Source: Dictyoglomus turgidum DSM 6724
Lineage (GTDB): Bacteria; Dictyoglomota; Dictyoglomia; Dictyoglomales; Dictyoglomaceae
Length of the DNA stretch: 64,000 nucleotides
Assembly: GCF_000021645.1 (NCBI RefSeq)
Contig: NC_011661.1
Span: 280,723 to 344,722 of the forward strand
Direction: 5' to 3'
In this document: piece by piece, positions 1-64,000 of the stretch
Numbering within the stretch: the stretch's first letter is position 1
Layout of the letters: each line of letters starts with the position of its first letter
The notes under the pieces: generated by a model
Told to the model about the DNA's origin: nothing
Database searches by the model: none
The model's input: the letters and a program-made list of their open reading frames with translations, nothing else
Program-made: the position numbers and the translations under genes

Positions 1-160
1 GCCAACAATTCCAACCTTTACTTATCCAGGAGTGATAGGATACGATGAATACTACTGGACCAATTATCCAACAGCAGAAAATCCATATTGTATACCATAT
101 CATCATTGGCCCAACTTTAAGTATATGTTACCATTCTTAAAGCCAACAGGAAGAAAGTAA
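1..160 (+). CDS. C-terminal end of an ABC transporter solute-binding protein, family 5 (partial)
   Basis: The frame is open from base 2 and ends at TAA 158-160, giving 52 residues. The text runs WTNYPTAENPY, then HHWPNF, then YMLPFLKPTGRK. This pattern is typical of the extreme C-terminus of family 5 (oligopeptide or oligosaccharide) periplasmic binding proteins from thermophiles. Such proteins capture substrate outside the membrane and deliver it to an ABC permease. The start and any permease genes lie upstream of the window, so substrate cannot be judged. A strong terminator follows 28 bases after the stop, so this gene ends its transcript. Confidence 0.7.
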   Translation, partial: PTIPTFTYPGVIGYDEYYWTNYPTAENPYCIPYHHWPNFKYMLPFLKPTGRK

Positions 161-187
161 AAGTAAATTTAGCAACAAAATATATGG

Positions 188-219
188 AAAAGGGGACCGA
201 AAGGTCCCCTTTTTATTTT
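188..219 (+). terminator. Intrinsic terminator after the partial binding-protein gene
   Basis: A short GC-rich hairpin (AAAGGGGACC, loop GAAA, GGTCCCCTTT) is followed directly by a T-rich tract. It separates the upstream binding-protein transcript from the methyltransferase operon that begins at 281. Confidence 0.9.
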
Positions 220-280
220 GTATTTGTGATTGTATAATTTTACTAAAAATTGGTCTTAATCAACTTGGAGGATTTTTGCT

Positions 281-1033
281 ATGGAAGGAAGATTTGAATC
301 AAATTGGGAAGCAGTTTTCGAACCCGAAGATTATCTCTATTTTTATGAAGATATGTTAACCGATGAGCAAACCCAGATTGAAGTGGATTTTATTAGAAGA
401 GAACTTGACTTGAAGGATCCTAAAAAAATTCTTGATATGGCATGTGGTTATGGAAGACATGCAAATAGGCTTGCTCTTTATGGACATGAAGTGGTGGGAG
501 TAGATATAAGTGAAAAGTTTTTAGAAATGGCAATGAAAGAGGCAGAGAAGTTAAATGTTAATGTGAGATATGTTTTAAAAGATATTAGAGAAATAGATTT
601 TGAAGAGGAGTTTGATGTAGTTATATCTATGTTCACGTCCTTTGGGTATTATGAAGACGAGGATAACTTGAAGATATTAAAAAATGTTGCTAAAGCCCTA
701 AAAAGGGGTGGTAAATTTTTATTAGACTTAAGCAATAGAGATTTTATATTAAGAAATTTTCTACCTTATGTAGTTATTGAGAGAGAGGGTAATTATATGA
801 TTGATTTTAATATTGTAGATATAACTGAGGGGCGTATATATAACAAGAGGGTAGTAATAAGAGATGGGGTAAAAAAGGAAAAGCCTTTTTTTATAAGGCT
901 CTATGCTCCTACCGAGATAAAGTTTATTCTTGAAAGTTTAGGATTGAAGGTTATAAAGTTTTTTGGAGGATATGATAGTAGCCCATTAAGTATTTACTCA
1001 AGAAGAATGATTATAATTTCCGAAAAGGTATAA
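281..1033 (+). CDS. Class I SAM-dependent methyltransferase
   Basis: A 250-residue protein with the class I methyltransferase fold. SAM-binding motif I is seen as ILDMACGYGRHA near residues 49-60, followed by an acidic strand end (VVGVDIS), and a motif IV-like DVVISMFTSFGY. The family transfers a methyl group from S-adenosylmethionine to a small molecule or macromolecule; the acceptor cannot be read from sequence. The ATG is preceded by GGAG about ten bases upstream. A TATAAT at 233-238 may be its -10 element. The gene is ten bases ahead of a TPR protein and then a GH5 lipoprotein, so the three probably form one operon. The cytosolic enzyme has no evident link to the secreted glycosidase. Confidence 0.85.
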   Translation: MEGRFESNWEAVFEPEDYLYFYEDMLTDEQTQIEVDFIRRELDLKDPKKILDMACGYGRHANRLALYGHEVVGVDISEKFLEMAMKEAEKLNVNVRYVLKDIREIDFEEEFDVVISMFTSFGYYEDEDNLKILKNVAKALKRGGKFLLDLSNRDFILRNFLPYVVIEREGNYMIDFNIVDITEGRIYNKRVVIRDGVKKEKPFFIRLYAPTEIKFILESLGLKVIKFFGGYDSSPLSIYSRRMIIISEKV

Positions 1034-1043
1034 GGGGGTTAAT

Positions 1044-1781
1044 ATGAAAAATCTATTTTTAATTTTGTTTCTTTCCGTTTTTGTTATTTCAAATCTTTTT
1101 GCCATAGATTTTGATACTGCCAATAAGATCTTTTTTGAAGCAAGAAGAGATAGAGACGTAGAAAAGATTAAGGCTTTAATAAGTACTTTAGAAGGTGATA
1201 AGGATCTCCTGACAAGCTCTCAACTTTTAACTGTTCTTGCGGACTCTTATCTGGAATATGGGCTTTGGGGGGTAGAAGGTAAGGAAAAAGAAAAGATCTA
1301 TGAAAAGGCAAGAAGTTATGCGGAAAAAGCCATAAAGCTTGATCCTAACAATGGAAGGGCATGGTATATAGCAGGGGCTTCCATTGGAAGACTTGCTCAA
1401 TATAGGGGAATAGTTCAAAGCTTATTTATGCTTAAGGATTTTGATAGGTATATAAGTAAAGCTATAGAGATTTTAAATGATCCTCTTTATAGGACTTTTG
1501 CTCTTCTGGCTATGGGTATGAGATATAGGGATGTTCCATGGCCTCTTTATAACTACGAAAAAGCAGAAAGTTATATGAAAGAAGCTTTAAAGTATACTCC
1601 AATCTATCCTAATATATATCTTGAACTTGGATATTTATATTTGAAAATGGGAAAGAAAGATCTTGCTAAGGAGATGTTTATTAGAGTGGTAAAATCCGAT
1701 CCTCATCCATGGTTGATAAAAACTCATGAGGAATCGGTCAATCTTGCTAAGAAGGAATTAGAAAAGTTAGGGGGGATTTAG
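1044..1781 (+). CDS. Secreted TPR-repeat protein
   Basis: A 245-residue protein with a clear N-terminal signal peptide: a short basic start, then a hydrophobic stretch to about residue 20 ending in LFA. The mature part is helical, with tetratricopeptide-like units such as YAEKAIKLDPNNGRAWYIAG and the final pair around EALKYTPIYPNIYLELG and AKEMFIRVVKSDPHP. TPR units mediate protein-protein contacts. The likely place is outside the inner membrane. The RBS is GGGGG just before the ATG. The gene ends three bases before the GH5 lipoprotein, which suggests translational coupling and a shared envelope role. The partner is unknown. Confidence 0.75.
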   Translation: MKNLFLILFLSVFVISNLFAIDFDTANKIFFEARRDRDVEKIKALISTLEGDKDLLTSSQLLTVLADSYLEYGLWGVEGKEKEKIYEKARSYAEKAIKLDPNNGRAWYIAGASIGRLAQYRGIVQSLFMLKDFDRYISKAIEILNDPLYRTFALLAMGMRYRDVPWPLYNYEKAESYMKEALKYTPIYPNIYLELGYLYLKMGKKDLAKEMFIRVVKSDPHPWLIKTHEESVNLAKKELEKLGGI

Positions 1782-1783
1782 GA

Positions 1784-2791
1784 ATGAAATTGAAAGTATT
1801 CTTGTTATTGGCTTTGCTTTTGTTTGTGGCAGGCTGTACCTCCTATGAACTTAAATTGGAGATGCTACCTCTCCTTAGAGGTATAAACATGGGAAATGCT
1901 CTTGAAGCCCCAAGAGAGGGGGAGTGGGGTGTAGTTATAAAAGATGAATATTTTAAGATCATCAAAAATGCAGGTTTTTCACATGTTAGAATTCCCATAA
2001 GGTGGAGTGCTCATGCAGATTTGAACCCTCCTTATACTATAGAAAAATCATTTTTTGATAGAGTAGATCATGTAGTAAATGAAGCTTTAAGGAATAATCT
2101 TTTTGTGGTGATCAATATTCATCACTATGAGGAGATAATGCAGTATCCTGAGAAGCATAAAAATAGATTTTTAGCTTTATGGAAGCAAATAGCGGAACAT
2201 TATAAAGATTATCCTAATACTTTAATTTTTGAACTTTTAAATGAACCTTGCATGAATTTAACTTCAGATCTATGGAATAAATACTTAGCAGAAGCCATAA
2301 AAGTGATAAGAGTAAGTAATCCTGATCGATTTATAGTGGTAGGTCCTGTGAATTGGAATAGTGTTTATGCTCTGAGAGACTTAAGATTACCAAAGGACGA
2401 AAAGAATATTATAGTTACCTTCCATTATTATAACCCCTTTTATTTTACCCATCAGGGAGCTGAGTGGGTACAGCCTTCTCCTCCTGTGGGAGTAAAATGG
2501 TGGGGAAGGGAAGATGAAAAAGCAGAAATTGATAGAGAGCTTGATATGGCAGTAGAATGGTCCATAAGGAATGGTAAAGTACCCCTTTATATGGGAGAAT
2601 TTGGAGCGTATTCTAAGGCAGATATGGACTCAAGGGTAAGATGGACAAGTTATGTAGCAAGATCAGCTGAGAAAAGAGGTATAGCTTGGGCATACTGGGA
2701 ATTTTGTGCAGGATTTGGAGCTTTTGATCCTATAAAAAATGAATGGAGAATACCTTTGTTAAAAGCCCTTATACCTGAAACTAAATTATAA
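1784..2791 (+). CDS. GH5-type glycoside hydrolase, lipoprotein
   Basis: A 335-residue protein that starts with a lipoprotein signal (lipobox VAGC, acylated Cys near residue 18). The rest matches the cellulase clan A (beta/alpha)8 fold of GH5: LRGINMGNALEAP at the start of the barrel, HVRIPIRW, VINIHHYEE, then the acid/base in LNEP (Glu154) and the nucleophile in MGEFG (Glu272). Family enzymes hydrolyse beta-1,4 linkages in glucans or mannans with retention. The subfamily, and so the substrate, cannot be fixed by eye. Membrane anchoring suggests trimming of oligosaccharides at the cell surface. It is the last gene of the 281-2791 operon and is followed by a strong terminator. Confidence 0.88.
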   Translation: MKLKVFLLLALLLFVAGCTSYELKLEMLPLLRGINMGNALEAPREGEWGVVIKDEYFKIIKNAGFSHVRIPIRWSAHADLNPPYTIEKSFFDRVDHVVNEALRNNLFVVINIHHYEEIMQYPEKHKNRFLALWKQIAEHYKDYPNTLIFELLNEPCMNLTSDLWNKYLAEAIKVIRVSNPDRFIVVGPVNWNSVYALRDLRLPKDEKNIIVTFHYYNPFYFTHQGAEWVQPSPPVGVKWWGREDEKAEIDRELDMAVEWSIRNGKVPLYMGEFGAYSKADMDSRVRWTSYVARSAEKRGIAWAYWEFCAGFGAFDPIKNEWRIPLLKALIPETKL

Positions 2792-2800
2792 TAAAATAAA

Positions 2801-2831
2801 TCCCCCAAAGCCTTCCTTTGGCTTTGGGGGA
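2801..2831. terminator. Bidirectional terminator between convergent GH5 and GH26 genes
   Basis: A 12-bp perfect stem (TCCCCCAAAGCC paired with GGCTTTGGGGGA, 7-base loop) is flanked by T-rich sequence downstream and A-rich sequence upstream. It can therefore end transcripts from both directions. It lies between the stop codons of the GH5 gene (2791) and the convergent GH26 gene (2839). Confidence 0.92.
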
Positions 2832-2838
2832 TTTTGTT

Positions 2839-4248
2839 TTATTCTTCAACTTTTAAATTAGGAAGTTCATCTTTAGTGATAACAAAGGGATGATTAAATA
2901 CTTTTTTAATGTGAGAAATTTCATTTTTATTGGGATCATTTTCAAATCCTGACCAGGTCATAAACCATGCCCAGTAGGCTTTTTGTTCTTTCATTAAATC
3001 AGGATCTGGAATAATTCCATTTTCTGTGAGAGCTACTAATTTCTTTCCACCAAAGATTTTTACGATATTATAGAACATACCTGTAGAAGGAGAATAATTT
3101 TTGTCATTAAGATAGACATCTGCACCTACAATGTCTACATACTCGTCTCCAGGATACCATTTCAGGGCATCGGGAGAGTCAGTAGTGGTCCATACCCATA
3201 TAAGGTTATTTATCTTATGGTAGTTTACAAGCCTGTCAAAAAGTAATCTCCATAGCTTTTTGCAAGGTTCAGGACCCTTTGCACCCCACCAAAACCATCT
3301 ACCCTCTGCCTCATGTAAAGGCCTCCAGAGTATAGGAACTCTCGCTTCTTGAAGTCTTTTTAATTGAACTGCAATGGCATCTATATCCCTTATTATAAGT
3401 TTGTAATCCTCCGATTCAGGATGATTTAGAGCATACTCTATGTCAAAGCTGGTGGCATTAGTATAGAAGCCTCTCCACCATTCCTTTCCTGGGGTATCAT
3501 AAAGTCCTTTTGGTGCATTCCAATGCCATTGAAATTGAACAATTCCTCCCATATTCCACCAATCTATAGCATCTTCCACATCCCTTGAAGAAGCTCCTCT
3601 TTCTACTCTTGAAGGAGAGTAGTCTATCATATCAAATCCACATATAGCAGGGAATTTGTCAGTAATGTTCCAAATCCAAAAGGCATCTTTATATCCCATC
3701 TGTCCTGATAAAGTGTATTTTCCATATATACTTACTAAATAATCCATTAGTTTTTGGGCTTCTTTTGAAGGATTGGGAGTTACTAATTTATTTGTGGGAT
3801 TCATAGTGGGAAGTTCTGCTTTTTTGATTTTAAAGTAGTCAAGAAGGAACCACCCCCAGCTTTTTACTATGCTTATGGTATTTTTTCCGCTTTTCAAAGG
3901 AATCAATCCTCCATAGACCGTTGTGAAACTTTGAGATGGAGGAAATTTTACATTAGTTTGGAATACGCCATTAACATAGAGAGAATTCTCTTTATATCCA
4001 TAGGGTGCAGCGTATCCGATTATCAGTTCATACATTCCAGCCTCCTTGACCTCAAAGGTTATGGTGCAGGAATCTCCGTCCCTATCAAACCCATCCACAT
4101 AACCTGTGCCTTGGTATCCAGGGAGATTTTTTGCTACATAGGTACCATTTAATACTCCATTTTCTGCTTCAACAACTATTTCATCGGTGGAAAAATTAAG
4201 AGAAAAAATTAGGATGAAAGTAATGAGGAGAATTAATAAAAATTTCAT
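2839..4248 (-). CDS. CBM35-like plus GH26 beta-mannanase, secreted
   Basis: A 469-residue secreted protein. The signal peptide covers about residues 1-20. Residues 25-145 form a CBM6/35-type beta-sandwich (starts EIVVEAENGVLNG, ends FLLDYFKIKKAE), a carbohydrate-binding module. The rest is a GH26 barrel: QFQWHWNAP, then RPLHEAEGRWFWWG with acid/base Glu313, and VALTENG with nucleophile Glu409. GH26 enzymes are mostly endo-beta-1,4-mannanases, and Dictyoglomus mannanases of this layout are known. No membrane anchor is seen, so it is probably released to attack mannan. It follows the flavodoxin/MerR genes on the same strand, but a hairpin at 4264-4312 separates them. Confidence 0.9.
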   Translation of the reverse strand: MKFLLILLITFILIFSLNFSTDEIVVEAENGVLNGTYVAKNLPGYQGTGYVDGFDRDGDSCTITFEVKEAGMYELIIGYAAPYGYKENSLYVNGVFQTNVKFPPSQSFTTVYGGLIPLKSGKNTISIVKSWGWFLLDYFKIKKAELPTMNPTNKLVTPNPSKEAQKLMDYLVSIYGKYTLSGQMGYKDAFWIWNITDKFPAICGFDMIDYSPSRVERGASSRDVEDAIDWWNMGGIVQFQWHWNAPKGLYDTPGKEWWRGFYTNATSFDIEYALNHPESEDYKLIIRDIDAIAVQLKRLQEARVPILWRPLHEAEGRWFWWGAKGPEPCKKLWRLLFDRLVNYHKINNLIWVWTTTDSPDALKWYPGDEYVDIVGADVYLNDKNYSPSTGMFYNIVKIFGGKKLVALTENGIIPDPDLMKEQKAYWAWFMTWSGFENDPNKNEISHIKKVFNHPFVITKDELPNLKVEE

Positions 4249-4263
4249 AAGAGAAAATACATC

Positions 4264-4312
4264 CTCCCTTCTTTATGTAATTAATTTATTTTACACTTTA
4301 TAAAGAAGGGAG
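4264..4312 (-). promoter_or_regulatory. 13-bp inverted repeat in the leader of the GH26 gene
   Basis: CTCCCTTCTTTAT at 4264-4276 pairs perfectly with ATAAAGAAGGGAG at 4300-4312 across a 23-base loop. In the minus-strand transcript the 3' arm holds GGGAGG, the only Shine-Dalgarno-like sequence upstream of the GH26 ATG at 4248. The hairpin could mask ribosome binding, or end the flavodoxin/MerR transcript, though its downstream T-tract is weak. Which role applies cannot be decided from sequence. Confidence 0.55.
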
Positions 4313-4350
4313 TAAATATAGTTTAATAAATAATTGTAACTATTCACATT

Positions 4351-4624
4351 TTACTTTACAGTTAGTTCTTTTTTCTTAAGCTTATCTTCCGCCTCTTTAA
4401 TATAGGTCTCGTAGGCTTGTATTTTATAATTTAACCTTTCAAGGGCTTTTTGCATTTCCTCTATTTTCTTTTGGAGTTTATCCCTTTGTTCAATTAATAT
4501 TTTTTTCCTTTCTTCTAAGGTTGAATCTCCTTTTTGAAAAAGTTTTACATATTTTACTAAGGCTTCTATCTCGACTCCTGCAGATCTCATGCATTTTATA
4601 AATTCTATCCATTCTTATTCTCAT
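4351..4624 (-). pseudogene. MerR-family regulator that has lost its DNA-binding domain
   Basis: An open frame of 79 codons (from ATG at 4590) reads MRSAGVEIEALVKYVKLFQ followed by a long coiled coil. This matches the C-terminal half of MerR regulators of the flavodoxin/aldo-keto-reductase type. Upstream, the same frame gives only EWIEFIKC and then a TAA. A normal start, with GAGGTGA and ATG at 4624, lies just before, in another frame. The simplest reading is that about 55-60 codons holding the winged helix-turn-helix were deleted, joining the start region to helix 3 out of frame. A short dimerisation peptide might still be made from the internal ATG. It is 11 bases downstream of flavodoxin, whose promoter still has MerR architecture. 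Confidence 0.8.
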
Positions 4625-4635
4625 ATTTTCACCTC

Positions 4636-5118
4636 TTATTTCTTAATTTGTAATTTCTTTAGCCACTCTAAGATCTTTTCTCTAAGGTCTTTAGATCCAC
4701 CTTCGTATGTAGAGAAAGGCTCTAATATTTTAGATTCTGGGCATAGTTTTTTAATATCGTTTATTATTCTTCCTTGTCCTCCTCCACCATGGGTTATGAA
4801 GGGTATAACATTTTTTCCTGATAAATTATGTTGGGAGAGAAAGGTTGCTATAGGAGGAGCAATGGTGCTCCACCAATTTGGGGTGCCAACAAAGATTATG
4901 TTATACTTTTCTATATCTTCCACTTTTGTTTTTATGGGAGGCTTATAATTCATTTTTATCTCTTTTTTTGCTTGTTCTACTGTAGCGTTATAAGAAGAAG
5001 GATAGGGATTTTCTGGAATTACCTCTATTACGTCTCCCCCCGTTTCCTTTTGGATTATCTCTGCAATTTTTCTCGTATTTCCCGACCAACTATAATACAC
5101 AATAAGTATATTAGACAT
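4636..5118 (-). CDS. Flavodoxin family protein
   Basis: A 160-residue flavodoxin-like protein. The FMN phosphate loop is seen as YYSWSGNTRKIA near residues 8-19. The aromatic/isoalloxazine contacts are in VGTPNWWSTIAPP and THGGGGQG. Members carry electrons through non-covalent FMN or act as quinone or disulfide reductases; the partner is not evident. The gene starts with a good GAGGAGG site before ATG. Its promoter (5151-5181) has a 19-bp spacer with a dyad, so control by a MerR regulator is expected, and a truncated MerR gene follows at once. It is the first gene of the small minus-strand operon. Confidence 0.88.
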   Translation of the reverse strand: MSNILIVYYSWSGNTRKIAEIIQKETGGDVIEVIPENPYPSSYNATVEQAKKEIKMNYKPPIKTKVEDIEKYNIIFVGTPNWWSTIAPPIATFLSQHNLSGKNVIPFITHGGGGQGRIINDIKKLCPESKILEPFSTYEGGSKDLREKILEWLKKLQIKK

Positions 5119-5150
5119 ATAATTTCCTCCTCTTTATCCTTCTTATTGGG

Positions 5151-5181
5151 AGTATACAATTTGGAGTTTACTCTAAGTCAA
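5151..5181 (-). promoter_or_regulatory. MerR-type promoter of flavodoxin, 19-bp spacer with dyad operator
   Basis: On the minus strand a -35 TTGACT (5176-5181) and a -10 TATACT (5151-5156) are separated by exactly 19 bp. The spacer contains TTAGAGTAAACTCCAA, an imperfect dyad. An overlong spacer with a central palindrome is the signature of promoters that MerR proteins untwist to activate. The regulator encoded in the same operon is truncated. Confidence 0.78.
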
Positions 5182-5562
5182 ATGCAATGTAAACGAAAAA
5201 TTAAAGATAGAGGGTAAAGGTTTTTTAAGTGAGCATAAGGTTTCTTTATTCATATAGAAGTTTTCTTTTCTCTACTTTATACTGTAAAATAATTCAAAAT
5301 ATAGTGCTATAATCTATTGTTATTGTTGAAGAGCTTTTTCTTAAAAGTATTACATCTTCAGGTTGTAAAATGGGAAGATGATTGGACTATCATGGGTATT
5401 AATGGTGAACTTATGAGTTTGTATAGGAAACTTTATAGGGGTAGTAAAGCAAAAAACTAATTTTAGACTCATCACGGTTACTAATGGTATTTATTATCTC
5501 AGAGAGTATCTTTTTTAGTAATTTTAAATTATGAGTATTCTTAAAAGGTTTGGAGGTAAGAC
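5182..5562 (+). other. Intergenic region with an extended -10 element and a possible gene remnant
   Basis: A good extended -10 (TGCTATAAT, 5305-5313) points toward the CDF gene and would give a leader of about 240 bases. Within it, the frame 5341-5460 (stop TAA 5458-5460) reads LQVVKWEDDWTIMGINGEL and then MSLYRKLYRGSKAKN. No start codon with an RBS precedes it. It may be the tail of a lost gene or chance. I did not recognise a metal riboswitch, although the downstream gene is a metal exporter. Confidence 0.35.
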
Positions 5563-6438
5563 ATGGAGGTTAAAAGAATTTTAGGAGCTATGTTTTTAAA
5601 TCTTTTTATGGCACTTTTAGAGGTTCTTGGTGGAGTTTTTTCGGGGAGTTTAGCACTTATAAGTGATGCTCTTCACAATATTAACGATTTTTTTGCTTTG
5701 CTTATTAGTTATCTTGCGGAAATAATTTCTAAAAACAAAAAGAGTAATTTAAATCACACCTTTGGATTTAGAAGAGTAGAGATTCTTGCTGCCCTTTTAA
5801 ATGGTGTTTTACTTCTTGGAGTTTTTTTATTTTTGATTATAGAGGCTTTTGGTAGGATAAAATCTCCAAAGGAAGTAGAAGGGATTCAAACGGTTATAAT
5901 TGGAGTTATAGGTCTTGTAGGTAATATTCTTGGAGCCTCACTTCTCCATGAAGATTCTCATCATAATTTAAATATTAAAGGTGCTTTTTTACATCTTCTT
6001 TCTGATGCCATATCTTCGGTAGGAGTTATTATAGGAGCCTTATTTATTATTTTTTACAGACTTTATGTTGCGGATACCATAATGTCTCTTCTTATTGCGG
6101 GATTTATTTTATATAGTTCTGTAGATCTAATTAAGGAGACCATACATATATTGATGGAAGGAACTCCAAAGGGACTTAATATTAATGAAATTCAAAAAAT
6201 CATATGCCAAATTTCTGGAGTTAAAGATATACATCATATCCATGTTTGGCAGATATCTACTAAGGATTATCTTTTCTCAGCCCATGTGGTGGTTGAGGAT
6301 CAAAAGATCTCAGAGGCTCAAAAAATAATTTCTCAAGTAAAGCAGGCTTTAAAGGATAAATTTAACATACATCATTCAACCATTGAGATAGAATCTGAGG
6401 ATTTGCTTAAAGAGAAGGAGTGCCAGTGTGAATACTGA
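5563..6438 (+). CDS. Cation diffusion facilitator (Zn/Co/Cd exporter, CzcD-like)
   Basis: A 291-residue integral membrane protein with six hydrophobic segments and a cytoplasmic C-terminal ferredoxin-like domain. The membrane metal site is visible as SDALHNINDFF in TM2 and HLLSDAISS in TM5. Family members exchange Zn2+ or Co2+/Cd2+ for protons to lower cytosolic metal. The end is cysteine- and acid-rich (KEKECQCEY), which may touch metal. ATG 5563 has GGAGGT at a normal distance. The 3' end overlaps the YgiQ-like gene by 11 bases, so the two are co-translated. Metal preference cannot be fixed by eye. Confidence 0.9.
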   Translation: MEVKRILGAMFLNLFMALLEVLGGVFSGSLALISDALHNINDFFALLISYLAEIISKNKKSNLNHTFGFRRVEILAALLNGVLLLGVFLFLIIEAFGRIKSPKEVEGIQTVIIGVIGLVGNILGASLLHEDSHHNLNIKGAFLHLLSDAISSVGVIIGALFIIFYRLYVADTIMSLLIAGFILYSSVDLIKETIHILMEGTPKGLNINEIQKIICQISGVKDIHHIHVWQISTKDYLFSAHVVVEDQKISEAQKIISQVKQALKDKFNIHHSTIEIESEDLLKEKECQCEY

Positions 6439-8197
6439 AAGATTTCTTCCTATAAATCTTTATGAAGCAAGAAAGAGAGGGTGGGATGAAGTTGAGATAA
6501 TAATTATCACAGGAGACGCTTATGTAGATCATCCCTCTTTTGGAGCTTCAGTTATAGGAAGATATTTGGAATATTTTGGATTTAGGGTAGGAATAATTCC
6601 TCAACCTAACTGGAAGAATAAAGAGAGTTTCAAAGTATTAGGAAGACCAAAGCTCTTTTTTGGTATTACTGCAGGATCTGTAGATTCTATGGTTGCTAAT
6701 TATACTCCCAATAAATTTAGGCGAAAGGAAGATGCATATACTGAAGGGGGAGTTCCTGGAAAAAGACCTGACAGAGCTACTATTGTATATGCTAATTTTG
6801 TCCATGAGATTTTTCCTGATGTCCCTATAATTCTTGGTGGAATTGAGGCGAGCCTTCGTAGGTTTTCCCATTATGATTTTTGGGATGATAAAGTAAGGCA
6901 TTCTATTCTTCTCGATTCTAGGGCAAAGATCATAGTTTATGGAATGGGAGAAAAACAAACTTTACAAATTGCCAAGATGCTTTCCGAGGAAAGATCCTGG
7001 TATGAGATTTATCAAATTCCAGGAATTGTATTCTCCCTAAGTGAGAAAGAGTTTGAGAGTTTCATGAAAGACAAAGAATATATCCTTCTCCCTTCTTTTG
7101 AAGAGGTTTCTCAAGATAAGGATAGGTATTATGATTTTCAAAAATTACTTTTAGAAGGAATGAAAAAGAGAAAGATATTGGTACAAAAAGATGGGAAAAG
7201 ATTTATTGTTCAAAATCCTCCTCCCACTTATACATCTCAAGATCTTGATCTTATTTATTCTTTACCTTTTATGAGGCTTCCTCATCCTTCATATAAAGAA
7301 AAAATTCCAGCTTTTGAGACTGTAAAAACCTCTATTGTCTCCCATAGGGGATGTTTTGGAAGTTGTACTTTTTGTTCTCTAAATCTTCATCAGGGATGGC
7401 AGGTAATATCAAGAACCGAAAGGTCAATTCTGGAAGAGGTTTATAGATTGACAAGACATAAAGAATTCAAAGGGACTATCTCTGATGTAGGAGGACCAAC
7501 AGCAAATATGTATAAATTAAGGTGTAAAATTCATAATGTTCCTGGATCATGTCCAGAAAGGGATTGTCTTTTTCCTGATGTGTGTAAATATTTGGAGATT
7601 GATCATTCGGCTCAAATCAATCTCTTGAGAAAGATTAAAGAGATAGAAAAAGTAAAACATGTATTTATAGCTTCGGGTATAAGATACGATATTGCACTGA
7701 AGGATGAAGAATATATTAGGGAGATTATTAGAGAAGGCTATATTGGAGGACATTTATCTACTGCTCCTGAGCATGTAAAGGGACATGTTCTGGAAATTAT
7801 GAAAAAGCCTAAATTTGAAGTATATGAAAGGTTTGTAGAGGCTTTTGAGAAAAATTTAAAAAAATACGGAAAAGAACTTTATATAATTCCCTACTTTATA
7901 TCTGCACATCCTGGTGCAACCATTAAGGATGCATGGGATCTTGCCATGTATGTGAAGGGGCTTGGGCACTATTTGGAGCAGATTCAGGATTATACACCTC
8001 TTCCTCTAACTCCTGCATCTTGCTCCTTTTATACCGAATATCATACCTTGAGAAAAGAGAAAATTTACGTAGCAAAAACTTATGAAGAAAGAAGACTTCA
8101 AAGGGCTTTAGTTCAGCATAAAGATAAAAAGAATAGGGAGTTTTTGATAAAAAATAAAAGAAAAATTCCTTTCCCTTTGGAGAAGTTATTGGGTTAA
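6428..8197 (+). CDS. YgiQ-family radical SAM protein
   Basis: A 589-residue protein of the YgiQ family. It begins with the N-terminal YgiQ/B12-binding-like domain (GDAYVDHPSFGASVIGRYLE). The radical SAM cluster motif is GCFGSCTFC with Cys309, Cys313 and Cys316. Family members are radical SAM enzymes of poorly known function, common in anaerobes. The start is GTG at 6428, with AAGGAG eight bases upstream inside the end of the CDF gene. The 11-base overlap with that gene implies coupling, though no functional link is obvious. The length is close to the usual 580-700 residues, so it looks complete. Confidence 0.9.
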   Translation: MNTERFLPINLYEARKRGWDEVEIIIITGDAYVDHPSFGASVIGRYLEYFGFRVGIIPQPNWKNKESFKVLGRPKLFFGITAGSVDSMVANYTPNKFRRKEDAYTEGGVPGKRPDRATIVYANFVHEIFPDVPIILGGIEASLRRFSHYDFWDDKVRHSILLDSRAKIIVYGMGEKQTLQIAKMLSEERSWYEIYQIPGIVFSLSEKEFESFMKDKEYILLPSFEEVSQDKDRYYDFQKLLLEGMKKRKILVQKDGKRFIVQNPPPTYTSQDLDLIYSLPFMRLPHPSYKEKIPAFETVKTSIVSHRGCFGSCTFCSLNLHQGWQVISRTERSILEEVYRLTRHKEFKGTISDVGGPTANMYKLRCKIHNVPGSCPERDCLFPDVCKYLEIDHSAQINLLRKIKEIEKVKHVFIASGIRYDIALKDEEYIREIIREGYIGGHLSTAPEHVKGHVLEIMKKPKFEVYERFVEAFEKNLKKYGKELYIIPYFISAHPGATIKDAWDLAMYVKGLGHYLEQIQDYTPLPLTPASCSFYTEYHTLRKEKIYVAKTYEERRLQRALVQHKDKKNREFLIKNKRKIPFPLEKLLG

Positions 8198-8251
8198 AAA
8201 ATGAGACAAAAAATTATATAATTTAAGCTGTATAAAAGGAGGGGAAGTTAA

Positions 8252-10454
8252 ATGGGGGATAATCTTAAAAATATTCTCAGAATAATTCTTATATATCTTG
8301 TTATAGGCATATTTTGGGTATTTTTGTCCCATCGGTTTATAGATGTTCTGGTAAAAAATGCAAATATCATACCTTTGGTGTATGCTCTAAATAGAAAAGA
8401 AAAGAAGAACTTATTAGGAAGATTCAGATAGAAAAGGAGAATTTTAGTAATCTTGTTAGTATAGCTAATGATATAGTGGTTATGTTAAATAAAGTTGGAA
8501 ATATTCAGTATATTAATGATCGTGGATGCCAGTTATTAGGCTATGAAAAAGAAGAAATCTTAGGAAAAAAACTGGTTTGAAAATTGTTTACCTTCAAGAG
8601 TTAGGAATGAGATTGAATCGGTTTTTTATAGGATTCTGAATGGAGAGGAGTCTTTGCTAGTAAAAGAGGTTAAAAATCCCATTTTGACTAAAAATAAAGA
8701 AGAAAGAATTTATCTTGTGGAATAATACTATTATTAAAGAGAACAATAAAGTGAAGGGAATATTAAGTTTTGGAAAAGATATCACTGATGGAGATTTTAA
8801 CTCTGCACTCTATGCTTTTTTGAAAAAAGTTTGTGAGTTCTTTTTTGCACCTTACGGAGAAATGTGGACTTTGGATAGTAAAGGTAGGAAGCTTATTCTT
8901 TCCAACGTTTTTATGCAAGAGAAGATAAATATAAGGGGTTTTATAAAAGAAGTAAAGAACTTTCTTTTTCTCCTGGAGAAGGGGTTCCAGGTAAATGCTG
9001 GATGAATTTAAATTACCTAATAATAGAGAACTTACAAGAGAGAGCAGAATTTATAAGAAAAGAGTTGGCAAAGGAATTTAATCTAAATTCCTTGATAGCC
9101 ATACCTATCTATAGTGAGAATGAGTTTATAGGCGTATGTGATAAAAAGAAGACAGAACTATCTCCCTCTCTTGCAGTTCAGATTGCAAGAGTCTTTGAGA
9201 CTAAAAAGAGTATAGCAAAGATTCAAGAATTGTTAAGATTAATTGATATTTCTGATGATGCAATAATTGTATTAGACGAGGAAGACAAGGTTTTATTTTG
9301 GAATCAAGGCGCAGAAAAACTATATGGTATATCTAAGATGGATGCTTTAGGAAAGAATATCAATAAGATTCTTTCTTACTCTTATGAGGCTATTAAAGGG
9401 AAGCTTATCAGTAAAAGAAAATGGATAGGAGAGATAGAACAAAGAAAAAGTGGCGGAGAAAGAATATTAGTAGGGAGTTTTATGGAGCTTGTAAAAAATG
9501 AGGAAGAAGAGGGTTATAAAATTTTTATAAGAAATACAGATATTACTTTCATTAGAAGGCTTCAAGAACAGTTGAATAGGGCTCAGAAACTTGAGAGTAT
9601 TGGAAATCTTGCAAGTGGCATTGCTCATGACTTGAATAACATTTTTACTCCTAAAAATATAGATATAAAAATTGAAATTTCTGGAGAGCTTCATCCTATA
9701 TTAGGAGACCCTACTTCTATAAACCAGGTGCTTCTGAATCTCTGTGTAAATGCAAAGGATGCAATGCCAAATGGTGGAGTTCTTACTATAAAGGTAGAAA
9801 ATGTTTATATTGATGAGGATTATGCTAAGTGGAATCCTATGTCAAAGGTGGGAGATTATGTGGTGATTACAGTAGCAGATACAGGGATAGGAATCCCTAA
9901 GGATGTAATGGACAAGATCTTTGATCCTTACTTTACTACAAAAGGCGAGAAAGGAACGGGCTTAGGACTTTCTACGGTTTACACTATTGTAAAAGAGCAC
10001 GAGGGATTTATAAATGTATACAGTGAGGAAGGGAAGGGAACTGTTTTTAAAGTATATATTCCAGCTATAAGCAATCATAAAAATAAAAAGGAGGAAGATA
10101 GAAAAGAGATCTCTGAAAAAAAGAGTTATGTTTTAGTAGTTGAAGATGAAAAGCATATTAGGGAAATAGTAAAAGATATGTTGGAGAGGAATAATCTCAA
10201 CGTACTTTTGGCAGAAAATGGAAAAGAAGCTGTAAAAATTTTGGAGAAGAATAAGGAGTTAATAAACCTTGCTATTGTGGATTATAACCTCTCAGACGTA
10301 AAAGGGGATGTACTTATTGGGGAGATTAAAGCTATGCTACCTGAATTAAAGATTATACTTATGAAAAATAAACAATATTCCTGCAGATAGTTACTTAAAG
10401 AAGCCCTTTAAGAAAGAAGAGTTACTAAGGATAATAGAAGAACAATTAGGTTAA
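8252..10454 (+). pseudogene. Hybrid PAS/GAF sensor histidine kinase, multiply broken
   Basis: ATG 8252 has GGAGGGG upstream and starts a membrane-anchored N-terminus. Conserved sequence then continues through different frames: a PAS domain (NDIVVMLNKVGNIQYIND), a GAF domain (SFSPGEGVPGKCW), a second PAS (DDAIIVLDEEDKVLFWNQG), HisKA (GIAHDLNN), HATPase and a receiver (VVEDEKHIREI). Frameshifts fall near 8410, 8570 (in a run of A), 8715, 8955 and 10365. In addition, the region between NNIFTP and KNIDIKIEI is fused in frame with the second dimerisation helix missing, roughly 70 residues. The receiver phospho-acceptor segment AIVDYNL remains. The last 27 codons, ending SYLKKPF and so on, are in another frame. 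No full-length product is possible. Confidence 0.88.
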
Positions 10455-11371
10455 AAGATTGGATTCTTTTTCAATTTTAAGAATTTTGTCCCATATTTCT
10501 AAAGCACAATCTACTAATTTTGGATCAAACTGCAAACCCTTTTGTTTTATTAATTCTTCCTGTATCTTTTCTTTTGGCATAGGATCCTTGTATGGTCTTT
10601 TGGAGAACATAGCATCTATTGCATCCGCAATACAGACAATTATTCCTTCTACAGGGATGTCTTCTCCTTTTAAGCCATAAGGGTATCCCGCTCCATTCCA
10701 TTTTTCATGATTTCAAGTTCTTCTGCAGTTAATTTTCCTGATTTTAAAAGTATACTATCAGGAATTCCTACTTTTCCTATATCATGAAGAGGGGCAGCTA
10801 ATTTTAAGGAATAGCAATACTCAGGGGAAAAACCTAAGGCATTAGCAAATTCATAAGCAATATTTCCAACTCTTATGGTATGTTCATGAGTTTCATCATC
10901 TCTAAATTCAGCAAGGAGATTGATTCTTTCCAAAAGCTCCATGGTTAACTCTTTATTTTCTTGCAGAAGTTTATTAATACTTTCTTCTGCTATTTTATAA
11001 GAAGTTTTTAAACTTTCTAAAAAACTCTCTCTAAAAGCATAAAAAAATTTTGCTCTTTTAGCAAGCTCTATTCTTATTTTAAGAGTAGTCATATCTATAG
11101 GTTTGACTGAGAAATCATCTGCACCAGCTTCTGCACACTGTTTCATGGTTTCCTCATCTCCATATGCGGTAAGCATAATCACCAATATATTTCTTTTAGT
11201 TTCTCTAATTTTTTTAAGGTAGTTATTCCATTCATTTCAGGCATTTTTACATCAAGGAGAACAATATCAGGATTTTCTTTCTCTAAAATTTTAAGAGCTT
11301 TAACTCCATTTTCTGCAAGAAAAGGTTTCTCTTATAAAGGGTTCATCGTCAACTACCAGTATCTTTTCCAT
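10446..11371 (-). pseudogene. Response regulator with HD-GYP phosphodiesterase domain, broken
   Basis: From ATG 11371 the frame gives MEKILVVDDEPFIRETF, then stops. The receiver continues in another frame (FLAENGVKALKILEKE, then LLDVKMPEMNG), shifts again near a run of A at 11215, and joins the ORF 10670-11185 (LTAYGDEETMKQC, then HDIGKVGIPDSILL of the HD domain). After EELEIMK the GYP part reappears out of frame as WNGAGYPYGLKGEDIP and runs to TAA at 10446. About 35 residues that normally lie between those segments, including an HH metal motif, are missing. HD-GYP proteins degrade cyclic di-GMP. This one cannot. Its end overlaps the end of the convergent kinase pseudogene by nine bases. Confidence 0.88.
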
Positions 11372-12587
11372 CTTCCTCACCCACCTTTAGAAGTCTATCT
11401 ACTAAATCTGATATCCTTTTGGAAGAGATCTCTATCTGTTCAGCTATTTCTTTAATTTTTTCAGGAGAACTATAAAATCTACTCTTTAACACTTGGGATT
11501 GTCCAAAGATTATGGTTAGAGGATTTCTAAATTCATGAGATACAGTTTTTATAAATTCTTTTCTTTCCTTTTCCAAATTTTCAAGCTTATCAATGTAATT
11601 TATTTTCTCAAATATGGAGAAAATAGAGAGAATAAAAAGTCTATAGATTTTTGTAATAATCTCATCTTTTTTTTCAATAAAAATTACAGTCTCGTTTCCT
11701 TCTATTTTGCAATATTTCTTAGCATCATATCCTTCAATGGCATTTGGAAGATGTAGGGAGGAACTATAAATATTTTTTTCCCTGGAAAAGACAGAGATTT
11801 CAATGTTTTCTTTTTCAGAAAAAGTTCTTAAAATTTCTACTAAGCTTTTTCTATCCTTGTAATTTATGGCTTCACTTAAGGTCTCCAGTGCATTATTTTG
11901 GACAGATATAATTTTTGAGATGGTCTCATTAAGTTTTTCTCCCTCTCTTCTGTATTTATCACTAAGGGTTTTATAGTCTTTCAATGGGTTATAAATAAAG
12001 TTGGTAAGAGTATAGAAAGCAATGTTAAAAACTCCCAAAATTTTGAATATATGTCCAAACCATAAAGTCCAGTCAAAGAGGGAAGCATATTTTATAAAAG
12101 CTATTTCGCTTAGAGCAAACATAACCCCACTTAAAAGTAAATAAGGGTTGTTTTTGTTTTTAATGCTAAAGGTTAAAAATAAAAGAGTATATAAAATTTC
12201 TAAGACACTTTTTAGGGTTGTTGTCCCTAAACCTTCCACATGGAAGATGTTAGTAGGAAGAAGCTTAATAAGAAATATTAAAAGTATGGAGAGCAAAGGA
12301 AATAGGAATGTAAAAGAAGTAAATCTTGTGTTTAGATTTTTATATTTTAAGTGAAGTATGGCAAGGATTAATCCACAAGATTGAATGAACCTTGCAAACA
12401 TCCAGAATATAACACTTAAACCTGTATTGCTTATTCCAGTAAATCCAGCATAGTAAATAGTATGGGGAATATCTAAGATAGCAGAAGAAAGGAATACTGT
12501 TCCGATAACTTGAAGAAATGGAGTTCTTTCAGGCATGGGTAGAGAGATTAGTACAATAAAGATGATAAAGGACATAAAGATGGACAA
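11349..12587 (-). CDS. MASE3-like membrane sensor kinase lacking an ATPase domain (probably decayed)
   Basis: The 412-codon frame starts at TTG 12587. Several hydrophobic helices (residues 1-210) resemble the MASE3 sensor domain, followed by a coiled coil, a GAF-like stretch and a HisKA domain with the phospho-acceptor (VSHEFRNPLTII). The protein then ends after RISDLVDRLLKVG, with no HATPase domain, and overlaps the HD-GYP regulator start by 23 bases. Upstream, the same frame continues without a start to a TGA, encoding plausible helix sequence (LIALLILLCIIYF). An ATG at 12687 is one base out of frame; one extra A in its A-run would restore a normal N-terminus. So it is probably frameshifted and cannot phosphorylate itself. 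It lies head-to-tail with the broken HD-GYP gene. Confidence 0.65.
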   Translation of the reverse strand: MSIFMSFIIFIVLISLPMPERTPFLQVIGTVFLSSAILDIPHTIYYAGFTGISNTGLSVIFWMFARFIQSCGLILAILHLKYKNLNTRFTSFTFLFPLLSILLIFLIKLLPTNIFHVEGLGTTTLKSVLEILYTLLFLTFSIKNKNNPYLLLSGVMFALSEIAFIKYASLFDWTLWFGHIFKILGVFNIAFYTLTNFIYNPLKDYKTLSDKYRREGEKLNETISKIISVQNNALETLSEAINYKDRKSLVEILRTFSEKENIEISVFSREKNIYSSSLHLPNAIEGYDAKKYCKIEGNETVIFIEKKDEIITKIYRLFILSIFSIFEKINYIDKLENLEKERKEFIKTVSHEFRNPLTIIFGQSQVLKSRFYSSPEKIKEIAEQIEISSKRISDLVDRLLKVGEEDGKDTGS

Positions 12588-12747
12588 AAATTCTAATAAA
12601 AGATGGGTAATGTAGGTATAGCTGACAAAATAAATAATACAAAGCAGAATTAACAGTGCTATTAAATTATGTAATGCTATTTTTCATACATATATTTTAG
12701 CAGATAATCGAGTGATGGAAAATTGTTTTAGTTTTTGGTTACATTGT

Positions 12748-12776
12748 TTGACAATTTTAAAATTTAGTCTTATATT
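12748..12776 (+). promoter_or_regulatory. Sigma-70 promoter of the polysaccharide deacetylase gene
   Basis: TTGACA (12748-12753), a 17-bp spacer and TATATT (12771-12776) make a near-consensus promoter. It lies inside the longest possible reading frame of the downstream gene, which shows that the frame's first ATG at 12712 is not the start. Translation from ATG 12811 fits. Confidence 0.8.
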
Positions 12777-12810
12777 ATACTTTCAAGAAGTTAAAGTGGG
12801 GAGTCAAAAA

Positions 12811-13770
12811 ATGGGTAGAGATAAGAATGGGATAATAAAAAGTATTATAAAGTACATTTCAGAGGTTTTAATTTTAATTTTTGTAATATTTCATCTTTCT
12901 TATGCTTATGTAGAGCCGAGAGCAGACATCAATTCAAAAAGCGAATTTAATCCCCTTTTTAGAGTTTATTATAGCAATGCGGTAATAGTTTTGACCTATC
13001 ATGCAGTGGATAGGAAGATTTTAGGACCTATAAGCCTTTCTCCAGATCTTTTTGAAAAGCATATGGAATATTTAAAGTATATGGGGTTTCACTTTATTAC
13101 TCCTGACCTTTTAAGAAGATTTATGGAAGGAAGGGAAGATGTACCTGATAATGCAGTTCTTATAACCTTTGATGATGGTTACGAGAATTTTTACACGAAT
13201 GCTTACCCTATATTAAAGAAATTTCATATTCCTGCTATTAATTTTGTTATTGTTTCAAAGATTGGTAAGAATGGAGCTTTTCCTCACTTGAAATGGGATG
13301 AAATGAGGGAGATGTTAAAAAGCGGTTTGATATATTTTGGATCCCATTCTTATGATTCTCATTATTTAATAAAGATCGGTATATTTAAGAAGGCTCCTGC
13401 CCTTGTAGGTAGAAAATTTGAGCTGTTTGGTTATAAAGAGAGCGAAGAGGAATATGAAACAAGAATAGCTTTTGATCTATGGTATTCAAAGGTGCTTTTG
13501 GAAAATAATTTAGGTATTTCTGTTAAGGATTTTTGTTTTCCTTATGGGGCATACAATGAGAAATTGTTAGAAATAGGTAAAAATTTAGGATATGAGGTTT
13601 TTTACACTACCGAGAAAGGAATAAATAAAACAGCTAAATCAAAATATATCTTAATAAAAAGATTAAATGCTGGTTCCTATAATATGACTTTTTCGAGATT
13701 TCAAGCCCTTCTATTTAAGTATATTATACCTCACAAGGTTCAGTCTATTCCTCGTAAAGTTAGGAGTTAA
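12811..13770 (+). CDS. Polysaccharide deacetylase (NodB homology domain), membrane-anchored
   Basis: A 319-residue protein from ATG 12811, which has GTGGGGA at the right distance. Residues 12-35 form one hydrophobic segment, a signal anchor or signal peptide. The NodB homology domain follows: VLTYHAV, then the metal/catalytic TFDDGYENFYTNAYPIL, the second metal motif FGSHSYDSHYL, and FCFPYGAYNE. Family members remove N- or O-acetyl groups from peptidoglycan, chitin or xylan. The location outside the membrane suggests an envelope or dietary glycan. The canonical HxxxH zinc motif reads HSYDSH here, with an extra residue spacing that should be checked. The gene is monocistronic with its own promoter. 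Confidence 0.85.
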   Translation: MGRDKNGIIKSIIKYISEVLILIFVIFHLSYAYVEPRADINSKSEFNPLFRVYYSNAVIVLTYHAVDRKILGPISLSPDLFEKHMEYLKYMGFHFITPDLLRRFMEGREDVPDNAVLITFDDGYENFYTNAYPILKKFHIPAINFVIVSKIGKNGAFPHLKWDEMREMLKSGLIYFGSHSYDSHYLIKIGIFKKAPALVGRKFELFGYKESEEEYETRIAFDLWYSKVLLENNLGISVKDFCFPYGAYNEKLLEIGKNLGYEVFYTTEKGINKTAKSKYILIKRLNAGSYNMTFSRFQALLFKYIIPHKVQSIPRKVRS

Positions 13771-13781
13771 AAGACCTATCT

Positions 13782-14531
13782 TTACAAATAAATCATTTTT
13801 CTTGTCATGCCACCATCTACAATAAAGTTTGCTCCTGTGATGAATCCCGCTTCGTCAGATATTAAAAATAGCACTAAGCTTGCAATATCTTCTGGCTTTC
13901 CTACTCTTCCTGCGGGATGTTGTTTGTGATCAAGTTCTGTTAATTCTGGTTTTCTTCTTAAACTTTTCTTTTTCCATTCAGAAGTTTCAATCCAACCAGG
14001 GCTTATGCAGTTTACTCTAATCTCTGGTCCGAGGCTTATGGCAAGGGCGTGGGTAAGAGCATAAATTCCACCTTTTGATGCAGAATATGCTTCAGTGTTT
14101 GGTTCTGACATAAAAGCTCTTGTGGATGCAATGTTTATTATTACTCCTCCTTCTTTCTTCATATAAGGATAAACATATTTGGAACATAAAAAGGTTCCCG
14201 TTAAGTTTACTCCTAAAACCCTATTCCATTCCTCAAGGGTTAATTCTGAAATGGGTTTGTTAATAGAGATTCCAGCATTGTTTATAAGATAATTTATTTT
14301 TCCAAAACTTTTTGCTGTCTCCTCTACCATATTTATAACGTCCTCTTCTTTAGAAACATCAGTTTTAATAAATTTTATATTTCCTAATATTGAATATTCC
14401 TCTTCTGTTTCTTTTCCTGCCTCTTCATCAATTTCGGCAATAACCACAGAAATACCATTTTCCAAGAATTTTTTTGCTATGGCTTTTCCTATTCCTTGTC
14501 CTCCTCCTGTAATAATGGCAACTTTACCCAT
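13782..14531 (-). CDS. Short-chain dehydrogenase/reductase (SDR)
   Basis: A 249-residue classical SDR. The nucleotide-binding motif is TGGGQGIG near residues 8-15, then NNAG, a catalytic Ser in IASTRAF, the YSASK Tyr/Lys pair, and the SPGWIET loop. The end [11 protein letters not shown] is usual for 3-ketoacyl-reductase or sugar/alcohol dehydrogenase members. An acidic residue at the end of the second beta strand (IAEIDEE) favours NAD over NADP. The substrate is unknown. It is transcribed away from the GH3 gene 80 bases upstream, and the two share an AT-rich divergent promoter region, so the product may act on a sugar released there (inference). Confidence 0.88.
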
Positions 14532-14611
14532 GCTTATCCCTCCTTAAATGGTTTTTAAATAATTATATAATTGATATACTGATAAGAACATTTACTCAAG
14601 GAGGTAAACCA

Positions 14612-16888
14612 ATGAGTGTGGATATAAAAAAGCTCATATCTCAAATGACCCTTGAGGAAAAGGCAAGCCTTTGTTCTGGGCTTGACTTTTGGCATACAAA
14701 ACCCATTGAAAGACTTGGAATACCATCTATAAGAATGTCGGATGGTCCTCATGGACTTAGAAAAGAAGAAACCATGTTTAGTAAGACTGTTCCTGCTACA
14801 TGCTTCCCTACTGCTGTAACTATTGCAGCATCCTGGGATAAATCCCTTGCTGAGAAGATGGGAAAGGCTATTGGCGAAGAATGCCAGGCTGAAAATGTAC
14901 AAATACTCCTTGGACCTGGAGTTAACATAAAAAGATCTCCCCTTTGTGGAAGAAACTTTGAATACTACTCTGAAGATCCACTCCTTGCAGGAGAACTTGC
15001 AGCCCATTTTATTAAGGGAGTACAAAGTGAGGGAGTAGGAACTTCTCTTAAACATTTTGCAGCAAACAACCAAGAACATAGAAGGCTTACTGTAAATGCC
15101 ATCATTGACGAGAGAACCTTGAGAGAGATTTATCTTTCTGCCTTTGAGAGGGCAGTAAAAGAGGCAAAACCATGGACCGTTATGTGTTCATACAATAGAG
15201 TAAATGGGACTTATGCATCAGAGAATGAATTTCTTCTCACAAAGGTATTGAAAGAAGAATGGGGATTTGAAGGATTTGTAGTATCCGATTGGGGAGCAGT
15301 AAATGATAGGGTAATGGGACTTTCTGCAGGACTTGATCTTCAAATGCCTTATGATGGTGGATATGGAGACAAAAAGATCATTGAGGCAGTAAAAAGTGGA
15401 AAAATTCCTGAGGAGGTTCTTGATAGGGCTGTAGAAAGAATTCTTAGGATTGTATTCAAGGCAATAGAAAACAAAAAAGAAAATGCCACCTATGACAAGG
15501 AAACTCATCATAAAATTGCAAGAGAGATTGCAAGGGAATGTTTTGTGCTTCTCAAAAATGAAGGGGACATTCTTCCACTGAAAAAAGAAGGAAAGATTGC
15601 ATTAATAGGAGCCTTTGCTAAGAACCCTCAAATACAAGGAGGAGGAAGTGCCCATGTAAATCCAACCATGGTAGATGATGCAGTAGAAGAGATAAGAAAG
15701 ATGGTAGAAGGAAAGGCAGAGATTCTTTATGCCGATGGATATCATATAGAAAAGGATGAGGTAGATGAAAGACTTATAGAGGAGGCAAAAGAGGTTGCAA
15801 AGGTAGCGGATGTGGTGGTAATTTTTGCAGGACTTCCCGAAAGATACGAATCGGAAGGCTTTGACAGGCCTCACATGAAGATGCCTGAAAGCCACAATAG
15901 GCTAATAGAAGAAATCTCAAAGGTAAATGAAAATCTTGTGGTGGTACTTAGCAATGGAGCACCTATAGAGATGCCATGGTTAGAGAAGCCAAAGGCAATC
16001 CTTGAGACCTACAGAGGAGGACAAGCCTGGGGAGGAGCAGTTGCAGATGTTCTTTTTGGAGTAGTAAGTCCTTCTGGAAAGCTTCCAGAGACCTTTCCAA
16101 AGAAGCTAAGTGATAATCCGTCTTACTTATTCTTCCCAGGGGAGGATGACCGAGTAGAGTACAGGGAAGGGATATTTGTAGGATATAGGTATTATGATAA
16201 GAAGGAGATGGAAGTATTGTTTCCCTTTGGATATGGTCTTTCCTATACTACCTTTGAGTATTCAGACTTAAAGCTTGACAAGAAAGAGATGAGAGATGAT
16301 GAAGTACTTAAGGTAAGTGTGAAGGTAAAGAATACGGGGAAGGTAAAAGGTAAAGAAGTAGTGCAGTTATATGTGAGGGATGTGGAAAGTAGCTATATAA
16401 GGCCTGAGAAGGAGCTAAAGGGATTTGAGAAGGTAGAGCTTGAGCCAGGAGAAGAAAAGGAAGTAGTGTTTTATCTTGATAAGAGGGCTTTTGCCTTCTA
16501 TAACATAGACATAAAGGATTGGTATGTGGAGGATGGAGATTTTGAGATATTAATTGGGAAGTCATCAAGGGATATTGTGCTAAGGGATAAAGTATTTGTT
16601 AAGTCTACCGCAAAGATAAAGAAAACTTACCATATTAATTCTACTATTGGGGATATTATGAGGGACCCTATAGCATGGGAGAAGTTTAAAAATTTTATGT
16701 CTGAACTTGAAAAAAGATTTTCTATACCTTCTTATATTGATTTTATGAAACGTCCAGAAAGATATATAAGAAACGACTGTTTAAGAAGAATGCTTTTTTA
16801 TTACGTAAGACAGGGAGCAGACATGGAAGAAGTTGAAAGAATGTTTTATAAATTTATAGAGGAACTGAATACTGGAGGTGATAATTAA
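14612..16888 (+). CDS. GH3 beta-glucosidase-type enzyme with helical C-terminal tail
   Basis: A 758-residue GH3 enzyme. The barrel domain holds [22 protein letters not shown] and nucleophile Asp226 in VVSDWGAV. The sandwich domain begins near residue 310 ([15 protein letters not shown]), and a fibronectin-III-like domain ends with [12 protein letters not shown]. About 90 further residues, mostly helical with [10 protein letters not shown] near the end, form an extra tail seen in some GH3 proteins. No signal peptide is present, so it acts in the cytosol on imported beta-glucosides or similar oligosaccharides. The start has AAGGAGG. It runs two bases ahead of yjbQ, so they are coupled. Exact specificity is not visible. 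Confidence 0.92.
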
Positions 16889-16890
16889 AA

Positions 16891-17307
16891 ATGAAATCTT
16901 ACAGAAAGGAACTTTGGTTTGAGCTTCCTACAAGAAGGGGATTTGTGAATATAACGGATACTCTTCAAAGGTGTGTAGAGGAGAGTGGCATAAAAGAGGG
17001 ACTTTTGCTTTGTAATGCCATGCATATTACCGCCAGTGTCTTTATAAATGATGATGAACCAGGACTTTTAGAGGATTTTGAGATATGGCTTGAAAAACTT
17101 GCTCCCGAAAAACCCTATAATCAATATTATCACAATGTGGGAGAGAATAATGCGGATGCCCATTTAAAAAGAACCATAATGGGAAGAGAAGTGGTGATTG
17201 CAATAACTAATGGTAAGCTTGATCTTGGTCCTTGGGAACAGGTGTTTTACGGAGAGTTTGATGGTAGGAGAAGGAAAAGGGTCCTTGTGAAGATAATAGG
17301 TGAGTAG
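16891..17307 (+). CDS. yjbQ: YjbQ family protein (UPF0047, secondary thiamine-phosphate synthase-like)
   Basis: A 138-residue protein with the compact YjbQ fold. Family marks include [30 protein letters not shown] and [20 protein letters not shown]. Some members show weak thiamine-phosphate synthase activity, but the physiological role is unclear. It begins two bases after the GH3 stop, with GGAGGTG inside the end of that gene, so both are on one transcript. The neighbouring transporter suggests a polycistronic unit without an obvious shared pathway. Confidence 0.9.
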
Positions 17308-17319
17308 GAGGAGGAGAAT

Positions 17320-18273
17320 ATGTTTTTAACAGTATTTAGTAAGTTTTTGCCAGTATTTTTGCTTTTTCTTCTTGGAAATCTTTTTAGGATAAAAAGCTAT
17401 GTGAGTGAGAATGCTGTATCGGAACTGAAAAAATTGGTAGTGAATGTTTTTCTTCCTTCCCTCTTGTTTTTATCCTTTTCTCGCACAGGAATTGAGCCCA
17501 AACATCTAATAATTGTTGTAATTATGTTTTTAGTTTGCACTATTTTGCTTTTTATTGGAAGGTTTTTTCAAAAGCTTTTAAAAGTTGACTCTAAGTATTT
17601 CTATCTTCTTTTTACAGGTTTTGAGGCTGGAATGTTGGGATATTCTTTATTTACTGTTTTTTACGGGACGGAAAATGTATTTAAGTTTGCCATTATTGAT
17701 TTGGGACAAGTCACCTTTGTCTTCTTTGTTCTTGTAGGGATTCTTTTAAGTATAAAAGAGGGTAGAAGATCTTGGAATTTTAAGAGCATGCTTTACTCCT
17801 TCCTTAAGACTCCAGTAATAATTGCTATTTTTCTTGGAATAATATTTCAAAAAACAAAACTTATTGATATTTTTATGAAGAATATTCTTCTTTCTTCCAT
17901 ATTAGAAACTATTGAGATGCTTTCGGTAATGACTGTGCCATTTATATCTTTAATTATAGGGTACGAATTAAAGTTTCAAAAAGAAAATCTTTCTCTTTCC
18001 TTTAAAGTAGTTATTTTGAGAAACGTGGTTCTCATAGTTTTGGGGTTTTTAATCAATTACATTGTAATAAATAAAATGTTAGGTCTTGATAATATATTCC
18101 AAAGAGCTTTAATAACCATGTTTCTCCTTCCCCCTCCCTTTATTATTCCTCTATATATAAGGGATGAAGATAGAGAAGATAAAGTTTTTATTTCAAATAC
18201 TCTTGCTTTGAGCACCCTTTTTACTATGTTAATTTTCCTTTTAATGAACATATTAGGAGGAGTAACGTTATGA
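17320..18273 (+). CDS. AEC family transporter (auxin efflux carrier-like)
   Basis: A 317-residue protein made almost wholly of hydrophobic segments, about ten helices, arranged as an inverted repeat of five. It starts FSKFLPVFLLFLLGNLFR and has the polar breaks typical of AEC permeases. Bacterial relatives include malate and other organic acid carriers. The ATG has GGAGGAG upstream. The stop overlaps the ATG of the broken deacetylase gene by four bases, so it was once coupled to it. The substrate is unknown. Confidence 0.87.
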   Translation: MFLTVFSKFLPVFLLFLLGNLFRIKSYVSENAVSELKKLVVNVFLPSLLFLSFSRTGIEPKHLIIVVIMFLVCTILLFIGRFFQKLLKVDSKYFYLLFTGFEAGMLGYSLFTVFYGTENVFKFAIIDLGQVTFVFFVLVGILLSIKEGRRSWNFKSMLYSFLKTPVIIAIFLGIIFQKTKLIDIFMKNILLSSILETIEMLSVMTVPFISLIIGYELKFQKENLSLSFKVVILRNVVLIVLGFLINYIVINKMLGLDNIFQRALITMFLLPPPFIIPLYIRDEDREDKVFISNTLALSTLFTMLIFLLMNILGGVTL

Positions 18274-18990
18274 AAAAATTTTTAATTATTAACGCGGATG
18301 ATTTTGGAATGTGTCATTCTATGAATAAGGCTATAATGGATCTTTTTGATATGGACCTTATTTCTTCGGCATCTCTAATGATTACGTGCCCATGGGTAAT
18401 AGAAGCTGTTGATTTTTGTAAATATAAAAAAGTAGATATCGGCTTACATCTTACCTTTACTAGTGAGTGGAAAAATTATAAGTAGGGGCCTGTTGTGAAG
18501 AGTAAAGTTAAGCTTTCAATAACTGATACATATGGGCATTTTTTTGAAACGGTGGAGGAATTGGAAAAGAGGGCTGAGGAAGGCGATATAGAGGATGAGA
18601 TTAAAGCTCAAATAGAGCTTGCTTTTAAGTATGGATTAGCTGTGTCCCATATAGACAATCATATGGGAAGCCTTTATGGCTTTTATGGAAGAACTTTTCT
18701 TCCTTTAGTGTTCAAGTATTGTAAGAAGTATAATCTTCCCTTTAGACTTCCAAGATATTTAAAGGATAATTTTCCAGATTTCTTATCCCTTTGAGGAGAT
18801 AAACGGGGAAGATCAGGAATTTCGGAGTTATATATTCACCCATCTATAGAAAGCGAGGAAATAAAAGCTATAACTCCTCATTGGAAAAAAGCGAGTTTGG
18901 GAATATAGAGTATTTCAAGAAGACAAAGTTCAAGAAGTAATAAGAAACGAAGGGATTTTAGTAACTTCTTGGGGGATTTTAAGAAAGTAA
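18270..18990 (+). pseudogene. ChbG/YdjC-family carbohydrate deacetylase, broken
   Basis: The frame opens with the family motif INADDFGMCHSMNKA and the metal-binding GLHLTF. It meets TAG at 18483-18485, then continues in the same frame as GPVVKSKVKLSITDT. Relatives have Trp there (WGPV), so TGG to TAG is the likely change. The frame reaches FPDFLSL and stops at 18794. The C-terminus reappears in other frames as ISELYIHPSIESEEIKAITP and VWEYRVFQEDKV, ending at 18990. A stretch between these parts is also missing. The family removes acetyl groups from chito-oligosaccharides. No functional product is expected. Confidence 0.9.
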
Positions 18991-19007
18991 TTGTTATTTT
19001 TTTTGGC

Positions 19008-19068
19008 TTGACAAAAAATTATAAATGAATAAAAATTTGTTTAGGCAAACGTTTATATTAGCGTTTGC
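19008..19068 (+). promoter_or_regulatory. Promoter and dyad operator of the orphan binding-protein gene
   Basis: TTGACA at 19008-19013 is followed by weak A/T-rich -10 candidates near 19030. Downstream, GCAAACG (19045-19051) and CGTTTGC (19062-19068) form a perfect inverted repeat with a 10-base centre, and the left arm also contains AAACGTTT. Such CG-centred dyads are usual for LacI-family repressors. It sits between the promoter and the RBS, where a repressor would block transcription. Confidence 0.6.
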
Positions 19069-19091
19069 AAAATTAAAAAGGGGGGCTGGTT

Positions 19092-21014
19092 ATGAGGTCA
19101 AATTATCCTAAATTACTTATCAGTCTTTTGATCCTTATAGTTCTTCTTGGGAATACTTTTTCTGCACCGAAATATAACGAAGCACCAGTTCTTGCTCAAC
19201 TTGTAAAAGAAGGCAAGCTTCCTCCTATAGAGGAAAGACTTCCTAAAAACCCTGTGGTTTTGAAGCCTTATGAAGAAATTGGTAAATATGGGGGGACTTG
19301 GAGGAGGGCTTGGCTTGGAGCCGGAGATAGATGGGGGATTGCAAGAATATCTATTGCTGCATGTAATCTTTTAAGGTTTAGCTCTGATGGTAAAAAGATT
19401 CTTCCATGGCTCGTAGATAAGTACACAGTTTCAAAGGATGGTAGAATATATACCTTCCATATACGTGAAGGGATTAAATGGTCCGATGGACAATCTTTTA
19501 CTTCAGATGATGTAATATTCTGGTATGAAGATATTATTTGTAACAAAGATTTAACTCCTAATATGCCCGCTCAATTTGTGGGTTCTGATGGAAAGTCTAT
19601 TGCAAAATTTGAGAAGATTGATACTTATACTTTTAGGATAATCTTTCCTGAACCTAAACCACTCTTTATTTATGATATACCTGCGCAGGGTTGGTATATA
19701 GATAATACTCACGGGTCTCTCTCATATTATGCTCCAAAGCATTATTTGATGCAATTCCATCCCAAGTATACCCCTATAGATAAGTTAGAGAAGATGGCAA
19801 AAGATGCAGGTTTTAATAAGTGGTATGAACTCTTTAAGTTCAAAGATGACTGGTTACAAAATCCTGACCTTCCCATAACTGCCCCATGGAAAGTTGTGAG
19901 CAAGAGTCCCAACGAACCTGTATTTGTAATGGAAAGAAACCCATACTACTTTGTAGTGGATCCTGAGGGAAATCAACTTCCATATATTGACAGGATAGTC
20001 CACTATTTAGTAAGTGATGCAGAAATGATCAATATGAAGGCAGTGGCGGGAGAAATTGATTGTCAAGATAGACATATGAGGGTTTCTAATTATTCTCTAT
20101 TTATGGAAAATGCTCAAAAAGGAAATTACAGAGTTTTAAAGTGGGCATCCGCAGTTGGGGCTGATCCTGCCATATATCTCAACCAAAATGTAAAAGATCC
20201 TGTTAAGAGACAACTTTTCCAGGATGTAAGGTTTAGACAAGCATTATCTCTTGCCATAAATAGAGATGAAATAAACAAGATACTGTATATGGGACTTGGA
20301 ACTCCAATGCAAGCTGCAATACCCAAAGGTGCTGCTTATTATGATCCATACTGGGAGAAGGCATATGCTCAATATGATCCAGGAAGAGCGAAGATATTAC
20401 TTGATGCTATGGGACTCAAAGTAGGAAAAGATGGGTTTAGGCTTGGACCTGATGGCAAACCTATCGAGCTAATTGTCAGTTTTACTACCTATCCTGGAAA
20501 TGCTAATATGAGTATTATGGAGCTTATCAAAAGTTATTGGGAGAAAATAGGAATTAAGACCATAATTAAGCAAATAGATAGAAGTTTGTACGTAACTAAC
20601 TGTAATTCGGGAGATATTGAGATTGGTATATGGGTAATGGACAGATGCTCTAACTTTATCTTAAGCCCTGGAAGAATTTTAGGAACCATAACCGATGGTC
20701 CATGGGCTCCTCTTTATGCAAGATGGTACTGGACAAAAGGTAAAGAAGGAGAGGAACCTACAGGAGATATAAGAAAACTTTATGAGTTATGGGATCAAGT
20801 CAATCAAACTACCGATACAGTAAAAAGAGATGCACTTATTAGACAAATTGTTGCTCTTCATAGAAAGAATATATGGATTATAGGTACTGTGGGTGCTCTA
20901 CCGTCCCTTTGTATAGTAAAGAATAATTTCAGAAATGTCCCTGAATATCTAATAAGTGATGCGCCACTTTTCACTCCTTTGAATGCATTCCCAGAACAAT
21001 TCTTTATAAAGTAA
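19092..21014 (+). CDS. ABC transporter solute-binding protein, family 5 (orphan)
   Basis: A 640-residue secreted binding protein. The signal peptide spans about residues 1-25. Family 5 marks are YTFHIREGIKWSDGQSFTSDDV, the ERNPYYFVVDPEGNQLPYID block, and RFRQALSLAINRDEIN. Large members of this kind in thermophiles bind oligosaccharides as well as peptides. No permease or ATPase gene follows, and a terminator ends the transcript at once, so it must work with a transporter encoded elsewhere. A long leader carries a dyad operator. Upstream lies the broken ChbG gene. Confidence 0.9.
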   Translation: MRSNYPKLLISLLILIVLLGNTFSAPKYNEAPVLAQLVKEGKLPPIEERLPKNPVVLKPYEEIGKYGGTWRRAWLGAGDRWGIARISIAACNLLRFSSDGKKILPWLVDKYTVSKDGRIYTFHIREGIKWSDGQSFTSDDVIFWYEDIICNKDLTPNMPAQFVGSDGKSIAKFEKIDTYTFRIIFPEPKPLFIYDIPAQGWYIDNTHGSLSYYAPKHYLMQFHPKYTPIDKLEKMAKDAGFNKWYELFKFKDDWLQNPDLPITAPWKVVSKSPNEPVFVMERNPYYFVVDPEGNQLPYIDRIVHYLVSDAEMINMKAVAGEIDCQDRHMRVSNYSLFMENAQKGNYRVLKWASAVGADPAIYLNQNVKDPVKRQLFQDVRFRQALSLAINRDEINKILYMGLGTPMQAAIPKGAAYYDPYWEKAYAQYDPGRAKILLDAMGLKVGKDGFRLGPDGKPIELIVSFTTYPGNANMSIMELIKSYWEKIGIKTIIKQIDRSLYVTNCNSGDIEIGIWVMDRCSNFILSPGRILGTITDGPWAPLYARWYWTKGKEGEEPTGDIRKLYELWDQVNQTTDTVKRDALIRQIVALHRKNIWIIGTVGALPSLCIVKNNFRNVPEYLISDAPLFTPLNAFPEQFFIK

Positions 21015-21036
21015 GCTAAACTGAAACATAGAATTT

Positions 21037-21070
21037 TAAAGGGGAGGGAGAATGTTCTCTCCCCTTTTTA
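21037..21070 (+). terminator. Intrinsic terminator after the orphan binding-protein gene
   Basis: An AAAGGGGA/TCCCCTTT-based hairpin with small inner mismatches and a T-rich tail follows 23 bases after the stop codon at 21014. Confidence 0.85.
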
Positions 21071-21098
21071 ATTTTATTTAATATTTTAAAGCCTCCTT

Positions 21099-21107
21099 TG
21101 GTATAAT
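21099..21107 (+). promoter_or_regulatory. Extended -10 promoter of the yxlEFG-like operon
   Basis: TGGTATAAT is an extended -10 element, 36 bases upstream of ATG 21143. No good -35 is visible, which is usual for this promoter class. The same sequence precedes both GT2 genes near 61.7 and 63.4 kb. Confidence 0.6.
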
Positions 21108-21142
21108 ACATTTGAATTATTAATTGGAAGGAGAGATAATTA

Positions 21143-21343
21143 ATGGAAGCATTGAGACAGAATTTTCCGTTGCTTTTGCCTCTTTTTGTTGTTCAATTAA
21201 TTTTTCAAATAACAGCTATCGTTGATATTTTTAAAAGAAGTAAAGAAGAAATCAGATGGGAAAACAAAATAATATGGCTTATAATTATTCTTGTCTTTGG
21301 GTTTTTAGGGCCTGTTATTTATTTTATTTTTGGAAGAAAGTAG
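21143..21343 (+). CDS. PLDc_N domain membrane protein (YxlE-like)
   Basis: A 66-residue protein with two membrane helices (about residues 8-28 and 42-62) separated by a charged loop, DIFKRSKEEIRWENK. The pattern matches the phospholipase D N-terminal domain family, which in B. subtilis includes YxlE, encoded just before an ABC ATPase and permease. The same order occurs here. The family is thought to modulate membrane complexes. The start has GGAAGGAG, and the next gene begins two bases after the stop. Confidence 0.82.
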   Translation: MEALRQNFPLLLPLFVVQLIFQITAIVDIFKRSKEEIRWENKIIWLIIILVFGFLGPVIYFIFGRK

Positions 21344-21344
21344 T

Positions 21345-22241
21345 ATGAATGTAATAGAGACGCATAATCTGTACAAATATTATGGAATTAAAAAGGTGTT
21401 AGATGATTTAAACTTAGAGGTCCCTGAGGGAGTTATTTTTGGTTATTTGGGGCCTAATGGAGCGGGAAAGACAACTACCATAAGGATTCTTTTAAATCTT
21501 GCAAAACCTACAAAAGGCAGTGTTTTGGTTTTAGGAGAAAATATATCAAAAAGTAGAAAATATTTAAGAAGGATAGGTTATCTTCCTGACGTACCCAATT
21601 TTTATAACTATTTTACTGCTAAGGAATATTTAGAAGTTCTATCTGAAATAATAGGCGTGGATAAAAAAAGAGTAGAAGAAGTTCTGGAGATAGTTGGTCT
21701 TAAGAATGAAAAGAAAAGAATTGGGGCTTTTTCAAGAGGTATGAAACAGAGGCTTGGAATTGCTCAAGCTTTGCTTCCAGATCCAAAGCTTCTTATTTTG
21801 GATGAACCAACTTCGTCCTTAGATCCTCAAGGAAGAAAAGAGATCCTGGATTTGATTTTGTCTTTGAGAGGAGAAAAGACAGTGTTTTTCTCAACCCATA
21901 TTCTTTCTGATGTAGAGAGAGTATGTGATAGGGTTGGGATTTTGAGAGAAGGGAGACTTTTGTTAAATGATACCTTAGATAATATTAAGAAAAAACTTTC
22001 TAGAAGAATTGTGAAATTAAAAGTTGATGATCCCTTAAGAATGATGGAAAGAGTAAAGAAAGAGGATTTTGTGGAGGAAGTTTTGATTAAAAATCAGAAT
22101 TCTTTAATAATAAAGGTGAAAGATCTTCAAAGGGCGGGAAAGAAGATTCCTGAAATTATTGTGCAAGAGAATTTATCTATTATGCATTTTGAAGTTTCAG
22201 AGCCAACTCTTGAGGATATATTTTTTGAGGTGATCTCATGA
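21345..22241 (+). CDS. ABC transporter ATP-binding protein (YxlF/CcmA-type)
   Basis: A 298-residue ATPase from ATG 21345. Walker A is GPNGAGKTT (residues 36-44), the signature is the variant FSRGMKQRLG, and Walker B is LLILDEPTSSLD, followed by the switch His in STHILSDVE. The C-terminal 80 residues are the usual extra domain of ABC-2 ATPases. The frame is open five codons further upstream to a TTG at 21330, but that lies in the previous gene and is less likely. It overlaps the permease by four bases. Together they make an ABC-2 type exporter, for an unknown lipid, antibiotic or polymer. Confidence 0.92.
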   Translation: MNVIETHNLYKYYGIKKVLDDLNLEVPEGVIFGYLGPNGAGKTTTIRILLNLAKPTKGSVLVLGENISKSRKYLRRIGYLPDVPNFYNYFTAKEYLEVLSEIIGVDKKRVEEVLEIVGLKNEKKRIGAFSRGMKQRLGIAQALLPDPKLLILDEPTSSLDPQGRKEILDLILSLRGEKTVFFSTHILSDVERVCDRVGILREGRLLLNDTLDNIKKKLSRRIVKLKVDDPLRMMERVKKEDFVEEVLIKNQNSLIIKVKDLQRAGKKIPEIIVQENLSIMHFEVSEPTLEDIFFEVIS

Positions 22242-23008
22242 TCCTGAAATTAATGAAAAAAGAATGGAAAGAACTTGTTAAAACTGGTAAAATATATGTG
22301 CTTCTTTTTGTTTTTCTTTTCTTCTCCATAGGAAGTCCTGTGATTGCAAAGTTTACTCCCGATATAATAAAAAGTCTTGCATCAGGCTCAGAGATGCAAG
22401 GAATTATTATTCACCTTCCACCTCCTACTTGGAAGGATGCTTTATTGCAATTTTTTAAAAATCTAAATCAAATAGTCTTTATCGTGATTGTAATAGTTTT
22501 TATAGGGAGTATTTCGGAAGAGAAAAACAGGGGAACAGCAAGCATATTACTCTCTTTTGGGGTTGAAAGAAAAAAATGGCTACTTTCAAAGTTTTTGTTT
22601 CAACTTTTTGTAACTTTTATTTTTGTTCTATTCTCCTATATCCTTTGTGCCTATTATACTTATTTTCTTTTTAAAGAGATTTCTATATATAGTTCCCTTT
22701 TTGCAACTCTTCTTTATTTAATATATGTTTTCTTTGTTCTATCTTTATTAATTTTTTCTAGTTCTCTTGGAAAAAATACTATTCAATCTGCAGGAATATT
22801 CTTTGCTATTTTTATAATTTTTAACCTTATTTCCATTTTTCCTAATTTAAATGAGTATAATCCTATGAGCCTTTCCTCTTTTGAAAATCAATGGATCCTA
22901 AAGGGAGTATTATGGAAAGATGCTATTAAAAATATAATCTTTACCCTTATTTATTCTTTTATTTTACTCTTTTTAAGTATTATTCATTTTGAGAATGAGG
23001 AGTTATAA
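22238..23008 (+). CDS. ABC-2 type transporter permease
   Basis: A 256-residue membrane protein with six hydrophobic segments, starting with a short cytosolic MILKLMKKEWKELVKTGK typical of ABC-2 permeases. The ISEEKNRGTASILLSFGVERK segment matches the conserved cytoplasmic loop of the NatB/YxlG group. It is the partner of the upstream ATPase, with a four-base overlap. A large extracytoplasmic loop lies between the first two helices. Substrate unknown. Confidence 0.88.
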   Translation: MILKLMKKEWKELVKTGKIYVLLFVFLFFSIGSPVIAKFTPDIIKSLASGSEMQGIIIHLPPPTWKDALLQFFKNLNQIVFIVIVIVFIGSISEEKNRGTASILLSFGVERKKWLLSKFLFQLFVTFIFVLFSYILCAYYTYFLFKEISIYSSLFATLLYLIYVFFVLSLLIFSSSLGKNTIQSAGIFFAIFIIFNLISIFPNLNEYNPMSLSSFENQWILKGVLWKDAIKNIIFTLIYSFILLFLSIIHFENEEL

Positions 23009-23012
23009 AGGA

Positions 23013-24182
23013 ATGATTGTGGGACTTTTTAATGACTCCTTTCCTCCTATAATGGATGGTGTAGCTATTGCAGTGAAAAATTACGCTTATTATATAAACA
23101 AAAAATATGGAAAAGCCTATGTTATAACTCCCTCTTTCCCAGGATATAAAGATAAGGAAGAATACGAAGTAATAAGGTATTTTTCTATTCCAGTTATTTT
23201 AAGGCCTCCCTATAGGTTCGGTGTACCTTTTTTAGACATTAAAGTAGTGAAAAAAATAGAGAGTATTCCCTTTGATATTATTCATGTGCATTCACCCTTT
23301 TCTTCAGGCATTTTAGGACTTTATATCGCAAGGAAGAAGAAAATTCCAATTGTGGCTTCTTTTCATACGAAATATTATGATGATTTTAAGGAGGCCACAA
23401 AGTCAGATTTCCTGGCAAAAATTGGGGTGAAGATAATAGTGGAATTTTATCATAGGGTTGATGAGGTCTGGACTGTAAATTCTGCAACTGCAAAAACTTT
23501 AAAAGAGTATGGGTTTAAGAAGGATATAAAGATAGTTCCCAATGGCACGGACTTTTTTCCTCTTGAGAATTTGGGAGATTACAAGAATAAGATAAATAGG
23601 ATTCATAATTTATCAGAAGAGGATACAGTTATTCTCTTTGTAGGACAAATGGTAAGGCAAAAAAATGTAGAACTACTTTTGAGATCCTTAAGTATTTTGA
23701 AAGAAGATAATGTTAATTTTAAAGCCATATTTGTTGGAACGGGGAAAGATGAGGACTATTTTAAAAGGCTTGCCGAAGAGCTAAAAATAAAGGACAAAGT
23801 CATTTTTACAGGAAAGATTTTTGATAGGGAACTTTTAAAGGCGTACTATGCAAGAGCTAATCTTTTGGCTTTTCCTTCCTTATATGATACCTCTGCTCTT
23901 GTGATAAAAGAGGCTTCTGCTATGGGATGTCCATCTCTCCTTATAAAAGGATCGACAGTAGCAGAAGGTGAAGGAGTAATAGATGGTTTTAATGGCTTTC
24001 TTTCAGAAAATGATCATATCACCTATGCAAGAAAGATGAAAGAGATATTATCTCAAAAGGAGTTTTTAAAAAAAGTTGGGGAGAATGCAAGAAAAACTCT
24101 TTATAAGCATTGGGAAGAAATAGTAGATGAAGTAGTTGGAAATTACAGAGAATTGATAGAAAAGTATAAAAAGGAATACTAA
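23013..24182 (+). CDS. Glycosyltransferase family 4
   Basis: A GT-B fold glycosyltransferase of about 389 residues from ATG 23013, chosen because GAGGAG lies ten bases upstream and the protein then starts directly with VGLFNDSFPPIMDGVA. Earlier in-frame starts (22995 ATG, 22989 TTG) overlap the permease. The N-terminal domain has DIIHVHSPF and ASFHTKYYDDF. The C-terminal donor-binding domain has VGQMVRQKNVELLL and the EX7E region KEASAMGCPSLLIKGS. Close relatives make glycolipids such as glucosyl- or mannosyl-diacylglycerol. It has no signal and is probably peripheral to the membrane. It is last in the operon. Confidence 0.88.
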   Translation: MIVGLFNDSFPPIMDGVAIAVKNYAYYINKKYGKAYVITPSFPGYKDKEEYEVIRYFSIPVILRPPYRFGVPFLDIKVVKKIESIPFDIIHVHSPFSSGILGLYIARKKKIPIVASFHTKYYDDFKEATKSDFLAKIGVKIIVEFYHRVDEVWTVNSATAKTLKEYGFKKDIKIVPNGTDFFPLENLGDYKNKINRIHNLSEEDTVILFVGQMVRQKNVELLLRSLSILKEDNVNFKAIFVGTGKDEDYFKRLAEELKIKDKVIFTGKIFDRELLKAYYARANLLAFPSLYDTSALVIKEASAMGCPSLLIKGSTVAEGEGVIDGFNGFLSENDHITYARKMKEILSQKEFLKKVGENARKTLYKHWEEIVDEVVGNYRELIEKYKKEY

Positions 24183-24495
24183 TTTTTAAACTCTAATTAA
24201 AAATTTGGTTTTAATTTATTTTTAGAGAAGTAAACCTGGGTTGTTATTGTTAAACTTTCCCTTTTAAATTTCTTTTAAAAAATCACTTGTCAATTTTATT
24301 ATTTTTTGCTATAAAAAAAGTGTAGATTTTAAGTTTACAATAAAAAGATTTTTAATATCAAAATAAAAACGATATTTGAGAAATAAAGCACGAGACAAAT
24401 TTTTACAGTAAAAGAAAAATTAAAAAATTAAATTATTAAATGGGGGTGAGAAAAAAATTATGACTTTTAAAAATTTCTTTGTGAAAGGGGGAAGA
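24183..24495 (+). promoter_or_regulatory. Promoter and long AT-rich leader of the TctCBA cluster
   Basis: TTGTCA (24287-24292), 17 bp, and TATAAA (24310-24315) form a strong promoter. The leader then runs at least 130 bases to the first gene. It is extremely AT-rich, and I see no hairpin of note. GGGGGTGAG at 24440-24448 is a good RBS for an alternative upstream start at 24460. Confidence 0.7.
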
Positions 24496-25470
24496 ATGAT
24501 GTTTTCTAAAAGACTATTTATCGTTTTAGCTTTGTTATTAATTCTATTAATTACCATTGGAAGTGGAGTGGATTTTCCTACAAGGCCGGTACAGATAATT
24601 GTTCCTTGGTCAGCTGGTGGTGCAACAGATGTTCTTTTTAGATCTATTGCCTCCGTATTTCCTAAATATGCCAATGGACAACCTTTAGTAGTGAATAACA
24701 TTCCTGGTGGTGGTGCTGTTCCTGGTACTATGGAGTTCCTAAGGGCAAAGCCCGATGGCTATACTCTTCTTTCCTTTGCAGCTCCTATTTTAATTAAGTC
24801 CCATATGGATCCTGTAGAATTTAGTGCTGATTCTTTTGAACCTGTAATCCTTATTGTAAACGATCCTTGTTATATTCTTGTTAGAAAAGATGCTCCTTGG
24901 AAGGATTTAAGAGAGTATGTGGAATATGCTAAACAGAATCCTGGAAAGATCACTATTGGTAATGGTGGTGCTGGAGGAGGAACCCATCTTGCTGCTCTTG
25001 CCTTTGAGAGTTTTGCAAAGATAAAGCTTACTCATGTGCCCTTTGAAGGAGGAGGACCTGCAGTTACTGCTCTTGTAGGTGGGCATATTAATTCCTACAT
25101 GGGTGCTGCACCTGAAGGTCTTGCTAATGTGGATTCTGGACAACTTAGGATTTTGGGAGTTTTTGGTTCTAAACGTCTTGATAAATATCCCGACGTTCCT
25201 ACAGCAAAAGAGCAAGGATTTAATTTCCAATTTGGTATGTGGAGAGGAGTTGCAGTACAAAGAGGTACACCGAAGGAGATTGTGGATAGGCTACATACCA
25301 TATTCTATAGGGCTATGAGAGATCCCGAATTTCAAAAGAAGGCAAGAGAACTATCTTTAACATTAGATTATAAAGGTCCAGCTTCCTTTGCTAAATTTAT
25401 TAAGGATTATGACAAATACTATGAAAATCTTATAAAGAGTAATAAGTTAGGAAATAAATATAAGTATTAG
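24496..25470 (+). CDS. tctC: Tripartite tricarboxylate transporter substrate-binding protein (TctC/Bug type)
   Basis: The protein has about 324 residues from ATG 24496, which gives a compact signal peptide (FSKRLFIVLALLL). An in-frame ATG at 24460 with its own RBS would add 12 residues. The mature part begins FPTRPVQIIVPWSAGGATD, the hallmark of the Bug/TctC family. GAGGGTHLAALAFE and HVPFEGGGPAVTALVGGHI are further family marks. These proteins bind carboxylates or other small anions outside the cell and feed the TctA/TctB membrane pair, which follow directly. A hairpin terminator lies between this gene and tctB, so the binding protein is probably made in excess. Confidence 0.92.
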   Translation: MMFSKRLFIVLALLLILLITIGSGVDFPTRPVQIIVPWSAGGATDVLFRSIASVFPKYANGQPLVVNNIPGGGAVPGTMEFLRAKPDGYTLLSFAAPILIKSHMDPVEFSADSFEPVILIVNDPCYILVRKDAPWKDLREYVEYAKQNPGKITIGNGGAGGGTHLAALAFESFAKIKLTHVPFEGGGPAVTALVGGHINSYMGAAPEGLANVDSGQLRILGVFGSKRLDKYPDVPTAKEQGFNFQFGMWRGVAVQRGTPKEIVDRLHTIFYRAMRDPEFQKKARELSLTLDYKGPASFAKFIKDYDKYYENLIKSNKLGNKYKY

Positions 25471-25475
25471 AGTAT

Positions 25476-25512
25476 TCTCCCCCTACTTTAAAGTGGGGGG
25501 AGATTTTATTTT
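25476..25512 (+). terminator. Internal (partial) terminator between tctC and tctB
   Basis: A long stem (TCTCCCCCTACTTT against AAAGTGGGGGGAGA, with one G-T pair) is followed by TTTTATTTTT. Being inside the operon, it should reduce transcription of tctB and tctA relative to tctC. A supply of excess binding protein is common in such transporters. Confidence 0.82.
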
Positions 25513-25533
25513 TAGCGTGGGAGGGAAGGGTTG

Positions 25534-25986
25534 ATGAGATTAAGATTTAGTTGGGATACTGGTATAGGGATAGGTATAGTACTTTTTGGTTTCTTTATAT
25601 TGATTAATGCCTTAAATATGCCTAATATGCCTTTGGGACTTGGGCCTGGAGATTTTCCTGAGATTGTGAGTATTGGGCTTATTATTTGTGGGATTATTTT
25701 AGCTATACAAAGCATAAGGAAGATGGAAAAAACTAAAAAGATGTATTCTGCGAATTCTTTAAGGGATATTTTAATCCTCATATTTCTCTCTCTTTTGTAT
25801 GTGTATCTTGTAAGCTATCTTGGTTTTTTATATCTCACTCCTTTTCTCATGTTTGCTACCATGTATCTTTTTGGGTATAGAAAAATACCTTATGCAATTG
25901 TCATAAGCATCATTTTTACCCTTTTGGTTTATTACGTTTTCTACGGAATATTTAAGGTTCCTCTTCCTCAATTTTCTTTATTCTAA
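25534..25986 (+). CDS. tctB: Tripartite tricarboxylate transporter small membrane subunit (TctB)
   Basis: A 150-residue protein with four hydrophobic helices, starting at ATG 25534 with GGGAGGGAAGGG upstream. The first helix pair is followed by a short cytosolic loop (SIRKMEKTKKMYSAN), the normal layout of TctB. The segment PNMPLGLGPGDFPEIV resembles the conserved GPGxFP motif of the family. It is the small integral partner of TctA, which begins 19 bases later, and probably stabilises the carrier. Confidence 0.88.
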   Translation: MRLRFSWDTGIGIGIVLFGFFILINALNMPNMPLGLGPGDFPEIVSIGLIICGIILAIQSIRKMEKTKKMYSANSLRDILILIFLSLLYVYLVSYLGFLYLTPFLMFATMYLFGYRKIPYAIVISIIFTLLVYYVFYGIFKVPLPQFSLF

Positions 25987-26005
25987 GGGTAGAGGAGAGA
26001 GAAAG

Positions 26006-27481
26006 ATGATAAATTATTGGATAGAAGGTTTAAAAATAGCTCTTCAATTTAATAACTTACTTTTAATGTTAATAGGTACCATTGGTGGAATTATTGTAGG
26101 TGCGCTTCCTGGTGTTACTTCCTCTATGGGAATAATTCTTCTTCTTCCTTTCACTTATTATTTAGATCCTAAATCTGCCCTTTTAATGCTTGCAGGAATG
26201 TACTCTGGATCTATGTTTGGAGGATCTATCTCAGCTGTACTTTTAGGAGTTCCTGGAACACCCTCTGCTGCTGCAACTGTAATTGATGGCTATCCCTTGG
26301 GAAGGCAAGGAAAAGCAGGTAAAGCTATATTTACTGCATTAATAGCTTCTTTCTTAGGGGGTATCCTAAGCGGTATTGTTTTAGTATTTTTAGCTCCACT
26401 TCTTGCCTCTTTTGCATTGAAATTTTCTCCAATTGATTATTTTGCTCTTGCTATTTTTGGTCTTTCAATAATTGCAAGTGTATCAGGAAAATATTTGTTA
26501 AAAGGTATAATTTCAGGACTTTTGGGTCTATTTATTTCAATGGTTGGAGTAGAGAATATAAGGGGATCTACAAGATTTACTTTTGGAATATCGTCTCTTT
26601 CTGCTGGATTTGAACTTTTACCTGTTCTTATTGGTGTCTTTGCTATAACAGAAATTTTAATGGAATTAGAGCAAAAGGAAAGAGAGACAAAAATTCAACA
26701 CAAAATATCAGAGGTCTTTTTAACAAGAGAAGAATTCAAGTCCTTAGTTATCCCTATATTGGTAGGAGCAGTTATTGGGATAATCATAGGAGTAATTCCT
26801 GGGACAGGGGGAACAATTGCTACTTTTTTAGCCTATAACGTCCTAAGAAATATATCAAAAAATAAAGAAAAATTTGGTAAAGGAGCAATAGAAGGTGTTG
26901 CTGTAGTAGAATGTGCAAATAACGCAGTTACAGGAGGTGCCCTAGTACCAACTTTAGCCTTAGGAGTTCCTGGAGATGTGGTTACAGCGGTAATGCTTGG
27001 TGCTATGATACTTATTGGGGTACGACCTGGACCTCTTTTATTTCAGGCAACACCTGATCTTGTTTATTCTTTCTTTGCGGGATGGTTTATTATTCAATTT
27101 ATGATGCTTATAACAGGTTTTGTATCCACTTTAACTGCTCCCTACATTTTAGAGATACCTAAGAAAATATTAATGCCTATTATTCTTGTTTTTGCAATAA
27201 TTGGTTCTTTTGCCATAAGAAATAGTTTATATGATGTGGCAATTGCTTTAATTTTTGGCTTGATTGGTTATTTTATGAGAAAACATAATTTCCCTGCAAC
27301 TCCTCTTATCCTTGGAGTTATTCTTGGACCTATGGCAGAGCAAAATTTGAATAGGGCATTAATCCTTTCAGGAAATGACTATACCGTTATGTTCAAAAGT
27401 CCTATATCTTTGACCTTGTTAGTTCTTGCAATTTTATCAATTGTTTTGGGAGTTATCTCTGGAAGAAGAGAAAGTAAATAA
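26006..27481 (+). CDS. tctA: Tripartite tricarboxylate transporter large membrane subunit (TctA)
   Basis: A 491-residue membrane protein with about 11-12 helices. Family signatures include IVGALPGVTSSMGI, the GSMFGGSISAVLLGVPGTPS loop, GAVIGIIIGVIPGTGG, and ALGVPGDVVTAVMLGA. TctA is the ion-driven carrier that moves the substrate delivered by TctC. The start has GAGGAGAGA. The neighbouring enzyme genes may act on the imported compound. Confidence 0.93.
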   Translation: MINYWIEGLKIALQFNNLLLMLIGTIGGIIVGALPGVTSSMGIILLLPFTYYLDPKSALLMLAGMYSGSMFGGSISAVLLGVPGTPSAAATVIDGYPLGRQGKAGKAIFTALIASFLGGILSGIVLVFLAPLLASFALKFSPIDYFALAIFGLSIIASVSGKYLLKGIISGLLGLFISMVGVENIRGSTRFTFGISSLSAGFELLPVLIGVFAITEILMELEQKERETKIQHKISEVFLTREEFKSLVIPILVGAVIGIIIGVIPGTGGTIATFLAYNVLRNISKNKEKFGKGAIEGVAVVECANNAVTGGALVPTLALGVPGDVVTAVMLGAMILIGVRPGPLLFQATPDLVYSFFAGWFIIQFMMLITGFVSTLTAPYILEIPKKILMPIILVFAIIGSFAIRNSLYDVAIALIFGLIGYFMRKHNFPATPLILGVILGPMAEQNLNRALILSGNDYTVMFKSPISLTLLVLAILSIVLGVISGRRESK

Positions 27482-27499
27482 TGGGAGGAGTATGGAGAA

Positions 27500-28603
27500 A
27501 TGGAAAGGAAAGAGGAGGTAAAAATTAAATTAGAGAAAGTAAGAAATTTTCTAAGGGAAAATGATCTTTATGCAGTGCTCATAAAAAAACAACCAAATTT
27601 TTCATGGATTACCGCAGGCGGAGTAAATTTTGTTGGTATGGCAACGGAGATGGGAGTAACGTCGGTTTTGATCACAGAAAAAGATCAATTTGTCATTGCT
27701 AATAAGATTGAAGCGAGAAGGATGAAAGATGAAGAGGTAGAAGACATGTTTGAGGTGTTGGAATATGAATGGTATGAAGACAAAGAAATGGAAATAGTTA
27801 GGACAATTGTTGGAAATGGTAAAGTTGGGTGTGATGTGTTACTTCCTGACATCCAGTTTGTGGATGATACCTTTAAAAAACTGAGATATGAGCTAACAGA
27901 AGGTGAGATTGAAAGGTATTTATATCTTGGAGAGAAACTTTCAAGAATCGTAGAAGAAGTGCTTATGTATGAAACAAAACCAGGAGAGACAGAAATTGAA
28001 GTAGCAGGTAAGATTTCAGCAAAACTTTGGAAAGAGGGGATTGAGCCAACAGCATTTATGATTGCTTCTGATGATAGGATAAGAAATTATAGGCATCCCA
28101 TATCTAAGAATAAAAAAATTGAGAAAGTAGTAATGGCTTCGGTGAATGCAAGATATAAAGGGTTAATAGCTACTATGACCAGGATGGCTCATTTTGGAAA
28201 GATTCCCGAAACCTTAAAAAAGCAATACAAAGACAATGTGGAGATTGAGTGCATTATGATAGCAAAGACGAAAATTGGTGAAGAGATGAGGGTTCCAGTG
28301 CTTTCTGCTATAGAGGAGTACGAGAAGAGGGGATATAAGGATGAGTGGAAGTTGCATCACCAAGGGGGATCTATGGGGTATTATCCCAGGGATATAAGGG
28401 TAACTCCCACAACTACGGAAAAGATTTATAGGAATCAGGCTTTTTGCTGGAATCCGTCAATAACTGGCACGAAATCGGAAGATGGATTTATTACAACAGA
28501 AAAGGGTCCAATTATGATTACAAAACCTGTGATTTTTCCAACCTTGAAGATAGAGGTAGAAGGGATTACTTTTATAAAGCCTGATATGTTAGAGGTGCTA
28601 TAG
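27500..28603 (+). CDS. M24/creatinase-like pita-bread protein with degenerate metal site
   Basis: A 367-residue protein with the two-domain layout of prolidase/creatinase: an N-terminal domain (residues 1-130, LYAVLIKKQPNFSWIT) and a pita-bread domain. The usual metal motif near 210 reads VNARYKGLIATMTR, so both expected aspartates are replaced. The His motif LHHQGGSMGY is kept, the first Glu motif reads FCWNPS instead of EPG, and the last KSEDGF keeps Glu. This is unlike a working aminopeptidase. Creatinase hydrolyses without metal, so a non-peptide C-N hydrolase is possible (inference). It lies between tctA and a Gfo/Idh dehydrogenase, probably acting on the imported compound. Confidence 0.78.
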   Translation: MERKEEVKIKLEKVRNFLRENDLYAVLIKKQPNFSWITAGGVNFVGMATEMGVTSVLITEKDQFVIANKIEARRMKDEEVEDMFEVLEYEWYEDKEMEIVRTIVGNGKVGCDVLLPDIQFVDDTFKKLRYELTEGEIERYLYLGEKLSRIVEEVLMYETKPGETEIEVAGKISAKLWKEGIEPTAFMIASDDRIRNYRHPISKNKKIEKVVMASVNARYKGLIATMTRMAHFGKIPETLKKQYKDNVEIECIMIAKTKIGEEMRVPVLSAIEEYEKRGYKDEWKLHHQGGSMGYYPRDIRVTPTTTEKIYRNQAFCWNPSITGTKSEDGFITTEKGPIMITKPVIFPTLKIEVEGITFIKPDMLEVL

Positions 28604-28615
28604 GGAGGGATTTTT

Positions 28616-29797
28616 ATGGACAAAGTAAGGGTTGGACTTGTAGGGGCAGGTTTCATAGCAAGGATTCATATGTCAGCATACAAAGAGATTTCTCCATATG
28701 TAGATATAGTGGGGGTTTGTTCTGGGAGAAGAGAGAATGCAGAGAGATTTGCAAAAGAGTATGGAATTCCAAAGGTTTTTGATAACTATGAAGAACTTTG
28801 TGCATCTTTTGATGTTGATGTGGTGGATGTATGTACTCCTACTAATCTTCATGACGAAGTTATTATTTGTGCTGCTAAAAATAAAAAGCATGTAATGTGT
28901 GAGAAGCCTCTTACAGGCTATTTTGGAGAGGATACCGACAAGGAACTTGTAGGAATAGAAGTGCCTAAAAGTTTTATGTATAAAAAGGTTTTGGAGAAGA
29001 TAGAAAAGATTGAAAAAGTAATAAAAGAAAATAGGGTTAAGTTTATGTACGGAGAGAATTTGGTGTACGCTCCTTCGATTGAAAAAATGAAGAGAATGAT
29101 TTTAGCATCTTCTTCTCCTATTCTGGAGATCAGAGCGGAGTGTAGCCATTCTGGATCTCATGCCAGTTATGCTAAAAAATGGAGGACTTCTGGTGGGGGG
29201 AGCTTGATGAGGCTTGGCTCTCATCCTGTGGCTGTGGTACTTCACTTAAAGCACTATGAGGGATTGATTAAAGATGGAAAACCCATAAGAGCAAAAGCAG
29301 TGTGGGGCGAGGTTGGAAATTTAACAAAGATAGATAAATTTTTGAAGGAAGAGAAGCATTATGTGGCAACCTCTTGGGAGGATGTGGAAGATTGGTCCGT
29401 TATTGTTATTGATTTTGAAGATGGAACAAAGGGCATAATTTTTTCCAATGATATTAGCCTTGGGGGATTAAAAAATTGGGTGCAAGTAAGTCTTTCTTCA
29501 GGCATGATTTATGCCAATATAAATCCAAATAATATGATGGTGGCTTATACTCCTGAAGAATCTATTTGGAAAGAGGAGTATATAGCTGAAAAAATTGAGA
29601 CAAAGGCAGGATGGAATTTTCCATCTCCTGACGATTTTTGGACTAGAGGATTTCCTCAAGAACTTAAGGATTTTATCCTTGCAGTGATAGAAGATAGAGA
29701 ACCTATATCTTCTTTCGATTTGGCAAAGGAAACAGCAAAAGTATTGTATGCTGGGTATTATTCCAGTGAAGAAGGGAGAAAAATTGAAATAGAGTAA
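28616..29797 (+). CDS. Gfo/Idh/MocA family oxidoreductase
   Basis: A 393-residue NAD(P)-dependent dehydrogenase. The Rossmann motif VGLVGAGFIARIHM is at residues 5-18, and the conserved CEKP with the catalytic Lys is near residue 95. The C-terminal alpha/beta domain carries LMRLGSHPVAVVLHL, where the His is in the usual active-site place. Family members oxidise sugars, inositols or related polyols. The protein has an unusual insert after CEKP (residues 98-135, charged and helical). It starts 12 bases after the M24-like gene with GGGAGGG before ATG, so it is in the transporter operon. Confidence 0.9.
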   Translation: MDKVRVGLVGAGFIARIHMSAYKEISPYVDIVGVCSGRRENAERFAKEYGIPKVFDNYEELCASFDVDVVDVCTPTNLHDEVIICAAKNKKHVMCEKPLTGYFGEDTDKELVGIEVPKSFMYKKVLEKIEKIEKVIKENRVKFMYGENLVYAPSIEKMKRMILASSSPILEIRAECSHSGSHASYAKKWRTSGGGSLMRLGSHPVAVVLHLKHYEGLIKDGKPIRAKAVWGEVGNLTKIDKFLKEEKHYVATSWEDVEDWSVIVIDFEDGTKGIIFSNDISLGGLKNWVQVSLSSGMIYANINPNNMMVAYTPEESIWKEEYIAEKIETKAGWNFPSPDDFWTRGFPQELKDFILAVIEDREPISSFDLAKETAKVLYAGYYSSEEGRKIEIE

Positions 29798-29802
29798 AAA
29801 AT

Positions 29803-29825
29803 GGGGAAGGGTAACTCCCTTCCCC
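29803..29825 (+). other. Intercistronic hairpin before the dctP gene
   Basis: GGGGAAGGG pairs with CCCTTCCCC across a five-base loop. On the plus strand it is followed by A-rich, not T-rich, sequence, so it is not a standard terminator for the operon. It may stabilise or process the mRNA. Confidence 0.5.
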
Positions 29826-29851
29826 GAAAAAAATAGATAGGGGGGTTCTGT

Positions 29852-30829
29852 ATGAAAAAATATTTTACCTTATTAAGTCTTCTTTTGGTAGTTCTTTTTA
29901 TCTCTTCCCTCTCTGCTCAGAGCACTATACTTATAAAAGCCACATCGCCATTCCCAGAAGGGCATATAATAACTCAGACCATGGTGGAGTTCAAAAATAT
30001 AATTGAAAAGGAGACGCAAGGAAGGATCAAATTTGAACTTTCTATTGCAAAGGACACAGAGGAGCAGGCCAACGAAAGATGTTCTAAGGGAGAGGTAGAT
30101 ATGCAATTTACAGGAGGGAGAGCTATAGAGGTATTTGCACCTCAATATTTCTTTATTAATGCACCCTTTGTCTTAAAGGATTACGAACATTTCTTTAGAA
30201 TAATGAAAGGACCAATTGGGGAAAAGGCAAAAAGTGAGATTCTTAAAAATGGTAACATGTACACTCTTGGTTATCTTTATAGAGGATATAGGCAGATGAC
30301 TTCTAATAAACCAATACTTGGATTAAAAGATCTTGAAGGGCTGAAACTTAGACTTCCGGTAGTCCCTACTTGGATTAAGGTTTGGGAAACTCTTGGGGTA
30401 AAGGCGGTTCCTGTTCCTTTAACTGGATTATATCAGGCTCTAAAAGATGGCACTGCTGAAGCATCAGAGGGAGATTTAACTCAGATTTCGGGATATAAAC
30501 TTTATGAGGTGCAAAAGTATTTAATCATCACAAATCACCTTGTTTCCTTTGGTTGGGTGCACATGTATAAACCAACCTTTGATAAACTCTCTAAGGCAGA
30601 TCAAGAATTGTTTATGAAGACTGCTGAAAAAGTGTGTAATACAGCAACAATGAGGCTTCTTGCAAGTGAAAATGATATTTTAAGACTACTTATGGAAAAT
30701 GGTATGACTGTTATATATTTAGATGCTAAAACCATGGCCCAGATAAGAGATAAAGCAAAACCAGCTGTAGAAGAGCTTTTCAGAACTACATGGCCTGTTA
30801 CTACATGGGAAGAGGTTCTTAAGCAATAA
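29852..30829 (+). CDS. TRAP transporter solute-binding protein (DctP-type), orphan
   Basis: A 325-residue secreted protein. The signal peptide ends near residue 22 (SSLSA). The DctP fold is marked by ATSPFPEGHIITQTMVEF, APFVLKDYEHFFRI and the selectivity region LRLPVVPTWIKVWETLGVKAVPVPL, with the conserved Arg that binds carboxylates. TRAP systems need DctQ and DctM membrane subunits, but none lies here; a terminator follows. It shares a region with a TctCBA system, so it may cooperate with a distant TRAP carrier for a similar acid. RBS is GGGGGG. Confidence 0.9.
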   Translation: MKKYFTLLSLLLVVLFISSLSAQSTILIKATSPFPEGHIITQTMVEFKNIIEKETQGRIKFELSIAKDTEEQANERCSKGEVDMQFTGGRAIEVFAPQYFFINAPFVLKDYEHFFRIMKGPIGEKAKSEILKNGNMYTLGYLYRGYRQMTSNKPILGLKDLEGLKLRLPVVPTWIKVWETLGVKAVPVPLTGLYQALKDGTAEASEGDLTQISGYKLYEVQKYLIITNHLVSFGWVHMYKPTFDKLSKADQELFMKTAEKVCNTATMRLLASENDILRLLMENGMTVIYLDAKTMAQIRDKAKPAVEELFRTTWPVTTWEEVLKQ

Positions 30830-30843
30830 ACCAAACATCATAG

Positions 30844-30877
30844 GAGGGAAAGGGGTTAATCCCCTTTCCCTCTTTTT
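30844..30877 (+). terminator. Intrinsic terminator after dctP
   Basis: GAGGGAAAGGGG and CCCCTTTCCCTC form a perfect 12-bp stem with a five-base loop and a TTTTTT tail. It ends the TctCBA/DctP region. Confidence 0.93.
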
Positions 30878-30988
30878 TAAAATTAAAATTCACACCTTTT
30901 TAATATAAATTTAACTGATTCTTAAATCTTTATTAACACAGGTTAGTTATAATTTGTATTGAAATAAGTGAAAAAGGAGGGATGCAGA

Positions 30989-31141
30989 ATGAAGATAAGA
31001 CTTGAGAGAGTTAAAATAGATCAGTCAAAAATTAAGCAGATTAGAGTAAATACTAATAGGGTTGAGGAGATTAATCTTAAGGCAGAGTCGGTAGTAAAAG
31101 ATTCTCCTATAATAGAGTATTTGAGAACTAAAACTTTCTAA
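30989..31141 (+). CDS. Small protein of 50 residues, unknown function
   Basis: An ATG at 30989 has AAGGAGGG nine bases upstream, and the frame runs 50 codons to TAA 31139-31141, followed 36 bases later by a strong terminator. TATAAT at 30948-30953 gives a plausible -10. The product is basic and charged (starts MKIRLERVKIDQSKIK, ends EYLRTKTF) and has no membrane segment or cysteine. I do not recognise it. The complete promoter-RBS-ORF-terminator set makes a real small gene likely. Confidence 0.65.
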   Translation: MKIRLERVKIDQSKIKQIRVNTNRVEEINLKAESVVKDSPIIEYLRTKTF

Positions 31142-31177
31142 ACTGAAGTAAATTTTCTAAATAGTAAAAATTTCGTA

Positions 31178-31210
31178 AAGAGGAGACTTATAAGTCTCCT
31201 CTTTAATTTT
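31178..31210 (+). terminator. Intrinsic terminator after the 50-residue gene
   Basis: AAGAGGAGACTTA and TAAGTCTCCTCTT form a perfect palindromic stem, followed by TAATTTTTT. Confidence 0.9.
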
Positions 31211-31270
31211 TTAAACATCTAAAGGAAATATCCTTCCTTTGTACTTCAAAAAACCCACATAAAATGTATG

Positions 31271-31315
31271 TTGACAGCAAAAATTTTTGATGTTATTTTT
31301 AGTTAAGTACTTAAG
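31271..31315 (+). promoter_or_regulatory. Promoter of the GltB-like gene, with a small palindrome
   Basis: TTGACA (31271-31276), 17 bp, then TATTTT (31294-31299). The palindrome TTAAGTACTTAA (31304-31315) lies at the expected transcription start and could be an operator. Confidence 0.6.
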
Positions 31316-31350
31316 TTAAGATTTATATTAATTACTAGGAGGTGTGTTTA

Positions 31351-32919
31351 ATGTCTTTCTCAAAACCTAATTTTTCAGAAGCTACTCTTACCCGTCTGCG
31401 TTTAAAAGATTATTCTCCTTTTAGTGGAATGTGTGTCACTTGTCTTGACGGATGTCCCGGTTATTGTGAAATAGCAAAATCTGGTGTTCGTGGTAGAGAG
31501 TATATTTATCCTAAACCCTATGGGAAAGTAACTTCAGCTTCCGAAAAGGATTATCCTATTGATTTTTCCCATTTTAACATCAATGGTACCTGTGTAGGAG
31601 CTTTGGGCGTGGAGCCGGATCCTGATAAGGCTACTTTTCCAGCTGTTGATATTGAGACGAGAATTGGAGATATTAAGTTAAGGGGACCTTGGTTTACCAC
31701 AGGTCTTGGGTCTACCTTTATTGCAAGGGATAACTGGGAAGGAGTAGCTATTGGTTCTGCTTTATTTGGAACCATGGTTGGAGTAGGAGAAAATGTATGT
31801 GGTGTAGATCCTGATGCAGAGATTAAGAATGGAAAAGTAATAAGATCTCCTGAAATGGAGAGAAGAATTAAACTGTTTAAGGAATGGCAAAGGGATAATT
31901 ATGGTGGGGTAATAGTTCAGGAAAATGTTGAGGACTCAAGACTTGGTACCCTGGAATATGTAATTGAAAAACTTGGAATTGAGTTTGTAGAAATAAAGTG
32001 GGGACAAGGTGCAAAGGATATAGGAGGAGAGATAAAACTTTCCGATATAAAGAGGGCAAAACAATTAAAGGATAGAGGCTATATTGTATTTCCTGATCCA
32101 GACGATCCCGTAATTCAGGAGTTATATGAAAAAGGCGGAATTAAAGAATTTGAAAGGCATTCCAGACTTGGAATGGCATCAGTAGAAGGATTTGTTAAAA
32201 GAGCAGAGGAGTTAAGAAAAAGAGGAGCAAGATATATTTCTCTAAAAACAGGAGCATATAGACCAAAGGATCTTGCTCTTGCTCTAAGGGCTGCTTCTGA
32301 AGGAAAAGCTGATCTTCTAATCGTGGATGGTGCAGGTGGCGGAACAGGAATGAGTCCATGGAGAATGATGAATGAATGGGGAGTTCCAACAGTTTACTTA
32401 GAAGCCTTAACATATAAATATGCTAAGATGCTTGCCGAAAAGGGTAAGCATGTACCAGCAATAGCTATTGCTGGTGGCTTTACTCTTGAGGATCATATCT
32501 TCAAAGGGCTTGCATTAGGAGCTCCATATGTGAAGCTTGTGGCTATGGGTAGATCAACTTTGACCGCAGCAATGGTTGGAAAGAATCTTGGTGAATGGAT
32601 TAAGAAGGGTACTATACCTAAAGAATATGCCGAGTACGGTAATGATGTGGAAGAGATATTTGTAGCAGTGGCTGAGATGAAGAAGATGCTTGGAGATGAC
32701 TGGAAGAAAGTTCCTCCTTCTGCTCTTGCAGTATATGGCTATTTTGACAGGCTTGCAGTAGGCTTGAAGCAATTTATGGCTGGTGCAAGAAAGTTCAAAC
32801 TTGAATATATTTCAAGGAATGATATTGTAGCTTTAACTAAAGAAGCAGCAGAAGTAACAGGTATACCTTATGTGATGGATTTAGACCACGAAGAGAGCAT
32901 GAAGATTTTGTTTGATTAA
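31351..32919 (+). CDS. FMN-binding glutamate synthase-like protein (GltB central/FMN domains)
   Basis: A 522-residue protein from ATG 31351, chosen because AGGAGG lies at the right distance. It matches the central and FMN-barrel part of glutamate synthase large subunits, as in archaeal-type GltB2. Marks are GPWFTTGLGST, RYISLKTGAYRPKDLALALR, LIVDGAGGGTGMSPW, and IAGGFTLEDHIFKGLALGAPYVKL. The N-terminus has closely spaced cysteines (MCVTCLDGCPGYC), which may bind an iron-sulfur cluster. No amidotransferase (GltB1) or GltD partner is adjacent. The family makes glutamate from 2-oxoglutarate and an ammonia source, but stand-alone members are not all proven. Own promoter and terminator. Confidence 0.88.
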   Translation: MSFSKPNFSEATLTRLRLKDYSPFSGMCVTCLDGCPGYCEIAKSGVRGREYIYPKPYGKVTSASEKDYPIDFSHFNINGTCVGALGVEPDPDKATFPAVDIETRIGDIKLRGPWFTTGLGSTFIARDNWEGVAIGSALFGTMVGVGENVCGVDPDAEIKNGKVIRSPEMERRIKLFKEWQRDNYGGVIVQENVEDSRLGTLEYVIEKLGIEFVEIKWGQGAKDIGGEIKLSDIKRAKQLKDRGYIVFPDPDDPVIQELYEKGGIKEFERHSRLGMASVEGFVKRAEELRKRGARYISLKTGAYRPKDLALALRAASEGKADLLIVDGAGGGTGMSPWRMMNEWGVPTVYLEALTYKYAKMLAEKGKHVPAIAIAGGFTLEDHIFKGLALGAPYVKLVAMGRSTLTAAMVGKNLGEWIKKGTIPKEYAEYGNDVEEIFVAVAEMKKMLGDDWKKVPPSALAVYGYFDRLAVGLKQFMAGARKFKLEYISRNDIVALTKEAAEVTGIPYVMDLDHEESMKILFD

Positions 32920-32936
32920 TTATTAAGTTCTATTTA

Positions 32937-32967
32937 AAGGGGAGAGATTTTTCTCTCCCCTCTTTTT
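32937..32967. terminator. Intrinsic terminator after the GltB-like gene
   Basis: AGGGGAGAGA and TCTCTCCCCT pair with a short T loop, followed by CTTTTTT. It lies between convergent genes and reaches the stop codon of the minus-strand neighbour. Confidence 0.9.
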
Positions 32968-33788
32968 TATAAACCTAAGCCTATTCCAAAGGTAATTATT
33001 GATGATTCTTTTATAGTAATTGGTTTTGGCATTTTATCGGAAGACACATTAATCTTTAAATCCGTAGGACCTTCCAATATATAACTCATGTTCTTAATGG
33101 TGGCTCCAGGAAAATTAGAATAACAGAGCTCTAAATAAAGACCTGACAATAGATAGTATTTAATACCTACAGAAAAGAAAAACATGTAATCTGTTTGTCC
33201 TTTAACCTTTAGTGGGGTTCCAGGTTCGTAAAAATACCCATTCCAATATAGTCCTGGATCTCCATACCAGGATGGTTTTAAGGTGTCTGCTACTGAATCA
33301 ATCTCATAATAAACAGCTCCTAAAACTGTAAAAATACATAATTGGTTTGTAGCTTTTAAATTTAAGTATAACCCTCCTCCGTTTGCCATTAAGATACTAT
33401 CAGTGCTAAATCCTGTTTCATTAAAAATATTGGTATAAAAATACCGTTGAGAATTACTGAAGCCTATACTAAGACTGTCAGTATAAAAGAAGGGTATCCT
33501 TATATTCAACGATAAGTAAGAGATTTTAGAAGAATTAGCATTTTGGTTAATATAGAAGGTATAGTCATCTCCAAAGACATCAATTACTGTAAAAGATGTA
33601 CTTAAAGGATCATTATAAAGATAAGTATCTCCGTATATAGGTCTTTGAAAAGTTATATTACAACGATAGAGCCCTTCTAAAAAACTGTCCCAATCAAATC
33701 CAAAACTTTTTGAAGAATATAAGGAAAAAAGTAGAAAAACAGCGATAATCACAATAGTTGTTTTTTTGAGTTTAAGAATATTCCTCAT
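32967..33788 (-). CDS. Secreted beta-barrel-like protein, unknown
   Basis: A 273-residue protein with a clear signal peptide (hydrophobic TTIVIIAVFLLFSLYSS, cleavage near FGF). The mature part is rich in Tyr, Phe, Ser and Gly with alternating strands and ends in ITFGIGLGL, as in outer-membrane barrels. No family is recognised. It stands alone between a convergent terminator and a divergent gene, and could be a small outer-membrane or envelope protein. Confidence 0.6.
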   Translation of the reverse strand: MRNILKLKKTTIVIIAVFLLFSLYSSKSFGFDWDSFLEGLYRCNITFQRPIYGDTYLYNDPLSTSFTVIDVFGDDYTFYINQNANSSKISYLSLNIRIPFFYTDSLSIGFSNSQRYFYTNIFNETGFSTDSILMANGGGLYLNLKATNQLCIFTVLGAVYYEIDSVADTLKPSWYGDPGLYWNGYFYEPGTPLKVKGQTDYMFFFSVGIKYYLLSGLYLELCYSNFPGATIKNMSYILEGPTDLKINVSSDKMPKPITIKESSIITFGIGLGL

Positions 33789-33929
33789 GAGATTTCACCC
33801 CTTAATGAAATATTTTTTGGAATTTATATTATTAATGGAGAAGGTCAAAATAAGTCCTCTTATTTTTTTAAGAGAAGATGTTTTTAGAAGTTGTAAAACT
33901 TGGGTTTATAATGTATTATATTTTCTGTT

Positions 33930-35138
33930 ATGCTGAGTGAGAGAGATTTGGAAATTAAAATTGAGAATGCTCTAAATAAAATAAAAATTATAGACATTCA
34001 TACCCATCTTTTTCCTCCATCCTTTAAAGATTTGTTCTTGTATGGTATAGATAGTCTTCTCACATATCATTATCTTATTGCAGAGACAATTAGATATTTA
34101 TCTATTTCTCCTGAGGATTTTTATGCCTTATCTTTAAAAACACAGGCAAACTTAGTATGGAAAACTCTTTTTCTAGAAAGATCTCCTATAAGTGAATCTG
34201 CAAGAGGTATAGTTACTATATTTAAGGAGCTTGGAATAGATTTAGGAGAAAGGGATCTTTCTAAAATAAGGATTTATTTTGAAAAAATTGACAATGGGGA
34301 ATATGTGGATTTAATTTTTGAAAAGGCAAATATTGATTATGTGGTGATGACTAACGATCCTTTTGATGAAAGAGAGATGGATTATTGGAGAAAGAATATG
34401 GTTAAAGATAAAAGATTCCGAGCATCTCTTAGGCTTGATAGATTAATAACTGACTGGGAAAAGTTAAAGAAACATTTGAAAATCAAAGATTATACCGAAA
34501 TTAGAAAACATCTTGACGAGTGGTTTGCTATTATGAATCCTTTGTATATTGCCTTTTCCTTTCCACCTAAATTCAAATATCCTGATCATTCTTTTAGAAG
34601 TACAATATTAGAAGAGATTATTAGTTATGCTGAAGAAAGAAAAATTCCTATAGCTTTTATGATGGGAGCAAAACGTGCTGTAAATCCAGCATTAAAATTG
34701 GCAGGAGATAGCGTAGGAAGAAGTAATATTGAGAGTATTGAAAACCTTTGTAGGAGTTTTCCTAATAATAAGTTCATGGTTACTATGCTTTCTCGAGAGA
34801 ATCAATATGAACTATGTGTAACTGCAAGAAAATTTAAGAATTTAATGATCTTTGGATGTTGGTGGTTTTTAAACACTCCCAGTCTTATTGAGGAAATAAC
34901 TAAGATGAGAATTGAGCTTCTTGGTTTTTCTTTTATTCCTCAGCATTCTGATGCCAGGGTATTAGAACAGCTTATTTACAAGTGGAAGAATAGTAAAGAA
35001 ATTATTAAGAAAGTGGTTTATGAGAAATATCTTGATTTGATAAAATCAGGTTGGATTTTAAAAGAAGAAGATATAGAGAGGGATCTCTCTCAACTTTTTA
35101 GAAGAAATTTTGAGGAATTTGTTCTTAAAAAAATATAA
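33930..35138 (+). CDS. Amidohydrolase-superfamily protein, uronate-isomerase-like
   Basis: A 402-residue protein. The metal motif IIDIHTHLF near residues 20-28 marks the amidohydrolase superfamily, and the arrangement (long helical insert, then PFDEREMDYW, LRLDRLI, FMMGAKRAVNPALKLAGD, FGCWWFLNTP) resembles glucuronate isomerase-like proteins. Uronate isomerases interconvert aldo- and ketouronates, but the exact substrate is not certain. There is no clear RBS. A TATAAT at 33908-33913 leaves only about 16 bases before the ATG, so a leaderless or nearly leaderless message is likely. It ends just before a broken antiporter gene. Confidence 0.75.
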   Translation: MLSERDLEIKIENALNKIKIIDIHTHLFPPSFKDLFLYGIDSLLTYHYLIAETIRYLSISPEDFYALSLKTQANLVWKTLFLERSPISESARGIVTIFKELGIDLGERDLSKIRIYFEKIDNGEYVDLIFEKANIDYVVMTNDPFDEREMDYWRKNMVKDKRFRASLRLDRLITDWEKLKKHLKIKDYTEIRKHLDEWFAIMNPLYIAFSFPPKFKYPDHSFRSTILEEIISYAEERKIPIAFMMGAKRAVNPALKLAGDSVGRSNIESIENLCRSFPNNKFMVTMLSRENQYELCVTARKFKNLMIFGCWWFLNTPSLIEEITKMRIELLGFSFIPQHSDARVLEQLIYKWKNSKEIIKKVVYEKYLDLIKSGWILKEEDIERDLSQLFRRNFEEFVLKKI

Positions 35139-35141
35139 GTG

Positions 35142-35840
35142 ATTTTATTGTGGGAGCTATTCTTGCAAGTATAGCAACTACTCTTCCAGAGATAAGTGTC
35201 TCTATAATATCCTCTTTTCAGGGGAAAGGATCTTTAGCTTTAGGCAACGCCCTTGGGAGTGTTTTGTTTAATATTGCAGTTATTCTTGGAATTTCCTCCG
35301 TATTTAGACCCATAAAGGTAGATGATAAGGGTTGGAGAAATGCTTTATTCCTTCTCATTCTCTCTGGGATTTTAGGTTTAATGGCTTTGAATAAGTATTT
35401 ATCAAGGTGGGAAGGCTTAGTACTAATAATCTTATATGGAATTTTCTTAAAACGGAGCATAGAAAAGGAAGAAATTTATCACCAAGGGAAAGAAAGAAAA
35501 ATTGTTTTAATGGATATTGCCTATGTATTTATCATGGGTGGAGTGGTAGTTTTAGGATCTAAATTTTTGGTAGATAGTGATGATTATTGGACTTACAATT
35601 GTGGCTTTTGGAACCTCCTTACCAGAATTTGCCAATACTCTTACCTCCATAAAGCTTTCTGCTCTAATAAATCCTATCTTAATGGAAAAGGAGTTTTTAT
35701 ACTTAGTACTACCTATAGTTCTATTGGTGTTTTTTTCTTTAACGGTCTCCCTAAAAAGGGATAATATTATTGGAAGGAAGACAGGATTAGTCTTTTTAAT
35801 TTTATACTTGATGTTTTTTATGCTTAGCTTGAAGGGTTAA
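35142..35840 (+). pseudogene. Calcium/sodium antiporter (CaCA, YrbG-type), broken
   Basis: The first readable part is FIVGAILASIATTLPEISVS followed by LALGNALGSVLFNIAVILG, the first alpha-repeat of CaCA antiporters. The usual first helix is missing, and a TAA precedes this part in frame. After GSKFLVDS the second repeat continues in another frame as IGLTIVAFGTSLPEFANTLTSI, then jumps to a final helix, with the second GNxxGSNxFN motif lacking. So the gene has an N-terminal loss, a frameshift near 35575 and an internal deletion. Intact proteins exchange Ca2+ for Na+ or H+. Confidence 0.88.
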
Positions 35841-37279
35841 GAATTTAGCTTAAAGTTTTTTATTATTTCTTTAATTTTTTCATCTTCTGTCTCACTAATT
35901 ATATTTAAAACACTATCTACGAAAACTCTAACTTCACTTTCTTCCGTTAGTTTTAATTTTTGGTAAACGTAGATCCAATTTTCTGAATAATCATTAACAA
36001 TCTTTTCTAACACATATTTTGTATCTTGAGCACTTTCCTCTAAAAGTTCAGATATTTTTTCATATATCTCCTGATAAAATTTTTTGCTTTTATATTCCTT
36101 CTTAATTTTGTCCCACAATTTCCCAAAATTATATATTATTTTTAACTTTTTGTCTTCAATTAGAGATATTATTTTGCCATTTTCTAAAAGAGTACCTAAC
36201 AGTAGAATAGTTCTTTCTTTTCCCCAAATAGGATATTCAAGTATTTCTGATATATTAGCAGTTCCATCTAAGTACCATGAGAGTATTTCTTCTTCAAAGA
36301 ATTTTTTCTCCCCTATATAAATAAATGGGTCTTTTTGTTTTTCTTCTATTAATAATTTGTATCTTTCAACATTGGCATTATTTAAGTATTTGTCTATAGA
36401 TGTTTTTCCTAAGGAATATAAATGATCTATACACTCACTGACAAATTGTTTTACAGCAGAAGGAGAAAACTCGTTTAAATTATTAAAAATATCATTCCAG
36501 TTAATTTTTTCTGAGGTGGTTATATCTTCATAGATTTTTTGCACATCCTCTTGGGTTGGTCCATTTTCTTCTTTAAGGTATTGATAGAAATAGAGAGGAG
36601 ATAATGTGGGAGGAAATACTAAATCCTCAAAAATGTTTTTTAGTTTTGATTTATGGTTGTCTAAAATTTTTCTAAAATGAGTCTTAAATTGTCTCTCACT
36701 TATACCTAATTTAGAGTACTCTTCTAATAGATAATTCCATGTCCTCCAAAAAATATAGAACCAGAAAATGTTAGGGTCATTATTTATTTTTATTAGCTTT
36801 TTGTTTTTTAAAAGGTCTTTTATAATGTTTAGGGCTTTAATTTTAGAAAGATTTGTTTCGTCTATAACATCCTTGACATATTTTTTTCCATCAAAAAGAT
36901 TTATCAAAGTTTCTTCCTCTTTAGATAAATTTTGGGGATTTATAGGTATAAGGATGAGATTTGCAAAATAATGGTATTCATCTAAATTTTTGTCAGTTGT
37001 GAGTAAAATTTCTAATGGATCTAAATTGATGGAGAGCTTAGGTGGGTTAGTGTCGGGTATGAATGTAAAAGTTCCCTTTGACCATAAGAGAATGTCAACG
37101 ATAGCATCTATGTGTTCTAAAGTATTGGTTTTGGCGTATACTATTCTGCCATCTTTGAAATAAATTTCTCCATAATTGTCTTTATAGTCTATTTGGAACT
37201 TTCCATTTTTCTTTCCTGAGGATATCAATTGGAAGACTTCCCATAATGGAATGCTTTCTAAATCTCCTTTAAGACTCAT
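35837..37279 (-). CDS. DUF4388 (PATAN-like) domain protein
   Basis: A 480-residue cytosolic protein. The N-terminal 100 residues match DUF4388: SLKGDLESIPLWEVFQLISS, then GEIYFKDGRIVYA, and the end near DPLEILL. The rest is helical and includes a winged-helix-like segment (EETLINLFDGKKYVKDVIDE) and repeated hydrophobic/acidic helices. DUF4388 proteins are linked with gliding, signalling and gene regulation, often beside GTPases; none is adjacent here. It overlaps the end of the broken antiporter by four bases, tail to tail. It is probably transcribed alone. Confidence 0.82.
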   Translation of the reverse strand: MSLKGDLESIPLWEVFQLISSGKKNGKFQIDYKDNYGEIYFKDGRIVYAKTNTLEHIDAIVDILLWSKGTFTFIPDTNPPKLSINLDPLEILLTTDKNLDEYHYFANLILIPINPQNLSKEEETLINLFDGKKYVKDVIDETNLSKIKALNIIKDLLKNKKLIKINNDPNIFWFYIFWRTWNYLLEEYSKLGISERQFKTHFRKILDNHKSKLKNIFEDLVFPPTLSPLYFYQYLKEENGPTQEDVQKIYEDITTSEKINWNDIFNNLNEFSPSAVKQFVSECIDHLYSLGKTSIDKYLNNANVERYKLLIEEKQKDPFIYIGEKKFFEEEILSWYLDGTANISEILEYPIWGKERTILLLGTLLENGKIISLIEDKKLKIIYNFGKLWDKIKKEYKSKKFYQEIYEKISELLEESAQDTKYVLEKIVNDYSENWIYVYQKLKLTEESEVRVFVDSVLNIISETEDEKIKEIIKNFKLNS

Positions 37280-37335
37280 TTTAATTCCCCTTTTTGAAAT
37301 AATATACTTTACTAATTAATTATAACAAAAAAGTA

Positions 37336-37373
37336 AAGGGGGAAGCGAATCCAATTTAAGCTTCCCCCCTTTT
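37336..37373 (-). terminator. Terminator of the LplBCA-type operon
   Basis: On the minus strand, AAAGGGGGGAAGC and GCTTCCCCCTTT pair around a 14-base loop and are followed by ACTTTTTTG. It lies just beyond the stop of the binding-protein gene at 37385. Confidence 0.85.
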
Positions 37374-37384
37374 GCTTTTCTCTT

Positions 37385-39085
37385 TTACTTCTTCCAGAAC
37401 TCTACCATTTCTCTAATCTGTTTTGTTTTATATTCTTCATATTTTTTAGCTCCAAGTTCATCTAAGCCTTTCAAAAATTCATTCCATATCTTATCAAAAT
37501 CTTTTGTAGGTGCCATTATTACTTTTGGAATATTTTTTATAACATAATCAAAGAGCTTATTTCCTATGGCACGCATATCCTCGTCAGGTGTTGGATACAT
37601 CCATAAATATCCCCAGGTTTTTACTGGATATTCTTCTGCTTTGGGGAATAAATCTTTCCAAATCTCTGCTTTATATGCTGCAAGAACCTTCTTCTCAACT
37701 TCTGTGTAGTTCTTTCTGATATCTTCTTTAGTGGTATCTGGTACAATGGGATTTCCAGTAGAGTCTATGTAATAATTAGGAAGTCGAGGCCATGGATATA
37801 CGTACACACCTATTCCTGTTTTTCTACCAAAGTATGGATCTGTTCTTCTGGCTTGGTCTACGTCAGGTAGGAATTGTCTTTTTCCATTAATATATATGTG
37901 ATGTACACCTTCTATTCCCCATTGCCTTAGTATATTTGCATCCTCAGTGCAGAGCCAATCCAAGAACTTTATTGCCCTTACGGGATCTTTACAACTCTTA
38001 GTTATAGCTATCCCCCATCCTCCTGTATATCCTACTCTTACGTCAGGTGGAGCTTGCTTAATCCTCTCGCTTACTGTTACAGGATAATATCCATACATGT
38101 ATTCATATTTTCCTGCCTTTCTTAGTGCTGTTATTGGCTCTCCTACAGCCCATCCAGCATCAATTAAAGCAAGTACTCTACCACTGGCAATTTTAGCTTT
38201 GTAAGTGTCTTCTTTTTGTATGAAGGTTTCTCTATCTAAGAGTCCTTCGTTCCACATGTGATTGAGCCATCGGAAATATTCTTTCTCTATGGGTCTCTTG
38301 TAGTGGAAAGTGCATTTTAAAGTTTTTGGATCCACATATAGTTCTCCATCATCAGGGGCTCCTGTGGCTTGAAAGGCAGGATTTGTAACGCTTATAACTG
38401 TTCTCCAGTCATCGGCACAGAGGGTAAGGGGTATAGTGGGAAGACCATCGGTTAAAGGATGTTTCTTGTAGTAGGCTTTTATAGCATTTTCAAAATCTCT
38501 TAAAGTTCTTATTCTGGGATATCCAAGTTCCATTACTACTCTGTGCTGGAGCATGAATCCACCGTTTACATCAAGAGTTCTATCATTATCAGTGGTTAAA
38601 CCGAGGCAGTAAATATGAGGGTCTTCTTTGCTCCATTTTAGTCTCTTTAGGTTCTCACCATAGGCCTTTTTAATATTTGGTGCGTATTTTTCTATTAAAT
38701 CATCAAGGGGTATTAAGGCTCCCGCATCTTTTAGCAAGGATAAATCTCCTTTTGCGTAGATCAAATCAGGATAGTCTCCGCTTGCAGCCATGATTTGTAT
38801 TTTTTCTCTTACCGCTGCTTGGTTAGGAGCATATTCTATATCTAAGGTTACTCCCGTAAGTTCTTTGATTTTTTGGGCCACAGGACTCTTAAATTGATCA
38901 TCATTAGGGTTTACTTCTCCAATATATACTTTAAAAGTTATAGGCTTATTAGCTTCAGGCGTAGGATTCATTGGTTTGTATAATTTGGCTTGAGCATTTA
39001 CTTCTCTTATGCTTACACTAAATATAAGGCTAATTACCAATATAGATGCTAAAAACCAACTTAAGAATTTTTCAGCTTTTCTCAA
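37385..39085 (-). CDS. ABC sugar transporter solute-binding protein (LplA/YtcQ-type)
   Basis: The best start is TTG at 39085. TTAAAGGGGGG stands seven bases upstream, and the product then begins with a normal signal peptide (RKAEKFLSWFLASILVISL, cleavage near VNA). The longer frame to 39151 adds 22 residues with a poor GTG start. The 566-residue protein is of the large LplA/YtcQ class, with VTLDIEYAPNQAAVREKIQ, GDYPDLIYAKG and RVGYTGGWGIAITKSCKDP. It binds oligosaccharides for the two permeases encoded just upstream. No ATPase gene is present, so a shared MsmX-like ATPase is expected. Confidence 0.88.
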   Translation of the reverse strand: MRKAEKFLSWFLASILVISLIFSVSIREVNAQAKLYKPMNPTPEANKPITFKVYIGEVNPNDDQFKSPVAQKIKELTGVTLDIEYAPNQAAVREKIQIMAASGDYPDLIYAKGDLSLLKDAGALIPLDDLIEKYAPNIKKAYGENLKRLKWSKEDPHIYCLGLTTDNDRTLDVNGGFMLQHRVVMELGYPRIRTLRDFENAIKAYYKKHPLTDGLPTIPLTLCADDWRTVISVTNPAFQATGAPDDGELYVDPKTLKCTFHYKRPIEKEYFRWLNHMWNEGLLDRETFIQKEDTYKAKIASGRVLALIDAGWAVGEPITALRKAGKYEYMYGYYPVTVSERIKQAPPDVRVGYTGGWGIAITKSCKDPVRAIKFLDWLCTEDANILRQWGIEGVHHIYINGKRQFLPDVDQARRTDPYFGRKTGIGVYVYPWPRLPNYYIDSTGNPIVPDTTKEDIRKNYTEVEKKVLAAYKAEIWKDLFPKAEEYPVKTWGYLWMYPTPDEDMRAIGNKLFDYVIKNIPKVIMAPTKDFDKIWNEFLKGLDELGAKKYEEYKTKQIREMVEFWKK

Positions 39086-39163
39086 ATTGAATCCCCCCTT
39101 TAAGGTATTTTTTGTTGTTTCTAAAAATTTTGAAAAGAATGTTTTAAGCACCCCCTTTCTTTT

Positions 39164-40054
39164 TTAATTCTTTATGGCACCAAGGGTCATTCCTTTTATA
39201 AAGTATTTCTGCAAGAAGGGATAAACTAACACTATGGGAAGTGTGGTTATTATGGTCATTGCCATTCTTAAAGACTGGGGAGTTACCCTCATAGTTCTTG
39301 TAGGATCTAAATTACTATAGTAGTCTATAGTAGTAGAGCTTGCTGCAGCGTTGGCTAAGATTTTCTGAAGTTCATATTGGAGGGTGGTTAGATTTTTATT
39401 ACCTCCACAGTAGAGGTAAGTATCAAACCAAGAGTTCCAATGTCCCACTGCTACAAATAATGCTACTGTGGCTAAAACGGGTAAGGAGAGGGGTAATATT
39501 ATTTTAAGGAAAATTATAAAGTCATTGGCACCATCAATCATCGCTGATTCTTGTAATTCCGAAGGAAGAGTATCAATATAGGCTCTAATTAAAATTAAAT
39601 TGAATGGATTTATAAGTCCCGGAAGAATATAAACAAGAAAATTATTCATGAGTCCAAGACCTCTTATTAAGAGGTATTCAGGGACTAAACCTCCACCTAC
39701 ATACATAGTTATGACAAAAAGAGTTGTGATTAATTTTCTTGCAAAAAAATCTCTTCTGCTTAAAACATAAGCTACAATGGCTGTAGAGAAAACTCCTATT
39801 ATAGTCCCTATTATGGTTCTCAAAGTAGATATTAATGCAGCTCTTCCTATACTCGGATAATTAAAAATTTCCTTGTAGTTGTCTAAGGTAAAAATTCTTG
39901 GGAAAATGGTAATTCCACCTTTTATAGTATCAAAAGGATCATTTAAAGATACTGCCAACACATATAGAAAAGGATACAGGGTAATTATTACTAATAGGAT
40001 CATTAATCCATAATTTACAATATCAAAGGTCTTCTCCCCAAGACTTCTTTTCAT
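39164..40054 (-). CDS. ABC sugar transporter permease (LplC/YtcP-type)
   Basis: A 296-residue permease with six membrane helices. The EAA loop reads ESAMIDGANDFIIFLKIILPL. The start DIVNYGLMILLVIITLYPFLYVLAVSLND and the end KGMTLGAIKN are typical of the LplC/YtcP branch of carbohydrate permeases. It is the second gene of the minus-strand operon and precedes the binding protein. The order permease B, permease C, binding protein matches YteP-YtcP-YtcQ-type systems. Confidence 0.93.
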   Translation of the reverse strand: MKRSLGEKTFDIVNYGLMILLVIITLYPFLYVLAVSLNDPFDTIKGGITIFPRIFTLDNYKEIFNYPSIGRAALISTLRTIIGTIIGVFSTAIVAYVLSRRDFFARKLITTLFVITMYVGGGLVPEYLLIRGLGLMNNFLVYILPGLINPFNLILIRAYIDTLPSELQESAMIDGANDFIIFLKIILPLSLPVLATVALFVAVGHWNSWFDTYLYCGGNKNLTTLQYELQKILANAAASSTTIDYYSNLDPTRTMRVTPQSLRMAMTIITTLPIVLVYPFLQKYFIKGMTLGAIKN

Positions 40055-40064
40055 GATAATCCTC

Positions 40065-40979
40065 CTAAATAATTCTGTAGCCTGTTACTTTTTTAGTAAT
40101 TTTATTAGCTGAAAAAAGTAAGATTAAACTTATTACTGATTTGAATATTCCTGCAGCAGTGCCAAAGGAAAATCTTCCTGCCCTTATTCCATAATCAAGG
40201 GCATAAAGGTCAATCACATCAGACACATTTCTTACTGCGGAAGTTCTTAAGAGAAATTGTCTTTCAAAACCTATGTTTATGATATTACCTATGCTTAAAA
40301 TTAAGATCATTATTACTGTGGGCATGATTCCAGGTAGAGTTATGTGCCATATCTTTCTAAATCTACTTGCTCCATCAACTTCTGCAGCTTCGTATAGTTC
40401 GGGATTAATAGAGGTCATTGCAGCTAAAAAGATAATTGTATTCCAGCCAACTTCTTTCCATATATCGGAGAATACTACAATCCACCAAAAATATTTAGGT
40501 TCCCCAAAAAAGAGTATAGGCTGTTTTATAAGTCCTAATCTCAGAAGTAAATAATTTACCACACCGTCAGGAGCAAGCATAGCATGCACAATACTTGCTA
40601 CTATTACCCAAGAGACAAAATGGGGAAGGTAAGAGATGGTTTGTACAGTTCTTTTAAAGGCAGTACATCTTATCTCATTAATCAATATAGCAAGGATAAT
40701 AGGAAGGGGAAATCCAAAAATGAGACTCAGAATACTCATTGCTAAGGTATTTCTCATTACAAGATAAAATTCAGGATCAGAGAACATCTCTTTAAAATAC
40801 TTCAAACCAACCCATTGTTGCTGAAATATAGGAAGGCCGGGCTTATAATTTTGGAAGGCGGTAATCCACCCCCAAAGGGGGACATATCTAAAGATAATAA
40901 GCCATATTACGAAAGGAAGAACCATAATTATTAAATATTTTTGCTTCTTTATTGTTTTTAATGTTTTTACAAAATTCAT
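40065..40979 (-). CDS. ABC sugar transporter permease (LplB/YteP-type)
   Basis: A 304-residue permease with six helices. The N-terminal YVPLWGWITAFQNYKPG and the EAA loop YEAAEVDGASRFRKIWHITL are signatures of the LplB/YteP branch. It is the first gene of the operon, with AGAGGGGA before ATG, and is transcribed away from the broken YesM gene. In YesMN systems the two-component pair controls the transporter beside it. The 148-base region between them holds the control sites. Confidence 0.93.
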   Translation of the reverse strand: MNFVKTLKTIKKQKYLIIMVLPFVIWLIIFRYVPLWGWITAFQNYKPGLPIFQQQWVGLKYFKEMFSDPEFYLVMRNTLAMSILSLIFGFPLPIILAILINEIRCTAFKRTVQTISYLPHFVSWVIVASIVHAMLAPDGVVNYLLLRLGLIKQPILFFGEPKYFWWIVVFSDIWKEVGWNTIIFLAAMTSINPELYEAAEVDGASRFRKIWHITLPGIMPTVIMILILSIGNIINIGFERQFLLRTSAVRNVSDVIDLYALDYGIRAGRFSFGTAAGIFKSVISLILLFSANKITKKVTGYRII

Positions 40980-41052
40980 TTTTTATTTCCCCTCTATTAG
41001 TCTTTTAAGTTATTTGTTAGCACAAAAAGAAAAACAAAATAACCCCAAAAAA

Positions 41053-41119
41053 TTGACATTTTTATCCCCTAAAAATAGATATTTTTCAATTTACATAAAA
41101 TGATTTAAAGTTCTATACT
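41053..41119 (+). promoter_or_regulatory. Promoters for the yesMN-like genes
   Basis: Two plus-strand candidates: TTGACA (41053-41058), 17 bp, TAGATA (41076-41081); and TTTACA (41090-41095), 18 bp, TATACT (41114-41119). The second ends only eight bases before ATG 41128, so it would give a leaderless message. No RBS is seen before that ATG. Confidence 0.55.
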
Positions 41120-41127
41120 ATACCAAA

Positions 41128-42597
41128 ATGAGAAAGTTTCAAGATCTAAAGCTAAAGGAAAAGTTAATATTGTCCTTTATAGTGGTATCTTTTATACCTA
41201 TACTTATTCTTGGAACTGTGACTATTATTCATTTTAGAGATTTTGCTCTAAGTTCTTCAGCAAAGGAAATTTACAATGAGCTTAATCTCGCAAAGCTTAA
41301 GATTATGGAGATGACCAATGAAGCAGTTAATACAGCAAATAAACTGATGATTGATCAGAGATTAAAGGAACTTTTACTTTATAAATATACATCTCCATTG
41401 GAGGCCTATTTAAGATATTCTCAGTATAAGGATATAGAAAACTATAAGACCCTTTATGCAAAAGCTATTTATCGCATAAGAATATATTCAGAAAATCCTA
41501 CGATTTTAGAAAATGGTGTATTTTGTAAGACTAAAAAGGAAATAGAGCAAGAAGAATGGTATAAACTTGCAGTTCAGCTTAACGGTTTTATCATCTGGGA
41601 TCTAATTTATCAAGATGTTTATAATGAAAAATTTGGAGTCTTAGTTATTAACCTAAATAAGTTAGAAATGAAAGACCTTTAATATAGATTTACAAAGGAT
41701 TTTATCTGAAAAGGGATACACTTATGAATTTAATAACAAAAAGTATAGAGTTTTTGGAGTTTATCTTCCTTTAACGGGGTATAATAAGGATTTTTATCTT
41801 ATTTCTATCGTACCTCTGGAAGTAATCATGAAAGAACCTAAAAGAATGCAGGATTTTGCCATAACAATAATTTTTATTGCTTTTATAAGTTCTATGGTTT
41901 TTGCAGGGATCTTTTCAAGAAGTATGGGTAGAAGAATTGCAATTTTAAATAAAGCAGTAAATGAGATCTCTCACGGAAACTGGGATCTTAATATTCCACT
42001 TCAGGGGAAGGACGAAATAGGGGAGCTTTCGGAAAATGTGAAAATGATGGCAAGGAATATTAAAAATTTGAATGAACTTATAATCAAACAAAAAGATATG
42101 AAGTTTAAAACTTTAATGGAACAACTTAATCCTCATTTTTTGTTTAATACCTTGGAAACCATTCATATGATAGCGGTATGTAATAATCAAAAAGAGATTG
42201 CGGATGTGGCATTGAGACTTGGAAAAATCTTGAGAAGATCTTTAGAAGCAAAGGGGAAGCCTGTAAGTATTGAATGGGAACTTGATCTTTACAGATATAA
42301 GGGAAGTATATATACTTCCCTTTTTGATCCAGCCTATAGTAGAAAATTCTGTAGTTCATGGGATAGAGCCTAAGAAAGGATAATGGTGTGGGGATGGAAA
42401 ATCTGGAGTTGGAGAAGATTTTAAATGAAGATCAAGAAAACTATTCCAAGATAGGTTTAAAAAATACCCTTGAAAGAATTAAGTTGTTTTATGGTAATGA
42501 GTATGGTTTAAAAATAGAAACTCAGAAAAACGTAGGGACAAAAGTAGATATTATTCTTCCTTATGCAACTCTGAGAAAGGAGAGAGTTGATGTATAA
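41128..42597 (+). pseudogene. YesM-like sensor histidine kinase, broken
   Basis: The N-terminus (membrane helix LILSFIVVSFIPILILG and a dCache-like sensor) is open to TAA 41680-41682. The sensor continues one frame over as LQRILSEKGYTYEFNNKKYR, then a second helix, HAMP (SRSMGRRIAILNKAVNEISHG) and the His_kinase core with MEQLNPHFLFNTLETIHM. It then loses about 25 residues, resumes out of frame as LIQPIVENSVVHGIEPKK, loses another 20-25 residues, and resumes as DNGVGMENLELEKI. The rest reads to TGA at 42597. So there are at least three lesions, and the ATP-binding site is split. Its regulator partner next door is intact. Confidence 0.9.
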
Positions 42598-44074
42598 GGT
42601 ATTTATCGCCGATGATGAATACTACATAAGGGAAGGGTTAAAGAGGATTGTTAATTGGGAAAGATTAGGATTTAAGATTGTAGGAGAGGCGGAAGATGGT
42701 ATTGAGGCTTTAGAGAAGATAAAAAGGATAAATCCTGATCTTTGTGTGATAGACGTTAAAATGCCAGAAATGGATGGACTTGAATTGATTTCAAATATTA
42801 AATCCTATAAAAATTCTACTAAAATAATTATTCTTACAGGATACCCTGAATTTGATTATGCCATAAAAGCCATTGAGTTAGGAGTCAATTTTTATATATT
42901 AAAGCCTGTGGATCCTGAAATTTTGAAAGAGAAATTAGAAAAGGTTTATCATGAATTAGAGAAAGAAAGAATTTTATATGAAAGTTCAAAGGGAAGGATA
43001 ATGGAGAGATTTTTGAAAAAGCATTTAGATGTGAAGGAAGATGAGATAAATAATATCTTTTGTCTTGATCTTCCTTGGAATTCTTATCAGGTTGTTTTAG
43101 TGGATTGGGAGGATAAAAGTTTAGACAAGATTAAGGTTTTAGAAGATATTTCCTATTATTTTCCCTTTTCTTTTTTAGTTGATAATTTTATAGGCTTTAT
43201 TATTAAGGACTTTAGTAAAGAGAAAAGAAAGCTCATAAATTTAAGAGATCATCTAAGAAACAAATATAGAGATTATTTTTGCTTTTCCATTGGAGAAAAA
43301 GTGTATGATTTTTTGAGCATTTCATCCTCTTTTGAGAAGGCGAAGTCTCTTTTCTCAAGAAGATTTCTATATGAGGAGAAGGGTTTCTTAGTTTATCCTA
43401 AAGGAAAGAAAAATTTAAAGCCACATTTAGAATTGGAAAAAATAAATAATGTGGCACTTTGGGTTGAGGTTATTGAGGATCTTGATTTTGTTAAGCTTTG
43501 GGAACTTTTGGAGGATAAGATGATAAAACATATGGTTTATGAAGATGAGGAACAAGAGATAAAGTTGAGTTATTTTAACCTTTATGTAGATATAGTTACT
43601 CTACTTATCACAAGATACTCACAGTTTAAGGAAAAATCTTTCAAGTATCTTAAGAACAGGATTTTTGAAGAATTTTTTAATAAAAGAACAATAATTGATC
43701 TCCATGTTTTTACAAAAGAAATTTTAACTGAGTTAATTAGTGATTTTTCGGAGATTATGGGAAGAAATCCTCTTGTAAAAATTACCGAATATATAGAATC
43801 TAATTTTTACAAAGATCTTAAATTGAAAGATGTGGCAAAGGAATTTGGCTATAACCCTTGTTATCTTGGAAAAATCTTTAAAAAGTATACAAAGGAAAAA
43901 TTTAATACCTATCTTGATAGAGTGAGAATAAATAAGGCAAAGGAGCTTTTAAGAAGGGGGTTGAAAGTCTCAGAGGTGGCAGAGATGGTAGGCTACAAGG
44001 ATACAGACTATTTTATATGTAAGTTTAAAAAATATACAGGGAAATCTCCCCAGAATTTTAAGGAAAGTATTTAA
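42590..44074 (+). CDS. YesN-like response regulator, AraC-type DNA-binding
   Basis: A 494-residue regulator from ATG 42590 (AAGGAGAG upstream). The receiver holds ADDEYYIREGL, phospho-acceptor Asp55 in CVIDVKMPEMDG, the switch Thr in ILTGY and Lys in LKPVD. A long middle region (residues 125-390) resembles the YesN linker. The C-terminal AraC domain has two helix-turn-helix units: LKLKDVAKEFGYNPCYLGKIFKK and LKVSEVAEMVGYKDTDYFICKF. YesN proteins activate sugar transporter and hydrolase genes. The start overlaps the end of the broken kinase by eight bases. With YesM broken it must be controlled by another kinase, act without phosphorylation, or be idle. Confidence 0.92.
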   Translation: MYKVFIADDEYYIREGLKRIVNWERLGFKIVGEAEDGIEALEKIKRINPDLCVIDVKMPEMDGLELISNIKSYKNSTKIIILTGYPEFDYAIKAIELGVNFYILKPVDPEILKEKLEKVYHELEKERILYESSKGRIMERFLKKHLDVKEDEINNIFCLDLPWNSYQVVLVDWEDKSLDKIKVLEDISYYFPFSFLVDNFIGFIIKDFSKEKRKLINLRDHLRNKYRDYFCFSIGEKVYDFLSISSSFEKAKSLFSRRFLYEEKGFLVYPKGKKNLKPHLELEKINNVALWVEVIEDLDFVKLWELLEDKMIKHMVYEDEEQEIKLSYFNLYVDIVTLLITRYSQFKEKSFKYLKNRIFEEFFNKRTIIDLHVFTKEILTELISDFSEIMGRNPLVKITEYIESNFYKDLKLKDVAKEFGYNPCYLGKIFKKYTKEKFNTYLDRVRINKAKELLRRGLKVSEVAEMVGYKDTDYFICKFKKYTGKSPQNFKESI

Positions 44075-44082
44075 CTTTCTCT

Positions 44083-45489
44083 TCATCTTCCCCAAATCTT
44101 GAAGGTTATAGGGTAATTCAGCTTTTCAAATTCAGGAATTTTTATTTTTAATCCCTCCTCATTTCTTTCAAATTTAAGCTCTCCTTTTAATCCCAAAAGC
44201 TCAACCTTTGCTACTTCTTTTTGGTATAAAGTAAGTTCTGTGCTTAGTGATTTTATCACTATCTCATCCTTTTCAGGCTTATTCATGAGAATGGCATAAA
44301 GGGTATCTCCTTTTGTAGTAAATCTTAAATCTCTTCCTGTATAGTTAATTTCCTTCTCACTAAAAGATCCCGCATTTCCTTTTGTGGGTCCCTCCCCATA
44401 AATTCTCCATGGTCTTGTTCCATAAATTGCTTCTCCATTTTTAAGTAGCCATTCTCCTATCTCAAGAAGAGTTTTTTGAGCTGCTTCTGGTATGGTTCCA
44501 TCTGCTTTTGGTCCTACATTAAGTAATAAGTTGCCATTTTTACTTACAATGTCTACAAGTTCCCATATTAACTCTTTGGCGGGTTTGTAAATATCATTTT
44601 CTACATATCCCCAAGAAATCCTTGATATAGAAGTATCAGTCTGCCAATATATGGGATCAATATCCCCTAATTCCCCTCTTTCCACATCAAAGACTGCACA
44701 TTCCCTTGGTACTGCATTCAATTTATAGTTAATTACCACACCTTTCCCCCATTCATGGGCTCTATTATAGTAATAAGCAAAAAACTTTTTTAGGTATGGT
44801 TCAAAGGCAGGTTGTTCTATCCACCAGTCAAAATATACTACTTGAGGTTGATATTTATCCACTATTTCCAAAAGACGAAGAAGCCAATCTTCTAAAAATT
44901 CCTCAGTGGGCTGCATGGGTTCTGGTTGGGCAGGTCCATATAAATCAAAATAATCTTTATCTCTTACATCGGAATCAAATTTCATTCCCTCATGGAAAAA
45001 CCACCAATGCTCTGCTCTATGATAAGAAATTCCAAAGGTAAGAAAATTTTCTCTCACGGCTTTTGCCAGCTCTCCAATGATATCTCTTTTTGGCCCCATC
45101 TTGCTTGCACACCATCTGGTAAAACTACAATCATACATAGCAAAGCCATCATGGTGTTCTGCTACAGGCACCACATATTTAGCGCCTGCTTTTTTAAATA
45201 AATCTGCCCATTCATATGGATCAAACCTTTCTGCTTTAAAAAGATGTATAAAATCTTTATATCCAAATCTTTTGTGCTCTCCGTAAGTTTTTATATGGTG
45301 TTCATATTCGGGCGTTCCTTCAATATACATATTTCTTGGATACCACTCATTACTAAAGGCAGGAACCGAATAAACACCATAATGGATGAAAATTCCAAAT
45401 TTGGCATCCTTGTACCATTCTGGAATTTTATAGTTTTTTAATGACTCCCATGTGGGCCTAAAAGGACCTTCTGGCATTTTGTACCTCAT
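44083..45489 (-). CDS. GH29 alpha-L-fucosidase
   Basis: A 468-residue GH29 enzyme. Conserved blocks are FGIFIHYGVYSVPAF, the EHHDGFAMYDC pair of histidines, RDIIGELAKAVRE, and VVYFDWW with nucleophile Asp221. The end of the barrel has NLLLNVGPKADGTIP, and a C-terminal beta-sandwich follows. No signal peptide is present, so it acts in the cytosol on imported oligosaccharides. It releases L-fucose from alpha-linked chains. It lies beside the YesMN/LplBCA importer and near GH31 and GH3 genes. It converges on the regulator gene with only eight bases between stops. Confidence 0.92.
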   Translation of the reverse strand: MRYKMPEGPFRPTWESLKNYKIPEWYKDAKFGIFIHYGVYSVPAFSNEWYPRNMYIEGTPEYEHHIKTYGEHKRFGYKDFIHLFKAERFDPYEWADLFKKAGAKYVVPVAEHHDGFAMYDCSFTRWCASKMGPKRDIIGELAKAVRENFLTFGISYHRAEHWWFFHEGMKFDSDVRDKDYFDLYGPAQPEPMQPTEEFLEDWLLRLLEIVDKYQPQVVYFDWWIEQPAFEPYLKKFFAYYYNRAHEWGKGVVINYKLNAVPRECAVFDVERGELGDIDPIYWQTDTSISRISWGYVENDIYKPAKELIWELVDIVSKNGNLLLNVGPKADGTIPEAAQKTLLEIGEWLLKNGEAIYGTRPWRIYGEGPTKGNAGSFSEKEINYTGRDLRFTTKGDTLYAILMNKPEKDEIVIKSLSTELTLYQKEVAKVELLGLKGELKFERNEEGLKIKIPEFEKLNYPITFKIWGR

Positions 45490-45620
45490 AATATATAAAT
45501 TTCACCTCACTTTTAAGTTTCTTTATATACCTAAATAATACTACCAAAAAAGCAAATATGGAAAGAATTTTATTAAAATTTTTGGATTTATGTTAAAATT
45601 TTAAATGAGGGAAAATTTGT

Positions 45621-46013
45621 ATGAACAGAAGCGATGATTGGTTAAAACAGGCTAAAAGGGATTATGAGAAAGCTCTTCTTGATTATGAACACTCATTTTA
45701 CGAGTGGGCTTGTTTTGCCTCTCAGCAATCTGCTGAGAAAGCAGTAAAAGCTTTATATTATAAGTTAAATAGAGCTGTAAAAGGACATTCAATAGTAAAG
45801 ATGCTTGATGGCTTAAAAGAGCTCATAGATGTGAGTGATGAAATTTATCATAGAGCAAGGATTTTGGATAGGTATTATAAGGAAAGTAGGTATCCTAATG
45901 GATTTCCTGAAGGAAGTCCTTATGAATTTTTTGATAAAAAAATTGCAGAGGAGGCTCTAAATGCTGCACGAGAAATTATTGGGTTCTGTGAAGATATTAT
46001 CAGTAGATTATGA
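45621..46013 (+). CDS. HEPN domain protein (toxin-like RNase)
   Basis: A 130-residue all-helical protein of the HEPN family. The N-terminal WLKQAKRDYEKALLDYEHSFYEW and FASQQSAEKAVKALYYKLN are standard for it, and the catalytic Rx4H motif is present as RAVKGH. The end has RYPNGFPEGSPYEFF. HEPN RNases cleave RNA and are usually paired with a minimal nucleotidyltransferase (MNT), which follows and overlaps by 53 bases. The pair is a type VII-like toxin-antitoxin module, or a small defence/regulatory device. GAGGGA stands upstream of ATG. Confidence 0.87.
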   Translation: MNRSDDWLKQAKRDYEKALLDYEHSFYEWACFASQQSAEKAVKALYYKLNRAVKGHSIVKMLDGLKELIDVSDEIYHRARILDRYYKESRYPNGFPEGSPYEFFDKKIAEEALNAAREIIGFCEDIISRL

Positions 46014-46326
46014 TGCTTTAATAAATAAATTAAAAGAGATATCCTTTTTCATAAAGGAAAAGAATAGTAAAGTTATTAAGATTATGCTTTTTGGTTCTTT
46101 TGCAAGGGGAGATTATACTCCAGAAAGTGATGTGGATATAATGATTATAGTAAAAAATTCTGAAAAACCTTTTCTCTTTCGAGCTGATGAGTTTTTGGAT
46201 TATTTTAAAGAAGTTCCCTTTGACGTGAATATAATTGTTTATACAAAAGATGAAATTGAAAAGATGGAAAAGGATAACAATATTTTTATTAAAGAGGTTT
46301 TAAGCTATGCTGTGGAGCTTGGGTAA
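45961..46326 (+). CDS. Minimal nucleotidyltransferase (MNT), HEPN partner
   Basis: A 121-residue protein of the pol-beta superfamily. The active-site motif LFGSFARGDYTPESDVDIMI has intact GS, RG and DxD residues. MNT proteins may add AMP to the HEPN toxin and so silence it. The frame begins at ATG 45961 inside the HEPN gene; a GTG at 45985 is another possible start. Overlapping genes ensure that toxin and antitoxin are made together. Confidence 0.88.
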   Translation: MLHEKLLGSVKILSVDYDALINKLKEISFFIKEKNSKVIKIMLFGSFARGDYTPESDVDIMIIVKNSEKPFLFRADEFLDYFKEVPFDVNIIVYTKDEIEKMEKDNNIFIKEVLSYAVELG

Positions 46327-46330
46327 AAAT

Positions 46331-46738
46331 TTATCTTAAGTTTTCCTTTAACCAATTTTTGAAATTGTTTAGGTCCTCTTCCACAATGCTCCAATTTTTT
46401 GTTATTTTTTCTTTCAACATATTTACTTTTTCTGGAATGATTTCATAGTTATATGCATGCCTGAATATATATCTAAATCCTCGGAGTTCATTTAAAATAA
46501 TAAAACTTTCCTTTGAGAGTACCTTAGGTCTTATTCCTGGAATTTCTATGGACATTCTTTTTAAAATCTCTTTATGAAAGAAGGATGCATTGTATAGATT
46601 GTGTAGGTTATAGGCTAAGTATATGGTTTTTTCTTTCATCTCTGGGTTAATGTTTTGTATTTCTCTGTATATTTTCTTAACTTCTTCCTCTTGAGAAAGG
46701 ATATATCCTAAAAGAAAGCTTAATCTTTCCTTCTTCAT
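46331..46738 (-). CDS. HepT-like RNase toxin (HEPN superfamily)
   Basis: A 135-residue helical protein. The segment LNELRGFRYIFRHAYNYE contains an Rx4HxY motif (RYIFRHAY), the catalytic mark of HepT toxins. The N-terminal half (LAYNLHNLYNASFFHKEIL) fits the HepT helical bundle. Its start overlaps the stop of a nucleotidyltransferase gene (ATGA overlap), as usual for MntA-HepT operons. Here the partner is frameshifted, so either this toxin is already inactive or another MNT protects the cell. It converges on the HEPN-MNT module with four bases between stops. Confidence 0.8.
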   Translation of the reverse strand: MKKERLSFLLGYILSQEEEVKKIYREIQNINPEMKEKTIYLAYNLHNLYNASFFHKEILKRMSIEIPGIRPKVLSKESFIILNELRGFRYIFRHAYNYEIIPEKVNMLKEKITKNWSIVEEDLNNFKNWLKENLR

Positions 46739-47070
46739 TTTATTCTCAATCCTCTTTCATATATGATTTTTCTAAATTTACAATACTCAATTTCCACAAG
46801 ATCTATGTTTCTTCCTATGATGTCCTCAAGATCAGAGAATATTTTGAAAAAGTCCTCTTTTAATCCTTCTACTGCTATATCCACATCTGAAAAATCATAA
46901 AACATATCCTCTTCTAATATGGAGCCAAAAATGTAAACTTTTTCTACTTTCTTTTCTTGAAAGTATACTTAAGTTTTGGGATTATATCTTCCAGTAATTT
47001 TTTTTCTCTTAAGCTCTCTTTCTTCTTTCTCTTTTAAAAGTTTTTCTTCCCAAACTGAGAAGTCAAACAT
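46735..47070 (-). pseudogene. MntA-like nucleotidyltransferase, frameshifted
   Basis: From ATG 47070 the frame reads MFDFSVWEEKLLKEKEE and stops after 33 codons. The protein continues one frame over (LLEDIIPKLKYTFKK) past a run of eight A at about 46998, then shifts again near 46955 to VEKVYIFGSILEEDMFYDFS, then DVDIAVEGL with intact catalytic residues, ending in IIYERGLRIK at 46735. So two small indels split an otherwise complete MntA. The partner HepT-like gene overlaps its stop. Confidence 0.85.
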
Positions 47071-47092
47071 GATTATAGTATAGCATAGTTCA

Positions 47093-47133
47093 CCCCCAAA
47101 GCCCCCAATATATACTTTGGGAGACTTTGGGGG
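47093..47133. repeat. GC-rich inverted repeat after the GH31 gene
   Basis: CCCCCAAAG and CTTTGGGGG form a nine-bp outer stem, with a second stem CCCAA/TTGGG inside. It follows the stop of the GH31 gene at 47156 but has no T-tract on either side. It may still stop or stabilise the transcript. Confidence 0.5.
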
Positions 47134-47155
47134 AAGAGGGGGGAGGAAGTTTGTA

Positions 47156-49483
47156 TTACAACTCTATAGTAATCTCTTTAATTTTCTTTTCAGGTACAAT
47201 TTTTATACCTTTTTCGGTTCTTTCTATTTTTCCACCAGTAATGTTTTTAGCCTCATTTATATTGAAGAGTAATATAGAATAGGGTTTTTCAGAATCTTTT
47301 TCTACGTTTATCTTTATTATGTTTTTCTCTTTAATAAGATTTACTTTTAAATCTACTTTTCTTTCTTGGTTGTAAACCTCGCAATATATTTTCTTTCCCT
47401 CTTGGGGCTCAAATACATATAAGATTACATTATTAGCATAATCATAGTCAGGTTTTTCTTTGTTTTCTCCCATAGGGATAATACTTCCCGGTCTTGCCAT
47501 AAGGGGTAAGGAGAAATAATCAAACTTTTCTTTATACCATTTTCCTCCATCTTTTTTCTCGCCTGTCAAAAGATTGGTCCAAACTCCTACATTGGGAAGG
47601 TAATATTCTACCTCTCCTGTTTCCGAGAATATAGGTGCTACTAATAGGGAGTCTCCTAACATATACTCCCTGTCTAAAAAATGGCATGTAGGATCTTCTT
47701 CAAATTCAAGTACCATTGCTCTTAGCATTGGAATTCCCTTTTCAACTGCTTCTATTGCCTTTGCGTATAGATATGGCATAAGATTACATTTTAAGTTTAC
47801 AAAAAATCTCAACACATCTACTGCTTCTTCATCATACACCCATGGTACTTTATAATCATGATTTCCATGGAGTCTGGAATGGGAAGAAAGAAGTCCAAAG
47901 GCAACCCACCTTTTATATAGATCAGGGGTTGCAGAGCTGTCGAATCCTGCTATATCATGACTCCAAAAACCAAATCCACAAAGTCCTAAGGACAATCCTC
48001 CTCTTAAGGTTTCTGCCATGGACTCATAAGTAGAGAGACAATCTCCTCCCCAATGTACTGGGAATTTTTGACTTCCTGCTGTAGCAGATCTTGCAAAGAC
48101 CATGGCATTTTCCTCTCCAAGCTCTTCCTTAAGGGTTTCAAAGACGGTCTTATTGTAGAGGTAGGTATAAAAATTATGCATCTTTTCTGGATCAGATCCA
48201 TCATAATAGACCACATCTGTAGGAATTCTCTCTCCAAAATCGGTTTTAAATACGTCAACTCCCATTTTTATTAACTTTTTTAGGTAATTTGAGTACCAGG
48301 CTCTTGCAGAGGGATTTGTAAAGTCTACGATTCCCATACCAGGTTGCCAGTCATCGGTTTGCCATATACTACCATCAGGCTTTTTCAAAAGATATCCCTT
48401 TTCTTTTCCTTCTTCAAAAAGTTTTGATCTTTGGGCAATATATGGATTTATCCATACACAGATTTTTAACCCCTTTTCCTTTAATCTTTTTAACATTTCT
48501 TCAGGATTAGGAAATACCCTATCATCCCATTCAAAGTTTACCCAATGATATTCCCTCATCCAGAAGCAATCAAAGTGGAATACATGAAGAGGAATATTTC
48601 TTTCTTTCATTCCTTCTATAAAGCTGGTCACTGTTTTTTCGTCATAATTGGTAATAAAAGAGGTGGTAAGCCAAAGACCAAAGGACCAAGAAGGAGGAAG
48701 ATGGGGTCTTCCTGTAAGAAGGGTATAGTTTTCAAGAACCTCCTTTAAGTTTTCTCCTCCAATTAAAAAATAATTAATTCTTTCTCCAGGAACACTAAAT
48801 TGTACTCTTTCTACATGTTCTGTAGCAATTTCAAAGGATACCTTCTCAGGATGATTTACAAAAACCCCATAATCTCTATTAGTTACATAAAAAGGAATGT
48901 TTTTATATGTCTGATCTGATACTGTGCCTGCGTCTGCATTCCACATCTCTACAGTTTGCCCATTTTTTATAAAAGGACCAAATCTTTCTCCTAGTCCATA
49001 TACTAATTCTCCTACTCCAAGGTCTAAGCTTTCTATCGTGTAAGTTTTTTTGTTCTCATCTATAGCATATGCCATATGTTTGTGCCCCGAAGAAGTAAGT
49101 TTTTTGTCTTTCCAGTAAAAGGTATATTGAAAAGTGCCTTTTTTGTTTATCTTTACCTTTAGGTTTCCTGACTTTAGTATAAGAAAATCCTCCTCATCTA
49201 ATATCTCAGGCTTATATTTCTTATCCCTATTTATCTCAAATTCTGGTCCTTTTTCTATCACTCCCTTAAAGTGGTATGAGATAACTTCTATGATATTGGG
49301 GAAAGGTGAGGAGAAATGAATCTCAAAAAGAGGACCATATAAAGTTTCACCACGGTTTTTAACAAAACTTGAAGGAGCATAAACTACTATTTCCTTTTCT
49401 TTAATTTCATAATCCCAAAGAATGCATGGATAATGAATTTTTATTCCCTCTCTTACTCTCCAATGTCCATCGGTAAATTTCAT
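47156..49483 (-). CDS. GH31 alpha-xylosidase (YicI/XylS-like)
   Basis: A 775-residue GH31 enzyme. The N-terminal beta-sandwich holds GELVYGLGERFGPF. The barrel contains HVFHFDCFWMREYHW, ICVWINPYIAQRS, and the nucleophile Asp415 in FKTDFGERIP, a motif specific to YicI-type alpha-xylosidases. ARSATAGSQKFPVHWGGDC and WSHDIAGF follow. The enzyme removes alpha-linked xylose from non-reducing ends of xyloglucan oligosaccharides. No signal peptide is present. It lies 12 bases after the GH3 gene and is expected on the same transcript. Confidence 0.94.
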   Translation of the reverse strand: MKFTDGHWRVREGIKIHYPCILWDYEIKEKEIVVYAPSSFVKNRGETLYGPLFEIHFSSPFPNIIEVISYHFKGVIEKGPEFEINRDKKYKPEILDEEDFLILKSGNLKVKINKKGTFQYTFYWKDKKLTSSGHKHMAYAIDENKKTYTIESLDLGVGELVYGLGERFGPFIKNGQTVEMWNADAGTVSDQTYKNIPFYVTNRDYGVFVNHPEKVSFEIATEHVERVQFSVPGERINYFLIGGENLKEVLENYTLLTGRPHLPPSWSFGLWLTTSFITNYDEKTVTSFIEGMKERNIPLHVFHFDCFWMREYHWVNFEWDDRVFPNPEEMLKRLKEKGLKICVWINPYIAQRSKLFEEGKEKGYLLKKPDGSIWQTDDWQPGMGIVDFTNPSARAWYSNYLKKLIKMGVDVFKTDFGERIPTDVVYYDGSDPEKMHNFYTYLYNKTVFETLKEELGEENAMVFARSATAGSQKFPVHWGGDCLSTYESMAETLRGGLSLGLCGFGFWSHDIAGFDSSATPDLYKRWVAFGLLSSHSRLHGNHDYKVPWVYDEEAVDVLRFFVNLKCNLMPYLYAKAIEAVEKGIPMLRAMVLEFEEDPTCHFLDREYMLGDSLLVAPIFSETGEVEYYLPNVGVWTNLLTGEKKDGGKWYKEKFDYFSLPLMARPGSIIPMGENKEKPDYDYANNVILYVFEPQEGKKIYCEVYNQERKVDLKVNLIKEKNIIKINVEKDSEKPYSILLFNINEAKNITGGKIERTEKGIKIVPEKKIKEITIEL

Positions 49484-49495
49484 AATTTCCTCCTC

Positions 49496-52279
49496 CTATT
49501 CAAATCTAAACCAGTTTATTTTTAATCCTTTTTCTCCCCTTATGTATAGGTCATGAACACCCTCAATATTTTCATCCAAAAGATAAACGATTTCTCTCCA
49601 TTCATTATTAGTATCCAAAGTTTCAAAAGAAAATTCTTTATCTATTTTGCTAAAATTTAAAATTATTTTGGAATAGTTTGAAGAAATTTCCATGACAAGC
49701 CTTTTAGGCCTACTGTAAAACTCCAGATCTCTGAAGAGAATATAAGAGTTGTTATCATTAAAGATCACATAAGTTTCTTTGAAATTTCCCTTTGTATTAA
49801 AAGATACATTATAACAATCGTCAAAATTAAAGGCTTTTGTTTTATTAAAAGGGTCTCTATTTTTAATCTCTTCTCCTTCCACATAAATTTTATCCCTTAA
49901 TTTAATATCCTTAGATGATGCTCCAATAAGAATTTCATATTCTCCTTTTTCTACAAGATATCTTTTTTGCCTTACGTCCCATATGAAAAGATCTGATACA
50001 GGAATAGTTATCTCAATTTTTCTTTTTTCTCCTTTTGGAATAAAGACTCTTGTAAATCCTTTAAGTTGTATATTAGGTCTTTTGACTTTTGAATTTAGGG
50101 CTCTCACATATACTTGTGGTACTTCATCGGAGTCCATATCGCCAGTATTCTCAATTTCAAAACTGATTTTTATCTCCTCGTTTAATTTAAAGTTTTTTGA
50201 GTTTAAAACTAGATTTTTGTATGTAAACTCTGTATAAGTTAAACCATGTCCAAAGGGGAAGAGAGACTCTTTGTCGAAATACATATAAGTTCTCTTACCC
50301 CTGATAATATCATAGTCAGTAATAGGTGGAATGTCATGAATAGATTTATACCAGGTCATACTTAGTCTTCCTGCAGGGGAGAAGTTTCCCAAGAGAATAT
50401 CCGCTATGGCATTTCCCATTTCTTGCCCTCCATGGGAAGACCAGAGAATGGCAGGAATATGATCCTTTTCCCAAGAAATGGCATAAGGATAACTACTTAT
50501 TATAAGTAATACTACATTGGGATTTACCCTGAATACTTCTTTTACTAAATTTTCCTGATGTTCAGGAAGGACTATGTCAATTCTATCTTCATCTTCTCTT
50601 CCATTTACCATGGGATTATTGCCCACGCATAAAATTACCAGATCTGAATTTTGAGCAATCTCACAAGATTTCTCTATACCTTTTTCTATCTTCTCAATAA
50701 TGAATTTTTCTTCGGGCAGATTTTCAAAGGTATCTTTAAACTTTAGTACATTTCCTTTTCTCTCATCTATATAGGCATATTTTCCATTCCAGGTTTTAAT
50801 GAGGTAAGTTCCATCTCCAAGAGGATCAATGTTAAAAAGTTCCTTTACAAACCATCCAAATACTTCTTCTGATGCAGAAAATATGGCTGAAGTGCTATCA
50901 TCACAGGTTAAGTATTTCCTATTTGCTAATCCTTGAAGGCTTTTCTTTCCCCATCCCCAATCTATGTATTTAAAACTTTCTCTTTCGGTTATTTTATCGC
51001 TTATTGCCCAAATAGGGCTTATCTCTGATTCTATAACTCTTAGATATCTATTGCTTTTAGCCGATTTTATTGCCACAGTATCGTAGGAGTCATGGTATAG
51101 AATTTCTTTGTCATAGAGTCTATTTATAATTCCTTGTAATATGGATACCTTATATGGATAAGTTCCACTATACCAATCATTATAGTTTTTGTGGGCAAGA
51201 GGTCCAATTACAGCAATTTTATTTATTTTATCTTTTTTGATGGGTAAAAATTTGTTTTCGTTTTTAAGAAGTACCACAGATTTTAATTCCGCCAGATAGG
51301 AAAGTTGAGAATGTTCCTTATCACATATCTTTGTAGGAGGAACATAGAATTTCTTACTTATCTCCTCATCAAACTCTCCTAATCTAAATCTTACTTTGAG
51401 AGAGTTTGATATGGCTTTATCTATATCTTCCTCAGTTATTAATCCTTTTTCTAAGGCTTGCCATGCAGATTCTATTACCAGATTAGGATCATCGGTGAAG
51501 GCGTCAATTCCAGCTTTTAAGGCATAGGCAAGGGTTTCATAGTGATTCTCAAAGGTTTTATGAGAGGTAACTGTTTGGCTAAAGTCTGCCGCATCGGTAA
51601 CTACGCATCCTTCAAGGCCAAATTTTTCTTTTACCACCTCTTTTACTATAGGATTTATAATACAGGGGATTCCATTTACCGCATTGTATGCTGTCATGAT
51701 GCATTGGGCTTTGTATTTTTCAATAACCCTTCTAAATACCTCAAGATAGTACTCATACATATTTCTCGGATCTATATTGGCTGAGAATTTATCTCTATCC
51801 TTTTCATTGTTATTGGCAAAAAAGTGTTTTGGAGTCATAGCAGTTTTAAGATATACGGGGTCCTCTCCTTGCATACTTTGTATATATGCACCTGCCATCT
51901 CTGAGGCAAGAAAAGGATCCTCTCCATAGCATTCCTCTGTTCTTCCCCAACGAGGATCTCTCCCCATGTCTACTGTTGGAGCCCAAAGCATAAGTCCTCC
52001 GATTTTACCCCTCATGTAATAATAGGCCCTTGCTTCTTGAGATACGACCTCTCCTATCTTTCTCATAAGATCTCTATCAAAGGAGGAGGAAAGTCCAATA
52101 GGCTGAGGAAAAACTGTGGCTTTTCCAAGCCAAGCAACCCCGTGAGCTGCCTCTCCTCCAATATAAAATTCGTGAATGTTAAGTCTTGGAATTTCTGCTT
52201 GTCTCGTGGGAAGAAGTTTTATCTTTTCTTCAAGGGTTAAGCGAGATACAAGCTCTTTTACTTTTCCTTCAATGTTCAT
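49496..52279 (-). CDS. GH3 glycosidase with inserted beta-trefoil-like domain and CBM6-like C-terminus
   Basis: A 927-residue GH3 enzyme, about 170 longer than the GH3 at 14612. The barrel has the GGEAAHGVAWLG and PKHFFANN blocks and nucleophile Asp229 in VVTDAADF. The sandwich domain begins ELKSVVLLKNENKFLPI but is interrupted at about residues 400-527 by a Trp/Gly/Lys-rich beta segment with three internal units (AIKSAKSNRYLRV; YLTCDDSTSAIF; YLIKTWNGKYAYIDE), as in fascin-like beta-trefoils. The sandwich resumes at DLVILCVGNNPMVNGRED. A fibronectin-III-like domain and about 120 more residues follow, the latter resembling a CBM6-type module (ends GLKINWFRF). It is probably a cytosolic exo-glucosidase or xylosidase. 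Confidence 0.88.
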   Translation of the reverse strand: MNIEGKVKELVSRLTLEEKIKLLPTRQAEIPRLNIHEFYIGGEAAHGVAWLGKATVFPQPIGLSSSFDRDLMRKIGEVVSQEARAYYYMRGKIGGLMLWAPTVDMGRDPRWGRTEECYGEDPFLASEMAGAYIQSMQGEDPVYLKTAMTPKHFFANNNEKDRDKFSANIDPRNMYEYYLEVFRRVIEKYKAQCIMTAYNAVNGIPCIINPIVKEVVKEKFGLEGCVVTDAADFSQTVTSHKTFENHYETLAYALKAGIDAFTDDPNLVIESAWQALEKGLITEEDIDKAISNSLKVRFRLGEFDEEISKKFYVPPTKICDKEHSQLSYLAELKSVVLLKNENKFLPIKKDKINKIAVIGPLAHKNYNDWYSGTYPYKVSILQGIINRLYDKEILYHDSYDTVAIKSAKSNRYLRVIESEISPIWAISDKITERESFKYIDWGWGKKSLQGLANRKYLTCDDSTSAIFSASEEVFGWFVKELFNIDPLGDGTYLIKTWNGKYAYIDERKGNVLKFKDTFENLPEEKFIIEKIEKGIEKSCEIAQNSDLVILCVGNNPMVNGREDEDRIDIVLPEHQENLVKEVFRVNPNVVLLIISSYPYAISWEKDHIPAILWSSHGGQEMGNAIADILLGNFSPAGRLSMTWYKSIHDIPPITDYDIIRGKRTYMYFDKESLFPFGHGLTYTEFTYKNLVLNSKNFKLNEEIKISFEIENTGDMDSDEVPQVYVRALNSKVKRPNIQLKGFTRVFIPKGEKRKIEITIPVSDLFIWDVRQKRYLVEKGEYEILIGASSKDIKLRDKIYVEGEEIKNRDPFNKTKAFNFDDCYNVSFNTKGNFKETYVIFNDNNSYILFRDLEFYSRPKRLVMEISSNYSKIILNFSKIDKEFSFETLDTNNEWREIVYLLDENIEGVHDLYIRGEKGLKINWFRFE

Positions 52280-52566
52280 AAAGTCATGTCCTCCCTTTTT
52301 AATATTTTTATTTATGAGATTAATTATATAACCTGAAAATTACTTTTATGAACCACGATATTTTTCTCTTTTAACACGAAATTGGAATGTCTTATAGAGC
52401 TGTTTTTTCTCTTTTTTGGAAGAACCTAAAATTTAGGTTGACATAAAAATCGGCGATTATCTGTGAATGGGAATATCATAAAGTTTTTCCCTTATAACTT
52501 TCAAGGGGCTAATTTTGTCCTCAACTGGGTATATCATTTTCAAAAAAGTTATAGGGGGTTTTGAAT
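52280..52566. other. Divergent control region between GH3 and ARPP-1 genes
   Basis: An AT-rich 287-base region. TTGACA at 52439-52444 lies next to the short palindrome CCTAAAATTTAGG (52427-52439); a matching -10 is not clear. I see no other gene. Confidence 0.35.
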
Positions 52567-53406
52567 ATGAAGATAGATAAAATTTTTTCAAGTCTGGAAA
52601 TTATGGATCCTCAAACTTTTGATAACATAACCATTTTTCCATTGAAGCTTGAAATTGATAATATGCCTTATTTTATCAATTTAGATTCTGCATTGAAAAC
52701 AGGGAAATTTCTTATAAAAGAAGTGAATGCTTTTGGAGAGGTACCAGTTTTGAAAGTGATAAACACTCTTTCAGAGCAGGTTTTAATTTTAGATGGAGAA
52801 GAGCTTAAAGGCGGAAAACAGAATAGAGTAGTAAATACCTCTATTCTTGTTAAGAAAAATAGCGAACTTACCATTCCAGTAAGTTGTACAGAAGCTCATA
52901 GGTGGGATTATACTTCTGAAGGTTTTAAAGATTCTGATGTAATAATTCCTATGGAAATTAGAAAAGAAAAGAATGAAACGGTACTCCAAAATTTAATCTC
53001 AAAGGGAGAATTTAGGTCAGATCAAGTTTCAATTTGGAATATGATTGATCTATATAAAAGGGCTTATAATGTGGACTCAGCAACTTCAGCTATGAGAGAT
53101 ATTTACGAAAAAGAAAAAGATAATTTGGAAAATAAGATCAGAAATTTTACATACACTGAGGGACAAAATGGTATTCTCGTATATATTAATGGAGGATTTG
53201 AAGGGATGGATATTATTCCCCTTGTTTCTGCTTATAAAAATCTCCATGAAAAACTGATAAGAAGTTGTATTTTTAGATATCCCTATAAAAAATATTACGA
53301 GGTTAAGGAGGTAAATAAAAGGATATTTGAAGAAATAAGTAAAATTGAGCCTTTAAAATTTAAATGGGTAGGACTTGGATGGGATCTTCTTAAGGAGAAT
53401 AAATAG
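52567..53406 (+). CDS. ARPP-1 family domain protein
   Basis: A 279-residue protein from ATG 52567 (GGGGG eight bases upstream; a TTG two codons earlier is less likely). The pattern TIFPLKLEIDN, VPVLKVINTLSEQVLILDGEELKGGKQNR, NTSILVKKNSELTIPVSC, EAHRW is the ARPP-1 domain (ARG and rhodanese-phosphatase associated). The family is found across bacteria and fungi, with no confirmed activity. It stands alone here, with no rhodanese or phosphatase gene beside it. Cytosolic. Confidence 0.85.
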   Translation: MKIDKIFSSLEIMDPQTFDNITIFPLKLEIDNMPYFINLDSALKTGKFLIKEVNAFGEVPVLKVINTLSEQVLILDGEELKGGKQNRVVNTSILVKKNSELTIPVSCTEAHRWDYTSEGFKDSDVIIPMEIRKEKNETVLQNLISKGEFRSDQVSIWNMIDLYKRAYNVDSATSAMRDIYEKEKDNLENKIRNFTYTEGQNGILVYINGGFEGMDIIPLVSAYKNLHEKLIRSCIFRYPYKKYYEVKEVNKRIFEEISKIEPLKFKWVGLGWDLLKENK

Positions 53407-53408
53407 AA

Positions 53409-54046
53409 CTACGTATTCCAAGGTCTTTTAAAAATTTCAATTTGGGCTAATTTTAAAGAAAATTCTTTAGAAGAAAAAGATATCTTCTCTATATTTTTAA
53501 CAGGAAAAGCTCCTGCTACACTTGTAGTTATAAAGCATTCTTCCATATTTTTGATGTCTTCTAATTTTAGGAATGATATATCTACTTGGTAGCCTAAGCT
53601 TTTAGCTACTTCAAGAAGATGTTTCCAAAAGCAGTTTCTGTTATTAGTTTCTTTTCATTGAGGAAAAGGCAGGTATCAAACCCCAAGCTTTTAGCTCTTT
53701 CTTCTTCTATAACATTAAGCCCCATATTAAATGTTTTGATATAATTAAGAATATTGTGGGAATATTTTCTAATTTTAGATATTTTTATAGCTAAACCCCT
53801 ATTATACTTTTCCCTATCGTATTTTATTTCTTTTTCTTCTATAATAGGTTCTTTTCCTTTAAAGTGTATTCTTAAAGCTCCAAAAGACAAATTTGTTTTT
53901 GTTATATAGTCCCTAAGATACTCTTCGAATTTTTCAAAGGGAAGAGAGAAAGGAAGTTTAAGTGTTTTAAAACCTCGTCTCATTCTATTATAGTGTTCGT
54001 ATAAAGGTACTAAACCAAAGGTGTAAAAATACTCCTCTTTATTCAA
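53409..54046 (-). pseudogene. pabC: Aminodeoxychorismate lyase (pabC), broken
   Basis: The 146-codon ORF 53606-54046 holds most of a class IV aminotransferase: RRGFKTLKLPF, SFGALRIHFKG, TFNMGLNVIEEERAKSLGFD, and the motif LITETAFGNIF. The C-terminus then continues in another frame as WKHLLEVAKSLGYQVD and ECFITTSVAGAFPVKNIEK to TAG at 53409. About 25 residues between those parts, including the LPG loop, are missing. The intact enzyme splits aminodeoxychorismate into p-aminobenzoate and pyruvate. It overlaps the pabB remnant by eight bases. Confidence 0.88.
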
Positions 54047-54301
54047 AGAAATCAGCTCCTCCTGGAAAGGTTGCTTTGATTATATCTTTAAAGCTTACAT
54101 CTCTCTTTAAAGTTCCATGTATGGTGGATACTAAGTGATATACTGAAGAATATTCTTCAACTTCAAAAAGTTTCTTTACTTCTATGGAGTTAGGAGTGCA
54201 AATTTTAGCTAAGTCATTTCTTTCTAAGTCTACAATCATGATAGGAGGTAAAGCTTAAAAGGTTCTATAAATATTTTTTCTTCTATAATATTTCTTCTCA
54301 T
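54039..54301 (-). pseudogene. pabB: Aminodeoxychorismate synthase component I (pabB), remnant of about 85 codons
   Basis: ATG 54301 overlaps the pabA stop and gives only MRRNIIEEKIFIEPFKLYLL. A second piece in another frame reads MIVDLERNDLAKICTPNSIE and ends ATFPGGADF, the chorismate-binding region. A normal pabB has about 450 codons. More than 350 have been deleted, leaving both ends of the reading frame and the original overlaps with pabA and pabC. Confidence 0.88.
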
Positions 54302-54723
54302 AATCGTAAGAAATTTTTAAGTAAGTTTATTCCCTCCTCTGTTCCTATAGACTCAGGGTGAAACTGAACTCCTTTTTTAGTACAGGCAGCTATTTCTATA
54401 ATATCATTATTGCTATGATTTTTCAAGAATAAGAGAGTGATATTTCACTACTCTAAGAGGATTTTTGATGTTCTTAAAGATCCCTTTTTCATCATGAATT
54501 ATCTCATCAATTATTCCATGCATTGGTTTTTGAGCCTTTACAAGTTTCAAACCAAAGAATACTTCAATTGCTTGATGTCCTAAGCATACCCCTAAAATTT
54601 TTTTGCTGCTTTTGAAACAATCTATTATCTCAAAAAGTATATTGTCATCGGTGGGTCTCCCAGGACCTGGAGAAAGCACTATATAATACTTATCTCGTCT
54701 CTATTTTTTACAATGGTTTTCAC
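54298..54723 (-). pseudogene. pabA: Aminodeoxychorismate synthase component II (pabA), broken
   Basis: The main piece reads LSPGPGRPTDDNILFEI, ILGVCLGHQAIEVFFG with the catalytic Cys, and HGIIDEIIHDEKGIF, ending at YHSLILEK. Further parts in other frames are an N-terminal IVKNRDEIS before the main piece, then SNNDIIEIAACTKKG fused to VQFHPESIGTEEGINLLKNF. The sequence that normally lies between them is missing in three places. The catalytic His (HPE) is kept. The protein would have supplied ammonia to pabB from glutamine. Confidence 0.88.
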
Positions 54724-54781
54724 TAATCAAGATATTTGATATTATAAGTATAAGTTTTGGTTTAGAAAAGAGGTGAGATTA

Positions 54782-55297
54782 ATGGAAGTTTTTGTAGAAA
54801 GACTTCTTGATAAAGGGTATATTGATGATGAGGAATTCTTTGTCATAGTTACAGAAGTGGATTACAAAGATGAAATCCCACTTCCTAAGGGTATGTTTAA
54901 ATTTCAGCCAGAATTTCTCTTAAATATTATTGAGGATGCAGTGGGACAAAATCCTGATTTGATTCTTAAAGTGTATAGAGCTTTAGAGGAAAAGAACCTA
55001 TATAAATTTAATGCTGTCTTTTATAGAAGTATTAACATTGTGGGTTATGATATTAAAGTCAAAGGTCAAGAATTTTCAGAAGAAGAGGCAAAAAGCTTAG
55101 GGTTAAGTAGTGATCAGCATAATCAGATTACAGGGAAAATAGAGGAATATGTTGAAATTTTGAAAGAAAAGCTCACTGAGTATTTTTTTGAGTTTTATAA
55201 AGAAGAAACCGAGGAATTTGTATTTGGAGAAGAGTATATAATTGATCTTTTAGATGATGAGGATGAAGAGGATGATTCGGAGGATTACAATGAATGA
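54782..55297 (+). CDS. Acidic protein of unknown function, 171 residues
   Basis: ATG 54782 has GAGGTGA at a normal distance. The product begins MEVFVERLLDKGYIDDEEFF and has an alpha/beta pattern and a strongly acidic tail (LLDDEDEEDDSED). I do not recognise the family. It overlaps the end of the convergent SPL-like gene by 13 bases. A TATTATAAG at about 54741 may be the -10. The good RBS and length make it a real gene. Confidence 0.68.
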   Translation: MEVFVERLLDKGYIDDEEFFVIVTEVDYKDEIPLPKGMFKFQPEFLLNIIEDAVGQNPDLILKVYRALEEKNLYKFNAVFYRSINIVGYDIKVKGQEFSEEEAKSLGLSSDQHNQITGKIEEYVEILKEKLTEYFFEFYKEETEEFVFGEEYIIDLLDDEDEEDDSEDYNE

Positions 55298-56130
55298 AAC
55301 TTAGCATGCCCTCTTCCAAAGTATATGTTTATTTTAATATTATACTGTTTAGCTAATTCTAATAAATTTTCTTTTACAAGGGAATAAAAATTATTAAAAT
55401 TTTCCTTATCGAAGAGTATTTCCTTCATTCTTGGAAGAAGGTTAGGATAATGTTGGGACATTAACCTTTCTATCTCGGAAAATGTTCCGCCTCGGGTATT
55501 AAAACTTTCTGTGTAGATTTCTTCTATACCAAGAACTTTAAAGGTTTTTATAAGTTCTTCCGCATCAGAAAAGAATGGCCAAAAAGGTCCCATCATCACA
55601 TATACTTTTATATTTTCCTGTTTTAGTCTTTCTATAGTATATATTCTCCTCTCTATGGAGGGAGAGTTTGGCTCTACAACCCTTTTCCAATCCTCATCAA
55701 GGGTATTCAAAGTTATATTTACATCAATATTTTTAAATTTTTTAATGAGGTCAATGTCTCTTAAGACAAGATCAGATTTTGTTAATATACTAAGAGGATA
55801 AGGATATTCTGAAAGTATTTCAAGGATTTTTCTTGTAATCTCATATTTTTCTTCTAATGGCTGATAAGGGTCAGTTACAGTTCCTATATTTATATTACCG
55901 TTTTTGTATTTTTCTCTCTTTATTTCCTTTTTAAGGACTTCAGGCATATTTACCCTTATATCTACAAACTCTCCCCATCCTTCTGTATGTTTTGTGAATC
56001 TTTTCATAAATCTTGCATAGCAATAAAGACATCCATGAGCACATCCTACATAGGGATTTATTGCCCATCCTCCACTGGGAAATCCACATTTTGATATTGC
56101 AGTTTTGCAAGTTATTTCTTTAATAACCAT
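55285..56130 (-). CDS. Radical SAM protein of the SPL (spore photoproduct lyase-like) group
   Basis: A 281-residue radical SAM enzyme. The iron-sulfur motif is GCAHGCLYCYAR with Cys30, Cys34 and Cys37. AINPYVGC just before it and NIGTVTDPYQPLEEKYEITR are standard for the SplB-like group found widely in bacteria and archaea without spores. The function is unknown; DNA repair is not implied. A second cysteine near residue 15 (AISKCGFPSGG) is typical. It is the last gene of the minus-strand group 55285-58642. Confidence 0.9.
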   Translation of the reverse strand: MVIKEITCKTAISKCGFPSGGWAINPYVGCAHGCLYCYARFMKRFTKHTEGWGEFVDIRVNMPEVLKKEIKREKYKNGNINIGTVTDPYQPLEEKYEITRKILEILSEYPYPLSILTKSDLVLRDIDLIKKFKNIDVNITLNTLDEDWKRVVEPNSPSIERRIYTIERLKQENIKVYVMMGPFWPFFSDAEELIKTFKVLGIEEIYTESFNTRGGTFSEIERLMSQHYPNLLPRMKEILFDKENFNNFYSLVKENLLELAKQYNIKINIYFGRGHAKFHSL

Positions 56131-56178
56131 TTATTCCCCTTCCCTCATGGTTCTATTATATCAGAGGTTAGCATTCTT

Positions 56179-57015
56179 TTAAAAGCATAGAAAACTGATC
56201 TTTTTCAAAATCTCTTCATAATGCTCCATATCATCCATATGGTAAAGCTCTAAAACATAGTTCCTTAAAACAGAATAAAGAGGTCTTGGAGCTGGTTGGT
56301 TAAAGTTTTCAGAGGTGAGCTTGATTATCTTATCTTTAGGTAAGTTAAAAATTTCGGCTACTTTCCAGGCGAAATCATACCTTGTGATAATTCCCTTATT
56401 TACAATGTGATATGTGCCATATAATTTTGTAAAAGAGAGTTCTTTTACCTTTCTTACTAAATCGCCAGCATAGGTGCAGGAGGCAAAATGGTAGTTTGAT
56501 AAATAAATCTCTTTCCCTTCTTTTAAGCTCCGATAGATTTGAGTAAAAGCATTGTTTCCATATTCTCCAAATACGTAAGAAGTCCTTATAATAAAATATT
56601 TTTCACAAAATTCTTTTACAAAAAGTTCTCCTTGTAGTTTTGTTCTTCCATAAACGTTTATAGGATTAGGAGTATCAAATTCTGTATATGGCGAGTTCTT
56701 ATCTCCTGAAAATACATAATCGGTACTTATGTAAATTAAGGGTATATCAAGAATAGAGCAAGCTATAGCAATATGCTTTGTACCCAGTGCATTTACTTTC
56801 CAAGCTAAATCTGGATCCCTCTCACATATGTCAGGAGATCTTATAGCTGCAGGGTGAATCACTAAATCAGGCTTAAGTTCTATTATTTTTTCTATGGTAT
56901 TTTTATCTTCTATGTTTATATCTTTATGGGTCAAAGGGATCACATCATGATCTTGAAATTCCTTTACAAAATATTGTCCTAAAAAACCTCCTGCACCTGT
57001 AATTAATACTTTCAT
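56179..57015 (-). CDS. dTDP-4-dehydrorhamnose reductase-like (RmlD family) SDR
   Basis: A 278-residue extended-SDR protein. The Rossmann motif is TGAGGFLGQYF, followed by STDYVFSG and the catalytic YxxxK in VYGRTKLQGE. The shape is that of RmlD, which reduces dTDP-4-keto-rhamnose, but no other rhamnose genes are near, so another nucleotide sugar or aldehyde is possible. It starts one base after the stop of the fucose-isomerase-like gene, so the two are translated together. Confidence 0.85.
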   Translation of the reverse strand: MKVLITGAGGFLGQYFVKEFQDHDVIPLTHKDINIEDKNTIEKIIELKPDLVIHPAAIRSPDICERDPDLAWKVNALGTKHIAIACSILDIPLIYISTDYVFSGDKNSPYTEFDTPNPINVYGRTKLQGELFVKEFCEKYFIIRTSYVFGEYGNNAFTQIYRSLKEGKEIYLSNYHFASCTYAGDLVRKVKELSFTKLYGTYHIVNKGIITRYDFAWKVAEIFNLPKDKIIKLTSENFNQPAPRPLYSVLRNYVLELYHMDDMEHYEEILKKISFLCF

Positions 57016-57016
57016 A

Positions 57017-58132
57017 TTAAATTCTTTCCCATCCTATCTTTTCTAAGCTTTTTATTTTCTCCTCCTCGTCCCCTAATAGGATTATGAAATGGTTTCCTAT
57101 AGGATTTTGTAAGAAAGAATCATCTTTTATCTTTGCTGTAATTTGAGTTCTACACATGTTTTCTTCAAAGGGCTTTTTAACTACCTCTCCTGTAAATAGT
57201 GTAAATTTTTTGTTTCTTCCTATTCTCAGGATGGTAATCTTTTCAGAATTTATGTATCCTTCTATGCCTACACTACTTAAGGTTTCAAAGTGAGTATTTA
57301 GGTTGAAATACTCTGGAATATTAATTGCTATGGTACAATGGGCAAAGGTATATTCGTTATTTTCTATTCTGGCAAGGTTTGCCATGAAAGGAGTTTTATT
57401 GGTTAGCTTGTAAGCAAAAAGCATGGTAGCAAGGGCTTCTGTATCTCCTTCGCAACTTGCAATAATTCCTTCAGCATTTAAGAGAGATAGGGCAAGGCAT
57501 CCTGTAATTTTTAAATTTATAGCCAAGTCAAAACACCTTACTGTGATAGCATAAAGATTATATTTATCTATGATTTTCTTTAAAGAGGTATAAACTTTTG
57601 TTGCTTTTAAAAGTTCTTCTTTTGATATTTTTTTATCCTTTGAAAGTTCCCATATTTTATCGGAAAGGGTAGGATCCTCTTTAAGATTTTCTTCTACTTC
57701 TTTTAATGATATTTCCACGGGTTCTAATCCGAGCTCTTTTAATACATCATAATTTCCGCTTTTTATTAACCAATCGCTGGGCTTTCCTATAATCCCTACT
57801 TTTTTATTTTTTAACTCATCCATGACTCTTAATACATTCATTATGTTTTCGTCAGGTTTTGTGATTAAAATGGTCTTTATACCTTTTTCCTTGGCATAGG
57901 CTTGAACTTCTAAGCTTGCAGCAAGACCATTTGCTATGCCAAAGGGTATGATAAAAAGTCCATCTTTTAAATATTTCAAGGCTTCTTCTTCAGTTCCTCC
58001 AGTAAGAAGAATTATGGCATCAGGATCTTCACTCTCCTCTAAATTTAAATATCTTCCTAAATATTCTTTTGCTTCTTTAAGTTTTTCATCTACTTTATAC
58101 GCTATGGGACTTAAAAGAAATTTTACTTTCAT
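57017..58132 (-). CDS. L-fucose/arabinose isomerase-like protein
   Basis: A 371-residue protein. Residues 170-350 match the C-terminal part of the L-fucose isomerase fold: YAITVRCFDL, GCLALSLLNAEGIIASCEGD with likely metal ligands, and FAHCTIA. The N-terminal part is a Rossmann-like domain (IILLTGGTEEEALKYL). Full FucI is about 590 residues, so this is the shorter relative widespread in anaerobes. It may isomerise a sugar, possibly fucose from the nearby GH29 (inference). Four bases separate it from the upstream flavodoxin gene. Confidence 0.78.
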   Translation of the reverse strand: MKVKFLLSPIAYKVDEKLKEAKEYLGRYLNLEESEDPDAIILLTGGTEEEALKYLKDGLFIIPFGIANGLAASLEVQAYAKEKGIKTILITKPDENIMNVLRVMDELKNKKVGIIGKPSDWLIKSGNYDVLKELGLEPVEISLKEVEENLKEDPTLSDKIWELSKDKKISKEELLKATKVYTSLKKIIDKYNLYAITVRCFDLAINLKITGCLALSLLNAEGIIASCEGDTEALATMLFAYKLTNKTPFMANLARIENNEYTFAHCTIAINIPEYFNLNTHFETLSSVGIEGYINSEKITILRIGRNKKFTLFTGEVVKKPFEENMCRTQITAKIKDDSFLQNPIGNHFIILLGDEEEKIKSLEKIGWERI

Positions 58133-58135
58133 AGT

Positions 58136-58642
58136 TTATTCTCCTTTACAGAATTTTTTAACATATTCTGCCATTTGTCTTCCAAGCATTCTACATGCTT
58201 TTTGTTCTGCCTCCTTGGGATATCCCACAGAGACTGCCCCATAATGGGCAGTAACTCCTGGTGCAGAATAATCAGGAAGTCCAAAAACTAAATAACCATA
58301 ATTCATAAGGACGGTTAATATAGAATATAAAGTGGCTTCATTTCCACCTCCTAGGCCTCCTGAAGATGAAAAAGCAGCCCCAATTTTTCCCTTTACCTTA
58401 CCCCAGGCAACACTAACACTCTCGTCAAAAAACTTTTTCAGTTTCCAAGTAAGGGTACCACAATATGCAGGAGATCCTACAATAATGCCATCAAAGTTTA
58501 AAAGATCTTCAGGAATAGCATCATCTACATGTTTTATTACCACCTCTACCCCTTCTACTTCTTGTACACCTTTTGCTACCTCTTCTGCCATCTTTTTTGT
58601 ATTCCCTGTTGCACTGTCGTATAAAATTAGCACCTTTGCCAT
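58136..58642 (-). CDS. Flavodoxin/WrbA-like FMN protein
   Basis: A 168-residue protein from ATG 58642, chosen for AAGGGAGGG eight bases upstream; an earlier start at 58663 is in frame but has no RBS. The FMN loop is YDSATGNTKKMAEEV. GIIVGSPAYCGTLTWKLKKFFDE and AAFSSSGGLGGGNEATL are like flavodoxin/WrbA proteins. It probably carries electrons or reduces quinones. It is the first gene of the minus-strand group with the isomerase-like and RmlD-like genes. Confidence 0.87.
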   Translation of the reverse strand: MAKVLILYDSATGNTKKMAEEVAKGVQEVEGVEVVIKHVDDAIPEDLLNFDGIIVGSPAYCGTLTWKLKKFFDESVSVAWGKVKGKIGAAFSSSGGLGGGNEATLYSILTVLMNYGYLVFGLPDYSAPGVTAHYGAVSVGYPKEAEQKACRMLGRQMAEYVKKFCKGE

Positions 58643-58760
58643 GAAATCCCTCCCTTTTTGCATTTTGTCAGCTTAATATACTTTATTCTATCTTGAAAAG
58701 TTAGCAAGGACAATAGTTTAAATTCTACATAAGACGAAAAGCTCACTACTAATAATTCCT

Positions 58761-58973
58761 GAGTGTGGAAATCCAAGCATAGAGGTATATTATGAAACTG
58801 TAAAAAATTTAGCTATAAAAGATTTTGTTCCTGAGACTAAATGGTTTCTATGCACAAATCCAATCTGTAGAGTAGTATATTTTTCAGATAAAGATATTAT
58901 TAATAAAGAGAATAAAGAAAATATTCCAGTATGCTACTTTGTAGGTATAACATATAAAGAATTATCTTGGTAA
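58761..58973 (+). pseudogene. CopZ-N/BFD-like zinc-binding domain remnant
   Basis: The frame 58761-58973 reads ECGNPSIEVYYETVKNLA, then WFLCTNPICRVVYFSDKD and VCYFVGITYKEL. This resembles the N-terminal cysteine-rich domain of CopZ-type [2Fe-2S]/zinc proteins. No start codon with RBS precedes it, the first Cys of the CPxCG motif is replaced by Ile (IPECG), and a TAA ends it before any further domain. A gene fragment is the likely reading. Confidence 0.6.
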
Positions 58974-59217
58974 AACCAATAGTGGTATGTGTAGATATAA
59001 AAATCCCACGGAAAGGTGTTGTGCTAAGAGACTACTTTGATACAAATATAGAAACCCTTGCAAGGGTTTACGCAATTTTAATTTTTATTTTATCTCACAT
59101 AAGAATCCTTTTCTTTGCTTATTTGAAATTTTTGGAACACTCTTCCCTTTCTCTTAAAAATCCTTTAAATCCCACATAGTTCAGATCAAACTTGTCCATC
59201 TCTTTGCCCTCCTATTC
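58974..59217. other. Intergenic region with an 18-bp palindrome and a possible 26-codon ORF
   Basis: AAACCCTTGCAAGGGTTT (59052-59069) is a perfect palindrome and could be an operator or cruciform. On the minus strand, ATG 59199 with AGGAGGG upstream opens 26 codons (MDKFDLNYVGFKGFLRERE and so on) to TAA 59119. This may be the start of a lost gene. I see nothing else. Confidence 0.4.
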
Positions 59218-59751
59218 TTATTCCTTAAAAGTTTCATACAGTCTACCAATAGAATGAACTATATAACCTCTTACTTCTTCCCCTAAAGCCCATTCCTCAA
59301 TAACTACATATCCCAGTCCTCCAGATGCATGCACTACTTTGAAATGTCCCTCTATAGTTGGTTCAATAAATAGCCCACAATGACATACTATCCCATCTTT
59401 ATTTCTTACAAAAACAATGTCGCCTGCTCTTGCTTGTTCGAGGGGGATAGGAATTGTGTTTTCTGAAAAGAGCGCTTCTACAGTTGCATCGTTATAAATT
59501 TTTCCTTGATTTTTGAATAAAAGATTAGGACATACTTGCTGGTAGCCCCATACAACTAACCCTGAACAATCAAATCCTATGTCAGGACTTTGAGCTCCTA
59601 AAACATAAGGTTTCCCAACTTGACTTATTGCATACTCTACTGCTTTTTGCCCTTCTTCAGGCGTAATTTCCCTTGTGTAATATGAAATGCTACATCCTGA
59701 ACCCCAAATTAAGCTAAGACAAAATAACATAATCAGGAACTTTATTTTCAT
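59218..59751 (-). CDS. NlpC/P60 peptidoglycan endopeptidase, lipoprotein
   Basis: A 177-residue protein. The signal has a lipobox (WGSGC) with the lipid-bearing Cys near residue 20. The NlpC/P60 domain shows PYVLGAQSPDIGFDCSGLV, with catalytic Cys62, then RAGDIVFVRN, the His in CHCGLFI, and VVHASGG. Family members cut peptide bonds in peptidoglycan. The protein would act in the envelope. It stands alone between two intergenic regions. Confidence 0.9.
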   Translation of the reverse strand: MKIKFLIMLFCLSLIWGSGCSISYYTREITPEEGQKAVEYAISQVGKPYVLGAQSPDIGFDCSGLVVWGYQQVCPNLLFKNQGKIYNDATVEALFSENTIPIPLEQARAGDIVFVRNKDGIVCHCGLFIEPTIEGHFKVVHASGGLGYVVIEEWALGEEVRGYIVHSIGRLYETFKE

Positions 59752-59921
59752 CTTCTATCACTTCTCCTGTTTAAATCCCCCTTTATATTTTCTTTTTATT
59801 TTAACTCTAAAACTATCTCTTAGCGTATGCTTTTATCATATAGAGGGGTTAGGTCAACTTCTGGCCCTCAAATTTTTAAGGCAAAAATTTTTTAGGAAGG
59901 GTATTATTAGAAGTTTAATTG

Positions 59922-60341
59922 TTATCTTGAGTAATAAGTGAAAGCGTAACTATAAGTTGGGTTTTCTGATTTGTAATAAATTTGGTGATAATTATTGCTT
60001 AATTCAATCCAATCCCAGATATCGTCCCAGTTGGTGTAATAAGGTTGCCACTGTATAACTTTGTAGGGTTGATTGTTATAGGGGCATATTAGAGGTTCTG
60101 GAAAATACTGAGGATTATATAATACATAAGTAGAAAAAGACCAAGCATCAATGGGATATTGTTTGTTTTTTAAGTAGTACATCTCTAAAGCTTCTTTTAC
60201 AAGTCTCATATTATAGAGGTGAGCATTTCTTTTGGCTTGATTTATAGTTTCAAAATATAGAGGTATAGCAATGGCTATTAATATGGTTAATATGCCTATA
60301 ACTACTAAAAGCTCTAATAATGAAAAACCCCTTCTACCCAT
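59922..60341 (-). CDS. Type IV pilin-like protein (PulG/GspG family)
   Basis: A 139-residue protein from ATG 60341 (an in-frame TTG at 60347 is possible). The type III signal sequence RRGFSLLELLVVIGILTILI is cut by prepilin peptidase between Gly and Phe, and Glu5 of the mature protein is kept. The rest is a Tyr/Trp/Asn-rich globular head with a Cys (LICPYNNQPY). Such proteins build type IV pili or type II-like secretion pseudopili. No other pilus genes are nearby. Confidence 0.88.
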   Translation of the reverse strand: MGRRGFSLLELLVVIGILTILIAIAIPLYFETINQAKRNAHLYNMRLVKEALEMYYLKNKQYPIDAWSFSTYVLYNPQYFPEPLICPYNNQPYKVIQWQPYYTNWDDIWDWIELSNNYHQIYYKSENPTYSYAFTYYSR

Positions 60342-60377
60342 ATCCAATTATTAAATTTATATTAATTTTTAATCTAT

Positions 60378-60399
60378 TTGAATTATATCATAGTATAAT
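60378..60399. promoter_or_regulatory. Divergent -10 elements between pilin and alcohol dehydrogenase genes
   Basis: TATAAT occurs on the plus strand at 60394-60399 and on the minus strand at 60382-60387. Both -35 elements are poor. They serve the alcohol dehydrogenase (plus) and the pilin (minus). Confidence 0.5.
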
Positions 60400-60444
60400 T
60401 AAATATAAAATAACTTCTAAGATTATTTATTAAGAGGTGGAAAA

Positions 60445-61635
60445 ATGAAGGAAAATTTGAATTTTCCATATTTTATGCCAACTAAAATATGGTTTGGACC
60501 TGGAAGCTTAGAAAAGTTAAGGGAAGAGAAACTTCCTGGAAAAAAAGCACTTATAGTTATCTCTGCTGGAGGTTCAATGAAAAAACTTGGTTATCTTGAT
60601 AGGCTTATAGATATCTTAAAAAGTAGAAGGGTTGAATATGTTGTTTTTGACAAAATTCTTCCTAATCCTATTAAGAAGCATGTAATGGAGGGAGCCCAGA
60701 TTGCAAGAGAAGAAGAGTGTGACTTTGTTATTGGGCTTGGTGGAGGAAGCAGTATTGATTCAGCAAAAAGTATCGCATTAATGGTAAAAAATGATGGAGA
60801 TTATTGGGATTATATTGTAGGAGGCACAGGAAAAGGTAAAAAACCTGAGAAAGGTGCGCTACCAATTGTAGCTATAACTACCACAGCAGGGACAGGAACG
60901 GAAGCAGATCCTTGGACTGTAATAACCAATGAGGAAACTAATGAAAAGATTGGATATGGAAATGAGTATACTTTTCCCACTTTATCCATTGTAGATCCAG
61001 AACTTATGTTAAGTGTTCCTCCTCATCTTACTGCCTATCAAGGATTTGATGCCTTTTTCCATGCAGTAGAGGGATATATTGCAAATATTGCTAATCCTGT
61101 AAGTGATCTTTATGCTTTAAAAAGTGTAGAGTTAATTGCTAAATATTTGCCAATTTGTGTTAAAAATGGTAATGATCTTATTGCGAGAACTTATGTGGCT
61201 CTTGCCAATACTCTTTCAGGATTTGTTGAGAGTACATCAAGCTGTACTTCGGAACATTCCATGGAGCATGCTCTTTCTGCTTTTCATCCAGAACTTCCCC
61301 ATGGAGCTGGTTTGATTATGCTTTCTGAGGCTTACCATACATTTTTTGCTTCTAAGATTCCTGATAGATATATTCAACTTGCTAAAGTAATGGGATTAGA
61401 CGTAGATTCTCTCCCTGAAGAAGAAAAACCTTATGCTTTTATTAAAGCATTGAAGAAGCTACAAGAAGAGTGTGGAGTAGCAAATTTAAGGATGTCTGAT
61501 TATGGTATAAAAGAAGATGAGATTGAAAAATTAGCTCAAAATGCTATAGAGACTATGGGAGGACTTTTTGAAATGGATAGATATAAACTAAGTTTTGATG
61601 AGGTAGTGGAAATATTGAGAAAAGCATATAAGTAA
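60445..61635 (+). CDS. Iron-containing alcohol dehydrogenase
   Basis: A 396-residue group III alcohol dehydrogenase. The NAD(P) motif GLGGGSSIDSAKSIAL and the TTAGTGTEADPWTVI block are standard. The iron ligands are in FDAFFHAVEGYI and EHSMEHALSAFHPELPHGAG. Members reduce aldehydes made in fermentation, including butanal and lactaldehyde, so this may serve alcohol production or fucose breakdown. AGAGGTGG stands before ATG, and a strong terminator follows. Confidence 0.93.
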   Translation: MKENLNFPYFMPTKIWFGPGSLEKLREEKLPGKKALIVISAGGSMKKLGYLDRLIDILKSRRVEYVVFDKILPNPIKKHVMEGAQIAREEECDFVIGLGGGSSIDSAKSIALMVKNDGDYWDYIVGGTGKGKKPEKGALPIVAITTTAGTGTEADPWTVITNEETNEKIGYGNEYTFPTLSIVDPELMLSVPPHLTAYQGFDAFFHAVEGYIANIANPVSDLYALKSVELIAKYLPICVKNGNDLIARTYVALANTLSGFVESTSSCTSEHSMEHALSAFHPELPHGAGLIMLSEAYHTFFASKIPDRYIQLAKVMGLDVDSLPEEEKPYAFIKALKKLQEECGVANLRMSDYGIKEDEIEKLAQNAIETMGGLFEMDRYKLSFDEVVEILRKAYK

Positions 61636-61648
61636 ATTGTGGTTTGTG

Positions 61649-61678
61649 GGCTCTCTCCAAAAGGAGAGAGCCTTTTTT
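61649..61678 (+). terminator. Intrinsic terminator after the alcohol dehydrogenase gene
   Basis: GGCTCTCTCC, loop AAAA, GGAGAGAGCC, then TTTTTT. Confidence 0.94.
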
Positions 61679-61680
61679 AT

Positions 61681-61691
61681 TTATGGTATAA
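61681..61691 (+). promoter_or_regulatory. Extended -10 promoter of the first GT2 gene
   Basis: TTATGGTATAAT with the extended TGG element ends at 61691, nine bases before ATG 61701. This should give a leaderless message. It overlaps the T-tract of the upstream terminator. The second GT2 gene has the same sequence at the same place. Confidence 0.7.
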
Positions 61692-61700
61692 TACTTTAAA

Positions 61701-62741
61701 ATGAGAGGGGTATTGTATTTTTTATCCTGGCTAATAGGGTGGGTATACTACAAGAGTCTGAGATTTCTCAAGAAAGAAGGGGAAATTTCAGGGGAATATA
61801 AAGTTTCGGTGATAATACCAGCGAGGAATGAAGAGAAGAATTTAGATAAGCTTCTATATTTACTACAAAAGCAAACCTATAAACCCTATGAAGTGATAGT
61901 AGTGAATGACAATTCCGAAGATAATACGGAAGAAGTAGCAAAAAGGTACGGAGTGAAAGTAGTGTCTTTATATGAAGATCCACCAGAAGGTTGGGTAGGG
62001 AAGAACTGGGCAATATGGAATGGATATCTGGAGTCAAGGGGAGAGATTTTATTATTTTTAGATGCAGATGTAGAGCCGAGGGAAGAATTTATAGAGGTAA
62101 TGTTGAGTAATTATGAGAAATACGGTGGGTTAATTTCCTGTTGGCCATATCAGAGATTTGAAAAATTTTATGAGCATTTGAACTTTATTTTTAACATTGG
62201 CGCTGTTATTACTATGTGTGCCATTAAAAAAGAGGGAGCCTTTGGTCCCTCTATGATGATTTCAAGGGAGTATTATGAGAAGGTAGGGGGACATAAGGAA
62301 GTTAGGGACAAAGTGGTGGAAGATCTTCATTTTGGGAACCTTTGCATAAAGAAAGGGGTTCCAGTAAACAATTTTTTAGGCGGGGAATATATAAAATTCA
62401 GAATGTATCCTAAGGGGTTGAGAGATCTTATTGAAGGTTTTTCCAAAAATTCTTCTCAGGGAGTAGTCTCTTTAAGTTTTACCAAGTTTTTATATCTTTT
62501 GATGTGGTTTTATGGAGTTTTTGGAAGTTTTGCTTTTGAAAATCTCATAAATCTTTGCTATCTTTTATTCTCTTTTCAGCTATATATAATCTCTCGTAGA
62601 TTAGGAGATTACAGTATTATAGATTCTATAATATATCCTATTCATTTTATGTTTTTTATAACAGTTTTGTTATATTCTACTTTTAAGACTTTTCTATTTA
62701 AATCAGTATCGTGGAAGGGGAGAAAAATAAATGTGGGATAA
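61701..62741 (+). CDS. Membrane glycosyltransferase family 2 (CrtQ-like), copy 1
   Basis: A 346-residue GT-A fold protein. A hydrophobic N-terminal helix (residues 1-20) precedes the catalytic domain: VIIPARNEEKNL, VVNDNSEDNTEE, the metal-binding FLDADVEP, GAFGPSMMISREYYEKVGGH, and the base motif VVEDLHFG. Two or three more helices lie after residue 255. The pattern is that of polyisoprenoid or carotenoid-lipid glycosyltransferases. Residues 10-161 are encoded by a block identical with copy 2. No RBS precedes the ATG. It overlaps the PlsY-like gene by 11 bases. Confidence 0.85.
   Translation: MRGVLYFLSWLIGWVYYKSLRFLKKEGEISGEYKVSVIIPARNEEKNLDKLLYLLQKQTYKPYEVIVVNDNSEDNTEEVAKRYGVKVVSLYEDPPEGWVGKNWAIWNGYLESRGEILLFLDADVEPREEFIEVMLSNYEKYGGLISCWPYQRFEKFYEHLNFIFNIGAVITMCAIKKEGAFGPSMMISREYYEKVGGHKEVRDKVVEDLHFGNLCIKKGVPVNNFLGGEYIKFRMYPKGLRDLIEGFSKNSSQGVVSLSFTKFLYLLMWFYGVFGSFAFENLINLCYLLFSFQLYIISRRLGDYSIIDSIIYPIHFMFFITVLLYSTFKTFLFKSVSWKGRKINVG
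61728..62185 (+). repeat. 458-bp direct repeat, copy 1
   Basis: This block is identical base for base with 63474-63931, as far as read by eye, at an offset of 1746. It lies inside the GT2 gene. Both ends fall within the coding sequence, and the flanking coding parts differ. Confidence 0.93.
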
Positions 62742-63330
62742 AATTCTAATTATCCTTCTCCAATTTCTCTCAGGTTCAGTTATGTACTCTTATTTTATTG
62801 CAAAACTTTTGAATATAGATTTAAGAAAGGTGAGGGATGGAAATCCAGGAGCCTATAATTTATGGATTTCTACTAACTGGAAGATAGGTTTGATTGGGGC
62901 ACTTCTTGATTATTTGAAAGGTATTTATCCCCTTCTTTGGTTTGTAAGGTATAAAGATATAAAAGATAAATGGCTTATTACTATTTCTGCCCTTGCTGGA
63001 ATATTCGGACATGTGTTTTCTCCTTTTATGGAGGGAAAAGGAGGAAAAGGAGTTGCGGTTTCCTTTGGAGCCTGGACGGTAGTTACAGGGCTTGAAGGAC
63101 CTTTATTTTTAGGTCTCTCCATGTTTATATTCAACCTTGCTAAAATGCGAGGTGCAACGCCAGAGGAGGATGCCTTAAAGGTCTTTTATGGATTTTTGTG
63201 TTTAGTGCCTTACGTGATTTATAAAGTTTTTACTGGACACCTCTATATACTTATTCTTTATCTTGGAAATTTTGGAATAATAGCATATTCTCATAGGAAT
63301 GAGCTTTTAAAGGTTTTTGCAAATGCATAA
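62731..63330 (+). CDS. plsY: PlsY-like glycerol-3-phosphate acyltransferase, divergent
   Basis: A 199-residue membrane protein with five or six helices. PlsY motifs are visible: SGSVMYSYFIAK (for GSxPxxxxxxK), DGNPGAYNLW (for GNPGATN), and GHVFSPFMEGKGGKGVAVSFG. The usual Pro of motif 1 is replaced, and Thr of motif 2 is Tyr. PlsY moves an acyl group from acyl-phosphate to glycerol-3-phosphate. The altered residues and the GT2 partner suggest a different acceptor, such as a sugar-lipid (inference). The 11-base overlap with the GT2 gene shows co-expression. Confidence 0.8.
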   Translation: MWDKILIILLQFLSGSVMYSYFIAKLLNIDLRKVRDGNPGAYNLWISTNWKIGLIGALLDYLKGIYPLLWFVRYKDIKDKWLITISALAGIFGHVFSPFMEGKGGKGVAVSFGAWTVVTGLEGPLFLGLSMFIFNLAKMRGATPEEDALKVFYGFLCLVPYVIYKVFTGHLYILILYLGNFGIIAYSHRNELLKVFANA

Positions 63331-63427
63331 AGAAGGCAAGTTTTGTAGTTTTGGTTATTCCTGTTTAATTTTAAGAGATATATATTTGAGGAGAGTTTAA
63401 GGATATATGTGGATTTATAATTGACTT

Positions 63428-63438
63428 TATGGTATAAT
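63428..63438 (+). promoter_or_regulatory. Extended -10 promoter of the second GT2 gene
   Basis: TTATGGTATAAT ends at 63438, eight bases before ATG 63447. The element matches that of copy 1, and the message should be leaderless. Confidence 0.7.
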
Positions 63439-63446
63439 TTTCTCAA

Positions 63447-64000
63447 ATGAGAATTATTTTATTTTTAATCTTTTGGCTAATAGGGTGGGTATACTACAAG
63501 AGTCTGAGATTTCTCAAGAAAGAAGGGGAAATTTCAGGGGAATATAAAGTTTCGGTGATAATACCAGCGAGGAATGAAGAGAAGAATTTAGATAAGCTTC
63601 TATATTTACTACAAAAGCAAACCTATAAACCCTATGAAGTGATAGTAGTGAATGACAATTCCGAAGATAATACGGAAGAAGTAGCAAAAAGGTACGGAGT
63701 GAAAGTAGTGTCTTTATATGAAGATCCACCAGAAGGTTGGGTAGGGAAGAACTGGGCAATATGGAATGGATATCTGGAGTCAAGGGGAGAGATTTTATTA
63801 TTTTTAGATGCAGATGTAGAGCCGAGGGAAGAATTTATAGAGGTAATGTTGAGTAATTATGAGAAATACGGTGGGTTAATTTCCTGTTGGCCATATCAGA
63901 GATTTGAAAAATTTTATGAGCATTTGAACTTGGGTTTTAATTTGGTTTCTGTGTTTTCTATGACTCTTTTTGGGAAGAAAGAGGGAGCCTTTGGTCCCTC
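63447..64000 (+). CDS. Membrane glycosyltransferase family 2 (CrtQ-like), copy 2 (partial)
   Basis: ATG 63447 opens a frame to the window end, 184 codons. The first nine residues (MRIILFLIF) differ from copy 1, then 152 residues are identical, and then the sequence diverges again (LGFNLVSVFSMTLFGKKEGAFGPS against copy 1 FIFNIGAVITMCAIKKEG). All N-terminal motifs are present, including FLDADVEP. It is a second enzyme of the same class, perhaps with a different acceptor, since the part after residue 161 differs. Confidence 0.87.
   Translation, partial: MRIILFLIFWLIGWVYYKSLRFLKKEGEISGEYKVSVIIPARNEEKNLDKLLYLLQKQTYKPYEVIVVNDNSEDNTEEVAKRYGVKVVSLYEDPPEGWVGKNWAIWNGYLESRGEILLFLDADVEPREEFIEVMLSNYEKYGGLISCWPYQRFEKFYEHLNLGFNLVSVFSMTLFGKKEGAFGP
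63474..63931 (+). repeat. 458-bp direct repeat, copy 2
   Basis: Identical with 61728-62185. See the entry for copy 1. No terminal inverted repeats or target duplications surround the block, so it is not a transposon. Confidence 0.93.

Follow-up and report, generated by a model that had tools for sequence, protein, structure and literature searches.

PA14 modules of other GH3 enzymes are placed after strand k and before helix K in domain 2, an insertion found in two lineages and judged independent (PMC6987092), and in KmBglI one phenylalanine of this module belongs to subsite +1 (PMC9426481). Among carbohydrate-binding modules, the defining feature of CBM92 is a set of three WExF motifs, of which the Trp stacks and the Glu bonds a glucosyl unit (PMC11039641). 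At the level of gene clusters, R. cellulolyticum has a GH42/RR/HK/GH3/GH31 cluster together with an XXXG importer, and its GH3 enzyme Glu3A, which alternates with the alpha-xylosidase, acts only after the latter and is poor on cellobiose (PMC4780118). In D. turgidum itself, 16 enzymes, including two GH3, have been assayed (PMC5167688), a set that does not include Dtur_0321, the enzyme considered here.

The window that we analysed is a stretch of 64,000 nucleotides from the genome of the thermophile D. turgidum DSM 6724 (1,855,560 bases, single contig). Positions 49496-52279 contain one ORF, on the minus strand and free of internal stops, which we read as Dtur_0321 because its surroundings show the same gene order as the published table, where Dtur_0315 (GH29), Dtur_0320 (GH31) and Dtur_0321 (GH3) are listed in this order (PMC5167688). 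The features of the gene are given below in window coordinates, from the N-terminus to the C-terminus of the protein.

49496..52279, minus strand: GH3 enzyme ORF of 927 residues, Dtur_0321 by position and published gene list
51407..52162, minus strand: GH3 N-terminal (beta/alpha)8 domain, residues 40-291 (PF00933, E 7.8e-40)
51593..51595, minus strand: catalytic nucleophile D229 (aligned to the D281N position of 8c7f; invariant in 83 sequences)
51092..51277, minus strand: (alpha/beta)6 domain, first part, residues 335-396, last element strand 392-396 (PF01915; DSSP of the model)
50684..51088, minus strand: predicted inserted fascin-like beta-trefoil, residues 398-532 (12 strands; Foldseek to CBM92, fascin and designed trefoils)
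50957..50959, minus strand: W441, invariant, in the DWGWG turn (53/53; retained in the distant L107, L110 and L114)
50840..50854, minus strand: W476-FVK-E480, in repeat 2, corresponding to a single Trp-Glu site of CBM92 (W and E in 53/53, K in 51/53; W476 aligned to the Trp of the CBM92 WExF motif)
50789..50791, minus strand: W497, in repeat 3 (invariant among the Bacillota/Dictyoglomota members)
50234..50683, minus strand: (alpha/beta)6 domain, second part, residues 533-682, first element helix 534-543 (Pfam; model)
50594..50596, minus strand: catalytic acid/base E562 (aligned to the E517Q position of 8c7f; invariant in 83 sequences)
49913..50125, minus strand: Fn3-like domain, residues 719-789 (PF14310, E 6.6e-24)
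49502..49867, minus strand: C-terminal CBM6-derived module, residues 805-926 (by family; solved CBM6 matched by the family profile)

The original prediction, made from the sequence of the window without naming a strand, described a GH3 enzyme, and this was borne out: the protein combines the PF00933 and PF01915 domains with an Asp nucleophile (D229) and a Glu acid/base (E562), the PF01915 (GH3_C) match spanning residues 335-682 across a gap (E 2.9e-53). Both catalytic residues were placed by phmmer alignment with the D281N/E517Q double mutant of the T. maritima beta-xylosidase (8c7f). The gap in the GH3_C match is where a beta-trefoil had been predicted within the second GH3 domain, at residues 400-527, limits that are correct to within a few residues according to the strands and the helix of our AlphaFold2 model. 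The model of the full protein (pLDDT 91.8, pTM 0.92) shows strand 392-396, then 12 strands over residues 400-532, then helix 534-543, with a trefoil symmetry of 4 + 4 + 4 strands, while the insert modelled alone, a prediction that had been proposed as a check of the fold, reached a pLDDT of 94.1. The best Foldseek matches of the insert model are trefoils as well (CBM92, fascin, designed trefoils), CBM92 reaching a TM-score to target of up to 0.87 with an rmsd of 2.3 A and 22% identity.

Sequence searches with the insert of this copy alone yielded only a weak FRG1 match (E 0.0018-0.0024) and CBM92 (7zoh) at E 0.057; the FRG1/HEAT matches of the single sequence, too weak by themselves, were dropped. 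At the family level, Fascin (PF06268) is matched by 34 of the 54 members searched against Pfam (E<=0.1, best 1.2e-6) and RicinB_lectin_2 by 22 of them, with L106 at full length exceeding the curated Fascin cut-off, and the family profile of the insert retrieves designed trefoils (2.1e-9), CBM92 (2.7e-7) and fascin (8e-4) from the PDB. The three repeats match one another (hhalign P 1.6e-5, 1.8e-4 and 0.017, as single comparisons of short profiles). Profile and structure thus support the threefold repeat of the original prediction, but the YLxxxxxGxY pattern on which it had relied occurs literally only once in the insert (YLIKTWNGKY, at 492). Altogether, family profile, AlphaFold2 and Foldseek support both the fold and its location, and the insert is, as modelled, a fascin-like beta-trefoil.

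The trefoil is flanked by a strand (392-396) that we read as k and a helix (534-543) that we read as K, an assignment based on the order of the elements in the model, not on superposition. The suggestion that PA14 inserts are known at a similar place in GH3 enzymes holds for this k/K position (PMC6987092), and Pfam matches no PA14 in Dtur_0321 or in 54 family members. Dtur_0321 thus has the position of the PA14-type GH3s without their module: on the evidence of the model, an unrelated fold has been captured at the same spot, between the same flanking strand and helix.

Conservation within the insert is uneven. The commonest residue has a mean frequency of 0.51, vs 0.71-0.77 in the flanking catalytic domains, while W441, G442, W476, K479, E480 and W497 reach at least 95% against this insert mean of 51%; the best-conserved positions are Trp, Lys and Glu lying outside the strands, not core residues. 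In the Actinomycetota-like members, read by eye, W441 and W476 stay, W497 is gone in L110 and L114, and E480 is replaced by Q in L107. Repeat 2 reads W476-FVK-E-L-F, i.e., W-x3-E-x-F, and is the sole repeat with a Trp-Glu pair, which may work like one CBM92 site. As for assigning the insert to CBM92 itself, the three WExF motifs are not present and there is no such Trp in repeats 1 and 3, so that the insert falls outside this family.

For the C-terminal tail, predicted to be CBM6-like, a CBM6 ancestry is supported by its family, as CBM_6 (PF03422) is matched by 52 of the 54 aligned members (best 6.7e-27), but the Dtur_0321 tail by itself has no Pfam match to PF03422. Judged by its family, this copy would descend from CBM6 and have drifted below detection. 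At some positions that are conserved in other members, the Dictyoglomus tails deviate (T829 replaces E, Y846 replaces W), and ligand binding by the tail of Dtur_0321 is doubtful because of these replacements and of the missing CBM_6 match. In L114, L120, L122 and L123, the insert is present and the protein ends after the Fn3-like domain; because of these relatives, we regard the trefoil as the constant feature and the tail as optional, and, as far as such sequences tell, the tail cannot be essential.

Several neighbouring genes bear on the function of the enzyme:

47156..49483, minus strand: GH31 alpha-xylosidase of the YicI type, 12 bp downstream of GH3 (NF007940, 1296.7 bits, cut-off 606; PDB yicI, E about 1e-288)
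44083..45489, minus strand: GH29 alpha-L-fucosidase (PF01120, E 3.5e-106)
42587..44074, plus strand: response regulator with AraC-type DNA-binding domain
39164..40979, minus strand: two ABC permease genes, 39164-40054 and 40065-40979 (PF00528; homologues recur beside GH3)
37385..39151, minus strand: ABC solute-binding protein (SBP), close to the xyloglucan SBP Athe_2052 (9PMY; 976 bits over 536 residues)

The 9PMY protein binds XXXG with a Kd of 14 nM (PMC12710961), and it is because of the YicI-type alpha-xylosidase, the fucosidase and this SBP like an XXXG binder that we interpret the region as a xyloglucan-oligosaccharide locus. Against this interpretation, the importer genes lie at least 8.5 kb from the GH3 gene, with other genes between. 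Across 79 related loci, in which many flanks are incomplete so that counts are lower bounds, GH31 was found in 15, GH95 in 17, GH42 in 10, GH43 in 8, two-component genes in 22 and importer genes in about 16; 42 loci have at least one of these tracked genes, and the other 37 have none within the fetched flanks, which also counts against it. Two further observations concern the window. A sensor kinase gene (41128-42560, plus strand) beside the intact response regulator is in pieces that lie in different frames (3, 1, 2, 3 in tblastn with the L035 kinase), i.e., either a broken gene or sequence errors, and the regulation of the locus may be altered. Between the fucosidase and alpha-xylosidase genes, a HEPN gene (45621-46013) overlaps a nucleotidyltransferase gene (45961-46326), with a HepT-like gene (46331-46738) on the opposite strand; the segment 45621-46738 is likely a HEPN/MNT toxin-antitoxin pair.

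The genome scan returned 79 loci with a related GH3, nearly all from Bacillota, and every near-full-length aligned relative carries the insert (122-162 residues). Altogether, about 80 loci share the design, from Bacillota (many from soil) and Dictyoglomota, plus Actinomycetota, the phylum in which we infer that G250 belongs. Profile searches found the insert architecture in 10 of 386 genomes domain-wide; within the phylum of G250 the count was 6 of 198, and within the class of G309 it was 8 of 198, some weaker matches being other proteins, e.g., GH18 and GH5 with CBM92-like modules. In a tree built from the catalytic domain only, the GH3s with the insert (23) and those without it (9) part at one branch (100/98), which supports a single origin of the insert-bearing enzymes within this sample of sequences (PA14 enzymes not included). 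Closest in the tree among the insert-free relatives is one from L031 (Bacillota), where its gene (3314-5482, 723 residues) and that of an insert-bearing GH3 (7965-10799) flank a GH31 alpha-xylosidase. In L033 (Paenibacillus sambharensis), two divergent genes for insert-bearing GH3s lie in tandem (4908-7919 and 7923-10793). As to localization, 82 of 84 members have no hydrophobic N-terminus, which fits a cytoplasmic enzyme; a Streptomyces-like member (L107:343-3324) has a probable signal peptide, and the same architecture may act outside the cell there.

A database search for the same domain order, another check that had been proposed, showed the architecture to be common in genomes, but no described enzyme with it, i.e., no GH3 with a fascin or trefoil insert, was found in the open literature (most subscription papers lay outside the search), where nothing on Dtur_0321 or Cst_c12090 was found beyond the genome paper. 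Within that literature, the architecture is therefore undescribed among characterized enzymes.

Taken together, these data lead us to propose that Dtur_0321 is a cytoplasmic GH3 retaining exo-beta-glycosidase of a xyloglucan-oligosaccharide utilization locus, with D229 as nucleophile and E562 as acid/base, in which the trefoil would form an aglycone (+) subsite and the CBM6-derived tail would be dispensable; we give this reading, taken as a whole, an even chance of being right. Its architecture, gene neighbourhood and catalytic residues are observed, as are the fold in the predicted model, the insertion point and, for the GH3s sampled, the common ancestry of those with the insert, while the place of the trefoil over the active site, its role as a subsite, the substrate and the order of action are what we infer from them. 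The original prediction, of an enzyme that might hold branched oligosaccharides across its active site, is plausible in this context, by analogy with subsite +1 of the KmBglI PA14 and in view of the genes of the locus.

One competing explanation concerns the substrate. Dtur_0321 could be a GH3 beta-xylosidase, or a broad beta-xylosidase/alpha-arabinosidase, acting on xylo-oligosaccharides or pentose side chains, its xyloglucan neighbours being partly coincidental. E43 is invariant in 83 sequences, and GH3 beta-xylosidases typically have Glu where beta-glucosidases have Asp (PMC6987092), which goes against a beta-glucosidase reading; moreover, the nearest NCBIfam models are beta-xylosidases (the top match, xylan 1,4-beta-xylosidase, being far below cut-off), the PDB entry best matched by sequence is the T. 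maritima beta-xylosidase, and GH43 is close to the gene in the 8 loci counted above. However, this Glu is not decisive, because the paralogues Dtur_0852 (L003) and Dtur_1723 (L002), as we matched them by position and order, share it in the alignment and hydrolyse beta-glucosides (PMC5167688). Given also the 12-bp linkage to a YicI-type alpha-xylosidase, the xyloglucan-type SBP close by and the GH95 and GH42 genes that flank relatives, we regard a beta-xylosidase as rather unlikely.

Two other explanations concern the trefoil. It might be an ordinary CBM92-like module that tethers the enzyme to glucan without contact with the active site, in agreement with CBM92 being among the closest folds (profile match E 2.7e-7) and with the Trp and Glu retained in repeat 2; yet WExF is absent from repeats 1 and 3, a polymer tether would hardly be of use to members that mostly appear cytoplasmic, and the trefoil is inserted at the PA14 point of the catalytic fold instead of being appended, so that we find a tether improbable. 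Fascin-like trefoils are also able to mediate protein contacts, and the low mean conservation of the insert would suit a dimerization or stability element that touches no sugar. This is very improbable in our view, since conservation peaks at Trp, Lys and Glu residues that lie outside the strands and not in the core, and since loss of the tail leaves the trefoil in place, both in mesophiles and in thermophiles.

A history of the insert can be sketched tentatively, with a little less than an even chance of being correct: a CBM92-like trefoil would have been captured once and early, at the PA14 spot, and turned from a binding module into a part of the active site, giving rise to an undescribed GH3 subfamily for imported xyloglucan oligosaccharides in at least three phyla. 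Were this true, one GH3 loop would repeatedly have taken up unrelated beta-rich modules (PA14 twice, PMC6987092; the trefoil here) and would be a general site setting aglycone specificity, while a large subfamily, tied to xyloglucan loci, would be recognizable from its sequence, with the three tryptophans as candidates.

Compared with known systems, Dtur_0321 resembles the PA14-bearing GH3 beta-glucosidases (KmBglI 3abz, DesR, BcpE2 7PJJ, RmBgl3B) in having a beta-rich module between k and K of domain 2, followed by an Fn3-like domain, but differs from them by its fascin-like trefoil and its CBM6-derived tail, and probably belongs to a separate GH3 lineage (the PA14 enzymes lying outside our tree). 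With CBM92 (CpCBM92A/B, 7zoh, 7zoi), it shares a bacterial fascin-like beta-trefoil and one retained Trp-Glu pair, whereas its Trp is found at one of the three sites, three residues separate Trp from Glu and the trefoil sits inside the catalytic fold instead of being appended to it. Aspergillus IpeA (5yot, 7eap), which acts on xyloglucan oligosaccharides, is alike in its GH3 core (fold match), but is fungal and has no trefoil listed; IpeA releases isoprimeverose and needs no prior alpha-xylosidase step. Finally, by neighbourhood, Dtur_0321 is like R. cellulolyticum Glu3A (Ccel_2454), a GH3 enzyme without signal peptide whose gene adjoins GH31, GH42, a two-component system and an XXXG importer.
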